Source of the DNA: Micrococcus cohnii
Lineage (GTDB): Bacteria > Actinomycetota > Actinomycetes > Actinomycetales > Micrococcaceae
Direction: 5' to 3'
Length of the DNA: 64,000 bases
NCBI RefSeq assembly: GCF_014205175.1
Contig: NZ_JACHNA010000001.1
Coordinates: 1,178,001-1,242,000 of the forward strand
This document shows positions 1-64,000 of this stretch, piece after piece. Below the pieces are notes generated by a model that ran no database searches, had not been told where the DNA came from, and saw only the letters and a program-made list of their open reading frames with translations. The position numbers and the translations under genes are program-made. Each line of letters begins with the position of its first letter. Positions within the stretch are counted from its first letter, which is position 1.

Positions 1-2907
1 GCCCTTGTTGATGGCATCCTGGGCGTCCTTCAGCGCGCTGTCGAGCTCGGACCCAGAGCCCGACGGGGCCTCGGCGTCCTTCTCGTCACCCTTGTCTGCC
101 TCGGAAGAGTCAGAGCCCTCCTCGCCGTCCTGCGCCTGCCCCTCGCGCGGGGTCACGGCGCCGGACTCACCCTCGAAGACCTGGTCCAGGGCCTCGTCGA
201 GGGTGTCGGCGAAGCCGACCTTGTCACCGAAGGAGACGAGCACCTTGCGCACCGTCGGGTACGAGGTCGTGCCCGACGAGCGCACGTACACCGGCTGGAC
301 GTAGAGCACGCCGCCGGCCACCGGGAGCGTGATCAGGTTGCCGCTGATCACGTCGGAGGCTCCCTGACGCAACAGGTTCAGCTGCTGTGAGACCTGGTCG
401 TCGGAGTCGAAGTTCGCCTGCGCCTGGCCGGGCCCGGGCACCGTCGTCTCACGGGGAAGCTCCAGCAGACGCAGAGTGCCGTAGCCCTCGGCTCGTTGGC
501 CGTCCTCACCGGTGCCGGCGTCGCCGTCAGCGGCCAGGAACCCGTAGAGCACATTGCGCTGCTGCGTGCCCTCGGTGATCTGCGGGATGAACGTGCTGGT
601 CAGCGAGAACGAGGGCTCCTTCTGACCTGGCATCTGCATCGTCATGTAATACGGCGGCTGCTTGACCTTCTCGTCCTTCTGCGTCGGGTCCGACGGAACG
701 GACCACGCGTCGTTGTTCTCGTAGAAGTCGTCCGGGTCGGTCACGTGGTAGCGGCCCAGCAGCTCGCGCTGCACCTTGAACATGTCCTGCGGGTAGCGCA
801 CATGGTCCATCAGCTGGGCGCTCATGTCCCGGTAGGACTTCAACGACGAGGGGTACACCTTCTGCCACGCCTGCAGCAGCGGGTCCTGCTCATCCCACGC
901 GTACAGGGTGACCGAGCCGTCATAGGCGTCCACGGTCGCCTTCACCGAGTTGCGGATGTAGTTGACCTCGCCGGAGAGAGAACGCTCCCCCGTCAGGGAG
1001 TCCGTGGTCGCCTCGCCCAGCGCCTGGCCGGCCGAGTACGGGAAGGCATCGGAGGTGGTGTACGCGTCCACGATCCAGGTGACGCGCCCGTCGACGATCG
1101 CCGGATACGCCTCGGAATCGGCGGTCAGGTACGGGGCCACCTTCTCGACCCGCTCGACCGGGTCCCGGTCGTAGAGGATCTGCGACTCGGAGTTCACATC
1201 CGAGGACAGCACCATTTCCGGCGAGCCGAACTTCACGGCGTAGACCAGCTGGTTGAACCACGAGCCGACCTTCGGGCCGCCGTCGCCGGAGAATGTGTAG
1301 GCGGTGTCCTCCGAGGAATCCGCCGACTGCGGGCGGTCGCGCTCCTGCGGCGCCGCACCCTCAGGGGCGCCCACCACCGAATACTCGGGCGAATTGCGGC
1401 CGAAGTAGATGCGCGGCTCATAGTCCTCGTCGGAGCTGAGCTTGCCCGTGCTCGGGATGCCCGAGAGCAGGAACTCGGGGCGGCCACCCGCACCGACCTC
1501 GGAGGCGTCGGCGGCGACCACGCCGTAACCGTGCGTGTAGATGGTGTGGGCATTGACCCACGACTGATCCTCGGACACGTTCACATCGCGCACCGAGATC
1601 ACCGTGTCGCGCTTCTCACCGTCGATCTCATACCGGTCGACGTGGAGCGTGTCCGGGAAGTCGTAATACGGGCGGAACTGCTGCAGCTGCCCGAACGTCT
1701 GGGACAGCAGGTTCGGGTCCATCAGGCGCAGGTTCGCCGTGTTCGCCGCCTCACCGGCCAGAGCGCCCTTCTCGGCCTGGGTCGATCCCTCGTAGTCGGT
1801 GACCTCGACCTTGTCGAGGCCGTAGGCCTCACGGGTGAAGTCGATGTTGCGCTTGATGTACTCCGACTCGAGCGAGCGCTCCGAGGGCTGCACCTGATAC
1901 TGCTGCACCAGGAACGGATACCCCGTGCCGACGACCAGCGCCGTGATGACCAGCACCGAGGTGCCGATGATCGCCGGCCGCCACCGGCCCCGCAGCGCCG
2001 CGAACACGAACAGTCCCGCCACGATCAGGGCCGTGACCGCGAGAATCGCCTCGGTCGGGATGACCGCGTTGACGTCGGTGTACATGGCGCCCGCCCACTC
2101 GCCGTCCTGGGACTGCAGAGTTCGGTAGCGCTGCAGCCAGAAGCCGACGCCCTGCAGCAGCACCAGCAGCGCGGCCACGACGCCGATGTGCCGACGAGCC
2201 CCCGGCTCCACGGTGACCCCGCCGCGCTCCTCGATGCGGATGCCGCCGTAGAGGTAGTGCACGAGCAGCCCGGCGATGCCCGCGATCAGCACCACCGAGT
2301 TGAGGAACGCGAGCACCAGCCCCAGGAACGGCAGGGTGGCCATGTAGAAGCTCAGGTCGAGGCCGAACTGCGGGTCGGTCCGGCCATAGGGCACCTGGTT
2401 GAAGAACAGCAGCACGGTCTGCCAGCCGTTCATGGCGGCAGACCCCGCGAACACGGCGAGCACTGCCGGAACGGCGAGGAAGACGAGCCGGCGCACCGGC
2501 TCGAGCTGACGCTGGTATCGGCCCAGCGAGTCACGCGCGCCGCGCGAGCCGTCCTTCGGTCGGCTGCGCCACCCCCGGTGCAGGGCGAACCAGACGGCAA
2601 GGCCCATCACGAGCGCGGCCACGGCGAACAGTGCGGCACGAGTGCCGAGCTCGGTCCAGTACACCTGGGCGAAGCCCAACTGGCTGTACCAGAGCACGTC
2701 GGTGTACACGACCGTGAACAGCACGAACAGCCCCACCAACAGACCGACCGCGATGATCGTCAGCAGCAGGGCACTGGGACGTCCAGGCCCCTCACGGCGC
2801 GCGGACGGCCTGGAACCCCGGCCGCCTCCCGCGCCGCCGGCCGAGCCGTCTGACCCGTTCTGGGGCGGACCGCCAAACGGTCCGAAGCTCTCGCGTGCGA
2901 AGCTCAC
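1..2907 (-). CDS. UPF0182 family large membrane protein, 3' end cut off
   Basis: This frame runs from a GTG at 2907 off the left edge of the window (969 codons visible). The start follows a good GAGGAGAGGAAG ribosome site, and the mature protein begins VSFARESFGPFGG. The first third holds several hydrophobic segments (roughly bases 1900-2750). The rest is a long soluble domain, then an acidic Glu/Asp/Ser-rich linker (about bases 60-190) and a short helical tail. That layout and length (the family is usually near 980-1000 residues) match UPF0182, a widespread actinobacterial and cyanobacterial membrane family of unknown function. The stop codon lies outside the window, probably only a few codons away. 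It sits 51 bases downstream of the PDZ-protease gene on the same strand and may be co-transcribed with it. Confidence 0.85.
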   Translation of the reverse strand, partial: MSFARESFGPFGGPPQNGSDGSAGGAGGGRGSRPSARREGPGRPSALLLTIIAVGLLVGLFVLFTVVYTDVLWYSQLGFAQVYWTELGTRAALFAVAALVMGLAVWFALHRGWRSRPKDGSRGARDSLGRYQRQLEPVRRLVFLAVPAVLAVFAGSAAMNGWQTVLLFFNQVPYGRTDPQFGLDLSFYMATLPFLGLVLAFLNSVVLIAGIAGLLVHYLYGGIRIEERGGVTVEPGARRHIGVVAALLVLLQGVGFWLQRYRTLQSQDGEWAGAMYTDVNAVIPTEAILAVTALIVAGLFVFAALRGRWRPAIIGTSVLVITALVVGTGYPFLVQQYQVQPSERSLESEYIKRNIDFTREAYGLDKVEVTDYEGSTQAEKGALAGEAANTANLRLMDPNLLSQTFGQLQQFRPYYDFPDTLHVDRYEIDGEKRDTVISVRDVNVSEDQSWVNAHTIYTHGYGVVAADASEVGAGGRPEFLLSGIPSTGKLSSDEDYEPRIYFGRNSPEYSVVGAPEGAAPQERDRPQSADSSEDTAYTFSGDGGPKVGSWFNQLVYAVKFGSPEMVLSSDVNSESQILYDRDPVERVEKVAPYLTADSEAYPAIVDGRVTWIVDAYTTSDAFPYSAGQALGEATTDSLTGERSLSGEVNYIRNSVKATVDAYDGSVTLYAWDEQDPLLQAWQKVYPSSLKSYRDMSAQLMDHVRYPQDMFKVQRELLGRYHVTDPDDFYENNDAWSVPSDPTQKDEKVKQPPYYMTMQMPGQKEPSFSLTSTFIPQITEGTQQRNVLYGFLAADGDAGTGEDGQRAEGYGTLRLLELPRETTVPGPGQAQANFDSDDQVSQQLNLLRQGASDVISGNLITLPVAGGVLYVQPVYVRSSGTTSYPTVRKVLVSFGDKVGFADTLDEALDQVFEGESGAVTPREGQAQDGEEGSDSSEADKGDEKDAEAPSGSGSELDSALKDAQDAINKG

Positions 2908-2958
2908 TGCACTTCCTCTCCTCGCCCCGCCGAGCGCGGGGCCTGACCTGACGCGGCC

Positions 2959-4101
2959 TCAGCCGCACGTACGCACCCCGTCCGGGGCGGAATCCTCTGC
3001 CACGGCCCGCAGAACGGCGCGCGCGGTGCCGACCGTGTCCACGGCGTAGACGGTGATGCCCTCGGGCACGCGTCCGTCCAGGTCGGCACAGTTGTCCTGC
3101 GGGGCCAAGAACACCTCGGCGCCGACCCGCCGGGCACCGCGCACCTTCTGCGCGATGCCGCCGATCGGCCCGACGCTGCCGTCCTCCGTCACCGTGCCGG
3201 TCCCGGCGATGTGCCGCCCGCCGGTCGCCTCACCCGGGGTGAGGCGGTCGATCACCGCCAGGGAGAACATCAGCCCGGCGGAGGGGCCACCGATCTCGTC
3301 CAGTCGCATCTCGACCTCCACGGGGACGTCGTAGTCGCGCTGCAGGTACACGCCCATCTGCCACCGCTGCCCCGCGTTGGCCGGCGCCGGCGCCACGGGC
3401 ACCTGCACCGTGCTCGTCTCGCCGTCGCGGCGGATCTGCAGGCGCACAGGATGTCCCTGCGAGGCGTCGACGACCGAGACGAGCGACTCCATGCCCGTGA
3501 CCGGCTCATCACCGGCGCGCAGCAGGACGTCGCCGGAACGCAGCACCTCGCCCGCTCGCGATCCCTCCGCGATCTCGCTCACGACCAGGTGGCTCTCATA
3601 GTCCACGCCGAGCTCGCCGAGCGCGGCGGCCACTGCGACCTGCTGGGACGAGACCATGGCGGCGCTGTTGCCCCGGGAGACCTCCTCGGCCGTGGTCCCG
3701 GTGGGATAGACCGTCTCACGGGGGCTCAGGTCCTGCCCGGGGTCGAGCAGGGCGGCCACGAGGTCCGGGAGCATCGTCGTGGAGGTCGGCGGCCCACCGA
3801 CCATCACCGTGGTCAGGTCGAGCCGGCCGCTCCCGCCGTCCTCCTCGACCTTAACCGGAAGATCGGCCCCCGCGTCGACGGCCACACTCAGCACCTGTCT
3901 GCCCTCGAGCTCGCCGAGCACGTCGATTGCCGGACCGGGCCCCTCGACCAGATAGGGGGTCGGAGCGCACAGCGCCACGGCAGCCGACACGACGGCGACG
4001 GCTCCGGCCAGCCGACGACGTCCGGTCGCCGCACCGGACCGACCGGCAGGGCGCGCGGCGCGCTCGTCGGCGGCGCGGGCGGGGCGGCAGGAGCGGGACA
4101 C
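2959..4101 (-). CDS. PDZ domain, Lon-like (S16) membrane-anchored serine protease
   Basis: The product has 380 residues. One N-terminal membrane segment (about residues 30-47, before TPYLVEGPGP) is followed by a PDZ domain (about 160-235) and a C-terminal Lon-type peptidase domain. The catalytic Ser is in GGPSAG and the catalytic Lys in IGGIAQKV, the S16 Ser-Lys dyad. There is no AAA+ ATPase part, so this is the YlbL-type secreted or anchored Lon-like protease, expected to face the cell exterior. The start is GTG at 4101. A TAGACT -10-like hexamer lies on the minus strand at 4169-4174. It shares strand with the UPF0182 gene downstream, a pairing I believe is common in actinobacteria. The substrate is unknown. 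Confidence 0.88.
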   Translation of the reverse strand: MSRSCRPARAADERAARPAGRSGAATGRRRLAGAVAVVSAAVALCAPTPYLVEGPGPAIDVLGELEGRQVLSVAVDAGADLPVKVEEDGGSGRLDLTTVMVGGPPTSTTMLPDLVAALLDPGQDLSPRETVYPTGTTAEEVSRGNSAAMVSSQQVAVAAALGELGVDYESHLVVSEIAEGSRAGEVLRSGDVLLRAGDEPVTGMESLVSVVDASQGHPVRLQIRRDGETSTVQVPVAPAPANAGQRWQMGVYLQRDYDVPVEVEMRLDEIGGPSAGLMFSLAVIDRLTPGEATGGRHIAGTGTVTEDGSVGPIGGIAQKVRGARRVGAEVFLAPQDNCADLDGRVPEGITVYAVDTVGTARAVLRAVAEDSAPDGVRTCG

Positions 4102-4223
4102 GCGGCGACCTCGTCTTCACGTCGTGGGCAGGACTGTCACAGGTGACGGACAGCCCCGAGGTCGTCTCAGTCTACCGATCGGGGCGCGCCCGGCGACCCG
4201 ATGGGCGGATACCCTTGGGTGCC

Positions 4224-5630
4224 ATGACCCACGACTCGCAGAACCGCGGACAGGACAACGAGCGCGATCCCCTCGAGGACATGCTGCGCCAGCTCTTCGG
4301 CGGGCAGGCGCCCGACGCGGACGAGGTGCGGCGTGCCATGGAGAACATGGGCGGCGCTCCCGGCGGCATGGGCGGCTTCGACCCGTCGCAGATGGACCCG
4401 GCGATGATGCAGCAGGCCATGGCGCAGTTCCAGTCCATGATGAACGCGCAGGCCTCCTCGGACTCCGGGCCCGTCAACTGGGACCTGGCCACCCAGGCCG
4501 CCCGGCAGGCCGTCGCCGGCTCGGATCCCTCCGTCGGTACCTTCGCCCGGCGCGAGGTGGACGACGCCCTGCGTCTGGCGGAGATGTGGCTCGACGGCGC
4601 GACCGCGACCGAGCAGACCGGGCTGATCGGCAAGGCGTGGTCGCGGGCCGAATGGGTCGAGTCCACGATGGACAACTGGCGCCGCCTCACCGAGCCGGTG
4701 GCCACCTCGATCTCGAACGCGATGTCCCAGGCGATGCAGCAGCAGCTTCCGGGCCAGCTGCCCGAGGGGATGGACGGCATGCTCGGCGGGCTGGCCCCAA
4801 TGCTGCAGAACATCGGCGGGCAGATGTTCGGCATGCAGCTCGGCTCGGCGATCGGGGCCCTGGGCAAGGACGTGCTCACCGGCTCGGAGACCGGGTTCCC
4901 GATCGCCGGGCACACCCTGTCAATGGTGCCGACGAACATCGAGGAGTTCGGCGACGGGTTGAACGTGCCGGACGATCAGCTGCGGATCTACCTGGCCCTG
5001 CGCGAGGTGGCGCGTCTGCGCCTGTTCCTGCACTCGCCGTGGCTCGAGCGGGACCTGTTCGCCGCCATCGAGCAGTACGCCGCGGGCCTGCGGATGGACG
5101 TCGAGGGCATCGAGTCCGCCGCCGCCTCGGTCGACCCGATGGATCCGGAGTCGATGCAGCAGGCGTTCACCGGCACCTCGTTCATCGCCGAGCCGGACGC
5201 GACGCAGCGGGCCGCGCTCGAGCAGCTTGAGCTGCTGCTGGCCCTCATCGAAGGCTGGGTCGACGTCGTGGTGACGGAGGCGGCGGCTCCCCTGGAGTCC
5301 GCCGCCGCGCTGCGCGAGACGATGAACCGGCGCCGGGCCTCCGGTGGTCCGGCCGAGCATGCGTTCGCCGCGCTCGTGGGCCTCGAGCTGCGCCCCCGGC
5401 GGCTGCGCGACGCCGCGGCGTTCTGGGAGGAGATCACGCGCTCTCAGGGCAAGGAGTACCGAGAGGATCTGTGGCGTCACCCCGAACGACAGCCCACCGC
5501 CGAGGACCTGGATGATCCGACCGGCTATGCCGAGCGGCGCCGCGCGACCGACGCCTCGACCGACGCGCTGGACCAGGAGCTGCGTCGCCTGCTCGACGGC
5601 GGGTTCCCGGACGCCCCAAAGGAGGGCTGA
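4224..5630 (+). CDS. DUF2342/zincin-like 'zinc-dependent metalloprotease' family protein lacking HEXXH histidines
   Basis: The product has 468 residues. A Met/Gly-rich low-complexity N-terminus (GGAPGGMGGFDPSQ, MMQQAMAQFQSMM) precedes the conserved helical body. The frame is open upstream, but ATG 4224 fits the family N-terminus (MTHDSQNRG, then DPLEDMLRQLFGG). The family is named a zinc metalloprotease because some members carry HEXXH. Here the matching spot reads R260-E-V-A-R264 in LREVARLRLF, with both histidines replaced by Arg, so zinc hydrolysis by that motif is unlikely. A weak TACCCT hexamer at 4210-4215 ends 8 bases before the ATG. The gene is transcribed away from the PDZ protease. 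Family assignment is fairly sure; function is unknown. Confidence 0.8.
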   Translation: MTHDSQNRGQDNERDPLEDMLRQLFGGQAPDADEVRRAMENMGGAPGGMGGFDPSQMDPAMMQQAMAQFQSMMNAQASSDSGPVNWDLATQAARQAVAGSDPSVGTFARREVDDALRLAEMWLDGATATEQTGLIGKAWSRAEWVESTMDNWRRLTEPVATSISNAMSQAMQQQLPGQLPEGMDGMLGGLAPMLQNIGGQMFGMQLGSAIGALGKDVLTGSETGFPIAGHTLSMVPTNIEEFGDGLNVPDDQLRIYLALREVARLRLFLHSPWLERDLFAAIEQYAAGLRMDVEGIESAAASVDPMDPESMQQAFTGTSFIAEPDATQRAALEQLELLLALIEGWVDVVVTEAAAPLESAAALRETMNRRRASGGPAEHAFAALVGLELRPRRLRDAAAFWEEITRSQGKEYREDLWRHPERQPTAEDLDDPTGYAERRRATDASTDALDQELRRLLDGGFPDAPKEG

Positions 5631-5668
5631 GCCGGGCCTGACGCCGACCGCCCCGACGGTGGCCGCCG

Positions 5669-6394
5669 TCACCGGGGCGCGTCGTCCGGGCTGCGCTCGG
5701 GGGTGTCGGGTTCGGGCACCTGATGGGCCTGCAGCCCACGTCCGGTGGCATAGGTGACCCCGTCGAGGAACGCCATCGCCTCGCCGTAGCGAGGAAACCG
5801 GTCGACCAGCCGGCGGAAGGCCCGGCCGTGGCCCGGTTCGATCAGGTGGGCCAGCTCGTGGACGAGCACGGCGTCCCGCACCCAGCCCGGCATCGGCGCC
5901 AGCTGAGCGCTGATGCGGATCCGCCGCGTCTCCGGGGTGCACGAGCCCCACCGGTGCCGCTGCCTCGTCGAGTACACGACCGCGCTCGGCGCCGGTGCCT
6001 CGGGCAGATGCCGGGCGCGCAGCTGTTCGGCCCGCCGACTCAGCTCGGCCTGCTCTTGCGCGTCCGGGCGCGCGGATACGTCCGCGGCCGGCAGCGGTCC
6101 CTGACCACGCGGGCCCGCGCCGTCTGCACCGACGGCCTCGGCACCGCTGCGGGACGCCGCGGGTGGGGCTTTGGCGATCATCGTGCGGATCCACGCGCGC
6201 TCCTCACCTCGGCCCAGTCCCGCCGGCATGAGCACCCGGAGCCGTCCCTGCCGCCAGGACGCGGAGATCGTCTTGCGTCGTGCGGTGGAGCGGACCAGCT
6301 CGATCGGGACGCCGTCGACGTCCAGCAGCTGGGTGCTGCGACGGGTCGGGGCCGAGCGACGGGCGGAGTGCGAAGAGGCTGGCATGCGGGCCAT
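5669..6394 (-). CDS. YgjP/DUF45-type M48-like metallopeptidase
   Basis: The product has 241 residues. The C-terminal half has the metalloprotease core HELAH (in VLVHELAHLIEPGHG), where the two His and the Glu would bind zinc and activate water; the third ligand is probably the His of PGHG. Upstream is the family signature RWGSCTPETRRIRIS (SprT/YgjP-like WGSC). The N-terminal part (VPIELVRSTARRKTISASW) resembles the beta-rich start of the family. ATG 6394 is chosen because the protein then begins just before this conserved region. It is convergent with the preceding gene and divergent from the ThiF-like gene. The physiological substrate is unknown for this family. Confidence 0.82.
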   Translation of the reverse strand: MARMPASSHSARRSAPTRRSTQLLDVDGVPIELVRSTARRKTISASWRQGRLRVLMPAGLGRGEERAWIRTMIAKAPPAASRSGAEAVGADGAGPRGQGPLPAADVSARPDAQEQAELSRRAEQLRARHLPEAPAPSAVVYSTRQRHRWGSCTPETRRIRISAQLAPMPGWVRDAVLVHELAHLIEPGHGRAFRRLVDRFPRYGEAMAFLDGVTYATGRGLQAHQVPEPDTPERSPDDAPR

Positions 6395-6541
6395 TGTCTC
6401 CGATGCCCGCCCCGCGCGACGCGGCTGAGCAGCACAGCAGGGGCGCGTCACCACGGCTGTGGACGACGCTCCCAGGGCCTGCGGGCGACGGGCACGCTGG
6501 TGGGCGAACACGTCGCACACCGGCAGAGAGGGACCCGTCAC

Positions 6542-7582
6542 ATGCGCATCGACCACCGATTCCGACCCGTGCAGATCGCCCCGGGCCACGTCCAGATCGG
6601 CACGGGACCGCAAGCGGTCCGCCTCGAGACCGAGGTACCCGGCGTGCCCACGCTGCTTGACGAGCTCACGGACGCGCAGGGCTGGACGGGCAGCCTGGAC
6701 GCGCTCGCGCGCCGCTGCGGGATCTCCGGGCCCGCGCTGAGGAGCCTGCTCAGACGACTGACGCCCGTGCTCGACCCACACGCGTCCGGGGACGCCTCCG
6801 AGGCCCCCGGCTGCCCGCCGGACGGTGGACCCCGGATGCCGGAGCAGGCGCAGGTGCTGGGCCTGGGCCGCACCGGCGCGGCGATCGTGCTCGCCCTGAC
6901 CGAGGCCGGCGTGCAGCGGCTCGCGCTCGGCGACGACTCCCCCGTCGGACTCGAGGACCTCGGCACCGGATTCGCCGCACGCGACGTCGGACATCCGCGT
7001 GCCGCGGCCCTGGCCCGCCGGGTGGACGAGCTGCAGCAGCGCGCCCTGTGCCTGCCCTGCCCGATGCCGCGCGAGTCCGGGCACGGGCCCGGCAGCGCAG
7101 AGCGCGCGCTCGGTCCCTGGCTCGGCGAGGTGACAGTCGTGGTCACTCGCGGTGCCTGGGACCCCGGCCTGCTGGCCCGCGCGGGCGCCGCCGGTCAGCC
7201 GACGCTGCCGGTCGTGCTCGACTCGACCGGGGCCGATGTGGGCCCGTGGTGTGCCCCCGGCGCGCCGGGGTGCCCGCTGTGCCTGGAGAGCGAACAGGAG
7301 CGCGATGACCCGCTGCGTGCTCGCCGTCTGCGGGCCCTGCGTCACGCCGGCGCGGGGCGGGAACCGATCGCGACGGCGCAGTCAGTCGCGGGCCTCGTGA
7401 CCCAGCTGCTGCACCGGGGTCCGTCCGCGACCGGCGGTCTCCGGTGGCGTCTGGACGACACGACGGACGGGCCCGCGCTGAGGCGCGCTCCGGTCTCCGC
7501 GCGCCCGGGGTGCGTGTGTGCCGTCCCCACGGACGTGTGGCTGGACGATGCGCAGGCCGCGGCGCTGCTGGGGGCGGTGTGA
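6542..7582 (+). CDS. ThiF/E1-like adenylyltransferase-fold protein with N-terminal winged-helix-like region
   Basis: The product has 346 residues. The start ATG 6542 follows an AGAGAGGGA ribosome site 8 bases away. Residues 1-80 (QIAPGHVQIGTGPQ, then RRCGISGPALRSLL) look like a small winged-helix domain. Residues about 100-230 hold a Rossmann core with GLGRTG in place of the usual GXGGXG and LGDDSPVGLEDLG where E1 enzymes bind ATP and magnesium. Cysteine pairs lie later (GCPLCLE, and CVC near the C-terminus), possibly structural zinc ligands. This architecture resembles the E1-like proteins of RiPP and TOMM systems, but no precursor peptide or cyclase gene lies beside it. Function is therefore unassigned. 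Confidence 0.72.
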   Translation: MRIDHRFRPVQIAPGHVQIGTGPQAVRLETEVPGVPTLLDELTDAQGWTGSLDALARRCGISGPALRSLLRRLTPVLDPHASGDASEAPGCPPDGGPRMPEQAQVLGLGRTGAAIVLALTEAGVQRLALGDDSPVGLEDLGTGFAARDVGHPRAAALARRVDELQQRALCLPCPMPRESGHGPGSAERALGPWLGEVTVVVTRGAWDPGLLARAGAAGQPTLPVVLDSTGADVGPWCAPGAPGCPLCLESEQERDDPLRARRLRALRHAGAGREPIATAQSVAGLVTQLLHRGPSATGGLRWRLDDTTDGPALRRAPVSARPGCVCAVPTDVWLDDAQAAALLGAV

Positions 7583-7613
7583 GCGCGCTCGCGCGATGCT
7601 CCCGCCGCCCCGT

Positions 7614-9776
7614 TCAGGCCGGCTGCGGGCCGTGGAGCAGTTCCAGCAGCTCGGGCCCGTAGCGTTCGAGCTTCTTCTGCCCCACCCCGGAGATGCGCAG
7701 CAGCTCGGCCGCGGTGCGGGGCATCGTCTCGGCGATCGCCACCAGCGTCGCGTCCGTGAAGATCACGAACGCCGGCTGCCGGGCCGCCTTCGCCTGGACG
7801 GAGCGCCAGTCCCGCAGCGCGTCGAGCACGTTCTCGTCATAGGTGGCCGGGCAGTCCAGGCAGCGGCCCAGCTTCCGTTCGGCGCCCGAGTCCAGCGGCT
7901 GCCCGCACGTGCGGCAGGTCTCGGCGGAGGCGGCGCGCCGCGATCGGCCTGGCCTGGACCGGTCCGCGGCCCCGCCCCGCCCGGGGGCGGTGGGGTCGAG
8001 AGTCCTCGTTCCACCCAGGGTTGGGTCGATCGCGCGCAGGAATCGGCTGGGCCGCCGCTTCGAGCGGCCGCCGGCGCGGGCAAGCGGCCACGTCAGGCAC
8101 AGGTGCCGTCGGGCGCGGGTGATTCCGACGTAGAGCAGGCGCCGCTCCTCATCGACGTCCTCGGCGGTGTCCGCGAAGGAGATCGGCATGAGCCCCTCGG
8201 TGAGCCCGACCAGGAACACGGCGTCCCACTCCAGGCCCTTGGCCGAGTGCAGGGAGGCCAGTGTGACGCCCTCGACGGCGGGCGCATGCTGGTTCTCGGC
8301 GCGGTCCTCGAGCTCGGCTACCAACACCGGCAGCGTGAACTCGTCTCCGCGTGCTTGAGCCAGCTGCTCGGCCAGCTGCACGAGGGCGTTCAGGGACTCC
8401 CAGCGCTCACGGTGGGCCCCCGAACCGGCCGGCGGCTCGGCCTCGTATCCGAGGCTGGCCAGCACGTCCCGGACCCGGTCGATCACGTCCGTGCCCGTCA
8501 GGTCCTGGGCCGAACGGGCGGCCGCGCGCAGCTGCAGGATGCCCTCGCGCACCTCACGCCGGGAGAAGAACCGTTCGCCGCCACGCAGCAGGTAGCCGAT
8601 TCCCGCAGCGGTCAGAGCCGTCTCGAACGCTTCGGACTGACCGTTGGTGCGAAAGAGCACCGCGATCTGCGAGGCCGGCACGCCCTGGTCGAGCAGCCCG
8701 CGGATCCGCTCGGCCACCCACCCGGCCTCCGCCTCGTCGTCGGCGCATTCGGCGAACTCGACGTCGGGACCGTTCTCTCGCTGGGCGACGAGTTCGAGCG
8801 GCTCGGGCCAGTGCGGCAGCGTCCGGTCTCGACGTCCCGCCGCGGTGCGGTCGGCCAGCAGCCGGTTGGCCGCCTGCACGATCTGCGGGGTCGAGCGGTA
8901 GTCGCGGATCAGTTTGATCTGTCTGGCCTCCGGGAATCGCTCGCGGAAGTCCGTCAGATACCGCGAGGTCGCGCCCGTGAACGAATAGATGGTCTGCGAG
9001 GAGTCGCCCACGACGCACAGGTCCTCGCGGCCGCCGAGCCACAGGTCCAGCAGCATGTGCTGCAGCGGGGAGACGTCCTGGTACTCGTCGACGACGAACA
9101 CCCGGTACTGCTCGCGGACCATGGCCGCCACGCGCGGCTCGTCCTGCAGCAGCCCGACGAGCACCAGCAGCACGTCCTCGTAGTCGAGCAGGTTCTGCGC
9201 CCCCTTGAGCTCCTCGTACCCGGCGTAGAGGCGGGCAATGGTCACGGGCGTCCATCCCGCCGGAAGATCCCGTCCGACGGCGGCCTGCGGGTACGACTCG
9301 GGTGTGTGCAGCGAGACCTTTGCCCACTCGATTTCCCCGGCCAGATCGCGCACCGCCGCCCGGTCCACGCTCATGCGCATGCGCTGGGCGACCTGCGTCA
9401 GCAGGCGCACCTTGTGTTCGACGAGACCGGGCATCGATCCGCCGATGGTGAACGGCCAGAAGTACTGCAGCTGACGCATGGCCGCTGAGTGGAACGTCCG
9501 GGCCTGCACGCCGTGCACACCCAGGTCCCGCAGCCGGGTGCGCATCTCGGCCGCCGCGCGCGCCGTGAACGTCAGGGCAAGAGTGCGGTGGGGGTCATAC
9601 ACGCCCGAGGCCACGCCGTAGGCGATGCGGTGGGTGATTGCCCGGGTCTTGCCGGTGCCGGCGCCCGCAAGGATGCAGACAGGCCCGTGCAGGGCGGTCG
9701 CGGCCTGGCGCTGCTCGGCGTCGAGGCCGCGGAGGATCTCGTCGGGCGAACTCACGGCGGACGCGGTCTCCTTCAC
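7614..9776 (-). CDS. uvrD2: ATP-dependent DNA helicase UvrD2 (SF1 helicase with zinc motif and HRDC domain)
   Basis: The product has 720 residues with the full UvrD/PcrA motif set: LAGAGTGKTRA (motif I), LTFTARAAAEM (Ia), VVDEYQD (II), GDSSQTIYSF (III), IRDYRSTPQI (IV), LHSAKGLEWDAVFLVG (V) and YVGITRARRHL (VI). After about residue 560 comes a basic, Arg-rich linker. A four-cysteine motif (CRTCGQ then CLDC, about 590-615) and a C-terminal HRDC domain ending near ISGVGQKKLERYG follow. The tetracysteine plus HRDC layout is that of mycobacterial UvrD2, which unwinds DNA 3'-5'. The start is GTG 9776. The nearby adnA-adnB pair repeats the mycobacterial gene neighbourhood. Confidence 0.92.
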   Translation of the reverse strand: MKETASAVSSPDEILRGLDAEQRQAATALHGPVCILAGAGTGKTRAITHRIAYGVASGVYDPHRTLALTFTARAAAEMRTRLRDLGVHGVQARTFHSAAMRQLQYFWPFTIGGSMPGLVEHKVRLLTQVAQRMRMSVDRAAVRDLAGEIEWAKVSLHTPESYPQAAVGRDLPAGWTPVTIARLYAGYEELKGAQNLLDYEDVLLVLVGLLQDEPRVAAMVREQYRVFVVDEYQDVSPLQHMLLDLWLGGREDLCVVGDSSQTIYSFTGATSRYLTDFRERFPEARQIKLIRDYRSTPQIVQAANRLLADRTAAGRRDRTLPHWPEPLELVAQRENGPDVEFAECADDEAEAGWVAERIRGLLDQGVPASQIAVLFRTNGQSEAFETALTAAGIGYLLRGGERFFSRREVREGILQLRAAARSAQDLTGTDVIDRVRDVLASLGYEAEPPAGSGAHRERWESLNALVQLAEQLAQARGDEFTLPVLVAELEDRAENQHAPAVEGVTLASLHSAKGLEWDAVFLVGLTEGLMPISFADTAEDVDEERRLLYVGITRARRHLCLTWPLARAGGRSKRRPSRFLRAIDPTLGGTRTLDPTAPGRGGAADRSRPGRSRRAASAETCRTCGQPLDSGAERKLGRCLDCPATYDENVLDALRDWRSVQAKAARQPAFVIFTDATLVAIAETMPRTAAELLRISGVGQKKLERYGPELLELLHGPQPA

Positions 9777-9918
9777 GGGCGGGCGGGGTGCCGGGACGGC
9801 GGACGACCTGACAGGACGGGCGCGGTCGGGCGCTTCACCGTATCAACAGCCCTCACAGCGGCAGGACATCATCCCTCGCGCCACGGCTGCCTCGGGCGCG
9901 TTCCGGCGCTCGGACGCC

Positions 9919-9924
9919 TAGGCT
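9919..9924 (+). promoter_or_regulatory. -10-like TAGGCT, leaderless start of phosphotransferase
   Basis: TAGGCT ends 7 bases before GTG 9932, and no Shine-Dalgarno is present between them, so transcription probably starts at the start codon. Confidence 0.55.
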
Positions 9925-9931
9925 GGAGCCC

Positions 9932-10945
9932 GTGACTTCCCCTCATTTCACTCTCGCCGCGCTCGCCGCGGCCGCCGTCCCGGGCCTGGCCCCGACCGGC
10001 GTTGCCGAGAGCCCGGACGATCCCCATGAGTTCGAGTCCGTCGTCGTCTTCGACGACAAGCGCCAGCGGTGGCGCGTGCGGCGGCCGCTGACGGAGCAGG
10101 CCGCGATGCGGCTCGAGACGGAACTGCAGGTGCTGGCCGGATTCACGCCGTCGGTGAAGGCGGGCCTGCCCTTCCGCACGCCGTCGGTCGCCGGTGCGGT
10201 GAGGCAGGACCAGCTGCGCACGTTCGTCTATCAGGACATGCCAGGCGCGGTGCTCGGGCTCGAGGAGCTCGTCGCGGCCGACGCGAGGACGGCACAGGAC
10301 ATCGCCCGGGCGATGGCCGCGATCCACGGCCTCGACGAGCAGGTGGTGCGTGAGGCGGATCTGCCCGCGTACACCGCCGAGGACGTGCGCACGCGGCGGC
10401 TGAACGAGCTCGACCAGGCCGCGACGACCGGGCGCATCCCGCCGGTGCTGCTGCGCCGCTGGGAGGCCGCGCTCGAGGAGGAGACGCTGTGGCGCTTCGA
10501 GCCGGTGCCGGTGCACGGTGACCTGCACGAGGACAACCTGCTGTTCGAGCGCGGACGGCTGGTCGGAGTCATCGGCTGGACGGACCTGCACATCGGCGAT
10601 CCGGCCGAGGACCTGGCCTGGCTCGCCTCGGCGGACGACCCCGAGTTCGCCGCGTCCCTGTTGCAGGCATACCGCGAGCGTCGGGACGAGGGGGCCGACG
10701 CGTCGGCGCCGGATCCGCACCTGATGCGGCGGGCGACGCTCGCCGCCGAGTTCGCCCTCGCCCAGTGGCTCGTGCGCGGCGTGGACCGTCGGGACGCGAC
10801 CATGATCGCTGAGGCCGAGCAGATGCTCGCCGAGCTGACCGCCGCCGTCGAGGCCGCCGAAGCCCCGCGTGCCGGGCACGAGACCGGGCCCGCCCCGACG
10901 GCACAGGACGCCGGAGCGGGGCAGCCGGGCCCGCGGCCCGCCTGA
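9932..10945 (+). CDS. APH/macrolide-kinase-fold phosphotransferase
   Basis: The product has 337 residues with the aminoglycoside phosphotransferase fold. The catalytic loop is VHGDLHEDNLL (Asp as base, Asn as metal ligand) and the second metal site is WTDLHIGDPAEDLAWL. The N-lobe is short, and the last 40 residues are Ala/Pro/Gly-rich and probably disordered. The GTG start at 9932 follows TAGGCT (9919-9924) by 7 bases with no Shine-Dalgarno, so the mRNA is probably leaderless. It sits between uvrD2 and adnB, both on the other strand. Resistance is not implied: such kinases are common in core actinobacterial genomes and their substrates are mostly unknown. Confidence 0.82.
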   Translation: MTSPHFTLAALAAAAVPGLAPTGVAESPDDPHEFESVVVFDDKRQRWRVRRPLTEQAAMRLETELQVLAGFTPSVKAGLPFRTPSVAGAVRQDQLRTFVYQDMPGAVLGLEELVAADARTAQDIARAMAAIHGLDEQVVREADLPAYTAEDVRTRRLNELDQAATTGRIPPVLLRRWEAALEEETLWRFEPVPVHGDLHEDNLLFERGRLVGVIGWTDLHIGDPAEDLAWLASADDPEFAASLLQAYRERRDEGADASAPDPHLMRRATLAAEFALAQWLVRGVDRRDATMIAEAEQMLAELTAAVEAAEAPRAGHETGPAPTAQDAGAGQPGPRPA

Positions 10946-11009
10946 CGCGCGCTCCCCCAGCGGCCGGCCCAGCCGCCGCGGGCGGCCTCCTCGGGGGCTT
11001 CCTCGAGCC

Positions 11010-14000
11010 TCAGTCACCGGTGCGACCGAGCGCGTCGGCGAGGATCCGCTCGAGCGTCTCCTCGTCCGCCAGGTCTGTCATCCGCCGTTCGACGCCGTGG
11101 GCCACGTAGACGAACGAGGCGTCGATGTTCTCGATCGGAATCGCGTGCAGCCGCGACCACGCGAGCCGGTAGACGGCCAGCTGCAACCCCTTGAGTTCGA
11201 GTTCAGCTCCGGTGGGGACCGCTCCGGTCTTCCAGTCGACCAGCTCCCACCGGGCCTGCGGGTCGTACGGGTGGCCGGGCCGGGCGCCGTCACGGTAGAT
11301 CGCGTCGACGCGTCCGCGCAGGGTCAGCCCCGCCACGGTGGTCTCGACGGCGGCCTCGACGAACGCCGGGGTGCGGTCGGCCCACCGGGAGGCCAAGAAC
11401 CACTGCTTCATCGACTCCAGGTCCAAGGCGTCGTCCATCCACGCGTCGGCCGCATCCTGGGGGTCGTCGATGTCGAGCATGCCGGAGGCGTCGAAACGGT
11501 CCTCGAGCCAGGCGTGGAAGGCGGTGCCCCGTCGTGCGGCGTGGGCTGGCTGCCTGGGCATGGGGCGGCGCAGCTGGTCGGCCACCTTCTGCGGGTCCGA
11601 GGCCAGCTCGCCGTACAGAGACACCGAGACGTGACTGGGCAGGGCGACATGGTCGCTGGCCCCCTGCAGGCTCTTCTCGCGGCGCACGACCCAGTCCAGC
11701 TGACGGCCCAGCGTCGAGTCCGGATCGAGCGCGTCGGGCTCAGCCGCGCGGACGGCCCGGGCCGCGGCCTCGACCGCCGCTCTGCGCGGACGCGAGCGTC
11801 GCGGCAGGGGCCGCCACGCGTCCGTGGCGTCGGGGTCGTCGGGGTCGACCTCGTAGACCTCGGGCCCGTCGAGCGGGTCGAAGGGCCACAGGGCCGCGCG
11901 CACGCGGCCCAGCGCCGGGTTGGTCTCCGTCTGCTCGGACTCGTCGAGACGTCGTCCCCACTCGATGCCGGGGACCCGACCGACCAGCTGCGCGGCGTCG
12001 GTGAAGAAGTCCGAGGCCGGCGCGGGCCGGGTGACCGTGCCCTTCCAGCGGGTGGTGCTCAGCCACAGCTCACGGCGGGCGCGGGTGTACGCGACGTAGG
12101 CCAGACGTCGTTCATCGGCCAGGACGTGCTCGAACAGCAGGTCACGATGGTCTGGCACCTCGCCGACCTTCGCGCGCGAGGCCGCCATGAGCCGCTTCGA
12201 ACTGCCGAACCAGTCGCGCTGGTCCTCCGCCCAGGAGGGATCCCACTGCGGCAGGGCGCGCGCGTCCCCGCGCAGCGGCCACGGCAGGGCGCCCGAGCCC
12301 TTGTCCATCCACGACGTGATGCGCGATGTGGAGGGGAACGTGGCCTGCAGAAGTCCGGGCACCGCCACGACGTCCCATTCAAGGCCCTTCGCGGCGTGCG
12401 CGGTGAGCACGGTGATCGCGTGCGGGTCCGGCTCCGCACCCTCGATGGGCAGGCCCTTCTCATGTTCCTCGGCCGACTCCACCCAGTCCAGGAAGGCGCG
12501 CAGCCGGCCCGGCCCGGCCGGGCCACGGGCGGCGAAGTCCCTCGCGACGTCCACGAAGGCGTTCAGGTGCCGTCGCGCCGAGACCGCCGACGTGCCGGGA
12601 CGGATCGCCAGCTCGACGTCCAGGCCCAGGCTGCGTTCGATCTCGGCGATCAGATCGGGCAGGTCGTCGTCCGCGCGGCGAGCGAGACGACGCAGCAGCT
12701 CGCGCAGTCTCCGCAGTCGGGCCAGCCCCTCCTCGGAGAACTGGGCGCCGTGCTGGCCACGCCATGTGCTGCGTTCTCCGGGCAGGTCGTCGACCGCTTC
12801 GAGCAGGACCGCGGCGTCGGCCTCTTCCTCGTCGCTGACCGGTTCCTCGGCCGGCTCCCCCGCCGCGCGGGCACGCAGTCGCGCCAGGAACCGGGCCCGC
12901 TCGGCGAGCAGGGCGAGGTCGGCGGTGCCGATGCGCCAGCGGGGGCCGGCGAGCAGGGTGAGCAGCCGGTCGGACCGGGTCGGGTCGGCAAGCAGGTGCA
13001 GCACACCGAGCACCTCGGCCACCTCGGGCAGGGTGAGCAGCCCGGTGAGTCCGAGCACCTCGTAGGGCACGCCCGCCTCGTCGAGGGCCGCGAGGATCGG
13101 GTCGAACTGGCTCCTGGTGCGGCACAGCACGGCTCGGGTGGGCGGCTCTGCGCCGGCCTCGCGGGCGTCGTCCGCGAGGGCGGCCAGCCGTGCGACGACG
13201 TCGGCGGCCTCCTCATGGTCGGTCAGGTGCTCGTCGAGGCGGACGTGGCCGGTCCCCGCCTCGGGCCGCGGACGCAGTGGACGCACCCGCACGGGGGCGT
13301 CGTCGGGCTGGGCCAGCGGGGCGACGACGGCGTTGGCCAGGTCGAGGATCGCGCGATCGTTGCGCCAGGCCACGGTGAGGTGGGAGACGGACGCCGGCGA
13401 GCGCTGAGCGGCCGTGTCCTCGGAACGGTCGACGACCGGGAAGGCGTGGGGGAACGTGAACAGCTGACCGGCCGAGGCCCCACGGAAGCCGTAGATCGAC
13501 TGGTGGGGGTCACCGACGGCGGTCACGCTGTGCCCGGCCCCCTCCCCCGCTGCGCCGAAGAGGCCGCTGAAGATCTGCATCTGCGCGTGTGAGGTGTCCT
13601 GGAACTCGTCGAGGAGCACGACGCGCCACCGGTCGCGTTCGAGCCGGCCCACCAGCGGCACCTCGGCCGCGATGGTCGCGGCGTGGCGCAGCAGGTCCCC
13701 GAAGTCCATGACCTCCGCCTCGGCCTTGGCCGCGGCGTACTGCTCGACCAGCTCGGCCATGACGCGCCGCGTGCGCAGGGACACCAGCAGCTCGTGCACG
13801 TCCTTCGTCGGCTCGGTCCGACGGCCCGCCGGCGGCAGGGACTGGCCGTGAGCGATCACCCCGTCGAGATACGCGACGACCTCCTCGGCGGTGCGCAGGT
13901 GCTCGGCCATGTCCGAGGAGAGACTGAGGGCGCCGGAGACCAGCGTGGACAAGGACGGCAGCCCTCCGGTGGCCTGCAGCCGGTCGATGGGCAGCTCGGA

Positions 14001-14498
14001 GGCGATCTGATGCATGAACCGGTAGGCGTCGGCGTCGCCGATCAGAGTCGCCCCGGGCTCGACGCCGATCCGCAACCCGTGGTCGCGGACGAGGCCCCCG
14101 GCGTACGAGTGGTAGGTCGACACCTCGGCGTGCCCGAGCTGCTCGGGGTCGACCGCGAGTCCGGGGATCTCGAGCCCGGAATCGAGCAGCGCCCGCAGCC
14201 GCGCGTTGATCCGGTGGCCCAGCTCGCCGGCGGCCTTGCGGGTGAACGTCACGCCGAGCACCTGGTCGGGCAGGACCAGGCCGTTGGCGACGAGCCAGAC
14301 GACGCGGTCGGCCATGGTCGCGGTCTTGCCCGAGCCGGCGCCCGCGATCACGAGCCGGGGCGAGAGGTCGGCGGCGATGACCTCGGCCTGCTCCTGGGTG
14401 GGCGGGAACGAGCCGAGTCGTTCGGCGATCTCGGCGGGGCTGTACCGGGCCTGCGCGGCGGCGGACATCACGGCAGGGCTCCTCTGCGGGGTGCTCAT
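11010..14498 (-). CDS. adnB: AdnB-like subunit: UvrD-type helicase fused to RecB-type nuclease
   Basis: The product has 1162 residues. The N-terminal SF1 helicase has intact motifs: VIAGAGSGKTAT, TFTRKAAGEL, LLDEFQDTSHAQ, GDPHQSIYGFRGAS, HAAKGLEWDVVAVPG and VAYTRARREL. The C-terminal PD-(D/E)XK nuclease shows GRVDAIYRD, LVDWKTG and LQLAVYRLAW. The ATG at 14498 overlaps the adnA stop as ATGA, giving the start and indicating translational coupling. In mycobacteria AdnA and AdnB form a heterodimer that resects DNA double-strand breaks, taking the place of RecBCD or AddAB. Here the Walker A site is complete, whereas that of the partner is not, so this subunit is the probable motor. Confidence 0.9.
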   Translation of the reverse strand: MSTPQRSPAVMSAAAQARYSPAEIAERLGSFPPTQEQAEVIAADLSPRLVIAGAGSGKTATMADRVVWLVANGLVLPDQVLGVTFTRKAAGELGHRINARLRALLDSGLEIPGLAVDPEQLGHAEVSTYHSYAGGLVRDHGLRIGVEPGATLIGDADAYRFMHQIASELPIDRLQATGGLPSLSTLVSGALSLSSDMAEHLRTAEEVVAYLDGVIAHGQSLPPAGRRTEPTKDVHELLVSLRTRRVMAELVEQYAAAKAEAEVMDFGDLLRHAATIAAEVPLVGRLERDRWRVVLLDEFQDTSHAQMQIFSGLFGAAGEGAGHSVTAVGDPHQSIYGFRGASAGQLFTFPHAFPVVDRSEDTAAQRSPASVSHLTVAWRNDRAILDLANAVVAPLAQPDDAPVRVRPLRPRPEAGTGHVRLDEHLTDHEEAADVVARLAALADDAREAGAEPPTRAVLCRTRSQFDPILAALDEAGVPYEVLGLTGLLTLPEVAEVLGVLHLLADPTRSDRLLTLLAGPRWRIGTADLALLAERARFLARLRARAAGEPAEEPVSDEEEADAAVLLEAVDDLPGERSTWRGQHGAQFSEEGLARLRRLRELLRRLARRADDDLPDLIAEIERSLGLDVELAIRPGTSAVSARRHLNAFVDVARDFAARGPAGPGRLRAFLDWVESAEEHEKGLPIEGAEPDPHAITVLTAHAAKGLEWDVVAVPGLLQATFPSTSRITSWMDKGSGALPWPLRGDARALPQWDPSWAEDQRDWFGSSKRLMAASRAKVGEVPDHRDLLFEHVLADERRLAYVAYTRARRELWLSTTRWKGTVTRPAPASDFFTDAAQLVGRVPGIEWGRRLDESEQTETNPALGRVRAALWPFDPLDGPEVYEVDPDDPDATDAWRPLPRRSRPRRAAVEAAARAVRAAEPDALDPDSTLGRQLDWVVRREKSLQGASDHVALPSHVSVSLYGELASDPQKVADQLRRPMPRQPAHAARRGTAFHAWLEDRFDASGMLDIDDPQDAADAWMDDALDLESMKQWFLASRWADRTPAFVEAAVETTVAGLTLRGRVDAIYRDGARPGHPYDPQARWELVDWKTGAVPTGAELELKGLQLAVYRLAWSRLHAIPIENIDASFVYVAHGVERRMTDLADEETLERILADALGRTGD

Positions 14499-17400
14499 CG
14501 GGTCCATTCGGTCACCTCTCGACCCTGCGCGCACAGCGGGCACAGGGCCGCGTTGCGGCACGGGCCGGGTCCGTCGTGCAGCACGAGCAGACGTGGTCCG
14601 AGACTGCGCGCGGCGGCGGTGACGACCTGCCGCGGAGCCCAGTCGTCGGCCGTGGTGATCGGATCCTGGGGCTGTTCCTTGACCTCGGACCTGTTGGCGG
14701 CGCCGAGCTGCACGAGCCGTGCTCCAGCGGGTTCGTGCGGGTCCACCAGACCGCCGCGGTGCTCGGCGCCGTCGAGCGCCCCGGCCCGCACGGCCACCTG
14801 ATAGGCGGCCAGCTGGGGCAGGCGCGGCAGCTCCGCCGCGGTTGGCGGGGTGGTCCCGGTCTTCAGGTCCACGACGATCGGCCGGCCCGCGGCGTCGACC
14901 TCGAGTCGGTCGATCACCCCGACGATGCGCACCGGCACGGTCTCGTCGGCCAGAACGACGTCCACGCGGACCTCCTCACCGACGCTGCGCCGACCGGCGA
15001 GGTCGGCCTGGTCGAGGTAGCGCACGTAGGACTCGACGCGATGCCGCAGGTCCTCCCGCGTGGCTTCGGCGGTCCACCCCGGCGGCAGAGCCAGCTCGGC
15101 CAGGCGGCGTGTCAGCTCCGCGCGGACGGCCTCGGCGGGGCCCTGCGGGTGGTGCTCGGCGATCGAGTGCACGAGCACGCCGACCTGTTGCGCGGTGGTG
15201 GCGGGCTGGTCGCCGCCGGCGAGGGAGACGAACCAGTCGAGCGGGTTCTCCAGCAGGGTCTGCACACGCGAGGGCGACAGGCGTACCGGCTCCGTCGGCC
15301 GACCGCTCTCGTCCAAGGGCACCAACGGTGCGTCGGTGCTCAGCGGCCCCAGGCCCCACCAGTGCTCCGGATCCGCGGCGCGCACACCCTGCGCCGCGAG
15401 CCACGCGAGCCCCGCGGCGGCCTCGTCCGGGGTGATCGACTCGCCGGTGCCCGGGCCGTCGGCCTGCATGGCCGGCCGCGCATGGTCCTGTTCGAGGACG
15501 GCGCGCAACCGGGCGACCGCCGCACTCGAGGTCAGCGCCGGCGGGACGTGCGTGTGAGCGTAACCGCCGCTGCGGTGCCTCGGCACCGGGCCGATCAGCT
15601 CCAGGAACTCCGAGGGGGCGGTGTCCGCGTCGGCCACCGCCGTGCCGAGGACGGTGCGTCGGGCACGGGAGACGGCGGCGGCGAAGGACCGCAGCTCGTC
15701 TCGACGGACCTCGGCCAAACGCGTGCGGTGAGGCGTCGGCCACTCCTGTCCAGGGCCCGCACCGACGAGGTCAACCAGGTCCGTCGCCCCGAGCAGCTGG
15801 CCGCGCAGGCGGGTGTTCGGCCACACCCCGTCCTGGACGCCCACGACGATCACCGTGTGCCACTGGCGACCTGCCGCCGTCGCCGGGGTGAGCACGTGCA
15901 CGGCGTCCCAGCCGGCCGAACCGCGGGCGAGCGAGTCCATCGGCAGGTCCTGGGACTCCATGTACGTCGAGAACGCGTCGGCACGGCTGCCCGGGAACTG
16001 GTCGACGTACCGCTCGGCCAGTTCGAACAGGGCGACGACGGCGTCGAGGTCGGCATCGGCGCGTCGGGCCTCGCACCCGGCGTCGGGTCGGTCGCTGCGG
16101 CCGAACGCCGTGCGGCCCAGGGCGGTGCGGCGCCAGGCCTGCCCCCGCTCCGCGGCGGACCACAGCGCCCACAGGACCGTCTCGGCGGTGGCATCCGCAG
16201 CTGAGGCTGCCGCCAGCCCCGCGTGCAGCATGCGGGACAGCCGCTGCAGCCCGTGGTGGCGTTCGGTCTCCGGACCGATGATGTCGGGCTCGACCAGAGC
16301 CTGAACGAGCAGCTCGGCGCTGGAGCGTCGGCCGCCACGGGCCCGCTCCGCCGTGAGCAGGTCCTGGCGCAGTCGGCGCACATGCAGTGCCGTCATCGCG
16401 CCATACCGGCCGCGCAGCAGCGCGTCGACGTCCCCCGCCTCGAGCACCTCGGTCAGGCGCGCTCCCGGCCTCGCCGGCGCCGCGGGTTCCCCGTCGGCGG
16501 GGACCACGGGCGTGCCGAGGTCGACGACGAGCCGCAGCAGCCGCAGCAGCGGCGCGACGGCGGGCTCGTCCTTGAGCACGGTGCCCGCGGAGTCGTGACG
16601 GACCGGGACCCCCTGGCCCTCCAGGAACCGGGCCAGACCCGCAACGCGCGCACCGGTGCGGGCGAGGACGGCGATGTCGTCCAGCGGCACCTGGCAGTCG
16701 TGATGGACCTGGAGCACGCGTTGCAGGACGAACTGGTCCTCGTGTGCGAGGGAGGCCAGCACGTGGGCTGATGAGTCGAACGCGGCCGGCTCCGATTCCT
16801 CGGCCGGCACGGCGCTGGCCTCGTGGAGCGCCCGCGCGTGTTCCGGGAAGCCCGCTCCGAGACGCCGTGCCACGCGGGCCCAGGCCGCGTGCACGTCCGC
16901 GTGCATCCGGAACCCCCGAGTGAGCCGGTGCGTGCGTCCTCCGCCGAGCCGCTCCAGCACCTGGCCGACCAGATCCGGACGCGCACCGCGAAAGCCCTGG
17001 ACGGTCGTGTCCGGTGCGGCGGCGAGCAGGACGTCGGCCTCGTGCCCGAGCACCGCGAGCAGCTCGTGCATCGCGGGGGTGGCCTCCTGCAGATCGTCGA
17101 CGACGATGAGCTCGATCCGCTCCCGCTCGGCCCGGGCAAACTCTTCGATCGCGTCCGGCGCGGCGAGCCCGGTCGGTTCCTCAGACGAGAGCAGCCGCAC
17201 CGCGGTGGAGATCAGCCCGGCCGGGTCGAACGCCTCGGCCATGCCCAGATCGAGACGGTCGCGGTAGTCCTGCAGCAGCACGGCGGCCGCCTCCCACTCC
17301 GGCCGACCGTGCTCGCCGCCCAGAGCCTGTAGGTCTCCCGGTTCAACGCCGAACTCGCTCATGCGGTCCACGAGCTCGCGCACCTCGCGGCGGAACCCGC

Positions 17401-17968
17401 GCGTGGGCACGGCCTCCAGCAGCTCTGTGGGCCAGGGCGGGGCGGGCAGCAGTCCGGCCTCATAGCTCTCCAGCAGCTCGCCGATGAGCGTGTCCTGCTC
17501 CGCGCCGGAAAGCAGACGGGGCGGTCGGGCCAGATGCGCCAACGGACCCGCCAGCCGTGCCCGACGGATCAGGTCGAACGCGTAGGAGGCCCACGTCCGT
17601 ACCGGCGTGCTCGAGCGCGTGCCGCGGCCGGCGGCCGCGAGCCTCTCCGAGAGGCCGTCACGCAGCCGCGACGCCGCGGAGCGCGTGGGGGCGAGCATCA
17701 GTACCGACTCGGGGTTCAGCCCGGCGTCGATCCGCCTCACGACCGCCTCCAGCACAGCGGTGGTGCGGCCCGTGCCGGGCGCACCGAGGATCAGCACGGG
17801 ACCGTGGCCGGCGCCCAGCTCGACCACAGCCCGCTGCTCGTCGGTGAGTTCGACGTGCGGCACTGTCCGAGCCGGCTCGAACGCATCGAATCGCACCCGG
17901 GCGGGGTCCTCCCCCGAATGCGAGTCCGCGTTGCCGGTCACGGTCGCCGGTTCGTCGTGGTCGGTCAT
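14495..17968 (-). CDS. adnA: AdnA-like subunit: degenerate UvrD-type motor fused to RecB-type nuclease
   Basis: The product has 1157 residues. The helicase part is recognisable but altered: Walker A reads GAPGTGRTT with Arg68 in place of the invariant Lys, and motif II reads VVDDLQEATP rather than DEXQD. The nuclease domain is intact, with IGVIDRLEV, IVVDLKTGTT and QLAAYQVAV. The extreme C-terminus has CRNAALCPLC, part of what may be an iron-sulfur cluster; the expected upstream Cys is not obvious (the local motif is LLENPLDWF). ATG 17968 begins MTDHDEPATVTG. The gene is first in an overlapping adnA-adnB pair, in the mycobacterial order. Loss of the Walker lysine suggests a structural or weak motor. 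Confidence 0.87.
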   Translation of the reverse strand: MTDHDEPATVTGNADSHSGEDPARVRFDAFEPARTVPHVELTDEQRAVVELGAGHGPVLILGAPGTGRTTAVLEAVVRRIDAGLNPESVLMLAPTRSAASRLRDGLSERLAAAGRGTRSSTPVRTWASYAFDLIRRARLAGPLAHLARPPRLLSGAEQDTLIGELLESYEAGLLPAPPWPTELLEAVPTRGFRREVRELVDRMSEFGVEPGDLQALGGEHGRPEWEAAAVLLQDYRDRLDLGMAEAFDPAGLISTAVRLLSSEEPTGLAAPDAIEEFARAERERIELIVVDDLQEATPAMHELLAVLGHEADVLLAAAPDTTVQGFRGARPDLVGQVLERLGGGRTHRLTRGFRMHADVHAAWARVARRLGAGFPEHARALHEASAVPAEESEPAAFDSSAHVLASLAHEDQFVLQRVLQVHHDCQVPLDDIAVLARTGARVAGLARFLEGQGVPVRHDSAGTVLKDEPAVAPLLRLLRLVVDLGTPVVPADGEPAAPARPGARLTEVLEAGDVDALLRGRYGAMTALHVRRLRQDLLTAERARGGRRSSAELLVQALVEPDIIGPETERHHGLQRLSRMLHAGLAAASAADATAETVLWALWSAAERGQAWRRTALGRTAFGRSDRPDAGCEARRADADLDAVVALFELAERYVDQFPGSRADAFSTYMESQDLPMDSLARGSAGWDAVHVLTPATAAGRQWHTVIVVGVQDGVWPNTRLRGQLLGATDLVDLVGAGPGQEWPTPHRTRLAEVRRDELRSFAAAVSRARRTVLGTAVADADTAPSEFLELIGPVPRHRSGGYAHTHVPPALTSSAAVARLRAVLEQDHARPAMQADGPGTGESITPDEAAAGLAWLAAQGVRAADPEHWWGLGPLSTDAPLVPLDESGRPTEPVRLSPSRVQTLLENPLDWFVSLAGGDQPATTAQQVGVLVHSIAEHHPQGPAEAVRAELTRRLAELALPPGWTAEATREDLRHRVESYVRYLDQADLAGRRSVGEEVRVDVVLADETVPVRIVGVIDRLEVDAAGRPIVVDLKTGTTPPTAAELPRLPQLAAYQVAVRAGALDGAEHRGGLVDPHEPAGARLVQLGAANRSEVKEQPQDPITTADDWAPRQVVTAAARSLGPRLLVLHDGPGPCRNAALCPLCAQGREVTEWTR

Positions 17969-18017
17969 GCTGTCATCCTGCCAAAGGCGACCGCGACGAT
18001 AAGCCGGTGCGCCCCGC

Positions 18018-18425
18018 TCACCGCGTGCGCGCGGCGAGTGCCTCGAGCGCCCGACGCTGCGCGGGGGTCGGGTGCCACGCCGCCCCGGCCATGTCCACGC
18101 CGCTGGTGCGACGACGCGGGGTGCCCTCCCGCTCATGCTGTCGCGCCGCCGGAGCGGCCAGGTGTTCGGGCAGCGTCCCGTCGGCGCGCAGCACCCGCCA
18201 CCACGGCGTGCCCGGGCCGGACTCCGCCATGGCCCGTCCCGCCTGACGCGGCCCGCCGACGCCCAGTAGCCCCGCCAGCGCCCCGTAGGAGACCGCGCGG
18301 CCCGGTGGCACGAGCCGAGCGGCCTCGGCGAGCGCCTCGAGCACCGTGAGCGGACCCTGCGCGGGCGGCCCTTCGGCCTCGGGGTGCTCAGATCGGCGGT
18401 GGCCGGGTTCCCGTTCCGTTCTCAT
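18018..18425 (-). CDS. MGMT-family alkyltransferase-like (ATL) protein
   Basis: The product has 135 residues. The core matches the DNA-binding domain of O6-alkylguanine-DNA alkyltransferases: VPPGRAVSYGALAGLLG, then GGPRQAGRAM, then TPWWRVLRADGTLP. The catalytic PCHR motif is replaced by PWWR, so the alkyl-accepting cysteine is missing. ATL proteins of this kind bind O6-alkylguanine and hand it to nucleotide excision repair instead of repairing it directly. The start ATG 18425 follows a GGGGGAGGA ribosome site. It is 49 bases upstream of adnA on the same strand and may be read with it, which suits a repair role. Confidence 0.85.
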   Translation of the reverse strand: MRTEREPGHRRSEHPEAEGPPAQGPLTVLEALAEAARLVPPGRAVSYGALAGLLGVGGPRQAGRAMAESGPGTPWWRVLRADGTLPEHLAAPAARQHEREGTPRRRTSGVDMAGAAWHPTPAQRRALEALAARTR

Positions 18426-18535
18426 CCGGGCTCGTCCTCCCCCGCCACTGCTCACACGGTCCAGCTTCCCCCCGGCACGGCGGGCCCGTCGGTCGGTGCT
18501 CGCCGAGCCCGGGCTCAACGTCTCCCGGCCGACGG

Positions 18536-18541
18536 TAGCGT
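18536..18541 (+). promoter_or_regulatory. -10-like TAGCGT, leaderless start of exonuclease
   Basis: TAGCGT ends 7 bases before ATG 18549, with no ribosome site. Confidence 0.5.
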
Positions 18542-18548
18542 GGTCGGC

Positions 18549-19235
18549 ATGAACTGGCATGAACAGATCCGCGCGGGGTTCGACCTGGAGACGACGGGCC
18601 GCGACCCGTCCCAGGCCCGTATCGTGACGGCCACGATCGTGATGGTGGACGCCGCCGGCCGGGCCGCCTCCTCCGCCGAATGGCTCGTGGACCCGGGCGT
18701 GCCGATCCCCGATGAGGCGGCGCAGGTGCACGGCGTGAGCACCGAACGGGCGCGAGCCGAGGGCGTGCCCGCCGCCGAGGGCGTCGTGCAGGTCCTGGAA
18801 ACGCTGCGGGATCTGTTCTCCGCCCGAATCCCGGTGATCGCCTACAACGCCGTCTACGACTTCACCGTGATGGACCGCGAGGCCCGCAGGCACGGCCTCG
18901 AGCCGCTGCGCCCGGACCGGGTGATCGACCCGTTCGTGCTGGACAAGCAGACGGACCGCTTCCGCAAGGGCAAGCGCACCCTGAGCGCCGTCGCCGAGCA
19001 CTTCGGAGTCAGCCTCGAGAACGCGCACACCTCCGCGGCCGACGCGCTGGCGGGCATCCATGTGGCCGACGCTCTGGCACGCCAGCACGAGAAGCTGCGC
19101 CTCGACCCGGCCCGCCTGCACGAACAGCAGGTCGCGTGGAAGGCTGAGCAGTCGGCGAGCTTCCAGGAGTATCTGCGCCGCAAGGACCCGCAGGCGACCA
19201 TCTCGCAGGCCTGGCCCGTCGAGCCGGTCGCCTGA
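18549..19235 (+). CDS. DnaQ-family 3'-5' exonuclease (DEDDh)
   Basis: The product has 228 residues. Exonuclease motifs are FDLETTG (Exo I: Asp and Glu), AYNAVYDFTVMD (Exo II) and HTSAADALAG (Exo III: His then Asp), which define the DEDDh class. No polymerase or other domain is attached, so this is a stand-alone proofreading- or repair-type nuclease. The ATG at 18549 is preceded by TAGCGT at 18536-18541 with a 7-base gap and no ribosome site, which suggests a leaderless message. The gene is divergent from the ATL gene. The exact substrate (DNA or RNA) cannot be read from the sequence. Confidence 0.87.
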   Translation: MNWHEQIRAGFDLETTGRDPSQARIVTATIVMVDAAGRAASSAEWLVDPGVPIPDEAAQVHGVSTERARAEGVPAAEGVVQVLETLRDLFSARIPVIAYNAVYDFTVMDREARRHGLEPLRPDRVIDPFVLDKQTDRFRKGKRTLSAVAEHFGVSLENAHTSAADALAGIHVADALARQHEKLRLDPARLHEQQVAWKAEQSASFQEYLRRKDPQATISQAWPVEPVA

Positions 19236-19263
19236 GCCGAGCAGGCCCGGCCGGCCCCTCAGC

Positions 19264-20598
19264 TCAGTCCTCGGGCGTCGCCGCCGCGGCGGCGCGGGCA
19301 GCCGCCGGCAGGGCCTCGAGCACGTGCTCGATGGCCGCGTCGTCGTGTGCGGCCGAGACGAACCAGGCCTCGAACACGCTCGGGGGCAGGTAGACGCCCG
19401 AGGACAGCAGCGACTGGAAGAACGGTGCGTAGCGGAAGGTCTCCTGCGCCTGCGCGTCGGCGTAGTTGCGCACGCCCCGTTCGGAGGTGCCGAAGGCGAC
19501 CGAGAACAGGGTTCCGGCCCGCTGGATCGAGTGGTCGACGCCCGCGGTCTCGAGCGCCTCGACCAGGCCGGTGCGCAGCGCGTCCGAGGCGGTCTGCACG
19601 CGCTCGTACACGGACGCATCCGCCCGCGCGAGGGTCGCGTGTCCGGCCGCCATGGCGACCGGGTTCCCGGAGAGCGTGCCGGCCTGATAGACCGGCCCCA
19701 GCGGCGCCAGGTGGTTCATGATCTCGGCCGATCCACCCAGGCCAGCGGTCGGCATGCCACCGCCGATGACCTTGCCGAAGCACCACACATCCGGCGTCCA
19801 GCCCTCCTCACGGCCCGTCAGGCCCCAGCCGCCCGCGTCGGAGGCGCGGAAGCCGGTGAGCACCTCATCCCAGATGAGCAGCGAGCCGTGCCGACGCGTG
19901 ATCTCGCGCAGGAACGCGTTGAACCCGGCGGCCGGCTCGACCACACCCATATTGCAGGGCACGGCCTCGGTGATGACGGCGGCGATGTTCTCGCCGTGCT
20001 CGGCGAACACCTGCTCGAGCTGCTCGGGCGAGTTGTAGTCCACGACGATCGTCTCGGAGGCGGCGGCCGCGGTCACGCCGGCCGAGCCGGGCAGGGCCTG
20101 CGTCGCCACGCCCGAGCCCGCCGCGGCCAGCAGCCCGTCGGAGTGCCCGTGGTAGCAGCCGGCGAACTTCACGATCAGGTTCCGGCCGGTTACCCCGCGG
20201 GCCAGGCGCAGGGCCGTCATGGTGGCCTCGGTGCCCGTGGAGACGAAGCGCACGCGCTCGACCGGCACGCGCTGGGTGATCAGTTCGGCCAGCGCGGTCT
20301 CGGCGAGCGTCGAGGTGCCGAAGGACAGCCCCGCATCGACCGCCTCGTGGACCGCCGCGACCACGTCGGGGTGCTGGTGGCCGAGCAGCATCGGGCCCCA
20401 GGAGCACACCAGGTCGACGTACCGGTTGCCCTCGACGTCATACAGATACGGGCCGTCGGCCCGCGTCATGAACCGTGGCGTGCCGCCCACGGATCCGAAG
20501 GCCCGCACGGGCGAGTCGACGCCGCCAGGAATGACGGCCTGGGCCGCGTCGAAGGCGGCGGTGTTGGTGATCGAGGCGGCGGTGCTCTGCGTGCTCAT
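19264..20598 (-). CDS. hemL: Glutamate-1-semialdehyde 2,1-aminomutase
   Basis: The product has 444 residues, the usual length. It converts glutamate-1-semialdehyde to 5-aminolevulinate using PLP. The PLP lysine is in [16 protein letters not shown] (around residue 280). The family N-terminus [20 protein letters not shown] and the motif [10 protein letters not shown] are present. ATG 20598 overlaps the hemB stop as ATGA, so hemB-hemL are translationally coupled. With hemA in the same window, it completes the C5 route to aminolevulinate. The C-terminus is Ala-rich. No anomalies are visible. Confidence 0.95.
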
Positions 20599-21581
20599 GC
20601 GTTCTCCTCCATAAGTCGGCGGCCGAGCTCGGCGGCCCAGTAGGTCAGGATGCTGTCGGCGCCGGCGCGATGGATCGCCAGGACGGACTCGGCGATCGCC
20701 GCCTCGCGGTCGATCCAACCGTTCGCGGCGGCGGCCTCGATCATCGAGTACTCGCCCGAGATCTGATACGCGGCCACCGGCACATCGGCCAGCTCGGCCA
20801 CGTCAGCGACGACGTCCAGGTAGCTCATGGCCGGCTTGACCATGACCATGTCCGCGCCCTCCTCGAGGTCGAGCATGACCTCGCGCACGGCGTCGGTGCG
20901 GTTCGCGGCGTCCATCTGGTAGGTGCGACGATCGCCCTGCAGCTGCGAATCCACAGCGTCGCGGAACGGCCCGTAGAAGGCCGAGGCGTACTTGGCGGCG
21001 TAGGCGAGGATCACGGTGTCGGTGTGCCCGGCCGCTTCGAGCGCCTCCCGGATCACACGCACCTGGCCGTCCATCATGCCCGAGGGGCCCAGCACGTCCG
21101 CTCCGGCCTGCACCTGGGCCAGGCCCATCTGCGCGTAGATCTCGAGGGTCGCATCGTTGTCGACGCGGCCGTCCTCGGTCAGCACGCCGCAGTGGCCGTG
21201 GTCGGTGAACTCATCGAGGCACAGATCGGACATGACGACCAGCTCGTCACCCACCTCCGCCTTGACGTCGGCGATCGCGCGGTTGAGCACGCCGTCCGGG
21301 TCGAGGGCGGCGCTGCCGCGGGCATCTCGGGCGGCGGGAACGCCGAAGAGCATGATGCCGCCCAGGCCCAGCCGCGCCGCCTCGGTCGCGGCGGCCTTGA
21401 GCGAGTCCGGGGTGTGCTGCACGACCCCGGGCATCGATGCGATGGCCAGCGGCTCGTCGATCCCCTCCTTCACGAACGCCGGCAGGATCAGCTGCGCAGG
21501 GTGTAGGCGGTGCTCGGCGGTCAGACGGCGCATCGCGGCGGACTGACGGAGCCGACGGGGACGGTGATGCGGAAAAGACAT
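20595..21581 (-). CDS. hemB: Porphobilinogen synthase (delta-aminolevulinic acid dehydratase)
   Basis: The product has 328 residues. It condenses two 5-aminolevulinates into porphobilinogen. The two active-site lysines are in [13 protein letters not shown] and [12 protein letters not shown]. The metal-site loop reads [15 protein letters not shown]: two of the three zinc cysteines of the E. coli-type site are kept, and the middle one is Asp. ATG 21581 is preceded on the minus strand by TAGACT (21589-21594) with a 7-base gap and no ribosome site. That hexamer overlaps the promoter of the divergent NYN gene. It is first in the coupled hemB-hemL unit. Confidence 0.95.
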
Positions 21582-21588
21582 GTCCCCG

Positions 21589-21598
21589 AGTCTAGGCT
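21589..21598. promoter_or_regulatory. Overlapping divergent -10 elements for hemB and the NYN gene
   Basis: The ten bases AGTCTAGGCT read TAGGCT on the plus strand (21593-21598, 6 bases before the NYN ATG) and TAGACT on the minus strand (21594-21589, 7 bases before the hemB ATG). The two hexamers share the central TA. Neither gene has a Shine-Dalgarno. The whole intergenic gap is 23 bases, so both transcripts should be leaderless and cannot be initiated at the same time. Confidence 0.7.
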
Positions 21599-21604
21599 GG
21601 ACCC

Positions 21605-22564
21605 ATGCCCGAGATCCCCTCTTCCCTCCGCATCGCCGTGCTGATCGACTGCGACAACGTCTCGCCGTCCTACGCCCCCCTCATCCTCGAGGAGCTGGCC
21701 AGCCACGGCACGCCGACCATCAAGCGCGCCTACGGCGACTGGACCACCACGAACCTGAACGGGTGGAAGAAGGCGCTGAACCACCACGCCATCCAGCCCG
21801 TCCAGCAGTTCGCCTACACCGTCGGCAAGAACTCGACGGACTCCACGCTCATCATCGATGCGATGGACCTGCTGTGGATGGGCAACGTCGACGCCTTCGC
21901 TCTGGTCTCCTCCGACTCGGACTTCACTCGCCTGGCCACTCGCCTGCGCGAGTCCGGCAAGCGCGTGATCGGCCTCGGCCAGCGCAAGACCCCCGCCTCC
22001 CTGCGCAATGCCGTCGATCAGTTCGTGTACCTCGAGCTGCTCAAGGCCTCGGCCGAGGAGCACGATGACGCGGCGGCGGGCCACGACGCGGACGCCGAGG
22101 AGAGCGCCGGCGAGGACGAGGCCCAGCCGGGCCAGGGCTCCTCCCGGTCCTCGCGCGGCGGGCGGGGACGCCGCCGCGGCGGCCGCGGCTCCAAGAGCGC
22201 CGGAGCCGAGACGCCCGCCGACGACACCCACGCCGAGGAGTCGACGACCGACGCCCAGCCGGCCTCCACGCCCGAGCTGGCCGAAGCCGAGGAGCAGGAG
22301 ACGACCGAGGAGGCCCCGCGCATCCACCTCGAGTCCGCCCTGGTCAAGGCGATCAACGCGACCAGCGGCGACGACGGCTGGGCCTCGCTCGGCGTCATCG
22401 GCCAGCACCTCTCCCGCGCCCACGCGGACTTCGACCCGCGCGATTTCGGGCATCGCAAGCTCTCGGACCTGGTCATGGAGCAGCCGTACCTGCAGACCCG
22501 CACCGAGGGCCGCACGGTCGAGGCGGCGGTCAAGGCGCGCCGCCGCCGTCGCGCGGAGGGCTGA
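21605..22564 (+). CDS. NYN-domain ribonuclease-like protein with RG-rich linker and OST-HTH/LOTUS-like domain
   Basis: The product has 319 residues in three parts. Residues 1-150 form a NYN (PIN-like, LabA-type) domain with acidic metal ligands in IAVLIDCDNVSP, DSTLIIDAMDLL and VSSDSDFTRLATRLRE. A 100-residue acidic linker follows, containing the RGG-rich basic patch SRGGRGRRRGGRGSKS. The C-terminus (about 245-310, LESALVKAINATSGDDGWASLGVIG, HRKLSDLVM) fits an OST-HTH/LOTUS RNA-binding domain. Such proteins probably cleave or bind RNA. TAGGCT (21593-21598) lies 6 bases before the ATG, suggesting a leaderless mRNA from a promoter shared with hemB. Confidence 0.85.
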   Translation: MPEIPSSLRIAVLIDCDNVSPSYAPLILEELASHGTPTIKRAYGDWTTTNLNGWKKALNHHAIQPVQQFAYTVGKNSTDSTLIIDAMDLLWMGNVDAFALVSSDSDFTRLATRLRESGKRVIGLGQRKTPASLRNAVDQFVYLELLKASAEEHDDAAAGHDADAEESAGEDEAQPGQGSSRSSRGGRGRRRGGRGSKSAGAETPADDTHAEESTTDAQPASTPELAEAEEQETTEEAPRIHLESALVKAINATSGDDGWASLGVIGQHLSRAHADFDPRDFGHRKLSDLVMEQPYLQTRTEGRTVEAAVKARRRRRAEG

Positions 22565-22569
22565 GCCGA

Positions 22570-22592
22570 CCCCGGGACGCGTCCGCCCGGGG
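22570..22592 (+). terminator. Hairpin after NYN gene
   Basis: CCCCGGG and CCCGGGG form a 7-bp stem with a 9-base loop just after the NYN stop, ahead of the small gene's promoter. Confidence 0.45.
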
Positions 22593-22637
22593 CTCCGTGG
22601 GTCTCGGCCGCCCCTGGATCCATGCCCCGACCCGCCG

Positions 22638-22643
22638 TAGCCT
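22638..22643 (+). promoter_or_regulatory. -10-like TAGCCT, leaderless start of 67-residue protein
   Basis: TAGCCT ends 6 bases before ATG 22650, with no ribosome site. This is the main support for the small gene being expressed. Confidence 0.5.
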
Positions 22644-22649
22644 GGGGCC

Positions 22650-22853
22650 ATGGCCAAGGAGCTGGACTTCCTCAAGGGCGTGGACAAGCTCCACGCGTTC
22701 TACACCGAGAACGTGCGCATGCTCGCGCACGCCTATGACATCGACGAGGAGCAGGCCTCGCGGCTGCTGTTCCAGCACGACTTCCAGAACGTCGCCCGGT
22801 CCATTCTCCGGGCGCCGCGCGTTGATCTGATGGAGCCGCCGCCCGAGCTGTGA
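22650..22853 (+). CDS. Small conserved-looking protein of unknown function, 67 residues
   Basis: I do not recognise a named family. The sequence is soluble and helical, with KELDFLKGVDKLHAFYTENV, YDIDEEQASRLLFQHDF and a PPPEL C-terminus; there is no signal peptide or membrane segment. Support for it being real: TAGCCT at 22638-22643 ends 6 bases before the ATG, the same leaderless promoter geometry as its neighbours, codon use is typical, and no other gene occupies the region. It ends 9 bases before the convergent hemD stop. The charge pattern suggests a small helical protein, but nothing more can be said. Confidence 0.65.
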   Translation: MAKELDFLKGVDKLHAFYTENVRMLAHAYDIDEEQASRLLFQHDFQNVARSILRAPRVDLMEPPPEL

Positions 22854-22862
22854 CGTCGGTGC

Positions 22863-23804
22863 TCACCCCTGACGCCGCAGGCCGGCGAGGGCCTCGAGCA
22901 CGCCGGCGGCGTCCGGCGTCGCGCAGACGGCGGCCACGGGCAGCGCGAGCGCGCGCATCGTCTCGGCCGTGGGGTCACCGATCGCGATCAGGAGGGCCTC
23001 GGCGGCGCCCCCGCCCCGGGGTCGGCAGCGCTCGGCGAACTGCTCGGCGGCCGAGGAGCTGGTGAGCACGACGACCGTCCCCGCCTCGGCCGCAGCGAGC
23101 TCGCCCGGCGACCAGGTCGGCAGGGTCATGCCCGCCTCGGGCCCCGTCGCGTCCGTCCCGTCGACCTCGTTCCCGGCCGCCGCGGCCAGCACACGTCTCG
23201 ACCCCCTGGCCGGATACGCGACGGTTCGGTAGGCGAGCACGGTCTGCACGGCCCAGCCGGCCCCGCGCAGCGCGTCCGTCAGCGCGGGCCGGGCCCGGTC
23301 CGACTGAGGCAGCCACGCGCGCGCTCCCCCGGGGGCCAGCTCGCGCAGTCCGGCCGCGATGCCCCGCGCCGACCTGTCCCGGTGAGGCGTCCACACCGGC
23401 GCCGCACATCCGGCCTCGCGCAGGGCCCGCGCCGTGCCCGGGCCCGTGGCGGCCACGCGCACGTCAGCGGGGAGTAGCCCGTCCCACCCGACGCGGGCCA
23501 AAGCCCGCACGGTGTTGGGGCTCGTGACGATCAGCCACCGGCCGGGCGCCCGCGGCGCAGCAGACGGCTCCGACGCCTGCTCCTGTACCGGCTCCGTCGA
23601 CCGTGTCTGCTCCGCCAGCTCCGCCACGAGCGACCGCAGGGGTGCGTCGTCGTCGGGCAGAGCGAAGTCGGTGAGCGGCAGCAGGGCCACATCGACAGGC
23701 TCGCCCGCGCCGTCGCGTCCAACGGTTCCCGGCACCCGCGCCCCCGCCAGCCCCGCCTCCAGACGGGAGGTCTGGGCGGGCTGGCGGGTCAGCAGCACGC
23801 GCAT
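22863..23804 (-). CDS. hemD: Uroporphyrinogen-III synthase
   Basis: The product has 313 residues. The family is poorly conserved, and the call rests on the start MRVLLTRQPAQTSRLEAGL, two alternating domains, and the motifs WLIVTSPNTVRALARV, VAATGPGTARALREAG and VVVLTSSSAAEQFAERC with a late VCATPDAAGVLEAL. Context is decisive: ATG 23804 is one base after the hemC stop, the last member of the hemE-Y-Q-H-C-D chain. It cyclises and inverts ring D of hydroxymethylbilane. It has an Ala/Arg-rich insertion near residues 55-75, typical of GC-rich genomes. Confidence 0.88.
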   Translation of the reverse strand: MRVLLTRQPAQTSRLEAGLAGARVPGTVGRDGAGEPVDVALLPLTDFALPDDDAPLRSLVAELAEQTRSTEPVQEQASEPSAAPRAPGRWLIVTSPNTVRALARVGWDGLLPADVRVAATGPGTARALREAGCAAPVWTPHRDRSARGIAAGLRELAPGGARAWLPQSDRARPALTDALRGAGWAVQTVLAYRTVAYPARGSRRVLAAAAGNEVDGTDATGPEAGMTLPTWSPGELAAAEAGTVVVLTSSSAAEQFAERCRPRGGGAAEALLIAIGDPTAETMRALALPVAAVCATPDAAGVLEALAGLRRQG

Positions 23805-23805
23805 C

Positions 23806-25062
23806 TCAGGCGTCGGTGTCGGCACCGGTCTCGTCGACGTCGGCGGGCGTGCCGTCCTCGTAGACCCGGTCGGCGGGCTGCCGCGCACCGCGCACGGTGC
23901 CCGGCAGCAGGTCCGCGCCCTCGGCGACGAACGCCTCGGCCACGTGCACCCCGAGGGCTCCGGCGGCCATGTGCAGCGTGTCGGAGATCCATTCCTGGGC
24001 CTGGGCCGGGTCCTCGACCAGGTCATCCGGGACGGGGTCCAGCTGCACGGAGGAGGACTGCCGCAGGATCCGCGAGCCGTCCAGGGCGGCGACCATCGCG
24101 TCGAGCACGATGCGCGGCGCGGTCCGGTCCGGCGCCCCGTCCTCGCCGGGGACGATGCCGTCCTCGACGCGAGCCACGGCGCCGATCGGGGCGGCGCAGC
24201 CGGCCTCGAGGCGCAGCAGCAGGGCCCGTTCGGCCGTCACCGCGACGTGCGTGTGCAGGTCGTCGACCAGTTCCAGGCCCGCGCGCAGCCGACCGTCGAA
24301 CGTGGTCACGTCCACGGCCTCGTCGGCGAGGAATCCCTCGCCGATCCAGTCGCCCTCGGGCGCTTTGACCTCGACGGCGAGCGCGCCCTGGCCCGGGGCC
24401 GGCAGCATCACGTCCGTGTCGATCCGTTCGGTGATGACATCGGCGAGACCGAGCCGGTCGAGCCCGGCGCAGGCCAGCACGACGGCGTCCAGGTCTCCGC
24501 GCGGGGAGCCCTCGGCGGCGGGCGCGTGGTCGTCGTGCGGTTCGAGCCCGGGCACGCGCGCCAGACGCGTCTGCACGTTGCCGCGGATGTCCACGAGCTC
24601 GAGGTCTGGGCGCAGCGCCTTGAGCTGAGCGACCCGTCGCGGCGAACCCGTGCCGACGCGCGCGCCCTCGGGCAGGGTCTCCAGCGTGAGCCCGTCGCGA
24701 GCGCACAGCGCGTCCCGCAGGTCCGCGCGAGGCGGAACGGCGACGATCTCCAGCTCCTCCGGCTGAGCGGCCGGCAGGTCCTTGAGCGAATGCACGGCCA
24801 TGTCCACGCGCCCGTCGATCACGGCGGCCCGCAGGGCCGAGGCGAACACGCCGGTGCCGCCCAGCGAGGCCAGCGACCCGGTCGTCACGTCCCCCTCGGT
24901 GCGGATCACCTCGAGCTCGTGCTCCAGGCCGGCCTCACGGCCGAGCTGCTCGGCCACAGTGACGGTTTGCGTGCGGGCCAGGGCGGAGCCGCGGGTGCCG
25001 ACGCGCACGGGCGCGTCGGCGGGGCGGTCCTGCCCGTTCCTCGCCTCTGGGGAGTCCGACAT
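23806..25062 (-). CDS. hemC: Hydroxymethylbilane synthase (porphobilinogen deaminase)
   Basis: The product has 418 residues, rather long because of an acidic C-terminal tail (about the last 40 residues). It polymerises four porphobilinogens on a dipyrromethane cofactor, which attaches at the Cys of LRLEAGCAAPIGAVA. Other motifs are VRVGTRGSALARTQT at the start, VHSLKDLPAA, RVGTGSPRRVAQLK and LPAPGQGALAVEV. Its ATG (25062) lies 5 bases after the hemH stop and its stop is followed after one base by hemD, so it belongs to the haem operon. Confidence 0.95.
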   Translation of the reverse strand: MSDSPEARNGQDRPADAPVRVGTRGSALARTQTVTVAEQLGREAGLEHELEVIRTEGDVTTGSLASLGGTGVFASALRAAVIDGRVDMAVHSLKDLPAAQPEELEIVAVPPRADLRDALCARDGLTLETLPEGARVGTGSPRRVAQLKALRPDLELVDIRGNVQTRLARVPGLEPHDDHAPAAEGSPRGDLDAVVLACAGLDRLGLADVITERIDTDVMLPAPGQGALAVEVKAPEGDWIGEGFLADEAVDVTTFDGRLRAGLELVDDLHTHVAVTAERALLLRLEAGCAAPIGAVARVEDGIVPGEDGAPDRTAPRIVLDAMVAALDGSRILRQSSSVQLDPVPDDLVEDPAQAQEWISDTLHMAAGALGVHVAEAFVAEGADLLPGTVRGARQPADRVYEDGTPADVDETGADTDA

Positions 25063-25067
25063 CGGCC

Positions 25068-26339
25068 TCAGCCCTGACCGTCGGCCGCGCCGGCCGCGTG
25101 CTCGGCCAGGCCACGCACCTCGGCGTCGACGGCCGAGGTCGTCGGGCGCACCGAGCCATCGCGCATGACCTTGGCGCAGCAGTCGGGACGGCAGACGTCG
25201 GCCCACGCCTCGAAGCAGCCGACCGCGGCGCGTCCGGGGCGTCGGCCCAGGCGTTCCTCGACGATGTCCACCAGACCGGCGACGAACGCCGGGTGCGTCC
25301 CCGGCGTCGGGGTCCGGCGGAACCCGACACCGAGCTCGTCCGCGGTCTGCCGCGCCTCGGTGTCGAGGTCCCAGACGACCTCCATGTGGTCGGAGACGAA
25401 GCCCAGCGGCACCACGATGAACCCGGCCGGTTGCGTACCCGTGGCGTCCGGGCCGGCAAGCTGCTCCATGCGGTCGTTGATGTCCGGTTCGAGCCACGGC
25501 ACGCTCGGCGGGCCCGACCGGGACTGGTAGACCAGCGACCAGTCCAGATCCTGCGCCTCGGGAACGCCGGCGAGGATGTGGCGGGCCACGTCGAGATGCT
25601 GGGCCGAGTACACGTCCGCCCCCTCGCGCTCACCCACCTCGGCGTCGTCCTGGCGCAGCTCGGCGGCGAGCTGACGCGGTCCGGCCGCAGCGGCGTCCGA
25701 GTTCGGGATCGAGTGCGTCGAGAAGAGCACGTGGATCGGCGCGGTCTCGCCGAGTTCCTCACGCAGCGACGCGAGGTCGGCGCGCAGCCCCTCGACGAAG
25801 GGCTCCACGAAGCCGGGGTGGTTGAAGTACTGACGGGCCTTGTCCAGGTCGAGCGTGCCCTCCAACCCCGTCTTCTGCATGGCCATGCCCATGTCCTCGC
25901 GGTACTGGCGGCAGGAGGAGTAGCAGGAGTACGCCGAGGTCGTCACGGTCAGAACGCGCCGGTGGCCGTCGGCGTGGATCTGCTCGAGGGCGTCCGGGAC
26001 GTACGGCGCCCAGTTGCGGTTGCCCCAGTACACGGGCAGCCGCAGGCCGCGACGGTCCAGCTCGGCCTCGATGGCGGCTTTCAGGGCGCGGTTCTGCTCG
26101 TTGATCGGGCTCACGCCGCCATTGGCGCGGTAGTGCGTGGCGACTTCCTCGAGGCGCTCGTCCGGGATGCCGCGCCCGCGCGTCACGTTGCGCAGGAACG
26201 GGATGACGTCGTCCTGGCCCTCGGGCCCGCCGAAGGAGGCCAGCAGCAGCGCGTCGTAGTCCTTCGGGATCATCGTGCCGTGCGCGTCGTAGTCGCGCCC
26301 CGCGGCGGCCACGGGCATGGTGTGACGGGTCTGCGACAT
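25068..26339 (-). CDS. hemH: Coproporphyrin III ferrochelatase (CpfC/HemH)
   Basis: The product has 423 residues. It inserts iron into coproporphyrin III in the Gram-positive haem route. Motifs are DALLLASFGGPEG, GGVSPINEQNRAL, RVLTVTTSAYSCYSSCRQY and LFSTHSIPNSDA (active His). Cysteines in SCYSSC and near the C-terminus (ADVCRPDCCAKVM) fit the [2Fe-2S] cluster known in actinobacterial ferrochelatases. ATG 26339 shares its A with the hemQ stop (TGATG). Actinobacterial members with HemQ next door use coproporphyrin rather than protoporphyrin. Confidence 0.93.
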   Translation of the reverse strand: MSQTRHTMPVAAAGRDYDAHGTMIPKDYDALLLASFGGPEGQDDVIPFLRNVTRGRGIPDERLEEVATHYRANGGVSPINEQNRALKAAIEAELDRRGLRLPVYWGNRNWAPYVPDALEQIHADGHRRVLTVTTSAYSCYSSCRQYREDMGMAMQKTGLEGTLDLDKARQYFNHPGFVEPFVEGLRADLASLREELGETAPIHVLFSTHSIPNSDAAAAGPRQLAAELRQDDAEVGEREGADVYSAQHLDVARHILAGVPEAQDLDWSLVYQSRSGPPSVPWLEPDINDRMEQLAGPDATGTQPAGFIVVPLGFVSDHMEVVWDLDTEARQTADELGVGFRRTPTPGTHPAFVAGLVDIVEERLGRRPGRAAVGCFEAWADVCRPDCCAKVMRDGSVRPTTSAVDAEVRGLAEHAAGAADGQG

Positions 26340-27040
26340 CAGGACAGCACCTCGACGATCTCGTCCGTGCTCACGCGGCGGCCGGTGTAGAACGGGACCT
26401 CCTCGCGCACGTGCATGCGGGTCTCGTTGTTGCGCAGGTGACGCATCATGTCCACCAGGTCCGTCAGCTCGGGGGCCTCCAGGCCCAGCAGCCACTCCCA
26501 GTCGTTGAGGCCGAACGCGCTGGTGGTGTTGGCCCACACCTGCGGGAAGTCCTGGCCGAGCTTGCCGTGCTCCCGCAGCATGCGGGCACGCTCTGCCGGG
26601 TCCAGCAGGTACCAGTCATAGGAGCGAACGAAAGGATAGAAGCACAGCCACTGCAGCGGTTCGCGGCCCTCGGCGAAGGCGGGGACGTGTTCCTTGTTGA
26701 ACTCGGCCATGCGGTCGGCGCCCATCGCGGTCATGGCGATGTGCGTGTCGGCGAGCAGACGGGTGCGGCGCAGGCGGCGGATCGCGGCCTGCAGCGCCTC
26801 GGGACGCTCGCCGTACATCCACACCATGACGTCAGCGTCCGGGCGCATGCCCGAGACGTCGTAGGTGCCGCGCACAGTGACGCCGCCCTCGTTCAGCTCG
26901 GCCACGAGAGCGTCGAACTCGGCGACGGCGGACTGCGCAGCCTCGCCCTGCAACGGGGCCGCGTCCTGCTCGCGCGCGAAGATCGTGTAGGTCGTGAACC
27001 AGTCCTTGCCGGCCAGTGGATGGGTGGTCGTCTCGCTCAT
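26339..27040 (-). CDS. hemQ: Coproheme decarboxylase (ChdC/HemQ)
   Basis: The product has 233 residues of the chlorite-dismutase-like fold. It oxidatively decarboxylates coproheme to haem b, the last step. Family motifs are DWFTTYTIFA at the N-terminus, SGMRPDADVMVWMYG, FYPFVRSYDWYLL (this segment carries the catalytic Tyr in the family) and ANTTSAFGLNDWEWLLGLE. ATG 27040 overlaps the hemY stop as ATGA. Its presence between hemY and hemH shows that this organism uses the coproporphyrin-dependent route. Confidence 0.95.
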   Translation of the reverse strand: MSETTTHPLAGKDWFTTYTIFAREQDAAPLQGEAAQSAVAEFDALVAELNEGGVTVRGTYDVSGMRPDADVMVWMYGERPEALQAAIRRLRRTRLLADTHIAMTAMGADRMAEFNKEHVPAFAEGREPLQWLCFYPFVRSYDWYLLDPAERARMLREHGKLGQDFPQVWANTTSAFGLNDWEWLLGLEAPELTDLVDMMRHLRNNETRMHVREEVPFYTGRRVSTDEIVEVLS

Positions 27041-28674
27041 CGGGTGATCTCCTTCTCCTCGGTCGCGACGTCGCCGTCGCCTAAATGCGGGTGGGTGGCC
27101 TCGGCGGGCGACGAGATGGCCCCGGCCGACCGGCCGAAGCGGCGCTCGACGCCCGCGGTGACCGCAGCCAGCCCCGTGCCGTCGGCCCACGAGCCGACGA
27201 CGTCGAGGCCCTCGACGCGGTCGGCCCACTCGAGCAGCCGGGTGAACTGCGTGCGGTCCGGTCCCGCCTGCGGTGGGATGCAGGCCCGCCAGCGCACCAC
27301 GGTGGAGGCCACCACGTCGTCCGCCTGGATCGGCAGGCCCGTCAGCACGGCCGCGTCCTCCACGGCCTGGTCTGTCAACTGCTCGTCGGAGGACCGGAAG
27401 CCGAGCGGGTCGAGACCGCCGTGGCGCCCATAGGACAGGCGCAGCACATGGCGGTGCGGATGCCGGGCGAGGCCCTCGTCATCGGGTCGACGCACGACTT
27501 CGGCGAGCCATCCCCACTTGGCGGTGGCATGTGTGAGCGCCTTGGCGGCGACACCGGCGTCCTCGGCGACGAGCACGCCGGTGCCGCGCGGAGCCGTGTC
27601 CAGCCCCGCATGGTCGACGACCAGGGTCACCAGCGCCACGCCCTCGGACAGCGCGGGCGCGTCGTCCTGCTCGAGGTCCCCACCGCTGGCGGGGGCCAGC
27701 AGGTCCCACGCGGCCGCCCCGTCGACGGCGAGCACGACGCGGTCGACGTCAAGGCCGCGCACGACCTCCTCGTCACGGTCCGAGATCTGGGCCCACCAGC
27801 CGCCCGCATCGGACAGCCGCTTCAGCGCCGCCACGCGCACACCGCGCAGCACGGAGGCTCCGGCCTCGGACAGGGCGCTCAGCAGAGCCTGCGTCAGGCG
27901 ATTCATGCCGCCGTCGAGGCCGGCGACCGCCGATCCCGGGGCGTGCGCGGCGCGCAGGGCGGCCACGCCGGCGCTCAGGCTGCCGTGCTCCACCATGGCC
28001 TCCACCAGCTCGGGGGCGACGCGTCGGGCATCGACGGCGAACGGGTCGGCGGAATGCACCCCGGCGACGATCGGACGTACGAGACGTTCGAGGACCTCCT
28101 CGCCCATGCGGTCCTGCACCAGGGCGCCTACGGTGATCTCCTCACCCGCCTCCAGAGCCGCACGCCAGCCGGAGGTGTCGGTGCGCAGGTCCTGACGGGC
28201 CCGGTCCAGGCCGGCGTCGGACAGCGCCGCGAGGGTGTCGGCGGCATCGAGGTCCCCGGGGATGCCGAGCAGGCCGAGCGCCGGCGCGCGGAACGACCCG
28301 TGGGCGGCGTGGATCCACGAGCGTCCGGCGTCCGGCGCGACGACGCGCCCGTCGATGCCCAGCTCGGCCAGCAGCTCGTGGACGGCGGTTCCGCGCACGG
28401 CGAACGCCTCGGCGCCGCCGTCCAGCTCGAGGGTCTGCAGCTGTTCGCCGCCGGCGGTGTCGACGCTCGGCACATCGAGGTAGCGGGCGGACACCGCTCC
28501 GCCGAGCACCGAGGTCGCCTCGGCCAGGGTCACCGCGTAGCCCTGCTGGGCCAGGCGCAGCGCGCTGAGCAGGCCGGCGAGCCCGCCGCCAATCACCAGC
28601 GCTGTGCGCGCTTCGGTGCCGGCGGTCTGCGGGTCCGCGGCGGACGGGGTCGTCGCGTTCTGGCCCTGACTCAT
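27037..28674 (-). CDS. hemY: Coproporphyrinogen III oxidase CgoX (HemY-type FAD enzyme)
   Basis: The product has 545 residues. The FAD-binding motif is LVIGGGLAGLLSALRLAQQG followed by the GGAVSA loop. It aromatises coproporphyrinogen III to coproporphyrin III with O2 and FAD. Other supports are ADPFAVDARRVAPELVEAM (family VHSADP motif), the internal Rossmann strand DVDRVVLAVDGAAAW, and DVVGSWADGTGLAAVTAGV near the C-terminus, which closes over FAD. ATG 28674 overlaps the hemE stop as ATGA. The first 20 residues are a low-complexity leader without a signal peptide. Confidence 0.93.
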   Translation of the reverse strand: MSQGQNATTPSAADPQTAGTEARTALVIGGGLAGLLSALRLAQQGYAVTLAEATSVLGGAVSARYLDVPSVDTAGGEQLQTLELDGGAEAFAVRGTAVHELLAELGIDGRVVAPDAGRSWIHAAHGSFRAPALGLLGIPGDLDAADTLAALSDAGLDRARQDLRTDTSGWRAALEAGEEITVGALVQDRMGEEVLERLVRPIVAGVHSADPFAVDARRVAPELVEAMVEHGSLSAGVAALRAAHAPGSAVAGLDGGMNRLTQALLSALSEAGASVLRGVRVAALKRLSDAGGWWAQISDRDEEVVRGLDVDRVVLAVDGAAAWDLLAPASGGDLEQDDAPALSEGVALVTLVVDHAGLDTAPRGTGVLVAEDAGVAAKALTHATAKWGWLAEVVRRPDDEGLARHPHRHVLRLSYGRHGGLDPLGFRSSDEQLTDQAVEDAAVLTGLPIQADDVVASTVVRWRACIPPQAGPDRTQFTRLLEWADRVEGLDVVGSWADGTGLAAVTAGVERRFGRSAGAISSPAEATHPHLGDGDVATEEKEITR

Positions 28675-29864
28675 GCGTCCTCCTGCTGCTCGCGGTCGAC
28701 GTCGAGGCTGTGGATCAGCTCCACCACCCTGGTCAACGTATCCGGATCGGTCGTCGGCGGCACCCCGTGGGCCAGGTTCACGACGTGGCCCGGGGCCAGT
28801 GCGCCGGAGGCGACCACCGCGCGCACGTGGGCCTCGAGCACGTCCCAGCCGGCCGAGAGCAGGGCAGGGTCGATATTGCCCTGCAGGGGCACGGCCGAGC
28901 GTCCGTCCGGGCCGGCAGCAGCGCTGAGCCGACGATGGGCCTCGGCGAGGCTGATGCGATGGTCGACGCCGACCGCGCTCGCCCCGGCGTCGCGCATCAG
29001 GGGCAGGAACTCCCCCGTGCCGGTGCCGAAGTGCAGCAGCGGGGCGCCGTCGGCGACCCGAGGACCGGCCAGATCGGCGACCGCGTCGAACGCGGCGGCG
29101 GAGTGCTCCTGCACGTGCTGGCGATAATCCGTGGCCGAAAGCGAACCGGCCCAGGAGTCGAACAGCTGCGCCGCGGAGGCGCCGGCCAGGATCTGGGCGC
29201 GCAGGAACTGACCGGAGACGCGAGCGGCCCACCCGGCCAGCGCCTCCCACGCGGCGGGGTCGGCGTACATCATGGTGCGCGGGCCCAGGTGGTCGCGTGA
29301 GGGACGTCCCTCCACCATGTACGCGGCCAGGGTGAACGGTGCCCCGGCGAAGCCGATCAACGGGCGCGGGCCCAGCTCCTCGACGGTCGCCGACACGGCC
29401 TCGCGGATCACATCGAGGGACGAGTCCTGCAGCTCGGGCAGGGCCGCGACGTCGGCGGCGGAGCGCACAGGCGAGTCGAGCACCGGCCCGACCCCCGGCA
29501 CGATCTCGACGCCCACGCCCGCCAGACGCAGCGGCACCACGATGTCGGAGAAGAAGATCGCCGCGTCCACGTCATGCCGCCGCACCGGCTGCATCGTGAT
29601 TTCACGCACAAGATCCGGTCGAAGGCACGAATCGAGCATTCCGATCCCCTCACGCACCGCTCGGTACTCGGGAAGCGAACGGCCGGCCTGACGCATGAAC
29701 CACACCGGGTGACGCTGCGGCCGCTGCCCACGCAGCGCAGCGACCAGCGGCGAGGACACGGTTGATCGCGCGGCTTCGCGGGTGCGCAGCGGGTGATCGG
29801 AGGGCAGGGCCGCGGGGGCCGCCGACGCGGACTGAGGCGAGCTCTGGACTGACATGCGGTTCAT
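28671..29864 (-). CDS. hemE: Uroporphyrinogen decarboxylase
   Basis: The product has 397 residues. It makes coproporphyrinogen III. The signature PVWFMRQAGRSLPEYR, FFSDIVVPLRLAGVG (catalytic Asp region) and LIGFAGAPFTLAAYMVEG are all present. Two ATGs compete (29864 and 29855). The upstream one is chosen because AGGAG lies 7 bases before it. It leads the six-gene chain hemE-hemY-hemQ-hemH-hemC-hemD, each joined by overlap or by 1-5 bases, and is divergent from hemA across 108 bases. Confidence 0.95.
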   Translation of the reverse strand: MNRMSVQSSPQSASAAPAALPSDHPLRTREAARSTVSSPLVAALRGQRPQRHPVWFMRQAGRSLPEYRAVREGIGMLDSCLRPDLVREITMQPVRRHDVDAAIFFSDIVVPLRLAGVGVEIVPGVGPVLDSPVRSAADVAALPELQDSSLDVIREAVSATVEELGPRPLIGFAGAPFTLAAYMVEGRPSRDHLGPRTMMYADPAAWEALAGWAARVSGQFLRAQILAGASAAQLFDSWAGSLSATDYRQHVQEHSAAAFDAVADLAGPRVADGAPLLHFGTGTGEFLPLMRDAGASAVGVDHRISLAEAHRRLSAAAGPDGRSAVPLQGNIDPALLSAGWDVLEAHVRAVVASGALAPGHVVNLAHGVPPTTDPDTLTRVVELIHSLDVDREQQEDA

Positions 29865-29956
29865 TGTCCCACTCCTGCACCCGCCGCACCGGTGCACGAC
29901 GTGCCCGACACTCCGCCGGCCGCGCTGCGGACCAGCCCGCTGCGGGCATGAACGGC

Positions 29957-29962
29957 TAGACT
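29957..29962 (+). promoter_or_regulatory. -10-like TAGACT of hemA
   Basis: TAGACT ends 10 bases before GTG 29973. A leader of at most about 3 bases is expected. The divergent hemE start uses a normal AGGAG site 108 bases away. Confidence 0.5.
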
Positions 29963-29972
29963 GTCCCGCGCC

Positions 29973-31319
29973 GTGACACTCTTCTGCCTTGCTGCCTCCC
30001 ATCACGACGTCGACCTGGACACCGTGGCGCGCCTGAGCGCCGGATCCTCCGACGTCCTCGCCGCCGTGCCCACCGGCTCCGCCAAGGGCGCCGTCGTCCT
30101 GGCCACGTGCAACCGCGTGGAGATCTATGCCGAGGCCGCCGACGCAGACGTCTCCGGCGCGAGCGAGCAGATCGTCTCGGCCCTGGCGGACAGCGCCGAC
30201 GTGGAGGTCGACGTCGCACGCCGAGCCCTGCGGACCCTGGGACCCCAGGCCACTGCACGGCACCTCTTCGAGGTCGGCGCGGGACTGGACTCGGCCGTCG
30301 TCGGCGAGCGAGAGATCGCCGGTCAGGTGCGCCGCGCACTCCTGGAGGCCCGCGAGGCCGGCACCGCCACCGGCCCGCTCGTGCGGCTGTTCGAGTCGGC
30401 GACGCGCACCGCGAAGGACATCGGCTCACAGACCGCTCTCGGGGCCACCGGCCGCTCGGTGGTCACCGTCGCCCTGGACCTGACGGAACAGCTGCGAGGC
30501 CTGCACGGCGAGGAGGAGCGCGCCGCGTTCTGGGCCGAGGCCAACGTGCTGCTGATCGGCACCGGCTCCTACGCGGGCACGACGCTGGCGCAGCTGGCCG
30601 AGCGCGGAGCCACCGCCGTCGGCGTGCACTCCGCCTCGGGCCGCGCCGAGCAGTTCGTGGCGGACCGCGGCGGCTGGGCCCTGCCCCTGGGCGGCGAGCA
30701 CGTGCACGGTGCGATCGCCGAGGCGGACGTCATCATCGGCTCCTCGGGCTCCGGGCGGCAGCTCGGACGGGAGACTCTGGCGCAGCTGCGCCGCGGCGCC
30801 GAGCGCCCCCTCACGCTCGTGGACCTGGCTCTGAGCCGTGATTTCGACCCGGCGACGGCCGACCTCGACGACGTCGAGCTGATCACCCTCGAGTCGGTGC
30901 GTCTGGCCGCCCCCGAGCAGGCGGAGGCCGCCGTCGGCGAAGCCCGCGTGCTCGTCGATGCGGCACTGGCGGAGTACACCGAGTCGCTGCGGGGGCGCAC
31001 CGCGGGCGAGGCCATCACGGCGCTGCGCCGCCACACCCTCGCGACCCTGGACGAGGAACTCGAGCGAGTGCGTCGCCGGCACGGGTGCACCGCGGCCGCC
31101 GAGGAGGTCGAGTTCGCGCTGCGCCGCATGGTCAAGCAGCTGCTGCACGGCCCGACGGTACGCGCGCGGCAGTTCGCGGCCGACGGCCGGCTCGACGAGT
31201 ACGAGCGCGCCCTGCAGGTGCTCTTCGACATCGATGTGGCCCCCGCACGACCGACGGCCCCGCTGGGCACGGAGTGTCCCGCGCACGACGATTCGTCTCG
31301 CTCAGAGCGCACCGCCTGA
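29973..31319 (+). CDS. hemA: Glutamyl-tRNA reductase
   Basis: The product has 448 residues. It reduces Glu-tRNA to glutamate-1-semialdehyde with NADPH, the committed step of the C5 pathway. The catalytic Cys is in VVLATCNRVEIY; VVGEREIAGQVRRAL and the NADPH-binding stretch NVLLIGTGSYAGTTLAQL follow, with a helical dimerisation domain at the end. The start is GTG 29973. TAGACT at 29957-29962 ends 10 bases upstream and no ribosome site is seen. It stands alone on the plus strand, divergent from the hemE operon, which could let aminolevulinate supply be set separately. Confidence 0.94.
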   Translation: MTLFCLAASHHDVDLDTVARLSAGSSDVLAAVPTGSAKGAVVLATCNRVEIYAEAADADVSGASEQIVSALADSADVEVDVARRALRTLGPQATARHLFEVGAGLDSAVVGEREIAGQVRRALLEAREAGTATGPLVRLFESATRTAKDIGSQTALGATGRSVVTVALDLTEQLRGLHGEEERAAFWAEANVLLIGTGSYAGTTLAQLAERGATAVGVHSASGRAEQFVADRGGWALPLGGEHVHGAIAEADVIIGSSGSGRQLGRETLAQLRRGAERPLTLVDLALSRDFDPATADLDDVELITLESVRLAAPEQAEAAVGEARVLVDAALAEYTESLRGRTAGEAITALRRHTLATLDEELERVRRRHGCTAAAEEVEFALRRMVKQLLHGPTVRARQFAADGRLDEYERALQVLFDIDVAPARPTAPLGTECPAHDDSSRSERTA

Positions 31320-31394
31320 GGCCGTTCCGCCCGGTCGAGGTGCCCTAGGCTGGGCCCGAGAAGATTCCGCGTGAGGAAAGGAAGTGGACACCCC

Positions 31395-31619
31395 ATGGAG
31401 ATCCGCATCGGCGTGCAGCACGCCAGCCGCGAGGTGGTCCTGGAGACCGAGCAGAGCGCCGACGAGGTGCGGGCCGCCGTGGACGCGGCGCTCGCCGACG
31501 GCTCCGTGCTCGCCCTGACCGACAAGAAGGGCCGCCAGGTCGTCGTGCCCGGCGCGAAGATCGCCTTCGTCGAGATCGGCGCACAGAAGGCCGCGCCGTT
31601 GGGCTTCGCGGCGTCCTGA
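31395..31619 (+). CDS. DUF3107 family small protein
   Basis: The product has 74 residues: MEIRIGVQHASREVVLETEQ, then SADEVRAAVDAAL, then KKGRQVVVPGAKIAFVEIG. This is the actinobacterial DUF3107 pattern (an alpha-beta protein of unknown role, often called an ATP-binding protein in databases). ATG 31395 is taken because it starts the family motif and follows a GAAAGGAAG ribosome site. TAGGCT lies further up at about 31345-31350, giving a leader of roughly 40 bases. A good hairpin terminator follows at 31643-31673. Confidence 0.85.
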   Translation: MEIRIGVQHASREVVLETEQSADEVRAAVDAALADGSVLALTDKKGRQVVVPGAKIAFVEIGAQKAAPLGFAAS

Positions 31620-31642
31620 TCCGCGCCCTGACCCCGACTCCC

Positions 31643-31673
31643 CCGAGGCCCCGACGTCGAGTCGGAGCCTCGG
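31643..31673 (+). terminator. Hairpin after DUF3107
   Basis: CCGAGGC and GCCTCGG enclose a second CCGAC/GTCGG stem with one mismatch and a GTCGA loop. There is no T-run, which is usual for high-GC actinobacteria. It separates DUF3107 from the helicase leader. Confidence 0.6.
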
Positions 31674-31705
31674 TCGTGTGGGCCCATGTCCGGGCCCGCT
31701 GGGGC

Positions 31706-31940
31706 TAGACTGGCGGCACGAGGATGACCGGTCGCACCTGTTCACCTTCACCTGCGCCCGGGCCCGCACGGCCCCCGCGGCCCGGCATGGGCGGCGGAAG
31801 AGCGCCACGACCTGCCGAATCCGGCGGCGCCGCCGACTCGACCCCGGCGGCCGGACCGGGTTCCCGGGCGGAGGTCCCGATGGCCTCGCCCGGTGTGTTC
31901 CCGCGATCGGCTTCCACCGATTCGAGAATGAGGGACGCGC
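31706..31940 (+). promoter_or_regulatory. Promoter and about 220-base leader of the DEAD-box helicase
   Basis: The 321 bases between DUF3107 and the helicase hold the hairpin above, then TAGACT at 31706-31711, then a GC-rich leader of about 220 bases ending in GAGGGACGCGC before ATG 31941. An ATG at 31724 opens a frame that runs into the helicase gene out of phase. Long leaders on cold-inducible helicase mRNAs are known to be regulatory; a role here is inference. Confidence 0.45.
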
Positions 31941-33833
31941 ATGAGCGAGAAGCCCACCGAGAACAACCACGACGCTGCACCGGAGACCGAGCAGACCTTC
32001 GCCGACTTCGGGGTCCACGCGGACATGGTCGCCGCCCTGAGCGAGCGCGGCATCACCCGTCCGTTCCCGATCCAGTCGATGACCCTGCCGGTCGCCCTCG
32101 GCGGCCACGACATCATCGGCCAGGCCAAGACCGGAACCGGCAAGACCCTCGGCTTCGGCCTGCCCGCGCTGCAGCGGGCGGTCGGCCCGGGTGAGCCGGG
32201 CTGGGACGAGCTCGAGGCAGCCGGCACCGCGGGCGCCCCGCAGGCGCTCGTGATCGCACCGACCCGTGAACTGGCGAACCAGGTGGCCGGTGACCTTGTC
32301 GTCGCGGCGTCGAAGCGCTCGGTGCGCGTGGCGACCATCTACGGTGGCCGCGCGTACGAGCCGCAGATCGAGGAACTGCAGAAGGGCGTCGAGGTCGTGG
32401 TCGGCACCCCGGGCCGCCTGATCGACCTGATGCGCCAGGGCCATCTGCGCCTGGATCTGATCAACACGGTCGTGTTGGACGAGGCCGATGAGATGCTGGA
32501 CCTGGGCTTCCTGCCGGACGTGGAAACCCTGCTGGCCGCCGTGCCGCAGCGCCGCCAGACCATGCTGTTCTCGGCGACGATGCCGGGACCGGTGGTCGCC
32601 ATGGCCCGCCGCTACATGAGCCATCCGACCCACATCCGCGCATCGGACCCGGACGACGAGGGCCTGACGAAGAAGGACATCCGGCAGATCGTCTACCGGG
32701 CCCACCACATGGACAAGGACGAGCTGATCGCCCGGGCCCTGCAGGCCGAGGGCCGCGGCCGCACGATCATCTTCACCCGCACCAAGCGCACCGCCGCCCG
32801 CGTCGCCGACGAGCTGAACAAGCGCGGCTTCGCGGCCGGCCCGCTGCACGGCGATCTGGGCCAGGGTGCGCGCGAACAGGCCCTGCGCGCCTTCCGCACG
32901 GGCAAGGTGGACATCCTCGTGGCCACCGACGTCGCCGCCCGTGGCATCGACGTGGACGATGTGACGCATGTGTTCAACTTCCAGGCCCCGGAGGACGAGA
33001 AGACCTACGTGCACCGTGTGGGTCGCACCGGCCGCGCCGGCAACACGGGCATCGCCGTGACGCTCGTGGACTGGGAGGACCTGCCCCGCTGGTCCCTGAT
33101 CGACAAGGCCCTGGGCCTCGGCCAGCCGCAGCCGCCGGAGATGTACTCCTCCTCCCCGCAGCTCTTCGAGGACCTGAACATCCCCCAGGGCACCAAGGGT
33201 CGCCTGCCCAAGGACAAGCGCGTGCTGGCCGGTCTCGACGCCGAGGTGCTCGAGGATCTCGGCGGCCCATCCGCGCAGAAGGCCTCCGGGCGCGGCGGGG
33301 AGTCCTCCCGGGACGGACAGCGGAAGGGACGCGGCGGTCGTGGCCGCTCCGGGAGCAAGGACGGCCAGCGGCAGCAGAACGGCGGCCGTCGTCGCGCCGG
33401 CCGCCGGGCCTCCGACGACGCCGCCGGCGGCACGACGTCCGCGCGGGACGCGGCGCCGCGTCCGGACGATGCCCAGGGGCCGCCGGAGCCGTCCGGTCAG
33501 AAGCCCTCGCGCGGGGGACGCTCCGGCGCTCGACGCGGCGGCCCGGCCCGTGAGGGGACGGGCTCCGCTGATCGGAGCAAGTCCACACCAGCACGCTCGG
33601 CAAACTCCCGCTCCGGTGGACGCACGTCCTCGCCGGAGGCCTCGCGCTCGGCAGGGACGTCCCGCTCTCGTCGATCCTCCGACGCCGCCGGCCGCGAGGA
33701 GTCCGCGACGCCGTCGCGACGTCGTACCCGCCGCGTACGAGGTCGCCGCACCGAGGGCGTCGAGGGCGCTGACCGCGATGGCATCGTGATCCGCCGCGGA
33801 GCCGCGCGCCGGCGCGGTCGCGACGGGCGCTGA
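31941..33833 (+). CDS. DEAD-box ATP-dependent RNA helicase with long basic RG-rich tail
   Basis: The product has 630 residues. Residues 1-400 are the helicase core: Q motif FPIQSMTLPVAL, GQAKTGTGKTLGFG (I), APTRELANQ (Ia), LDEADEMLDLGF (II), LFSATMPG (III), VATDVAARGID (V) and HRVGRTGRAG (VI). Residues from about 445 to the end are Arg/Gly/Ser-rich, with many RRR, GRG and SRS clusters, a disordered RNA-binding tail like those of cold-shock and ribosome-assembly helicases. The leader from a TAGACT promoter at 31706-31711 is about 220 bases, unusually long in this window. Confidence 0.93.
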   Translation: MSEKPTENNHDAAPETEQTFADFGVHADMVAALSERGITRPFPIQSMTLPVALGGHDIIGQAKTGTGKTLGFGLPALQRAVGPGEPGWDELEAAGTAGAPQALVIAPTRELANQVAGDLVVAASKRSVRVATIYGGRAYEPQIEELQKGVEVVVGTPGRLIDLMRQGHLRLDLINTVVLDEADEMLDLGFLPDVETLLAAVPQRRQTMLFSATMPGPVVAMARRYMSHPTHIRASDPDDEGLTKKDIRQIVYRAHHMDKDELIARALQAEGRGRTIIFTRTKRTAARVADELNKRGFAAGPLHGDLGQGAREQALRAFRTGKVDILVATDVAARGIDVDDVTHVFNFQAPEDEKTYVHRVGRTGRAGNTGIAVTLVDWEDLPRWSLIDKALGLGQPQPPEMYSSSPQLFEDLNIPQGTKGRLPKDKRVLAGLDAEVLEDLGGPSAQKASGRGGESSRDGQRKGRGGRGRSGSKDGQRQQNGGRRRAGRRASDDAAGGTTSARDAAPRPDDAQGPPEPSGQKPSRGGRSGARRGGPAREGTGSADRSKSTPARSANSRSGGRTSSPEASRSAGTSRSRRSSDAAGREESATPSRRRTRRVRGRRTEGVEGADRDGIVIRRGAARRRGRDGR

Positions 33834-33855
33834 TCACAGCAGGCCCGCCGCACCG

Positions 33856-34713
33856 TCACGATCGCACGACCGGGGTGCCGGTCCCCTGCCGTTCGATCTC
33901 GGCGAGCACCTCCGGATGGGTCAGGTGCTCGCCCAGGCGGTTGGGCTTGCCCGCCCCGTGGTAGTCCGAGGAGCCCGTCGTGAACAGGCCGTGCCGCTGG
34001 GCCAGAGCGCTCAAGCGCTCCCGCGCCTCGGGCGGGTTGTCCCGGTGTTCCACTTCGAGACCGGCGAGTCCGGCCTCGATCATCTGCTCGAACACCTCAT
34101 CGCCGACGACGCGTCCCCGCGCGGCGGCCAACGGATGCGCGAACACCGGCACGCCGCCGGCCGCCCGCACCAGCCGCACCGCGTGGGACGGGTCCGGGGC
34201 GTAGTGCGGCACGTAGTACTTCGACGAGCCGGTGAGGATGTGGGCGAAGGCCTCCGAGCGGTTGGACACCGCGCCGATGGCCACGAGCGCGTCGGCCAGA
34301 TGCGGCCGACCGATCGTCGCGTCCTCACCGGCGTGGTCGAGCACGCGCTGCCACGTGATGTCGAAGTCCTCGGCGAGCCGCTCGACCATCAGCTGCGCCC
34401 GTTCCAGGCGTGCCGCCCGCGCCCGGCGCGTCTCGGCCACCATCGCCTCATCGTCGGGGTCGGGCAGGTAGGCCAGCAGGTGGACGCTGATCCCCTCGTG
34501 GGTGCGGCAGGTGAACTCCATGCCCGGCACGAGCAGCGTCCCCGTCTCGCGCGCCGTGTGCATCGCTTCGGCCCAGCCGGCGGTCGTGTCGTGATCGGTC
34601 AGCGCGATCCCGTCCAACCCCGCCCGCTGCGCGGACCGCACGACCTCGGACGGGGGCTGTGTGCCGTCGGAGGCTGTCGAATGCGTGTGCAGGTCGTAGC
34701 GCGGATCACTCAT
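33856..34713 (-). CDS. PHP-domain phosphoesterase (RNase AM / nucleoside bisphosphate phosphatase-like)
   Basis: The product has 285 residues. PHP metal-binding motifs are YDLHTHSTASDG, ALTDHDTTAGWAEA, VPGMEFTC, VPVFAHPLAAARG and TGSSDYHG, covering the three-metal site. The length and the insertion around residues 90-160 match the YciV/TrpH subgroup, whose members act on 5' ends of RNA or on 3',5'-bisphosphonucleotides. ATG 34713 is preceded by TAGGCT (34720-34725, minus strand) with a 6-base gap, so the mRNA is probably leaderless. It is convergent with the helicase gene. Confidence 0.87.
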   Translation of the reverse strand: MSDPRYDLHTHSTASDGTQPPSEVVRSAQRAGLDGIALTDHDTTAGWAEAMHTARETGTLLVPGMEFTCRTHEGISVHLLAYLPDPDDEAMVAETRRARAARLERAQLMVERLAEDFDITWQRVLDHAGEDATIGRPHLADALVAIGAVSNRSEAFAHILTGSSKYYVPHYAPDPSHAVRLVRAAGGVPVFAHPLAAARGRVVGDEVFEQMIEAGLAGLEVEHRDNPPEARERLSALAQRHGLFTTGSSDYHGAGKPNRLGEHLTHPEVLAEIERQGTGTPVVRS

Positions 34714-34719
34714 GATTCC

Positions 34720-34725
34720 AGCCTA
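34720..34725 (-). promoter_or_regulatory. -10-like TAGGCT, leaderless start of PHP gene
   Basis: On the minus strand TAGGCT is followed by GGAATC and then ATG 34713, a 6-base gap. Confidence 0.55.
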
Positions 34726-34793
34726 CGGCCGGCAGGTCACCGGCGGCAGGGTCGTCCGCGCCGTCAGCCGGGGCCGGTGACATGATGGAGACC

Positions 34794-36377
34794 ATGAGCC
34801 AGAACGAGAACCAGCCCGAGACCGCCCCGCAGGCCCAGGACGCCACCGCGTCGCCGGCCCCGCCCCAGCCGCTGGCCGACCGGGTAGAGAACCGCTCCCA
34901 GCGCCCCTCCTCGGACGCCTTCCGCGCGTTCATGGGCAGCCAGTGGGCCCCCGCCTCGCAGGAGCTTCCCGATGCCGATGCCTCGGCCCCGCACGCGGCC
35001 CGCCGCCGCGCGGCCGTCTCCGCCCGCTTCCCCGGCGAGCGCGTCGTGGTGCCGGCCGGTCGGCTGAAGGTGCGCTCGAACGACACGGACTACCGCTTCC
35101 GCGCGCATTCAGCGTTCGCCCACCTGACCGGCCTGGGCGTCGACCACGAGCCGGACGCGGTGCTCGTGCTCGAGCCCACCGACGAGGGCGCCGGCGACGA
35201 CGGTTCGAACCACGAGGCGACCCTGTACTTCCGTCCGCTCGCCGGCCGTGACTCCGAGCAGTTCTACGCGGATCCACGCTCGGGCGAGTTCTGGATCGGC
35301 CCGCGGCCGACGCTCGCCCAGATGCGCGCCCGCACGGGCATGCGCACCGCCGGGCTCGAGGAGCTCGAAGTGGCGGTGACCAAGAACGCCGGCGCCGTCG
35401 AGTTCGGCGGCCTGCGCATCCGTCTGCTGCGCGGCTCCGATCTGGACATGGAGGCGCTCGTGGACACCTCCCGGATCAACACGGGCGTGGACCTGGAGTC
35501 CTCCGACGCGCTCGACGGGGAGCTCTCCGAGTTCTGCTCCGAGCTGCGTCTGGTCAAGGACGAGTGGGAGGTCGAGCAGCTGCGCGGCTCGGTGGCGGCC
35601 ACGATCGCCGGCTTCGAAGACGTCGTGCGGGCGCTGCCCCGCGCGATCGGCCACCGCCGCGGCGAGCGGGTCGTCGAGGGCGCCTTCTTCGCCCGCGCCC
35701 GCGAAGAGGGCAACGACCTGGGCTACGACACGATCGCGGCCGCCGGGAACAACGCGACGATCCTGCACTGGATCACCAACGACGGGCAGGTCAGCGACGG
35801 CGATCTGCTCCTGCTGGACGCCGGTGTCGAGGCGGATTCGCTCTACACCGCCGACATCACGCGCACGTTGCCCGTGAACGGGGCCTTCACGCCGGTGCAG
35901 CGCCGCGTCTACCAGGCGGTGCTCGACGCGGCGGACGCGGCCTTCGCGATCGTGCGCCCGGGCATCCGATTCCGCGATGTGCATGCTGAGGCGATGCGGG
36001 TGCTCGTCGAGCGCCTGGACGACTGGGGTCTGCTGCCGGTCTCGCCGGAGGTCGCCCTGTCCGAACAGGGCCAGCACCACCGGCGCTGGATGCCGCACGG
36101 CACGAGCCACCATCTCGGCCTGGACGTGCACGACTGCGCGCAGGCCAAGCGGGAGCTCTACCTGGACGGCGTGCTCGAGCCGGGCATGGTGTTCACGATC
36201 GAGCCGGGCCTGTACTTCAAGGCCGAGGACCTCGCGGTGCCCGAGGAGTACCGGGGCATGGGCGTGCGCATCGAGGACGACATCCTCGTCACCGCGGACG
36301 GGGCCGAGAACCTCTCGGCGGCGCTGCCGCGCACCCCGGAGGAGGTCGAGGCCTGGATGGCCCGCCTGCAGGGCTGA
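34794..36377 (+). CDS. Aminopeptidase P family (Xaa-Pro) metallopeptidase
   Basis: The product has 527 residues from ATG 34794. In-frame ATGs at 34782 and 34785 are alternatives; 34794 sits 7 bases after a CATGAT hexamer, matching the leaderless geometry seen elsewhere. It has an N-terminal creatinase-like domain (about 45-240) and a C-terminal pita-bread peptidase domain. Metal ligands are both Asp of LLLDAGVEADSLYTADITR, the His of MPHGTSHHLGLDVHD, the Glu of FTIEPGLYF and the Glu of VRIEDDILVT. It removes N-terminal residues preceding proline. It is probably cytoplasmic; no signal peptide is seen. Confidence 0.92.
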   Translation: MSQNENQPETAPQAQDATASPAPPQPLADRVENRSQRPSSDAFRAFMGSQWAPASQELPDADASAPHAARRRAAVSARFPGERVVVPAGRLKVRSNDTDYRFRAHSAFAHLTGLGVDHEPDAVLVLEPTDEGAGDDGSNHEATLYFRPLAGRDSEQFYADPRSGEFWIGPRPTLAQMRARTGMRTAGLEELEVAVTKNAGAVEFGGLRIRLLRGSDLDMEALVDTSRINTGVDLESSDALDGELSEFCSELRLVKDEWEVEQLRGSVAATIAGFEDVVRALPRAIGHRRGERVVEGAFFARAREEGNDLGYDTIAAAGNNATILHWITNDGQVSDGDLLLLDAGVEADSLYTADITRTLPVNGAFTPVQRRVYQAVLDAADAAFAIVRPGIRFRDVHAEAMRVLVERLDDWGLLPVSPEVALSEQGQHHRRWMPHGTSHHLGLDVHDCAQAKRELYLDGVLEPGMVFTIEPGLYFKAEDLAVPEEYRGMGVRIEDDILVTADGAENLSAALPRTPEEVEAWMARLQG

Positions 36378-36381
36378 GGAC

Positions 36382-37194
36382 TCAGCGGCCGCGGTGCCCG
36401 TCGTGCTCGGCGGGCGCGCCGTCCGCCGCGGCACCGTCCGATCGCGGTGAGGGTGCCGCGCCGCCGCGGGCCTCGATGAGGCGAGCGACCTCGTCGTCGG
36501 AGAGGTGCTGGCCGTAGGAGCGGTCGAGGCCCTTCGGCGGCTCCGAGCCCCTCTGCCCCGCAGGGGCGGAGTCGCCGGGGACGTCCGAGGCGGGGGCCGG
36601 ACCGCTCCCCCCGGTCCGCGCCGTCGAGGACGCGGCGGCGGGGCCGGGCTGCGTGCTCGCCGTGCTGCCACCGGGGGCCGTGCCCGGGTCGGCGCCGGCG
36701 CCGCCCAGACGCAGCAGCTGACGCGCTCGGAAGGCATGGTCGAAGGCCACCACGACGTCGTAGGAGACGGGCACCAGCTGCTGCGTCGAGGCGACCGAGG
36801 TCTGCCCCGACGTCTGCCCCTTGCGGGCCGCGAAGGCGATCACGCCGAAGATCATCCAGACGCCCACACCCAGCGCAGAGGAGACGAGCACCTGCTGCCA
36901 GCCCAGCGCGGGGTTGATCAGCAGCATGAAGCCGCCGAGCATCGCGCCGAAGAACAGGCCGCGGAACGCGGCGCCGAGGGCCACTTGGGGGTAGCCAAGG
37001 CGGCCCCGTACGCGTTCGACGACCCGCAGGTCCTTGCCGACGATCGACACGGCCGTGGCCGGGAAGTCCTCTGCGGCGACCAGCGTGCTGACGGCCTCAC
37101 GGGCTTGGGCGTATGTGGAGTAAGTGGCGAGCAGCTCGCCCTGCGGCATCCCTTCGCCGCGGGCGCCTGCGGGCGCGGACATCATGAACGACAT
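36382..37194 (-). CDS. General-stress-protein 17M-like (YflT domain) membrane protein with Pro/Gly/Ser tail
   Basis: The product has 270 residues. The N-terminal region has GELLATYSTYAQAREAVSTL and PATAVSIVGKDLRVVERVRG, a YflT/GSP17M domain. Two membrane segments follow (about LFFGAMLGGFMLLI and VLVSSALGVGVWMIFGVIAF). The last 110 residues are disordered, rich in Ala/Gly/Ser/Pro, with a charged stretch DRSYGQHLSDDEVARLIEAR. Start choice is uncertain (37203 or 37194); 37194 has CAGAAT 7 bases upstream. In mycobacteria a similar gene also neighbours the MgtE-like gene. Role unknown, perhaps envelope stress. Confidence 0.72.
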   Translation of the reverse strand: MSFMMSAPAGARGEGMPQGELLATYSTYAQAREAVSTLVAAEDFPATAVSIVGKDLRVVERVRGRLGYPQVALGAAFRGLFFGAMLGGFMLLINPALGWQQVLVSSALGVGVWMIFGVIAFAARKGQTSGQTSVASTQQLVPVSYDVVVAFDHAFRARQLLRLGGAGADPGTAPGGSTASTQPGPAAASSTARTGGSGPAPASDVPGDSAPAGQRGSEPPKGLDRSYGQHLSDDEVARLIEARGGAAPSPRSDGAAADGAPAEHDGHRGR

Positions 37195-37256
37195 GCGCCC
37201 CATTCTGCCTGTCCCTCGCGCCTGGCCACAGCCGCGCCTTCACGGGCGCTCCGCAC

Positions 37257-37262
37257 TAGTGT
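37257..37262 (+). promoter_or_regulatory. -10-like TAGTGT, leaderless start of MgtE-like gene
   Basis: TAGTGT ends 6 bases before GTG 37269; no ribosome site. Confidence 0.5.
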
Positions 37263-37268
37263 GTATCC

Positions 37269-38642
37269 GTGAGCAATCCGAAGATCTTCGTCGCCCGTCT
37301 GCTCGGCCTCGACGTGTTCGACCCGCTCGGCGACCGGCTCGGCCGTCTGCGGGACGTTGTGGTGGTCGACCGCGGCCTGCACCAGCCCCCGATCGCGACC
37401 GGGCTCGTCATCGAGGTGCCCGGCAAGAAACGCGTGTTCGTCCCCATGACGCGTGTGACGAGCATGGACTCCGGGCAGATTCTCACCACGGGCCTGATCA
37501 ACCTGCGGCGCTTCTCACGGCGCGGTGCCGAACAGACGGTGGCCGGCGACCTCTTCGACCGGCGCATGGTGCTCGTGGACGAGGAGGGCAGGCTCGAGCA
37601 CGAACACGAGTCCGTGCTCGAGGACCTCGCGATCGAGCGGCAGCGCAACGGCGACTGGATCGTGACCGAGGTCTACGTGCGCGAGGTGACCGGGCGCGGG
37701 GCATTCGGCCGTGCCCGTGGTCAGCATCGGCTCGTGGACTGGGATCGCTCCCGCTGGGCCCGCGGCACCGAGCCGCAGGGCGCGACGAGCTTCGTGGCGG
37801 CGCACGAGGACCTCAAGCCGGCCGACCTGGCGGACATGCTCCATGACATGACGGACAAGCGGCGCGTCGAGGTGGCCAACGAGCTGCAGGACGAGCGTCT
37901 GGCGGACGTGCTGCAGGAGCTGCCCGATGACGACCAGGTCCAGATCCTCTCTCACCTGGATATCGAGCGCGCGGCCGACGTGCTCGAGGAGATGGACCCG
38001 GACGACGCGGCCGACCTGCTCGGGGAGCTGCCGGACAATCAGCAGGAACTGCTGCTCGAACTCATGGAGCCCGAGGACGCCGAGGACGTGCGGCGCCTGC
38101 TCGAGTACGAGGAGGACACGGCCGGCTCGGTCATGACGCCGGTGCCGGTCATCATGGCGCCCGAGGCAACCGTGGCCGAGGCGATGGCCACGATCCGTCA
38201 GACGGAGATCTCCCCCGCCCGCGCCTCCCTGGTGATCGTCGCGCGTCCGCCGCTCGAGACGCCGACGGGCCGTTACCTGGGCGTCGTGCACTTCCAGAAG
38301 CTGCTGCGGTACCCGCCGCCTGAACCGCTGGGCAATCTGCTGGACAAGGACCTGGAGCCGGTCTCGGACCTCGCGCCCGTCACGCACGTCACGCGCGAGC
38401 TCGCCACGTACAACCTGACCTGCATCCCCGTGGTCAACGAACAGCAGCGCGTGGTCGGGGCCGTGACGGTCGACGATGTCCTCGACCACATCCTGCCCGA
38501 GGACTGGCGCGCGATGGACCCGGACCAGACGCCCGCACCCAGCACCGAGAACCCCGCCCCGACCGCCGGCGGCCCCGCGTCGGCGCGCGGCGGCGCACCG
38601 GCCGCGCCCGCGGCGGGCCCCACGACGAACCGGAGGACGTGA
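37269..38642 (+). CDS. PRC-barrel + MgtE N-domain + CBS pair protein without a transport channel
   Basis: The product has 457 residues. The N-terminal part (MSNPKIFVARLLGLDVFDPL, VFVPMTRVTSMDSGQIL) resembles PRC-barrel repeats. Residues about 170-280 are MgtE_N helical repeats (LPDDDQVQILSHLDIERAAD, MDPDDAADLLGELP). Residues about 280-420 are two CBS motifs (MTPVPVIMAPEATVAEAM, VTVDDVLDHILPEDW). No hydrophobic transmembrane segments exist, so this is only the cytoplasmic Mg2+-sensing half of an MgtE transporter. The tail is Pro/Ala-rich. GTG 37269 follows TAGTGT by 6 bases. It is one base from the DUF1003 gene. Confidence 0.85.
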   Translation: MSNPKIFVARLLGLDVFDPLGDRLGRLRDVVVVDRGLHQPPIATGLVIEVPGKKRVFVPMTRVTSMDSGQILTTGLINLRRFSRRGAEQTVAGDLFDRRMVLVDEEGRLEHEHESVLEDLAIERQRNGDWIVTEVYVREVTGRGAFGRARGQHRLVDWDRSRWARGTEPQGATSFVAAHEDLKPADLADMLHDMTDKRRVEVANELQDERLADVLQELPDDDQVQILSHLDIERAADVLEEMDPDDAADLLGELPDNQQELLLELMEPEDAEDVRRLLEYEEDTAGSVMTPVPVIMAPEATVAEAMATIRQTEISPARASLVIVARPPLETPTGRYLGVVHFQKLLRYPPPEPLGNLLDKDLEPVSDLAPVTHVTRELATYNLTCIPVVNEQQRVVGAVTVDDVLDHILPEDWRAMDPDQTPAPSTENPAPTAGGPASARGGAPAAPAAGPTTNRRT

Positions 38643-38643
38643 G

Positions 38644-39384
38644 ATGGCCGAGCACACCAAAGACGCCCGGGACTCCCGGCCGGGCCTCGACACCCCGCTG
38701 AGCGCCCGCAGTCGGCGCATGCCCCGGCTGTCGCCCAACCCGGACGCGTTCGGCGAAGCCACCGAGGGCTTCGCCCGGTTCATGGGCACCCCGCAGTTCC
38801 TGCTGTGGATGACGATGTTCTGCGCCTTGTGGATCGGGTGGAACACGTACGGACCCGAGCCGCTGCGCTTCGACTCCGCAGCCCTCGGCTACACCGCGCT
38901 GACGCTCGTCCTCTCCCTGCAGGCCTCCTACGCCGCTCCCCTGCTGCTGCTCGCCCAGAACCGCCAGGACGACCGCGACAAGGTGGCGCTGCGCGAGGAT
39001 CGGGACCGGGCCGAGCGCAACCTGGCCGACACCGAGTACCTCACCCGGGAGATCGCCGGGCTGCGCATCGCACTGCAGGACGTCTCCACACGCGACTTCG
39101 TGCGCTCGGAGCTGCGCAGCTCGACCGAGGACCTGGTGGCGGAGCTGCGCGAGTCCCTGCGCGAAGAGATCCGCGCCGAGGTGCGCGCCGACCTGCTGCG
39201 CGATCAGGCGCCCCGCAAGAAGTCCAAGAAGAAGAAGCGCGACTCCCCCGCCCGCGCGCAGGGCGACGCCGAGCCGCAGACCACCACGCTCGCGATCATC
39301 GCCGCGCAGGAACGGCAGGACGGTGCCCCGAACACCTCGGCCGAGTACTCGCCCTCCACGCAGCAGGTCCGTGATGAGCACTGA
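38644..39384 (+). CDS. DUF1003 membrane protein
   Basis: The product has 246 residues. Two membrane segments (QFLLWMTMFCALWIGWNTY and YTALTLVLSLQASYAAPLLLL) are followed by the family hallmark AQNRQDDRDKVALREDRDRA, then a long charged helix, a Lys-rich patch (PRKKSKKKKRD) and a disordered end. The start ATG 38644 is one base after the MgtE-like stop. The end overlaps mrp by 11 bases, so the three genes form a coupled operon. The same trio occurs in mycobacteria, suggesting that the DUF1003 protein and the MgtE-like sensor act together, perhaps in divalent metal handling. Confidence 0.87.
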   Translation: MAEHTKDARDSRPGLDTPLSARSRRMPRLSPNPDAFGEATEGFARFMGTPQFLLWMTMFCALWIGWNTYGPEPLRFDSAALGYTALTLVLSLQASYAAPLLLLAQNRQDDRDKVALREDRDRAERNLADTEYLTREIAGLRIALQDVSTRDFVRSELRSSTEDLVAELRESLREEIRAEVRADLLRDQAPRKKSKKKKRDSPARAQGDAEPQTTTLAIIAAQERQDGAPNTSAEYSPSTQQVRDEH

Positions 39385-40528
39385 GCCCGACCTGCCGACC
39401 CGGCTCGGCGCCGACACGTCCCTGGAACGCGAGGTCCTGGCGGCGTTGGCCGCCGTGCAGGATCCCGAGATCCGCCGTCCGGTCACCGAACTGGGCATGG
39501 TGGCCGCCGTGACGGAGGTCGGCGACGGCGTCGTCGCCGTCCTGGTGTGCCTGACCATCGCCGGCTGCCCGCTCAAGGACACCCTCGTCGACGACGTGCG
39601 CGCCGCGGCGGAGGCCGTGCCCGGCGTCGGACGGGCCGATGTGAGCCTGGACGTGATGACCCCCGAACAGCGCCGCGCTCTGCAGGAGCGACTGCGCGGC
39701 TCCCGTCCGGCGAACCCGTTCGGCCCGGACTCGCTGACTCGCGTGATCGGTGTGGCCTCGGGCAAGGGCGGGGTCGGCAAGTCCACCCTCACCGCGAACC
39801 TGGCGGTCGCTCTCACCGCCCGGGGACTGTCCGTCGGGCTGATCGACGCCGATGTGCACGGGTTCTCGATCCCCGGACTGCTGGGCATCGAGGCCGGCCC
39901 CACCCGGGTCGAGGACATGATCCTGCCGCCGGTGGCGCACCAGGTGAAGGTCATCTCGATCGGCATGTTCCTCGATGAGGACCGACCCGTCGCGTGGCGC
40001 GGACCCATGCTGCACCGGGCGCTCGAGCAGTTCGTCACGGACGTGTACTGGGGGGATCTGGACGTGCTGCTGATCGACCTGCCCCCGGGCACCGGGGACA
40101 TCGCGATCTCCGCGGCACAGCTGCTGCCGACCTCGCAGCTGCTGGTCGTGACGACGCCCCAGCACGCCGCCGCGCAGGTCGCCGCCCGCGCCGGCCAGCT
40201 GGCGCGGCAGACCGGTCAGTCGGTGCTCGGGGTGGTCGAGAACATGGGACCCATGACGCTGCCCGACGGCACCGTGCTCGACGTGTTCGGCGCCGGCGGC
40301 GGCGCAGAGGTCGCCCGGCGGCTGACCGCGGCGCTCGAGACCGACGTGCCGCTGCTGGGCACCGTGCCCCTTGAGCCGGCTGTGCGCGCCGGCGGCGACG
40401 CGGGGGAACCGATCGTCATGACCGCACACGCCTCCCCCGCGGCCGAGAGCCTGCGTGCGATCGCCGGGCGCCTCGCGGTGCGGCCGGACTCGCTGCGCGG
40501 TCGCGGGCTGCCGGTCAGCCCGCGCTGA
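39374..40528 (+). CDS. mrp: Mrp/NBP35-family ATPase (iron-sulfur cluster carrier type)
   Basis: The product has 384 residues. Residues 1-100 form a DUF59/MIP18-like domain (VLAALAAVQDPEIRRPVTEL, TIAGCPLKDTLV). The rest is the deviant Walker A ATPase: VIGVASGKGGVGKSTLTANL, LIDADVHGFSIPGLLG and VLLIDLPPGTGDI. The C-terminal CXXC that binds a bridging cluster in many Mrp/ApbC proteins is absent; the spot reads VVENMGPMTLPDGTVLDVFG. ATG 39374 lies inside the end of the DUF1003 gene (11-base overlap). Confidence 0.92.
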   Translation: MSTEPDLPTRLGADTSLEREVLAALAAVQDPEIRRPVTELGMVAAVTEVGDGVVAVLVCLTIAGCPLKDTLVDDVRAAAEAVPGVGRADVSLDVMTPEQRRALQERLRGSRPANPFGPDSLTRVIGVASGKGGVGKSTLTANLAVALTARGLSVGLIDADVHGFSIPGLLGIEAGPTRVEDMILPPVAHQVKVISIGMFLDEDRPVAWRGPMLHRALEQFVTDVYWGDLDVLLIDLPPGTGDIAISAAQLLPTSQLLVVTTPQHAAAQVAARAGQLARQTGQSVLGVVENMGPMTLPDGTVLDVFGAGGGAEVARRLTAALETDVPLLGTVPLEPAVRAGGDAGEPIVMTAHASPAAESLRAIAGRLAVRPDSLRGRGLPVSPR

Positions 40529-40543
40529 GGCGCCAGGGCGGCC

Positions 40544-41170
40544 TCAGGTGGCGTCGACGTCGAACGGGGCGGGAGCCAGGCCGAGAAGCTCCATCGGATC
40601 GGGCTCGGTCGTCAGCTCCTGTGCCGGCGCCGCGGAGCGGTCCTGGTCGTCGACGAGCGCCTCGGCCCCGCCAGAGCCCATGATGGCGGCCGCAGCTCCG
40701 CCGACGGCGGCCGCACCGCCCGCGGCGACCGAGCCGTCGGCATCGCGGGCGACCTGCCCGACCGCGTGCGAGCCGCTCGGTGCGGGAGAGCTGCGGAAGA
40801 TCGACCGGGGGTCCATGTCCGCCAGATCCTCCCGGCTCAGGCCGCCGTGCATGTCCTCGCCGCGAACCGGGGTGATCCCCGCCCGCTGCGCCGCGGAGGG
40901 CCGTCCGCCGGCGGCGGGCTCACGCAGTGCTTCGCGGATGATCCGTCGGGGGTCGTACTGGCGCGGGTCGTATTTGCGCCAGTCGATCTCGTCGAAGTCG
41001 GATCCGGTCTCTTCCTTGAACTGGGTCTTAGCGCCCTCGGCCATGTCGCGCATCTTGCGCAGCCAGGCGGTGAACTGCCGTGTGTACTCGGGCAGCTTGT
41101 CCGGGCCCAGCACGATGATGGCGAGCAGAATGAGGACGATGAATTCGCTGCCGTTGATACCCCAGTTCAC
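40544..41170 (-). CDS. tatB: Sec-independent protein translocase TatB
   Basis: The product has 208 residues. It starts with a short periplasmic stretch and one membrane helix (FIVLILLAIIVLG), the hinge motif GPDKLPEYTRQF, then a long amphipathic helix and a disordered Ala-rich tail, which is TatA/B architecture; length and tail fit TatB. The start is GTG 41170. TAGAGT on the minus strand at 41179-41184 ends 8 bases away without a ribosome site, giving it its own likely leaderless promoter 21 bases after the anti-sigma gene. TatC is not in this window. Mycobacteria also place tatB near rseA and mrp. Confidence 0.9.
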   Translation of the reverse strand: MNWGINGSEFIVLILLAIIVLGPDKLPEYTRQFTAWLRKMRDMAEGAKTQFKEETGSDFDEIDWRKYDPRQYDPRRIIREALREPAAGGRPSAAQRAGITPVRGEDMHGGLSREDLADMDPRSIFRSSPAPSGSHAVGQVARDADGSVAAGGAAAVGGAAAAIMGSGGAEALVDDQDRSAAPAQELTTEPDPMELLGLAPAPFDVDAT

Positions 41171-41178
41171 ATCACGGC

Positions 41179-41184
41179 ACTCTA
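41179..41184 (-). promoter_or_regulatory. -10-like TAGAGT, leaderless start of tatB
   Basis: On the minus strand TAGAGT ends 8 bases before GTG 41170. It lies in the 21-base gap after the anti-sigma gene, inside the small palindrome CTCTACTAGAG. Confidence 0.45.
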
Positions 41185-41191
41185 CTAGAGA

Positions 41192-42274
41192 CTAGCGGCC
41201 GACGATCGGTGGCGTCGCCGCCCACGACGGCCCCGCGCCGACGAACGGGCCCCTGATCCGCGCGGCCAGCGGGACGGCCTCCCGCACCCGGTCGAGGCCG
41301 CGGCGCAGCCGCTGCCCGGGCCCGTCGTCGTCCTCAGCCTCCTGCACCCGCGCCCGGTCGGCCGCCGAGAGCAGGCTCAGCACCGGTCGGATCCTGTCCC
41401 GGGGCATCTGTGAGCTCACCACATACCGAGCGCCCGCCGAGTCGAACGCGACGCTCCACGGCTCGGCCGGCGCGTCCCGGTCACCGAGCACGCGGTAGTC
41501 GATGGCTGCGCCCGTCCCGGCGGTGCGCGCGACGATCGCCCGATCGGGCTCGGGCGCAGACCCCGCTCGAGCGCCGTCGGCCTCCGACGGGCACCGCTGC
41601 GGCGGACGGGCCTGCCCCTCTCGGTCCGCAGACTCGCTGCGACACTCTCGGACGCGCACACCGTCTGCGGCTCCGGTCCACAGCACCTCCAGTTCGACAA
41701 CGCCGTCCGCGGCGCGCGAGCGCACGTCCGTCGGTTCCAGGCCCGCCGTGTAGAGGCTCGGCACCGACCACCCGGCACGGCGCAGGTCGCCGAGGCCCTC
41801 CTCGGCTTCTTCTTCGCCCTCCTGGTCGGCGGAGACGGTGCGGGCCCGTTCCGCGGCGGTGCGCAGGGACGTCGCCGACGTCGGCTCCGGGGCTCCGGCA
41901 GTCCACAGTCCGGCGAGGGCCAGGGCGCCCAGCACCGCAGCGCTCAGGCCCGTCACGACGATCCGCCCGGAACGGCCGCCTCGCGCCATCACCGTGCCCA
42001 GACGCTGCGCAGACGCGGTGTCGTCGGCCCCGGGCTCCGGGTGCCCGCGTACGGCCGGAGCGGGGCCACCGAGGCCACGGGAGCTCCCGCCCGCCGGGCC
42101 GCTGCGGGTGTCCGGGTCCGTCTGCCAGGCGGCCGCGAGGACCTGCTGACGTTCCCGCGCGGCGGAAGCGCACATCGGGCACCGCTGAACGTGCGCGGCG
42201 ATCCGGGCGCGAACCCGCGGCGTCAGGCGCCCCTCCAGGTAGGAGTCGAGGCGTCCGAGAGGGTGGTGTGCCAC
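41192..42274 (-). CDS. Zinc-binding anti-sigma-factor-like membrane protein (RseA-like)
   Basis: The product has 360 residues. The N-terminus has the ZAS zinc motif H28-X3-C32-X2-C35 (AAHVQRCPMC), followed by a Gly/Pro-rich linker, one membrane segment (RIVVTGLSAAVLGALALAGLW) and a 200-residue extracytoplasmic domain. This is the layout of group IV anti-sigma factors. GTG 42274 follows GCGAGGAGG. By synteny with mycobacteria (O-methyltransferase, sigE, rseA, htrA, tatB, mrp) the upstream slot should hold sigE; instead there are 239 non-coding bases and then the O-methyltransferase. Its target sigma factor must be encoded elsewhere, or it has another partner. Confidence 0.78.
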   Translation of the reverse strand: MAHHPLGRLDSYLEGRLTPRVRARIAAHVQRCPMCASAARERQQVLAAAWQTDPDTRSGPAGGSSRGLGGPAPAVRGHPEPGADDTASAQRLGTVMARGGRSGRIVVTGLSAAVLGALALAGLWTAGAPEPTSATSLRTAAERARTVSADQEGEEEAEEGLGDLRRAGWSVPSLYTAGLEPTDVRSRAADGVVELEVLWTGAADGVRVRECRSESADREGQARPPQRCPSEADGARAGSAPEPDRAIVARTAGTGAAIDYRVLGDRDAPAEPWSVAFDSAGARYVVSSQMPRDRIRPVLSLLSAADRARVQEAEDDDGPGQRLRRGLDRVREAVPLAARIRGPFVGAGPSWAATPPIVGR

Positions 42275-42513
42275 GATGTCGAGGCCTCCTCGCTCCCGCT
42301 GTTTCGGTGGACGTCGTCGACCGCCGGACGCGGCCGTGCCCGGCCTGCGCCCATCATGACGACCGGGACTGGGAGAAGGCTGGGTTCTGGCCGGGTCCTA
42401 GACTGAACCCCACACTCGAGACGGCCCGGTCCCGCGCCTGCCCGCGCCTGTCGGCCGCTCGAGAGCGCCGCACGGCGCGAGAGCAGCCTCGCGAGGGAAG
42501 GACCCCGACGACG
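42275..42513. promoter_or_regulatory. Divergent non-coding gap between anti-sigma and O-methyltransferase genes
   Basis: The 239 bases contain no gene that I can support. TAGACT at 42399-42404 is the likely -10 for the O-methyltransferase. The anti-sigma side carries only a GAGGAGG ribosome site. This is the slot where mycobacterial relatives carry sigE. Confidence 0.5.
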
Positions 42514-43179
42514 ATGACCGACTCCCCCATCACGACCCAGAGCTCGCATGCGGCCCAGAAGCACGCCAGCTGGCAGCACGCCGAGTCCCGTGGCGTCGAG
42601 ACCGATGTGCTGCGCCGCGCTCGGGAGCGCTCGACGGAACTGGGCGTCCGCCCCGTGTCCGAGGGCACCGCGAGCCTGTTGACCGTCCTGGCCGCCGCCT
42701 CGGGCGCCTCGGCGGCGGTGGAGGTCGGCACCGGCGCGGGGGTGTCGGGGCTGGCGCTGATGGCGGGCCTGTCCGCCTCGGCGGTCCTGACGACCCTCGA
42801 CCCGAACGGCGACGCCCAGCGTGCCGCCCGTGAGGCCTTCGGGGAGGCTCGTCTGCCGACCCAGCGCACCCGCATGATCACGGGCCTGTCGCGCACCGTG
42901 CTCCCCCGGCTCTCCGCGGGCTCGTACGAGCTGGTGGTCCTGGACGGCGACCCGGGTTCCCTCGCCTTCGACGTCGCACAGGCCCGCCGGATGCTTCGGC
43001 CCGGCGGTCTGCTGGTCGTGGTGGACTCCCTCCACGGTGACCGCGTGCCGCGCCCCGCCGTGCGCGACGCCGTGACCGTGGCGCACCGCACCGTCGACAA
43101 GGCGCTGCGCGAGGACGAAGCGTGGGTCTCCTCCGTCGTCCCGACCGGCACGGGCGTGTTGCTCGCCGTGCGCCGCTGA
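42514..43179 (+). CDS. SAM-dependent O-methyltransferase family
   Basis: The product has 221 residues. Class I methyltransferase motifs are AAVEVGTGAGVSGLALM (motif I), VLTTLDPNGDAQRAAREAF and YELVVLDGDPGSLAF, with MLRPGGLLVVVDSLHG. The whole matches the O-methyltransferase family next to sigE in mycobacteria (Rv1220c type). ATG 42514 is preceded by GCGAGGGAAGGA. TAGACT at 42399-42404 gives a leader of about 100 bases. The acceptor substrate is unknown. A strong hairpin follows at 43262-43304. Confidence 0.87.
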   Translation: MTDSPITTQSSHAAQKHASWQHAESRGVETDVLRRARERSTELGVRPVSEGTASLLTVLAAASGASAAVEVGTGAGVSGLALMAGLSASAVLTTLDPNGDAQRAAREAFGEARLPTQRTRMITGLSRTVLPRLSAGSYELVVLDGDPGSLAFDVAQARRMLRPGGLLVVVDSLHGDRVPRPAVRDAVTVAHRTVDKALREDEAWVSSVVPTGTGVLLAVRR

Positions 43180-43261
43180 ACCCGCGCCTGAATACGCGTC
43201 GACGGACGCCGCCGTCCCGGATGGAGCGCCGCCCGGCCGCGGTGAGCAGAGCTCACAGACA

Positions 43262-43304
43262 GCCGGGCCCCGACCTGCGCGGAGAACGCAGATCGGGGCC
43301 CGGC
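43262..43304. terminator. Bidirectional hairpin between O-methyltransferase and DUF3117
   Basis: GCCGGGCCCCGACCTGCG pairs with CGCAGATCGGGGCCCGGC across a 7-base loop, with 18 positions and one wobble or mismatch. The genes converge on it, so it can end both. Confidence 0.8.
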
Positions 43305-43319
43305 GAGGCGGCGCGGTGT

Positions 43320-43490
43320 TCAGGCGTCGGTGACGCCCACGAGGCAGTCCCGCAGCTCCGTCGCCTCATCCTTGTTCAGCTCCAGCACAAGACGGCCACC
43401 GCCGTCGATCGGAACTCGCATGATGAGGCTGCGGCCCTCCTTGGTCACTTCCATGGGGCCATCCCCGGTACGAGGCTTCATGGCGGCCAT
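43320..43490 (-). CDS. DUF3117 family small protein, 56 residues
   Basis: This very small gene encodes MAAMKPRTGDGPMEVTKEGR, then SLIMRVPIDGGGRLVLELNK, then DEATELRDCLVGVTDA. This is the highly conserved DUF3117 family of actinobacteria, function unknown. ATG 43490 follows AGAAGGGAAG with normal spacing. It is convergent with the O-methyltransferase gene, and the hairpin between them serves both strands. Confidence 0.9.
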   Translation of the reverse strand: MAAMKPRTGDGPMEVTKEGRSLIMRVPIDGGGRLVLELNKDEATELRDCLVGVTDA

Positions 43491-43621
43491 TGCGACTTCC
43501 CTTCTGCTGGTCAGTTGTCGACACGGGCCTCGCGCGTCACGTCCGGAGAATCCTCACGCGCCCTCACGACGGCCCGACGGTCCGGCGGCGCCCCAGTGGC
43601 GCGCGGCCCGTCACACTCCCA

Positions 43622-43939
43622 TTATTCCTCACTGACGCGATCACCGACGAACCGGGCCTGCAACCGGGCGATCTGCGCCTCCTGAGCGCGCAGCTGGGCG
43701 GCCAACAGGTCCATGGCCTGATCGACCTGTCCGCGCTCGTACCCGGGCACGTCGAGGGAGAACCGGACGAGTTCGACGTCCTCGGCGTGCGGTTCCGGCG
43801 GCAGCGGGACGGGCGGATGCTGAGTCTGCCCCGCCGCCTCCCGGCCGGGCAGGGTGAGCCGCCCGAGGGCGACGGCCACGAGAGCGGCGAGCACGGCGGC
43901 CAGGACGCAGACGAGGGTGAGCCAGATCGGCCAGGTCAT
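43622..43939 (-). CDS. Membrane-anchored DivIVA-like small protein
   Basis: The product has 105 residues. One N-terminal membrane helix (WLTLVCVLAAVLAALVAVAL) and a Pro-rich linker are followed by a DivIVA-domain-like segment, FSLDVPGYERGQVDQAMDLL, and a short coiled coil (AAQLRAQEAQIARLQARF). The FSXXXXGYXXXXVD pattern is the classical DivIVA/GpsB N-terminal signature, which binds membranes or polar protein partners. The start ATG 43939 follows CAGGAG with 8-base spacing. It might link the envelope to polar growth or division; it is too small to be DivIVA itself. Confidence 0.75.
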   Translation of the reverse strand: MTWPIWLTLVCVLAAVLAALVAVALGRLTLPGREAAGQTQHPPVPLPPEPHAEDVELVRFSLDVPGYERGQVDQAMDLLAAQLRAQEAQIARLQARFVGDRVSEE

Positions 43940-44075
43940 GCCCGTGTCTCCTGAGGCAGACGGGCGCGGGCGTCGCAGGGCGTCGCTGGTGCAGGGGAAA
44001 CGGTGAGCATGACGTCAGCCTAGCCATGCACTGCGGCCCGCGCGCCGAGGTGCACGCCATAGCCGGGTTCCGGGC

Positions 44076-44081
44076 TATATT
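44076..44081 (+). promoter_or_regulatory. -10 TATATT, leaderless start of amino-acid-binding lipoprotein
   Basis: TATATT ends 6 bases before ATG 44088 and is close to the TATAAT consensus; no ribosome site. Confidence 0.6.
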
Positions 44082-44087
44082 CCGGGC

Positions 44088-45044
44088 ATGTCCCGTTCGA
44101 GAATCCTCTCGTCCCTGCTCCTGGCCTCCACCCTGGCGCTCGGCGCGTGCGCCCCGCAGGAGGCCGAACCGGAGCCGAAGCCTGCCCCCGAGCAGGAGGA
44201 CCGGCGCACGGACGAGGACCGGCGTCCGTCCTCGAGCGCCTCCGGTTCCGGCTCCCCGTCCGGGACGCCGGTCCAGGCACCCGAGGTCGACCAGCTGCGG
44301 ATCGGGATCAGCGCCGATTCGCCCGGCCTGGGCCTGATCGAGGACGGCGACCGCCCCGAGGGCTTCGACGTCGAGGTCGCCCGCCGGATCGCCGACCGGC
44401 TCGAGGTCTCTGAGCGCGAGATCGACTGGGTCCCGCTGCTGCCGCACGAGCGCGCGCAGGCGCTGCGGGACGGGGAGGTCGACCTGGTTGCGGCTGCCTT
44501 CTCGATGACCGAGAACCGTCAGGAGCAGATCGACTTCGCCGGCCCCTACCTGGTGGCCGACCAGGACCTGCTGGTGCGCACCGAGGACAGCGACGAGATG
44601 GACTCGCTGACGGACCTGCGCGACCGCCGGGTCTGCGTCGCCGAGGGCTCCACCTCGCTCGACGCCGTGGAAGAAGCGGCCCCGGACTCGACGCAGATGA
44701 TCCAGCAGCACAGCCTCGCCGAGTGCGTCGTCTACTTAGAGTCCGGGTTCGTGGACGCGGTCGCCGGCGACGACATGGTGCTCGCCGGCCTGGTCAAGGA
44801 CGGTGAGCTGCAGGAGACGATGGAGCTCGCCGGCATCGAGGACGCGGCGTTCAGCACCCAGCGCTACGGCGTCGGGCTGGCCTCCGGGTCCCCGCTCTGC
44901 CCCGCCGTGTCCGAGACGATCCAGCGGCTGCGCGAGAGCGGGCAGCGCGACCGACTGCTGCAGGCCGCCACCCAGGACACCGGCTACCGGCTCGACCAGG
45001 AGCTGAACTCGGGCGAGGCCGCCGAGCCCGAGCCGTGCCCGTGA
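44088..45044 (+). CDS. Family 3 amino-acid ABC transporter substrate-binding lipoprotein
   Basis: The product has 318 residues. It has a lipoprotein signal with lipobox LALGAC (Cys about residue 21), a Glu/Pro/Ser-rich linker to about residue 65, then a glutamine/glutamate-binding fold: LRIGISADSPGLGLIED, GFDVEVARRIADRLEV, RDGEVDLVAAAFSMTENR and IDFAGPYLVADQDLLVR. No permease or ATPase gene adjoins it, so it is an orphan binding protein here. TATATT at 44076-44081 ends 6 bases before the ATG, the best -10 of the leaderless set. A small hairpin (45053-45068) separates it from convergent dapE. Confidence 0.88.
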   Translation: MSRSRILSSLLLASTLALGACAPQEAEPEPKPAPEQEDRRTDEDRRPSSSASGSGSPSGTPVQAPEVDQLRIGISADSPGLGLIEDGDRPEGFDVEVARRIADRLEVSEREIDWVPLLPHERAQALRDGEVDLVAAAFSMTENRQEQIDFAGPYLVADQDLLVRTEDSDEMDSLTDLRDRRVCVAEGSTSLDAVEEAAPDSTQMIQQHSLAECVVYLESGFVDAVAGDDMVLAGLVKDGELQETMELAGIEDAAFSTQRYGVGLASGSPLCPAVSETIQRLRESGQRDRLLQAATQDTGYRLDQELNSGEAAEPEPCP

Positions 45045-45052
45045 CCTGACGC

Positions 45053-45068
45053 CCCGGCACGCGCCGGG
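45053..45068. terminator. Small hairpin between binding lipoprotein and dapE
   Basis: CCCGGC and GCCGGG with an ACGC loop lie in the 24-base gap between convergent genes. Confidence 0.4.
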
Positions 45069-46211
45069 TCAGTCGAGCCAGGCGATCAGGGCGTCCCGGC
45101 AGTCTTCGACCGCCTCACGGTGGACATGCTCGTCGTCGGTGTGGGCGAGCAGCGCGTCGCCGGGGCCGAAGTTCACCGCGGGCACGCCGAGCTGCGAGAA
45201 GCGGGCGACATCCGTCCACCCGTACTTGGGCTTGGGCTCTCCCCCGACGGCGGCGACGAAGGCCGCAGCGGCCGGCCGATCGAGCCCCGGACGAGCGGAC
45301 GGCGAGGCGTCGGTGACCTCCACCTGCGTGTCCCAGTCCACCCCGGCCGCGGCGAACACCTCCCGCACGTGCGCGTGCGCCTCGTCCAGCCCCTTGTCCG
45401 GGGCGAACCGGTAATTGACCTCGACGACCGCCTCGTCCGGGATCACATTGCCCGCCACCCCGCCGTGCACGCGGATCGCATGGAGCCCCTCCCGGTAGTC
45501 GAGGCCCTCCACCGTCACCGTGGCCGGCTCGTAGGCAGCCAGTGCCCCCAGCAGCGGCGCCAGCCGGTGGATCGCGTTGTCCCCGCGCCAGGCGCGCCCC
45601 GAATGGGCAGCGACGCCGCTGAGCCGCACCCGGTAGCGACAGGTGCCGTTGCACCCGCCCTCGACGACGCCGTCAGTGGGTTCGAGCAGCACCGCGAAGT
45701 CTCCTTCGAGCAGCCCGGGCGCCTGCCGCGCGATCCGGGCCAGACCCGAACAAGCGGAGTCGACCTCTTCGTGGTCGTAGAACACCCAGGTGATGTCATG
45801 AACCGGTTCGGGGCCGCCAGCGCAGCCGTAGCGTCCGGCGAGGGCGAGCTGCACCGCCACGCCGGACTTCATGTCCACGGCGCCGCGCCCGTAGAGGGTG
45901 TCACCGTCCCAGGCGGAGGGGACCGTCCCGCGCGCGCCCTCGACCGTCGGCAACGGCACGGTGTCCAGATGCCCGGCGAGGATCACCCGGGTGTCGCGGC
46001 CGAGCCGGGTGCGTGCGACGAGGGCGTCCCCGTGGCGTTCGACCTCCAGGCGCTCGAGGCGGCGCAGCGCTTGCTCGACGAGATCGGCGATCTGCTGCTC
46101 GTGGTCGGAGACGGAATACACGTCCAGCAGCCGCGCGGTGAGCGCGGCGACGTCCAGGTGCGGGTCCGTCAGGTCGGGCAGCGGTGCGACGGGATTCTCG
46201 GTGCGATTCAT
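45069..46211 (-). CDS. dapE: Succinyl-diaminopimelate desuccinylase
   Basis: The product has 380 residues of the M20 peptidase family. Metal and catalytic motifs are VILAGHLDTVP (His and catalytic Asp), YGRGAVDMKSG (bridging Asp) and FYDHEEVDSACSG (catalytic Glu pair), with NVIPDEAVVEVNYRF in the dimerisation domain. It forms LL-diaminopimelate in the succinylase route to lysine and peptidoglycan. CACACT on the minus strand (46219-46224) lies 7 bases before the ATG. It is divergent from dapD across 99 bases. Confidence 0.92.
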   Translation of the reverse strand: MNRTENPVAPLPDLTDPHLDVAALTARLLDVYSVSDHEQQIADLVEQALRRLERLEVERHGDALVARTRLGRDTRVILAGHLDTVPLPTVEGARGTVPSAWDGDTLYGRGAVDMKSGVAVQLALAGRYGCAGGPEPVHDITWVFYDHEEVDSACSGLARIARQAPGLLEGDFAVLLEPTDGVVEGGCNGTCRYRVRLSGVAAHSGRAWRGDNAIHRLAPLLGALAAYEPATVTVEGLDYREGLHAIRVHGGVAGNVIPDEAVVEVNYRFAPDKGLDEAHAHVREVFAAAGVDWDTQVEVTDASPSARPGLDRPAAAAFVAAVGGEPKPKYGWTDVARFSQLGVPAVNFGPGDALLAHTDDEHVHREAVEDCRDALIAWLD

Positions 46212-46297
46212 GCGCGCCAGTGTGGCGCATCCGCGATGCCGGCGACCACAGTGTGACCGCCGCAGACGCAGAGGTCTCCCGCGCCGTGACGCCTGGT

Positions 46298-46303
46298 TAG
46301 GGT
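46298..46303 (+). promoter_or_regulatory. -10-like TAGGGT, leaderless start of dapD
   Basis: TAGGGT ends 7 bases before ATG 46311. Divergent dapE has CACACT at 46219-46224 with a matching 7-base gap on the other strand. Confidence 0.5.
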
Positions 46304-46310
46304 GGGCCGC

Positions 46311-47264
46311 ATGACTGACACCGCACAGCAGAACACCCGAACTGTCTCCGGCCTCGGACTGGCCACCCGCCACGGCGACACCGTCCTGGACGTCTGGTAC
46401 CCGGCGCCGAAGCTCGCCGACGCCCCCGGCGACGACGGGCTGCGCGCGGCACTCGAGGCCGCCGCGACCGAGGACGAGGCCCGCGGCACTCGCCAGCAGG
46501 TCGTGGACGTGTCCGTGGACCTGGACTCCGCCCCCGCTTCCGCCGAGGACGCCTGGCTGCGCCTGCACGCCCTCTCCCACCGGCTCGTGCGCCCGAACGA
46601 GCTGAACCTCGAGGGCATCTTCGGCCTGCTGAGCAATGTCGTGTGGACCAATCACGGCCCGTGTGCGGTCGCCGACTTTGAGACCACCCGGGCACGGTTG
46701 CGCTCGCGCGGGGCCGTGAACGTGTTCGGCGTGGACAAGTTCCCGCGCATGACCGACTACGTCGTCCCCTCCGGAGTGCGCATCGGCGACGCCGACCGCG
46801 TGCGCCTGGGCGCGCACCTGGCCGAGGGCACCACCGTGATGCACGAAGGCTTCGTGAACTTCAACGCCGGCACGCTGGGCACCTCGATGGTCGAGGGCCG
46901 CATCTCGGCCGGGGTCGTCGTCGGCGCGGACTCGGACCTGGGCGGAGGCGTGTCGATCATGGGCACGCTCTCCGGCGGCGGTACGCAGAAGATCACGGTG
47001 GGTGAACGTGTGCTGATCGGCGCGAACGCCGGGATCGGCATCTCCGTCGGCGACGACTGCGTCGTCGAGGCCGGCCTGTACGTGACCGCGGGAACGCGCG
47101 TGAGCGTGCTGCGCGAGGGCGAGCAGCCGCGGGTGGTGAAGGCCATCGACCTCTCCGGCGTGCCGAACCTGCTGCTGCGCCGCAACTCGACCACCGGCGC
47201 CGTCGAGGCCCTGCCCCGCGCCGCCGGCACCGTCGAGCTCAACGAGGCCCTGCACAAGAACTGA
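46311..47264 (+). CDS. dapD: Tetrahydrodipicolinate N-succinyltransferase
   Basis: The product has 317 residues. This actinobacterial-type DapD has an N-terminal domain (to about 160) and a left-handed beta-helix of hexapeptide repeats (VRLGAHLAEGTTVMHEGFVN, VVGADSDLGGGVSIMG, VLIGANAGIGISVGDDCVVE). It transfers succinyl from CoA to tetrahydrodipicolinate. ATG 46311 is chosen over the in-frame ATG at 46302 because TAGGGT (46298-46303) leaves a 7-base gap. With dapE and dapC it covers three successive steps of the succinylase branch. A strong terminator follows at 47360-47400. Confidence 0.93.
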   Translation: MTDTAQQNTRTVSGLGLATRHGDTVLDVWYPAPKLADAPGDDGLRAALEAAATEDEARGTRQQVVDVSVDLDSAPASAEDAWLRLHALSHRLVRPNELNLEGIFGLLSNVVWTNHGPCAVADFETTRARLRSRGAVNVFGVDKFPRMTDYVVPSGVRIGDADRVRLGAHLAEGTTVMHEGFVNFNAGTLGTSMVEGRISAGVVVGADSDLGGGVSIMGTLSGGGTQKITVGERVLIGANAGIGISVGDDCVVEAGLYVTAGTRVSVLREGEQPRVVKAIDLSGVPNLLLRRNSTTGAVEALPRAAGTVELNEALHKN

Positions 47265-47359
47265 GCCGCGCGTCGGGCGGACCCGGACCGCGGCGAGACC
47301 CGCGCCCACGGCTGTCCGCCCACGCCGGCGTCTCGACCAGGACGGCTCCGACACACGAC

Positions 47360-47400
47360 ACGGCCCCGCCGCCACCTCGGACAGGTGACGGCGGGGCCGT
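47360..47400. terminator. Bidirectional hairpin between dapD and gltA
   Basis: ACGGCCCCGCCGCCACCT pairs with AGGTGACGGCGGGGCCGT (18 positions, one mismatch) around a 5-base loop, directly before the gltA stop. The remaining gap shows nothing else. Confidence 0.8.
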
Positions 47401-47414
47401 TCTCGACGGGCCGC

Positions 47415-48695
<1,281 letters not shown>

Positions 48696-48837
48696 GGATG
48701 CACTCCCTCGAGTTGATGACAGTGGCCGCGCCGAGATGAGCACGACCGGCGATGATGCCCCGGCGGACGTGGAGCCGTCAGGCGGCTCGTCCCCGAGCCG
48801 AGGCAGAATCAATGTGGCCTACGCTACCAAGACCGCC

Positions 48838-50007
48838 TCACGCCCCGGCAATCGGCCCGCCGCGCAGGCGGTCCGCCGCGGCCTGGACGGCGGCGTCGCT
48901 CGCGGTCAGCGACAGGCGCACGTACCCGTGCCCCGCGGCACCGTAGAAGACGCCGGGGCCGCCCATGATCCCGCGATCGGCGAACTCGCCGAGCAGATCC
49001 CAGCTGTGCTGCTCCGTGGCGTCCGCGACAGCGATGTCCGCGCGTCGGGCCCACAGGTACAGTCCCGCCTCGGAGTGGTCGACCGCGCAGCCGGCCTCCA
49101 GCAGCGCCGGCAGCAGCCGCTCACGGCGGGCACGGTACAGATCCTTCTGCGCCGCCACATGGTCGTCGTCGCCCAGGGCCGCGGTCATCGCGGCCTGCAC
49201 GGGCGCGGGCACGATCATGCCGGCGTGCTTGCGGGTGTTGACCAGCTCGGCCACCAGCTCCGGGTCGCCCGCGGCGAACGCGGCCCGATATCCGGCGAGG
49301 TTCGACTGCTTCGACAACGAGTAGACGCTGAGCAGGCCTGTGAGGTCGCCGCCGCTGACCGCGGGGTCGAGGATGCACGCGATCGCGTCGGAGCCGCCGT
49401 GAGACGGGTCGTCCCAGCGCCCCCACCCGAGCTCCGCGTAGCACTCGTCGCCGCAGACCACCGCACCGAGGGACCTCCCCTGGTCGACGATGCGGCGCAG
49501 GGCCGCCGCCTCCAGGACGGCGCCGGTCGGGTTCGACGGCGAGTTGGTCCACACCAGGCGCACACGCGCGCGCACATCGGGCTCGAGCTCGTCGAGGTCG
49601 TCCGCGGCGACCGCCTCCGCGCCGGCCAGGCGCGCCGAAATGTCGTAGGTCGGGTAGGCCACGCGCGGACGCACGACGACGTCGCCGGGGCCGAGGCCCA
49701 TGAGCGTCGGCAACCACGCGATGAACTCCTTCGAGCCCAGCGTGGGCACGATCGCCTCCGGGTCGAGTCCGGCCGTGCCGCGACGTCGGGCGTACCACGC
49801 GGCGATCGCCTGGCGCAGTCGCGCGGTGCCGTGCGTCGTCGGGTAGCCGTGCGCGTCGGCGGCCTCGCTCAGCGCCCGCCGGACCACGGCCGGCGTCGGG
49901 TCCACGGGCGTGCCGATGGACAGGTCGACGACGCCGTCGGGGTGCTGTCCCGCGCGCTCCCGGTACGGGGCCAGCGTGTCCCACGGGTAGTCCGGCAGGC
50001 GCCGCAC
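48838..50007 (-). CDS. dapC: Succinyldiaminopimelate transaminase
   Basis: The product has 389 residues of the class I aminotransferase fold. Motifs are YPTTHGTARLRQAIAAWY, VWTNSPSNPTGAVL (PLP-binding Asn), VVCGDECYAELGW (Asp and Tyr) and LLSVYSLSKQSNLAGYR (PLP Lys). Fusion-free and 3 bases after fdxA on the same strand, it matches the fdxC-dapC pairing of mycobacteria. It converts N-succinyl-2-amino-6-oxopimelate to N-succinyl-LL-DAP. The start is GTG 50007. Confidence 0.9.
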   Translation of the reverse strand: MRRLPDYPWDTLAPYRERAGQHPDGVVDLSIGTPVDPTPAVVRRALSEAADAHGYPTTHGTARLRQAIAAWYARRRGTAGLDPEAIVPTLGSKEFIAWLPTLMGLGPGDVVVRPRVAYPTYDISARLAGAEAVAADDLDELEPDVRARVRLVWTNSPSNPTGAVLEAAALRRIVDQGRSLGAVVCGDECYAELGWGRWDDPSHGGSDAIACILDPAVSGGDLTGLLSVYSLSKQSNLAGYRAAFAAGDPELVAELVNTRKHAGMIVPAPVQAAMTAALGDDDHVAAQKDLYRARRERLLPALLEAGCAVDHSEAGLYLWARRADIAVADATEQHSWDLLGEFADRGIMGGPGVFYGAAGHGYVRLSLTASDAAVQAAADRLRGGPIAGA

Positions 50008-50010
50008 GAC

Positions 50011-50337
50011 TCAGGCGTCCTGGTTCTGCGGGGGCAGGGCGGCGACGATCGGGTGGTCCTTCTCGATCATCCCGAGCTTCGCGGCGCCGCCGGGCGAACC
50101 CAGGTCGTCGAAGAACTCGACGTTGGCCTTGTAGTAATCGGCCCATTCCTCCGGAGTGTCGTCCTCGTAGAAGATCGCCTCCACGGGGCACACCGGCTCG
50201 CAGGCGCCGCAGTCCACGCACTCGTCCGGGTGGATGTACAGGGAGCGCTCGCCCTCGTAGATGCAGTCCACGGGGCACTCCTCGATGCACGCCTTGTCCT
50301 TGACGTCGACGCACGGCAGCGCAATCACATAGGTCAT
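50011..50337 (-). CDS. fdxA: Seven-iron ferredoxin
   Basis: The product has 108 residues. The N-terminus LPCVDVKDKACIEECPVDCI has the incomplete spacing for a [3Fe-4S] cluster plus shared Cys, and DECVDCGACEPVCPVEAI is the complete [4Fe-4S] motif. It is an electron carrier for monooxygenases or other reductases. The ATG is at 50337. A TAGGCT hexamer (50436-50441) and a 9-bp hairpin (50394-50414) lie upstream. It is 3 bases ahead of dapC, so the two are co-transcribed, though no direct biochemical link between them is known to me. Confidence 0.93.
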   Translation of the reverse strand: MTYVIALPCVDVKDKACIEECPVDCIYEGERSLYIHPDECVDCGACEPVCPVEAIFYEDDTPEEWADYYKANVEFFDDLGSPGGAAKLGMIEKDHPIVAALPPQNQDA

Positions 50338-50393
50338 GGCGGACCCGTCACCTTCTTCTCGTCCAGGTCTTGCGTTGGTCGGATCGCTCGGCG

Positions 50394-50414
50394 GCCCCGC
50401 CGAGACGGCGGGGC
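50394..50414 (-). other. 9-bp hairpin upstream of fdxA
   Basis: GCCCCGCCG and CGGCGGGGC enclose a 3-base loop. It lies just past the stop of the small membrane gene and inside the leader of fdxA if transcription starts from TAGGCT at 50436-50441. It is either the terminator of the typA unit or a leader structure of fdxA. Confidence 0.6.
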
Positions 50415-50438
50415 GGAGCGTCTGCTGTGGCCTCCAGC

Positions 50439-50886
50439 CTACTCGCTCAGGGCACGTCGACGCTCTCGGGCGGCCAGGGCCATGACGAGCACGACGACAA
50501 ACGGCAGCCCCAGCAGCCACAGCGCGGCCGCGAGCGCCGCGAACGGCGCCTGCTGCGCGAACACCGGGTCCAGGGGCACCCCGAGACGGTCGTGCTCCGG
50601 CAGCGTCTGCACGGCCCAGGCCACGGTGAACGCCGCTGCCCCGAGCAGACCGCCGGCCGCGGGCGAGTCGGCCCGCCGGGACCACCACAGCTGAGTGGAC
50701 CCGACCAGGGTCAGCGCGAGCGCCGCACCCCACGGCACGGCCCAGGCCCCGTCTCCGACGGCGACCAGGTTCATGTGGACGACGGTGCCCAACGCCCCGA
50801 CCCCCGCACCGAACAGGACCGCGCCGAGCAGCGCGAGCAGGCGTTCGCGGGCCGGCGCCGGCCGCACCCGCGACACGGGGCGAGGG

Positions 50887-50894
<8 letters not shown>
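50439..50894 (-). CDS. Small integral membrane protein of unknown function
   Basis: The product has 151 residues with about four hydrophobic segments: ERLLALLGAVLFGAGVGALG, WAVPWGAALALTLVGSTQLW, GLLGAAAFTVAWAVQTL and APFAALAAALWLLGLPFVVV. Both ends are basic or charged and cytoplasmic (ARERRRALSE at the C-terminus). GTG 50894 overlaps the typA stop by 8 bases, so it is translated with typA. I do not recognise a named domain; several actinobacteria carry a comparable small membrane gene near typA, fdxA and dapC. The stop codon TAG is part of the fdxA -10-like hexamer. Confidence 0.72.
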
Positions 50895-52797
<1,903 letters not shown>

Positions 52798-52849
52798 GAA
52801 GGTCCTGTCCGGGTGTGCGTCAGATTGCATTCCAGGGTCGCACATGCGT

Positions 52850-52885
52850 CCGGCCCCGCCAGCGATTGTACGCGGGCGGGGCCGG
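52850..52885 (-). terminator. Terminator of the peptide-transporter operon, with typA -10 in its loop
   Basis: CCGGCCCCGCC (52850-52860) and GGCGGGGCCGG (52875-52885) form a perfect 11-bp stem with a 14-base loop, right after the fused ATPase stop. The loop holds TACAAT on the minus strand (52870-52865), a near-perfect -10 placed to start the typA message about 60 bases before its ATG. Confidence 0.7.
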
Positions 52886-52904
52886 AGCGGCAGGCCGGTG
52901 CGGA

Positions 52905-54800
52905 TCAGTAGGCGTACTCGCCCAGGGTGGCGAGCAGCTCGCGCCGCTGCTGGCGGCGCCGGGCCTGCTGGTCCGGATCCGGCACCGGGGCGGCGGCCAG
53001 AAGACGCCGCGTGTACTCGGCCTGCGGGGCGTGCAACACCTCGTTCGTGGTGCCCTGCTCGACCTGACGGCCGTCCTTGAGCACGAGAACCTTGTGCGCC
53101 AGCATGTCCACGACCGCGAGATCATGCGAGACGAACAGGCACGCGAACTCGTAGCGCTGCTGCAGCTCGGCGAACATGTCAAGCACCGCGGCCTGCACCG
53201 ACACGTCGAGCGCCGAGGTCGGCTCGTCGGCGATCAGCACCTCCGGGTCGAGGGTCAGCGCACGGGCGATCGAAATGCGCTGGCGCTGACCGCCCGAGAG
53301 CTCATGCGGGAACCGGTTGACCACCTCGCGCGGCAGCTTCACCGCGTCGAGCAGCTCATAGGCTCGCTCGAGCCGGGCCTTCCGATCCCCCACCCCGTGC
53401 ACGACCATCGGCTCGGTGATGATGTCGCCGATCGGGAAGCGCGGGTCGAGCGAGGCCGCCGGGTCCTGGAAGACGACGCCGATGCGCCGGCGCAGCTCGC
53501 GCTGCCGCTTGGCGGGCATGGCCGACAGGTCTTCCCCGTGGATCGTCAGCGAGCCCGCAGCGATGTTCAGCAGACCGAGCACCGACTTGGCGATCGTCGA
53601 CTTGCCCGATCCGGACTCGCCGACCAGTCCGAGGATCTCCCCCGGCGCGACGGTGAACGACACGTCGTGCACGACTCGCTTCTTCTTGCCGCGGTGGTCG
53701 TACTCGAGGTTCAGGTCCCTCGCCTCGATCGCGTACGTCGCCCGCGTCTGGGTCGCGGTGACCGGGGTCGGCTCGGCGACCTCGAACCCCTCCCCCAGGC
53801 GCGGCACGGACGAGAGCAGCCGCTGGGTGTACGGGTGCTGGGGCCGCTGCATCACCTGGTGCACGTGGCCGGTCTCGACGAGTTCGCCGTGCAGCATCAC
53901 GCACACGCGATCCGCCATGTCCGCGACCACGCCCATGTTGTGGGTGATCAGCAGGATGCCGGTGTTGAGCTTGTGCTTGAGCGAGCGCAGCAGCTCGAGG
54001 ATCTCGGCCTGCACGGTCACGTCGAGGGCCGTGGTTGGCTCGTCGGCGATGATGACCTTGGGCGAGCAGCTGATGGCCATCGCGATCACGATGCGCTGGC
54101 GCTGACCGCCGGAGAACTGGTGCGGGTACTGCTTGAGCCGGGCCTTCGCGTCCGGGATGCCGACCATGGTCAGCAGCTCGGCGGCGCGTTCGTCCGCGTC
54201 GGTGCCGAAGGCCAGCCCGTGCAGCTCGAGCGCCTCGGTGAGCTGATCGCCGACCGTGAGCACGGGGTTCAGCGCGGTCATCGGCTCCTGGAAGATCATG
54301 GCGACGTCCTTGCCGCGCTTGGCACGCAGCGCGGCGTCGGACATCTCCAGGACCTCCTCGCCGGCCAGGCGGACCGAGCCGGAGACCTCCGCGTTCTTGG
54401 GCAGCAGGCCCATCGCCGTGGAGCTGGTGACGGACTTGCCCGAGCCGGACTCGCCCACCAGGGCGACGATCTCGCCGGGCGCCACGTCGAAGCTGACGCC
54501 CTTGACCGCGTGGACCTCGCCGAACTCCGTGGCGAAACGCACGTTCACATCCTCGTACGAGAGCACGGGAGTGCCGTCGTCGTCATGGCGTTCGACGACG
54601 CCGATGGCGCTGGTGGCCGGGCCCGGGGTGAGCCCGCCCTCGCGGTAGTCGGCCTGGCCGAGCGCGGGCCGCGGCCCGGTGCTCGGCTCCGCCACCTGGC
54701 CGGTGCCGTCGGAGTCCGACGCCGTCGCGGCCGCGGGGGCGTCCTCGTGCGCCGCGGTGTCCGCGGTCGAGGCCGTCGCCTTCTTCTTGTTTCCGAACAT
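52905..54800 (-). CDS. Fused double ATPase of an oligopeptide/dipeptide ABC transporter
   Basis: The product has 631 residues with two complete nucleotide-binding domains in one chain. NBD1 (about 65-330): [42 protein letters not shown]2 (about 350-600): [43 protein letters not shown]. In most species these are separate DppD and DppF proteins. Each has the oligopeptide-type C-terminal extension ([24 protein letters not shown]). The N-terminal 65 residues are acidic and disordered. It ends the binding-protein/permease/permease/ATPase operon. Confidence 0.93.
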
Positions 54801-54827
54801 GAGGGTCTCTTCCTTCTCGACTCCGCC

Positions 54828-56003
54828 TCAGCGGGTCGCGCCCTCGGGCGCGTCGGTGTCGGGTCCGTCGGTGTCAGGCGCGTCCGGGCGCGGCGCGTGG
54901 TCGGCCTGGTCGGAGTGCGCGGACTGCTGTGCGGCCTTGCCGCGGCCGGAGATCCCGGCGAGCCCCCGCCGACGTCGGGCGGCATTGGACTGGCGCGGGT
55001 CGAACGCGTCGCGCAGCCCGTCGCCGAGGAAGTTCACGGACAGGGCGATCGCGAGGATCATCATGCCCGGCCACCAGAACAGCCACGGCCGGGTGGTGAA
55101 CGCGTTCTGGTACTGGCTGATGAGCAGACCCAGGGAGGACTCGGGCGGGCGGACGCCGAAGCCCAGGTACGACAGCGAGGTCTCCAGCAGCACGGCCGCG
55201 GCGATCGCGAACGTCGCGTTCACGACGATCACGCCCACCGTGTTCGGCAGCAGGTGCTTGAAGATGATGCGCCCGGGCTTGGCGCCCATTGCGACCGCGG
55301 CGGAGACGAACTCCTTCTCGCGCAGCGAGAGCACTTCACCGCGCACCAGGCGGGCCAGCGCCGTCCAGGTCACCAGGCCGAGGACGATCGCCAACGGCAC
55401 GATGCCTCCGGGCAGCTGGCTGGACATCTTGCCCAGCACCGCGGCGAGCACGAGCAGGGGAATCACGATGACCAGGTCGGTCAGGCGCATCAGCAGCGAG
55501 TCGATCCAGCCGCCGAAGTAGCCGGAGACCGCGCCGATCAGGGCGCCGAGCGCGGTGGAGACGATGCCCACGATGAACGCGATGATCAGCGACTGCTGCG
55601 TGCCGCGCATCACGAGGGCGAACCAGTCCTTGCCGGTGGAGTCCTGACCGAAGGGATGCTCGCCCCAGCGGATGCCCTCACCGCCCAGGAACTGCGGCAC
55701 GAGAGAGAGGGTCGGTCGGCCGCCGTTCTGCACGGTGGCCGCGTCGAGGTAGGACTTGTCCCACCAGCCGGGGATGCCCGCGAAGCCGATGGACGTGAAC
55801 GCCAGCAATGTCACCAGACTCAGCACCACGAGCGAGATCATGGCCGCTTTGTGCGCGAAAAAGCGCTTGCGGACCAGCTGACCCTGGCTGTAGGACTTGC
55901 CGGTCTTGGCTCGCAGCTTGGCGTCTTCGGCTTCGGCGAGGTCGAAGGACTGCTGCTGGTCGGCCTGCTGGGCCGTCTGGGAGGTGGTGGTCATGGCGAT
56001 CAC
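54828..56003 (-). CDS. Oligopeptide ABC transporter permease, DppC/OppC type
   Basis: The product has 391 residues from GTG 56003, which overlaps the upstream permease stop as GTGA; ATG 55994 is the alternative. N-terminal cytoplasmic residues rich in Gln/Glu precede TM1 (AAMISLVVLSLVTLLAF), a periplasmic loop, and five further TM helices. The EAA loop reads FVSAAVAMGAKPGRIIFKHL. The C-terminal 60 residues are disordered (RRRRGLAGISGRGKAAQQ, then Asp/Pro-rich). It pairs with the adjacent DppB-like protein to form the channel. Confidence 0.92.
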   Translation of the reverse strand: MIAMTTTSQTAQQADQQQSFDLAEAEDAKLRAKTGKSYSQGQLVRKRFFAHKAAMISLVVLSLVTLLAFTSIGFAGIPGWWDKSYLDAATVQNGGRPTLSLVPQFLGGEGIRWGEHPFGQDSTGKDWFALVMRGTQQSLIIAFIVGIVSTALGALIGAVSGYFGGWIDSLLMRLTDLVIVIPLLVLAAVLGKMSSQLPGGIVPLAIVLGLVTWTALARLVRGEVLSLREKEFVSAAVAMGAKPGRIIFKHLLPNTVGVIVVNATFAIAAAVLLETSLSYLGFGVRPPESSLGLLISQYQNAFTTRPWLFWWPGMMILAIALSVNFLGDGLRDAFDPRQSNAARRRRGLAGISGRGKAAQQSAHSDQADHAPRPDAPDTDGPDTDAPEGATR

Positions 56004-57526
56004 ACTCGAATCCGGGGGTCAAGGAGGGCGTAGAACACGTCCGCCATCAGGTTCATCAGCACGGCCGCGGTGCCCGTGACCAGGAAGAAGGCCATCACGG
56101 GCGCCGGGTCGACCTGGTCGAGGCCGGTGGCGAACAGCTCGCCCATGCCCTTCCAGCCGAAGACGCGCTCGGTGATGACGGCACCGCCGATCAGACCGGC
56201 GAAGTCGAAGGCCATGATCGTGGTGATCGGGATCAACGAGTTGCGGAAGGCGTGCTTGAGGATCACCTGGCGCTCAGGCAGGCCCTTGGCTCGCGCGGTG
56301 CGAATGTAATCCTGCCGGGAGACCTCGAGCATCGAGGCACGCGTGTAGCGCGAGTAAGTCGCCACGGAGATGATCGTCAGCAGGATGGTCGGCAGCAGCA
56401 GCTGCGCGCCCTTGTCCAGGAACTGCACCCAGAACGGCTCGTCGAAGTTCGGTGTCTCCGAGCCGATCGTGGAGATCGGCCGGGACTTCGCGCTGAGGAA
56501 CGCTGGCCAGTACAGGGCCAACGTGTCGGCGACGATGGTGACCGCCATGAACAGCGCCGTGGTGACGGAGACCGCCACTGCCGAGCCCTTCGAGGTCTTG
56601 CCCATCAGGCGGCCGATCAGCACGCCGACCAGCACGGTGACCACGCCGAGCACGGCCAGCAGCCACCACGAGGCCTGGGCCCACAGCAGCCCCGAATAGC
56701 GCAGCACGGTGAAGACGAGGACGCCGACGAGAACGGTCGCCAGTCCGGCGTGCAGCACGGGACGATTGCGCAGACCGGAGACGATCGCGGTGGCGGCGAC
56801 CGCCGCACCGAGGCCGACGAGGATCACGGCCGGGTAGCCGAGCACGGGCGTGCGCCAGAAGTCCAGGGCGTGCAGAAGCGGGATCACACCGAGCACGAAC
56901 GCGGCGGTGGCGAGGAACGTGAACAGGCGTCGCTTCGCCCCGCCGCCCATCGCGCCCTGCAGCGCGAGGCCGAGAACGACCGCGGCGACGATCAACAACC
57001 CCCAGTTCAAGGTGGGGCTCGCGATCCAGTTGTTGAAGCCGATCGCCATGTACTCCTTGAGCAGGACCGCCGCCCAGAACACCGGCAGGGAGAAGAACAG
57101 GAAGATCAGGAACGTGACGGCGTAGTCGAGCCCCGAGTACTGGCGGATCGCGGTGATGATGCCGACGGCGACGCCGATGATGATCGCGAGCACGGTGGCC
57201 AGGATGACCAGGCGCAGCGTGGAGCTCGCGGCGTTCTGCAGCAGCGTGAGCACAGGCTGACCCGACCGGTTCAGGCCGAGGTCGCACTGGCCCACGACGC
57301 AGCCGCCGACTCCCTTGAGCCAGTCGAAGTATCGGACGAACCACGGCTGGTCGAGCCCCATGAACTCGGTGCGGGCCGCCATGAGGGTCTCGCGGTTGTT
57401 GCTCTGCGACTCGCGCAGGTCTTTGAGGGGGTCACCGGAGTTGATGACCAGGACAAACAGGAGGACGGAGGCGCCGAACAGGACCAGCAGCGAGCTGGCG
57501 AGACGCTTGAGGATGAACTTCAGCAC
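56000..57526 (-). CDS. Oligopeptide ABC transporter permease, DppB/OppB type, with large membrane insertion
   Basis: The product has 508 residues, about 180 more than usual. The ends are ordinary DppB: FILKRLASSLLVLFGASVLL, the periplasmic GLDQPWFVRYFDWLKGV, and the EAA loop VSRQDYIRTARAKGLPERQV. Between roughly residues 165 and 340 an extra block carries about five or six hydrophobic helices (GLLIVAAVVLGLALQGAM, FTFLATAAFVLGVIPLL, PAVILVGLGAAVAATAIV and others). No frameshift is evident. The start is GTG 57526. It follows the binding protein after a 184-base gap containing a hairpin. Confidence 0.9.
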   Translation of the reverse strand: MLKFILKRLASSLLVLFGASVLLFVLVINSGDPLKDLRESQSNNRETLMAARTEFMGLDQPWFVRYFDWLKGVGGCVVGQCDLGLNRSGQPVLTLLQNAASSTLRLVILATVLAIIIGVAVGIITAIRQYSGLDYAVTFLIFLFFSLPVFWAAVLLKEYMAIGFNNWIASPTLNWGLLIVAAVVLGLALQGAMGGGAKRRLFTFLATAAFVLGVIPLLHALDFWRTPVLGYPAVILVGLGAAVAATAIVSGLRNRPVLHAGLATVLVGVLVFTVLRYSGLLWAQASWWLLAVLGVVTVLVGVLIGRLMGKTSKGSAVAVSVTTALFMAVTIVADTLALYWPAFLSAKSRPISTIGSETPNFDEPFWVQFLDKGAQLLLPTILLTIISVATYSRYTRASMLEVSRQDYIRTARAKGLPERQVILKHAFRNSLIPITTIMAFDFAGLIGGAVITERVFGWKGMGELFATGLDQVDPAPVMAFFLVTGTAAVLMNLMADVFYALLDPRIRV

Positions 57527-57639
57527 AACAGGGGTGACCTTCCGTGCACGGAGGTGGTGAGCATCATGAGGCGGGCGCGACGAGTGCGTCGGCGTGGAGA
57601 CGGTCGGGGCCGGGCCGCAGGGGTGTCGGCCCCGACGCC

Positions 57640-57677
57640 GGAGGGCGCGGGCTCATCGAAGACGGCCCGCGCCCTCC
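57640..57677 (-). terminator. Hairpin between peptide-binding protein and first permease
   Basis: GGAGGGCGCGGGC and GCCCGCGCCCTCC make a perfect 13-bp stem with a 12-base loop in the 184-base gap. Position suggests partial termination, so the binding protein would be made in excess over the permeases, as is common for ABC systems. Confidence 0.65.
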
Positions 57678-57710
57678 CCTGACCGGCGCGTCTGCGCGCC
57701 GCGACTCAGA

Positions 57711-59444
57711 TCACTCGGAGCGGGTCCACTTCTCGACGTTCCACAGGGCGCCGGACTGCGTGGCGGCCTGCTCGACGTTCTCGAGGTTCGCGGAGTGGCC
57801 GACGATGCCCGGGTGCGCGTACAGCGGGATGGCCTGGTAGTCCTCCCACAGCAGCTTCTCGATCTCGGCGACCTTCTCCTTCTGCTTGTCCTCGTCGAGT
57901 TCGGAGGCAAGCTCGTCCCAGGCCTTGTCCACCTTCTCGTTGGAGTACTTCACCTGGTTCTGCTTGCCGGAGGAGTGGTAGATGTTCCGGCCCGAGGCCT
58001 TCTGACCGGAGCCGGACCACGCGAACAGGGCCACGTCGAAGTCACCGGCGGGCATGACCTCGGTGAAGAAGTTCTCGTCGCCGGCGTCCTTGATCTCGAA
58101 GCCGGCCTCATCGCACGAGCTCTTGATCAGCGAGACGGTCTCTGTGCGGCGCTGGTTGCCGTTCTGGTAGCCGACACGGATCGTCGTGCCCTCGGCGCCG
58201 GCCTCCTTCAGCAGCTGCTTGGCCTTCTCGACGTCGGCCTCACCGGACTGCATCTGCTCCGGGACGGCCTCCTTCACGATGTCCTCGTAGCCGTCCTGGA
58301 ACGGGAACACCTCGCGCAGGTTCATCACCTCGGCGTCGTCGACGATCGGCTTGACGAGGTTGTCGACGATCTGCTGACGCGGCACGCACAGCGCGAACGC
58401 CTCACGCACCTTCTCGTCGTTGAACGGGGAGCCGTCGCCGCGGTAGAAGTCCAGGTGCTCCCAGGTCATCAGGTCGCCGGTCTGGACCTTCGCCTGGTCA
58501 CCGAGCCCCTCGAGCTGCTTCATGGTGTCGACGGTGGCCTGCGGCTCGATCACATCGATGTCGCCGTTCTGCAGCGACTGCACGTGCGTCTCCGGGGCGG
58601 CCATCTTGATGACCAGCTCCTCGATGCCCGGCTTCTCGCCCCAGTACTTGTCATTGGCCTCGAGGGTGATCGACTGGCCGGCCTGCCAGCCGTCTTCCTT
58701 GATCTTGTACGGGCCCATCGAGGGGATCTTGCTCTGGTCGGGCAGCTTGCCGGGCTTGAAGTCCCAGCCCTCGTTCCAGAACTTCGCGGCCTTCTCGAGC
58801 TTGTCCGCGTCCTTCTCCCGGGCCGCCTCGACGAGCTCCTCGAACTCCATGCCCGACTCCTCCGCGATCACGTGCGCGGGAAGGGCGGTGTTGATCAGGA
58901 TCTCCCAGTCGGCATACGGCTGGTCATAGGTAACGGTGAACTTCTTGCCCTTGGGGTCACCCTTCGGGGCCTGCTTGATGTAGGTGCCCGGGTCCGAGGT
59001 GATCGAGTCGAACAGCGGGGTCTCGCCGTCCTCCTTCGTGATCTCCGGGTTGTCGGCGGCCCACTGCACGATGAAGTCGCCGGCGGTCACGTCGGTGCCG
59101 TCGGACCACTTCGCGTCCTCGCTGATCTCGTACTCGACCGTGAGCGGGTCATCCGAGACCTTCTTGTACGTGCCGAACTCCTCGTTGCGGACGATCTCGC
59201 CCTTGGGGCCGAAAGTCCAGAAGCTGGAGAACAGGCGGTCCACGACGGCCGAGTTGTACGTGGAGTAGGTGTTCGACTGGACGCCGTTGTACGAGGCGAA
59301 TTCGTCGGCGCCCACGGAGTAGGAGACGCTGCCGCCGCCCTCCTCCTTCTTCGCGTCCGCCGGCCCGGCGGGAGCGCAGGCGGACAGGACCAAAGCCGAG
59401 CCGGCGGTCAGGGCGGCCGCCGCCGAGAGCTTCGAGTGCTTCAT
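57711..59444 (-). CDS. Family 5 (oligopeptide/dipeptide) substrate-binding lipoprotein
   Basis: The product has 577 residues. The lipoprotein signal is KLSAAAALTAGSALVLSAC with lipobox LSAC, followed by a Gly/Glu linker. The body is the DppA/OppA fold: IVRNEEFGTYKKVSDDPLTV, YEISEDAKWSDGTDVTAGDF and FNDEKVREAFALCVPRQQIV. It captures peptides outside the membrane for the permeases encoded downstream. Lys/Glu are used more than in neighbours, as is usual for secreted proteins here. ATG 59444 follows GGAG. A palindrome-rich control region lies upstream (59560-59625). Confidence 0.93.
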   Translation of the reverse strand: MKHSKLSAAAALTAGSALVLSACAPAGPADAKKEEGGGSVSYSVGADEFASYNGVQSNTYSTYNSAVVDRLFSSFWTFGPKGEIVRNEEFGTYKKVSDDPLTVEYEISEDAKWSDGTDVTAGDFIVQWAADNPEITKEDGETPLFDSITSDPGTYIKQAPKGDPKGKKFTVTYDQPYADWEILINTALPAHVIAEESGMEFEELVEAAREKDADKLEKAAKFWNEGWDFKPGKLPDQSKIPSMGPYKIKEDGWQAGQSITLEANDKYWGEKPGIEELVIKMAAPETHVQSLQNGDIDVIEPQATVDTMKQLEGLGDQAKVQTGDLMTWEHLDFYRGDGSPFNDEKVREAFALCVPRQQIVDNLVKPIVDDAEVMNLREVFPFQDGYEDIVKEAVPEQMQSGEADVEKAKQLLKEAGAEGTTIRVGYQNGNQRRTETVSLIKSSCDEAGFEIKDAGDENFFTEVMPAGDFDVALFAWSGSGQKASGRNIYHSSGKQNQVKYSNEKVDKAWDELASELDEDKQKEKVAEIEKLLWEDYQAIPLYAHPGIVGHSANLENVEQAATQSGALWNVEKWTRSE

Positions 59445-59565
59445 GGAAGTGCTCCATTCATCAAAGGCGCGGGTGCGCCTTCAGGCGAGTGAGGCCGCGA
59501 CCTCGGGACGCGGCATCGGGGATGGTCGTCTCTGCTGCGGGCCACAGCCCGCAATGAGATGGCCA

Positions 59566-59623
59566 TCACACTAATGGTCGACGAGCTCATATCAAAGTGT
59601 GACCCGCGAATCACTTATGTGAT
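59566..59623 (-). promoter_or_regulatory. Operator-like palindromes and promoter of the peptide-transporter operon
   Basis: The 309 bases between the binding-protein and HTTM genes are AT-rich in their middle. On the minus strand: TTGATA (59595-59590) as -35, a 16-base spacer, and TAGTGT (59573-59568) as -10. An inverted repeat frames it: TCACACT (59602-59596) abuts the -35, and AGTGTGA (59572-59566) overlaps the -10. A perfect palindrome ATCAC-N4-GTGAT is at 59610-59623. The flanks of the gap show nothing else. Confidence 0.55.
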
Positions 59624-59753
59624 GGATTGCAGTATTATGCACAGGTTCACTCCGCCGTGGTCACCTCCACGTCACATTTCGGCCCCCGTCGACCCGGCGG
59701 CGCCCGGCCTCGCCCGAGACGGCGCCGCCGGGCCCGCCCTGCTCCGCCTCGCC

Positions 59754-60647
59754 TCAGCGATGCAGGAGGCGGCGACGGCCAAGCACGAAGAAGCTCAGAT
59801 ACGCGACGCCCGAGGTGTTGTAGGGGAAATGAATCCCCATCACCGCGCGGATCCCCCCGTGCATCCCCCACGCGCCCAGCGCGAAGAGGCGGCCGATGCT
59901 CGGGTGCACCAGCGCCGCCGGCGCCGCGAGCTCAACCACCAGCGCACCGGCGGCCAACGCCGTGAACAGACGCCGCCGTGAATACAAGGTGACCCCGAGG
60001 TCCTGCTTGGACGAGCCGAACAGGTCCTTACGCAGGCCGTCCACGGCGATCTGTCCGCGCAGCACGTCGCCGCCGGCCCACCGCAGCCCCAACTCACTGC
60101 GGACCTTCGCGACGCCGCAGATCAGGTAGACCGCAGCGCTGGCGGTGTTCATGGCCACCGGCACGGCTCCGTACCGACGCGCGGCGACGTCGCGGAGGTG
60201 CCAACGGCCGCGCACGAGGGCGTCGACGCTCCACGCATCCGCAGACCGCGTGCAGCCCAGGACCGCCTGGTGAAGCACCACCATGTTGTCGTTGTGCAGC
60301 ACCATGCCCCAGGAGTTCCGGTACGCGGTGGTCCAGATCTGCAGGGCGGCGTTCACCGGGCCGGTGACACGGTGGGCCAGGCCCAGGGTCGCCGCCACGT
60401 TGACGACCTGCGCCAGGTCGAACACGGCGTCGGCGACCGCCGGGGGCAGCGGACGCGAGAGCACGCGGCACGGACCCACGGGCGCGAACCGGTCCGGCTC
60501 CTGCGCGTGCACGCGTTGGAACATCCGCCGACGCCGGAACTGGCGCGCCGCGGCGTATCCGCCGACCGCCAGCCGCAGCAGCGCGGGTCGAGTGGCCGGC
60601 AGCACCGGACGCAGCGTGTCCATCAGTCGCAGTGCCACGGGACTCAT
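59754..60647 (-). CDS. HTTM-domain membrane protein (gamma-carboxylase-like fold)
   Basis: The product has 297 residues with about six hydrophobic segments, including AVADAVFDLAQVVNVAATLG, MVLHNDNMVVLHQAVLGC, AVYLICGVAKVRSELG, FTALAAGALVVELAAPAALV and AYLSFFVLGRR. The pattern, with WAGGDVLRGQIAVD and GIRAVMGIHFPYN, fits the HTTM (horizontally transferred transmembrane) domain, related to vitamin-K-dependent gamma-carboxylase but without its catalytic part. ATG 60647 overlaps the preceding gene's stop as ATGA. It is last in a three-gene operon with an FAD oxidoreductase. Its chemical role is unknown. Confidence 0.8.
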   Translation of the reverse strand: MSPVALRLMDTLRPVLPATRPALLRLAVGGYAAARQFRRRRMFQRVHAQEPDRFAPVGPCRVLSRPLPPAVADAVFDLAQVVNVAATLGLAHRVTGPVNAALQIWTTAYRNSWGMVLHNDNMVVLHQAVLGCTRSADAWSVDALVRGRWHLRDVAARRYGAVPVAMNTASAAVYLICGVAKVRSELGLRWAGGDVLRGQIAVDGLRKDLFGSSKQDLGVTLYSRRRLFTALAAGALVVELAAPAALVHPSIGRLFALGAWGMHGGIRAVMGIHFPYNTSGVAYLSFFVLGRRRLLHR

Positions 60648-61369
60648 GGGCGGACCTCCTCAACACCGCGCGCACCGTAGGTCTCTGCGACCTGGCTTGC
60701 GGTCCTCTTCTGCTGCACCGCCTGGGCGACGCCGCCGACCGGGGCGACGGCGTGGACGGTCTCCCGGTGCGGGCGACGCAGACCGGCGTAGTACTCCTCG
60801 AAGCGGAAGCGCGAGCGCACCACCTCGACACGCTCGATGCAGGCTTCCTGGCGCCGTCGCTCTCGTCGCCGGCCCGCGGCCGAGGCGACACTGCCGCGTA
60901 CCTGGGCCTGCGTCTGCGCCAGCGAATCCGCGTAGGCCTGGGCCACCCGCACCGCTTCACCGCGGCGCACCGCTCGGGAGACCTGTCGACGCACCTGGTT
61001 CAGCCCGCCCGGGCCGAAATGCGCGAACGAGGGGATGACCCTGTCGCCGTCGGCGGTGTACCCCACCACGTGCGGGACGTACGTCGACCGGCCCCGCGCC
61101 TCGGAGAACATCGGGAAGGTCGACAGGGGGAACGAGTCCCGCGTGAACTTCGGAGCGTCTCTGCCGCTGAGCGGCGGTCGGGCGTAGTGGCGCAGGGGGC
61201 TGAGCAGCACCCCGGCACCGATGGCGCCGACGGCCAGGCCGAACCAGTCGGCGCGGGTCGGCGGGGGCCGGTCGACGGCCCGGTGCGGTGTGTGGTGAGT
61301 GACCTCATGGATATCTGCCTCTCGTGTGAGCTCGGTGTTGGTGCGGTGATGGAACGATGTGAGGGGCAC
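60644..61369 (-). CDS. HTTM-partner protein with one membrane helix and FPMFS motif, function unknown
   Basis: The product has 241 residues from GTG 61369 (no clear ribosome site; start uncertain). One membrane helix (ADWFGLAVGAIGAGVLLSPL) is followed by DSFPLSTFPMFSEARGRSTY and VPHVVGYTADGDRVIPSF, a motif block I associate with proteins next to HTTM genes, then an Arg-rich helical region. It overlaps the HTTM gene by ATGA, so the two are made together and probably form a membrane complex. I can give no enzymatic function. Confidence 0.7.
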   Translation of the reverse strand: MPLTSFHHRTNTELTREADIHEVTHHTPHRAVDRPPPTRADWFGLAVGAIGAGVLLSPLRHYARPPLSGRDAPKFTRDSFPLSTFPMFSEARGRSTYVPHVVGYTADGDRVIPSFAHFGPGGLNQVRRQVSRAVRRGEAVRVAQAYADSLAQTQAQVRGSVASAAGRRRERRRQEACIERVEVVRSRFRFEEYYAGLRRPHRETVHAVAPVGGVAQAVQQKRTASQVAETYGARGVEEVRP

Positions 61370-61376
61370 GGCCGGG

Positions 61377-61432
61377 GTTCAGCGGCCGGGGTTCAGCGGC
61401 CCGGGCTCAGAGGCCGAGGCTCAGCGGCCCGG
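61377..61432. repeat. Four tandem 14-bp imperfect repeats spanning a stop codon
   Basis: Units: GTTCAGCGGCCGGG, GTTCAGCGGCCCGG, GCTCAGAGGCCGAG, GCTCAGCGGCCCGG. They fill the 51-base gap between the FAD oxidoreductase and the FPMFS gene and run into the last codons of the oxidoreductase. Every unit contains TCA, i.e. TGA on the coding strand; the first one read is the actual stop. Confidence 0.8.
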
Positions 61433-62971
61433 CGTCGTGGCCCGGCCGGCGTGCAGGTCGGCCAGCGCGGTGCGGACCGCCCAGGCCCCGGCCATGCCGT
61501 GCACTCCCGCGCCGGGAGCGGTCGAGGCCGAGGCCAGGTAGACCCCGGGCCGCCCCGCCTGGGGACGCACCAGCCGGTGGGGCCGCAGGGCCGGACGCGG
61601 ACGGGCCGCCAGCTGCAGCCCGGCCATCGATCCGCCGGCGATGTCCCCGCCGACCAGGTTCGGGTTCCACTGCTCGAGCTGGGCGGGCCGGGTCTCGACG
61701 GCGCGCACGACGGTGTCGCGGAAGCCGGGGGCGAAGCGTTCGATCTGCTCCTCGATGCGCGCTCGGACCGCCCCCGCATAGCCGAGCGGCACATGGGCGT
61801 AGGTCCACAGCACCGTGTGTCCGGCCGCCTCGGCGACGGCCCGCGACGGGTCGGCGGCCTGCTGCTGGCAGACCATGACGAAGGGCCGCTCGGGCATGCG
61901 GCCGGCGAGCGCGTCGGCCTCGGCGCGGCTGAGGTGTTCGGCTGTGCCCCCGACGTGCACCGTTCCCGCGCCGCGCAGCCGCTCGTCCCGCCACGGCACG
62001 GGCTCGCTGAGCAGGAAGTCGACCTTGGACACGCCTGAACCGTGCCGCCACCGCGAGAGGGGTGCTCGGACGGGCGTGGGCATGAGGTCGCCGGCCAGAG
62101 CGACCGCCTGGGCCGGCGTCGTGTCGAGCAGGACCAGGTCGGCCGACGACAGCTCGCGCAGGTCGGTGACCCGGTGGCCGAGGTGCACCCGGCCGCCGTG
62201 AGCGGTCAGGACGGACAGCAGCGCGGCGACGATCGCACCGGACCCGCCCTCGGCCACGGGCCAGCCGGTGCTCATGCCCAGACCGCCGAACAGGGTGCCG
62301 AAGGCGGCGGTCAGCGGTCGGCCGGGCGGCAGGATCGCGTGCACGGCGGAGCCGGTGAACAGCGCCCGGGCCTGGTCGGTACGGAACGCGGCGCGTGCGG
62401 CGACCGTGGCCGACCACGGGGCACGCAGGCCGAATCGGACCATGCCGAGCGGCCGAGGCCAGGCACGGGCCAGCGGTCCGAGCACGTTCAGCGCTGTGCC
62501 GTACGGGTCCTGCACCACCGGTGCGTGCCACGCCCGCCACGCGGTCTGGTCCTCGCCGAGCCCCTCGGCGGTTCGCTCGAGGTCGCGGTACAGCAGTGCC
62601 GCCTCGCCGCCCTCGAGCGGGTGCCCCAGCACGACCGGCGGGTGCCGCCAGCGCAGGCCGTGCTCGCTCAGGCGCAGCTCGTGGAACGCGGGGCTGACGG
62701 CGCCGAAGGGGTGACCGGCGGCGCCAAGGTCGACCGTCGTGCCCGCGCCCAGGGTGTCTCCCGAGGCGCTCGCTCCACCCGGCAGCGCGTGAGCTTCGTA
62801 GACGTCCACCTCCCAGCCGGCTCGGGCCAGCAGTGCCGCGGCGGTCAGCCCGTTCGGCCCGGACCCGACGACAGCGGCCCGGCCCGGCTCTGCCGCCTCG
62901 GGCAGGGTGAAACCGGGGCGGTTTAGGTCATCGGCTCGAGAGCCGCCGGACTGGTCAGATCGCGTCATCAT
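61421..62971 (-). CDS. FAD-dependent oxidoreductase, phytoene-desaturase-like (CrtI/BBOX type)
   Basis: The product has 516 residues. The dinucleotide motif AAVVGSGPNGLTAAALLARA (Gly36-Gly41) is followed by the conserved YEAHALPGGASAS loop. A C-terminal FAD segment GVYLASASTAPGAGVHGMAG is typical of the phytoene-dehydrogenase-like family. Central motifs are GGLGMSTGWPVAEGGSGAIVA and LLDTTPAQAVALAGDL. It has no carotenoid genes around it; instead it heads the operon with the FPMFS and HTTM genes. Start codons 62971 and 62968 are adjacent ATGs. Its stop codon lies in a 14-bp tandem repeat. Confidence 0.87.
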   Translation of the reverse strand: MMTRSDQSGGSRADDLNRPGFTLPEAAEPGRAAVVGSGPNGLTAAALLARAGWEVDVYEAHALPGGASASGDTLGAGTTVDLGAAGHPFGAVSPAFHELRLSEHGLRWRHPPVVLGHPLEGGEAALLYRDLERTAEGLGEDQTAWRAWHAPVVQDPYGTALNVLGPLARAWPRPLGMVRFGLRAPWSATVAARAAFRTDQARALFTGSAVHAILPPGRPLTAAFGTLFGGLGMSTGWPVAEGGSGAIVAALLSVLTAHGGRVHLGHRVTDLRELSSADLVLLDTTPAQAVALAGDLMPTPVRAPLSRWRHGSGVSKVDFLLSEPVPWRDERLRGAGTVHVGGTAEHLSRAEADALAGRMPERPFVMVCQQQAADPSRAVAEAAGHTVLWTYAHVPLGYAGAVRARIEEQIERFAPGFRDTVVRAVETRPAQLEQWNPNLVGGDIAGGSMAGLQLAARPRPALRPHRLVRPQAGRPGVYLASASTAPGAGVHGMAGAWAVRTALADLHAGRATTPGR

Positions 62972-63144
62972 GGCTCCACTCTGAAGCGCAGCTATGAGAA
63001 TCAGATGAGGTCCCTGCATGCGTGAGTCCGCCGGACCGACGTCCGCACCGGCAGCCTCCACCGGCGCGCCGCGCGGGTAAACTCGTCAGCCCCGCCACGC
63101 CTGGCCTGACGCGCCACGCGTCCGAGTCCCGATCCAGGAGCGCA

Positions 63145-63978
63145 ATGGACCCGTTCATCACTGCCCTGGCCCTCACGGCGTTCGCCGGCGCGGCCACATT
63201 CGCCGGGGGCCTGCTCGGCGTGCTCGGTCGAGAGCCCGGCCAGCGCAGCCTGGGACTGGGCCTCGGCATGGCCGCGGGCGTCATGCTCAGCGTGTCGTTC
63301 CTCGAACTGGTGCCCGAGGCGATCGCGGGCACGCAGCCGTCCCTCGGGTCGGTCGCCCCCGTCGCCGTGCTCGTGGGCTTCGCGAGCGGGCTCGCCGGCT
63401 ACGCGCTGCTGGACTCGACTCTCGGCACGGCGGTCGCGGTTCGGCTGCCGGGGGCGTCCGTCGAGGACGGTCGCCGACGGGCAGGCGGCGCGGGCCCCTC
63501 GGCGCCCGTGGGCGGTGTCGCGGACCGGCGGTTGCTCCGGGTCGGGTTCGTCACGGCGTTGGGCATCGGGCTGCACAATCTTCCCGAGGGGTTCGCCACG
63601 TTCGCCGCGACGATCGACGATCCCCATGTCGGTTTGGCCCTGGCGGCGGCCATGGCCGTGCACAACGTCCCCGAGGGCCTCGCGGTCGCGGTCCCGGTGC
63701 GCCGGGCCACCGGATCGCGGCGCTCCGCTCTGCTGTGGGCCGGGTTGACCGCGGCGGCCGAGCCTCTCGGGGCCCTCGTCGGCTGGCTGGTGCTCGCCCC
63801 GTTCGTGTCCGACGCCCTGCTGGGTCTGGTGTTCGCGGTGGTGGCGGGCATCATGGTCGCGATCAGCCTCGACAATCTGCTGCCGACCGCCCGAGCCGGG
63901 GCCGGGCGTCGGATCACTCTGATCGGGTTCATGCTCGGGGTGTCGGCGATGGTGCTGTCCCTGCAGGTCCTGAGCTGA
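63145..63978 (+). CDS. ZIP family divalent metal transporter
   Basis: The product has 277 residues with eight predicted membrane segments. The metal-binding helices are GIGLHNLPEGFATFAA (TM4, HNXPEG) and AAAMAVHNVPEGLAVAV (TM5, HNXPEG), the ZIP/ZupT hallmark, with SVSFLELVPEAIAG in TM2. A short cytoplasmic loop (about 105-130) is Gly/Arg-rich and lacks the His cluster of many ZIPs. It imports zinc, iron or manganese. The ATG at 63145 follows CCAGGAG. TAAACT at 63078-63083 is a likely -10 with a leader of about 55 bases. Confidence 0.9.
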   Translation: MDPFITALALTAFAGAATFAGGLLGVLGREPGQRSLGLGLGMAAGVMLSVSFLELVPEAIAGTQPSLGSVAPVAVLVGFASGLAGYALLDSTLGTAVAVRLPGASVEDGRRRAGGAGPSAPVGGVADRRLLRVGFVTALGIGLHNLPEGFATFAATIDDPHVGLALAAAMAVHNVPEGLAVAVPVRRATGSRRSALLWAGLTAAAEPLGALVGWLVLAPFVSDALLGLVFAVVAGIMVAISLDNLLPTARAGAGRRITLIGFMLGVSAMVLSLQVLS

Positions 63979-64000
63979 GGGAGCCCCCGGCCGGCAGGCC

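Follow-up and report, generated by a model that had tools for sequence, protein, structure and literature searches.

What do a flavoprotein and two membrane proteins encoded side by side in Micrococcus cohnii do together, and do their genes form a unit at all? The genes lie in the window analysed here, a stretch of 64,000 nucleotides (64 kb), and a preliminary description had presented them as a same-strand trio in which the last two genes, encoding the FPMFS and HTTM proteins, are coupled by ATGA. Both points were borne out, since all three ORFs are on the minus strand (Table 1) and the overlap was found in the sequence (plus-strand letters at 60643-60651, CTCATGGGC); the FAD and FPMFS genes are separated by a gap of 51 nt. 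Further parts lie beyond the window, about 1 Mb away in the same genome: a P-loop protein, here called X43, and an ABC-type transporter.

Table 1. Features of the locus and the basis on which they were assigned
Feature	Coordinates	Strand	Basis and remarks
FAD-dependent oxidoreductase, CrtI-like, 516 aa	61421..62971	-	ORF; NAD_binding_8 and Amino_oxidase Pfam matches; optional redox part
FPMFS protein, 241 aa, GTG start, FPLSTFPMFS motif	60644..61369	-	ORF; partner of HTTM
HTTM-type integral membrane protein, 297 aa, predicted GGCX transmembrane fold	59754..60647	-	ORF, profiles, model
ATGA overlap, FPMFS stop / HTTM start	60644..60647	-	sequence

Conservation of the operon and of the membrane pair

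Loci were fetched with an HTTM profile via two sequence patterns, and the best 80 of 130 were compared; two contigs are duplicated among the loci (L075 is L121 and L076 is L129). The gene-neighbourhood survey proposed by the preliminary description recovered the order FAD-FPMFS-HTTM in 14 of these best 80 loci, with 48-71% identity of the FAD protein (tblastn); three more family members (genomes L193, L195 and L197) have it too. The hosts of the FAD-linked triplet are Micrococcaceae, Microbacteriaceae and a Geodermatophilaceae MAG, and a divergent arrangement is present in G130. As the operon is conserved, the genes do not lack co-occurrence in other genomes, the outcome that had been named as refuting the proposed module; their association exceeds chance.

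The membrane pair is kept far more widely. FPMFS is directly upstream of HTTM in 74 of the best 80 of 130 loci, and five of the six loci lacking it start at most 273 nt from a contig end. By record titles, the pair is spread over seven phyla. What stays constant is thus FPMFS together with HTTM; the FAD gene, missing from 66 of the best 80 loci, is optional. One Micrococcus locus (L099) carries the pair without FAD inside the locus, and the FAD family was absent from the 20 other HTTM neighbourhoods of the phylum sample (L075-L094).

Fold and residues of the two membrane proteins

The HTTM protein scored 15.2 bits against Pfam HTTM (PF05090), under the gathering cut-off of 27.7, so that its name rests on profile and fold evidence; relatives in L011, L012 and L013 are above this cut-off, and those in L009, L010 and L014 just below it. 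Its AlphaFold model (pLDDT 93.2) was compared with the PDB by Foldseek and the best 16 matches were all GGCX (TMq 0.42-0.65, probability 1.00). The highest structural score was obtained with GGCX 9wf3 (Z 17.0, rmsd 3.8 Å over 263 residues), the first unrelated chain reaching Z 5.2. In agreement with the model, a profile of nine HTTM relatives matched GGCX chains with E 6.1e-6, and a broader profile with E 7.7e-11. As modelled, the protein has the transmembrane fold of the vitamin K-dependent gamma-carboxylase, and the kinship with the membrane part of this enzyme that had been noticed earlier is upheld, with the catalytic lysine kept.

Both profiles aligned K181 of HTTM with the catalytic Lys218 of GGCX and W190 with Trp223 of its quinone pocket. 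Seven residues (S112, H118, Y174, K181, W190, E239 and H263) are invariant in 59/59 relatives. Since the loci were found through the two search patterns, conservation of residues inside them is partly selected, which applies to S112 and H263; K181, W190, H118, Y174 and E239 are outside the patterns. GGCX His160 aligns one residue away from the invariant H118. The position of Lys217 is A180 in HTTM, a nearly invariant alanine, so this lysine is not kept. All 297 residues are within the transmembrane fold, and the C-terminal propeptide-binding domain is absent from the chain. The roles of K218, W223, H160 and F286 in GGCX and the bound MK-4 hydroquinone are described in the accessible part of PMC12589487.

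The FPMFS model (pLDDT 83.4) consists of one transmembrane helix (about residues 39-62) followed by an alpha/beta domain. A 54-row alignment gave three hallmarks of the family, namely the helix, an FPLSxYPMF motif and a place just upstream of HTTM, and the protein of the window fits them. For the profile, 72 called proteins between 145 and 225 aa long were used; lengths 189 and 192 aa were excluded and one HTTM fragment (L088) was included. The motif pattern was matched by 70 of the 72, one of the two misses being a stray HTTM fragment. Fold searches gave weak matches to solved structures (best E 1.1 with Foldseek, best Z 3.7 with VIA-align), and therefore the fold is neither known nor proven new.

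FPMFS is related to FxLFS, a divergent partner present for example in L014 (probability 93.4, E 2.4e-7). It had no match in NCBIfam. Three other identities were tried and rejected. SdpA (TIGR04034) matched neither FPMFS (hhalign E 0.27) nor any protein of its genome, the B. subtilis control being positive, and DUF5819 (PF19136) likewise matched neither (hhalign E 0.048, probability 1.1). The third was a detached linker/propeptide-binding region of GGCX, with PMF resembling MM at 401-402; the register is attractive, but the similarity to GGCX 396-519 is not significant (hhalign score 16.5, equalled by 5 of 200 shuffles and 12 of 300 decoys). Nothing was found when the divergent FxLFS set was compared with this region of GGCX.

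Redox neighbours, X43 and the ABC-type protein

The oxidoreductase had been described as phytoene-dehydrogenase-like, and among solved structures its family profile is indeed closest to the phytoene dehydrogenase 4dgk (E 2.7e-14). Its score against the CrtI family (TIGR02734) is 44.8 bits, far under the cut-off of 238.1. The M. cohnii genome has no CrtI above the family cut-off (4 of 14 control genomes do), so the carotenoid explanation, which could have accounted for the oxidoreductase alone, is without support and a carotenoid pathway was rejected.

That a redox protein is tied to the membrane pair, as had been suggested, agrees with the neighbours found in the best 80 of 130 loci: FAD in 14, a DCC1-like protein in 29, both in none, and neither in many. 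The DCC1-like protein is a thiol oxidoreductase with Cys or a UGA-encoded residue, probably selenocysteine. The mutual exclusion of FAD and DCC1 is confounded by phylogeny, because the 14 FAD loci are without exception actinobacterial, and L095-L132, a set of 38 loci with almost exclusively actinobacterial record titles, includes only 3 with DCC1. In the FAD tree, the HTTM-linked label requires three changes, at least two of them forced, gains and losses not being distinguished; shuffled labels gave a mean of 15.2 and none of 500 shuffles was as low. The family is common without this HTTM, 148 of 396 genomes having a match at E 1e-40 or lower.

X43 was present in 41 of the best 80 of 130 loci, and 39 of these had an ABC match, within 300 nt in 26. 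The ABC neighbour cluster itself (58 of 107 loci) mixes in other ABC proteins, and the count based on X43 is stricter. All eight sampled genomes with this HTTM clade encode X43. By sample, it is present in 6/6 HTTM-positive genomes of the family (16 of 61 overall) and 3/3 genomes of the order with a strong HTTM match (10 of 198 overall); the X43-positives of the order do not include the four genomes with weak HTTM matches of E 7e-9 to 7e-4 (G021, G069, G071 and G130). This HTTM is absent from 10 of the 16 X43-positive genomes of the family and 7 of the 10 of the order. X43 is unlinked to HTTM in the genome studied here and in G609, G118 and G146. In Yaniella halotolerans DSM 15476 (L096), the five genes of the module sit together in one cluster. 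X43 has the same kind of P-loop as DUF1611, BioD and MobB (consensus GTSMNSGKTTT), but it has its own N-terminal domain and is under the cut-offs of all matched families. The closest matches to the L076 ABC protein were MsbA and peptide exporters, all scoring under their cut-offs. In the ABC-type partner of M. cohnii, the Walker A and signature motifs were not recognisable. A subtilase gene lies beside some HTTM loci.

Proposed enzyme, alternatives and known systems

Recurrence of the membrane pair across phyla with differing redox partners suggests an as yet undescribed membrane enzyme driven by redox chemistry. A literature search found no description of HTTM adjoining FAD, X43 or an ABC protein; neither FPMFS nor X43 has a published name to search by. 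From the observed architecture, fold, conserved residues, FPMFS-HTTM pairing, X43 co-occurrence and the FAD or DCC1 gene found at many loci, we tentatively infer a two-subunit GGCX-like membrane enzyme, probably quinol-coupled, with an exchangeable redox partner; complex formation, quinol use, reaction, direction of electron flow, equivalence of FAD and DCC1, and substrate and its handling belong to this inferred part. HTTM would be the transmembrane catalytic core, with K181, whose counterpart in GGCX deprotonates vitamin K hydroquinone, and a pocket in which the position of the quinone-ring tryptophan is retained. FPMFS, anchored by a single helix, would contribute an extramembrane portion. 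The enzyme would most likely use reduced menaquinone, or else a similar quinol, and perhaps oxygen to activate and modify a substrate that is exported or bound to the membrane. The right redox state of cofactor or substrate would be maintained by the FAD oxidoreductase here and the DCC1-like protein elsewhere; X43 (a P-loop protein resembling DUF1611, BioD and MobB) may, with the ABC-type protein, ready or move the substrate. HTTM relatives with other roles (SdpAB, linaridin clusters) count against the GGCX-like reading.

It is doubtful that the module is a bacterial split vitamin-K-type carboxylase/epoxidase. Menaquinol and oxygen would then yield a strong base via K181, an exported substrate prepared by X43 and ABC would be activated at a carbon acid, by carboxylation or in another way; FAD or the DCC1-like Cys/Sec protein would recycle the oxidised quinone, the role of VKOR in animals.

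Peptide maturation, as for the HTTM proteins of SdpAB and linaridin systems, is somewhat unlikely; HTTM and FPMFS would act on a ribosomal peptide, oxidised by FAD and exported by the ABC-type protein. The HTTM profile matched, with probability 92.6 and E 4.7e-7, an HTTM-type protein of L207 in the SdpB position beside a TIGR04034 match, the conserved lysine being aligned. According to the accessible parts of the sources, SDP maturation requires SdpA and SdpB (PMC6818787, PMC13343845) and a linaridin cluster contains an HTTM protein (PMC9927463). The exporter-like ABC protein of L076 and the subtilase at some loci point the same way. Against this, no recurrent small ORF was found near the module among 2581 non-genic ORFs of 22-160 aa, and FPMFS has neither detectable SdpA kinship nor an NCBIfam match. 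Small ORFs recurring in at least three loci were tRNA-like or in closely related DNA; precursor candidates in L191, L194, L196, L201, L204 and L205 were rejected on a tRNA-like reading, confirmed by Rfam only in L191 (13889-13977).

A quinone or membrane lipid as the substrate, which the preliminary description had considered possible, is unlikely; the membrane pair with FAD or DCC1 would then remodel a quinone, polyprenol or lipid. Isoprenoids are substrates of CrtI-like flavoenzymes, and MsbA is the closest relative of the L076 ABC protein. In the GGCX fold, moreover, a membrane tunnel accommodates a quinone together with its isoprenyl tail, as stated in the accessible text of PMC12589487. 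However, no gene of lipid or quinone biosynthesis was recognised among the listed recurrent neighbour clusters, few of which were run against Pfam, and X43 has no known lipid link. That only FPMFS and HTTM belong together, the FAD gene being an unrelated neighbour (a carotenoid or other desaturase), is improbable: the gene's absence from most loci and frequency elsewhere favour it, but order and strand are kept in the 14 of the best 80 loci across three families, the HTTM-linked FAD proteins are strongly clustered in three places of the tree, and the genome is without CrtI above the cut-off.

GGCX chemistry is known from animals, and in the accessible parts of the sources on the bacterial HTTM relatives (SdpAB, a linaridin cluster) the need for the protein is shown or assumed and its reaction left undefined. 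The FPMFS-HTTM pair offers testable components (a catalytic residue, a two-protein complex, a cofactor), and its occurrence hints that quinol-driven base chemistry may predate Gla formation and extend beyond it.

Among known systems, the CrtI-type phytoene desaturases are the closest solved relatives of the FAD family, but the protein is well under their cut-off and is linked to HTTM/FPMFS, not to carotenoid genes. Actinobacterial DUF5819 + HTTM pairs (L012, L013) likewise have a small TM-anchored partner adjoining HTTM, but profile comparison gave no significant match between DUF5819 and FPMFS. In Bacillus subtilis and relatives, SdpA/SdpB also combine an HTTM-type protein, its lysine aligned, with a small membrane-anchored partner; in contrast, FPMFS is unrelated to SdpA by profile comparison, no precursor gene was found near the module, and the partners here are X43, ABC, and FAD or DCC1. 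GGCX, of the HTTM superfamily (PF05090), shares the transmembrane fold over the whole HTTM chain and the Lys218 and Trp223 positions. The bacterial protein differs in having no propeptide-binding domain, Lys217 or known Gla substrate, and in its separate small partner, FPMFS, with FAD or DCC1, X43 and ABC as neighbours.

The three-gene operon and the FPMFS-HTTM pair

The preliminary description had placed three genes on one strand, the last two coupled by an ATGA; all three were recovered on the minus strand of the window (G000:C1:1178001-1242000 of the single-contig, 2.28 Mb M. cohnii genome, G000), and the overlap between the FPMFS and HTTM-like genes was seen. Downstream of HTTM on the same strand lies an oligopeptide-type ABC importer (52905-59444; solute-binding protein, two permeases, ATPase), whose families also follow HTTM in locus L101, only the first two doing so in L114; genes of comparable size follow HTTM in L193, L195 and L197, from other genomes of the family.

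Coordinates of the genes in the window and of related genes elsewhere
Feature	Location	Strand	CxxC position
FAD oxidoreductase	window 61421-62971	minus	
FPMFS protein	window 60644-61369	minus	
HTTM-like protein	window 59754-60647	minus	
ABC-type partner of X43 in G000	G000:C1:2243076-2244908 (L191:11077-12909)		
DCC1-like gene with TGA	L075 about 3000-3396 (=L121)		UxxU
DCC1-like gene with TGA	L076 about 8980-9367 (=L129)		UxxU
DCC1-like gene with TGA	L138 about 2150-2511		UxxC
DCC1-like gene with TGA	L141 about 1040-1440		UxxU

A genome collection (one genome per species, 84,980 species) was scanned with the HTTM alignment, which led to the recovery of 130 relatives, the best 80 of which were kept as loci. 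A co-oriented FPMFS gene directly precedes HTTM in 74 of these 80 loci, assigned by their record titles to Actinomycetota, Chloroflexi, Acidobacteria, Planctomycetes, Bacteroidetes, Gemmatimonadetes and Deltaproteobacteria/Myxococcales. Five of the six loci without FPMFS start at most 273 nt from a contig end; the other, L132, has no FPMFS upstream of HTTM. The FPMFS model displays one TM followed by an alpha/beta domain (pLDDT 83.4), with no clear fold match among solved structures in two structure searches. Its invariant residues (54 rows) include D78, F80, P81, S83 and M87, and a divergent set of partners with WPLTxWRLFS-like motifs is homologous to it (E 2.4e-7). Two Pseudonocardia 491-aa proteins encoded directly upstream of FPMFS-HTTM pairs (L127:591-2066 and 5824-7299) combine a membrane part bearing an HKLN lysine motif with a C-terminal SMFSNLRTEQ-like stretch and, judged by sequence, look like HTTM-FPMFS fusions; the second gave no Pfam or NCBIfam match and no significant hhalign score against FPMFS.

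Relationship of HTTM to the GGCX fold

Since the window protein matched Pfam HTTM weakly (15.2 bits, cut-off 27.7), family alignments were built. A nine-row HTTM profile matched solved chains of the vitamin K-dependent gamma-carboxylase GGCX (E 6.1e-6), as did a seven-row profile including classical HTTM proteins (E 7.7e-11). With the AlphaFold2 model (59 rows, pLDDT 93.2, pTM 0.90), the top 16 Foldseek matches in the PDB were all GGCX (16/16), and the highest Z in VIA-align was 17.0, for 9wf3 (263 residues aligned, rmsd 3.8 A), against 5.2 for the best unrelated chain.

S112, H118, Y174, K181, W190, E239 and H263 are invariant in 59/59 HTTM rows, S112 and H263 lying inside the search patterns that fetched most of these rows and the other five outside them. 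In profile alignments K181 falls on GGCX Lys218, the base deprotonating the hydroquinone, and W190 on Trp223, while H263 adjoins the position of Phe286; MK-4 hydroquinone was observed in the naphthoquinone pocket of GGCX, to whose lining W223, H160 and F286 contribute (PMC12589487). Together with the GGCX-type fold, K181 and W190 suggest that HTTM may use a quinol.

Candidate redox partners

The FAD-FPMFS-HTTM order occurs in 14 of the best 80 of 130 loci and in three further family genomes (L193, L195, L197); in G130, a genome of the same taxonomic order, the FAD gene and an FxLFS-HTTM pair are arranged divergently. In a tree of 19 linked FAD proteins and 29 homologues without known linkage, the linkage label needs three gains or losses, at least two label changes being forced by supported branches (shuffled mean 15.2). 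The FAD gene could also, less probably, be a neighbour without relation to HTTM/FPMFS, and several results argue against a general link: FAD homologues (E 1e-40 or better) occur in 148/396 phylum-sample genomes, HTTM matches in 31/396; the FAD family is present in 0/20 HTTM neighbourhoods fetched from that sample (L075-L094); and in L099, from a Micrococcus, FAD is absent from the locus that holds the pair. The genome of M. cohnii has no CrtI above the family cut-off in a profile search and carries two VKOR-family genes, so that quinone redox by VKOR is also available.

A DCC1-like (PF04134) thiol-disulfide oxidoreductase is fused to HTTM or lies directly downstream in 29 of the best 80 loci, the FAD gene being found in 0/29 of these. 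FAD and DCC1-like proteins could thus be exchanged redox partners, a comparison confounded by phylogeny because the FAD loci are all actinobacterial; moreover, many of the 80 loci have neither gene. A 517-aa protein encoded between HTTM and X43 in a Pseudonocardia MAG (L117:2969-4522) looks, from its sequence, like a flavoprotein of the amine-oxidase type and may represent another sort of redox partner.

DCC1-like genes adjoining HTTM in L075, L076, L138 and L141 carry in-frame TGA at CxxC positions. In the two genomes examined, tRNA-Sec scored above the Rfam cut-off (G581, source of L075, 63.2 bits; G345, source of L076, 70.6 bits), and the encoded proteins are a candidate selenoprotein family. 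Term searches of the main text of a 2026 selenoproteome review (PMC13188914) gave no hit for PF04134, COG3011, DCC or DUF393.

X43, proposed function and known systems

Neighbour clustering revealed a P-loop family, X43, in 43/107 loci, weakly related to DUF1611, BioD and MobB. X43 is present in 41 of the best 80 HTTM-scan loci, 39 of the 41 also having an ABC hit; in M. cohnii, X43 and the ABC-type gene (G000:C1:2241889-2244908) are roughly 1 Mb away from the window. Among 61 family genomes, six are HTTM-positive (E 1e-10 or better) and X43 is found in 6/6, versus 16/61 overall (hypergeometric 1.4e-4; 5.5e-4 without G000; relatedness ignored). Among 198 genomes of the order, strong HTTM matches are restricted to G000, G118 and G146, with X43 in 3/3 and in 10/198 overall (9.4e-5; 1.9e-3 without G000; relatedness ignored). 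Family and order together, X43 accompanies HTTM in 8/8 distinct genomes, at least four without physical linkage. Order genomes with weak HTTM matches (G021, G069, G071, G130) are X43-positive in 0/4, and X43 occurs without HTTM of the window type in 10/16 X43-positive family and 7/10 X43-positive order genomes. The ABC-type proteins of G000, L096 and L134 have no recognisable Walker A or signature motif, both retained in L116 and L145; from these sequences, loss of ATPase function in Micrococcaceae is possible. Among the Bacteroidetes loci (L143-L168), those of Aquimarina and its relatives have subtilase, CHAT-TPR and DUF2490 genes alongside X43, FPMFS, ABC and HTTM-DCC1.

This anatomy fits a predicted two-subunit membrane enzyme of GGCX type, FPMFS-HTTM, for which FAD or DCC1 would be the redox partner and X43/ABC would handle the substrate. 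Lipid or quinone remodelling is a rival reading. A peptide-maturation system, SdpAB- or linaridin-like, is another: HTTM has a relative in the HTTM-type protein that occupies the SdpB position beside a TIGR04034 match in one actinobacterial locus (probability 92.6, E 4.7e-7), but a screen for a precursor gave none.

Literature searches listed no publication on the FPMFS-HTTM pair or the FAD-FPMFS-HTTM operon. GGCX and the HTTM proteins of the SdpAB and linaridin systems are already known; in contrast to GGCX, the window HTTM keeps no counterpart of Lys217.
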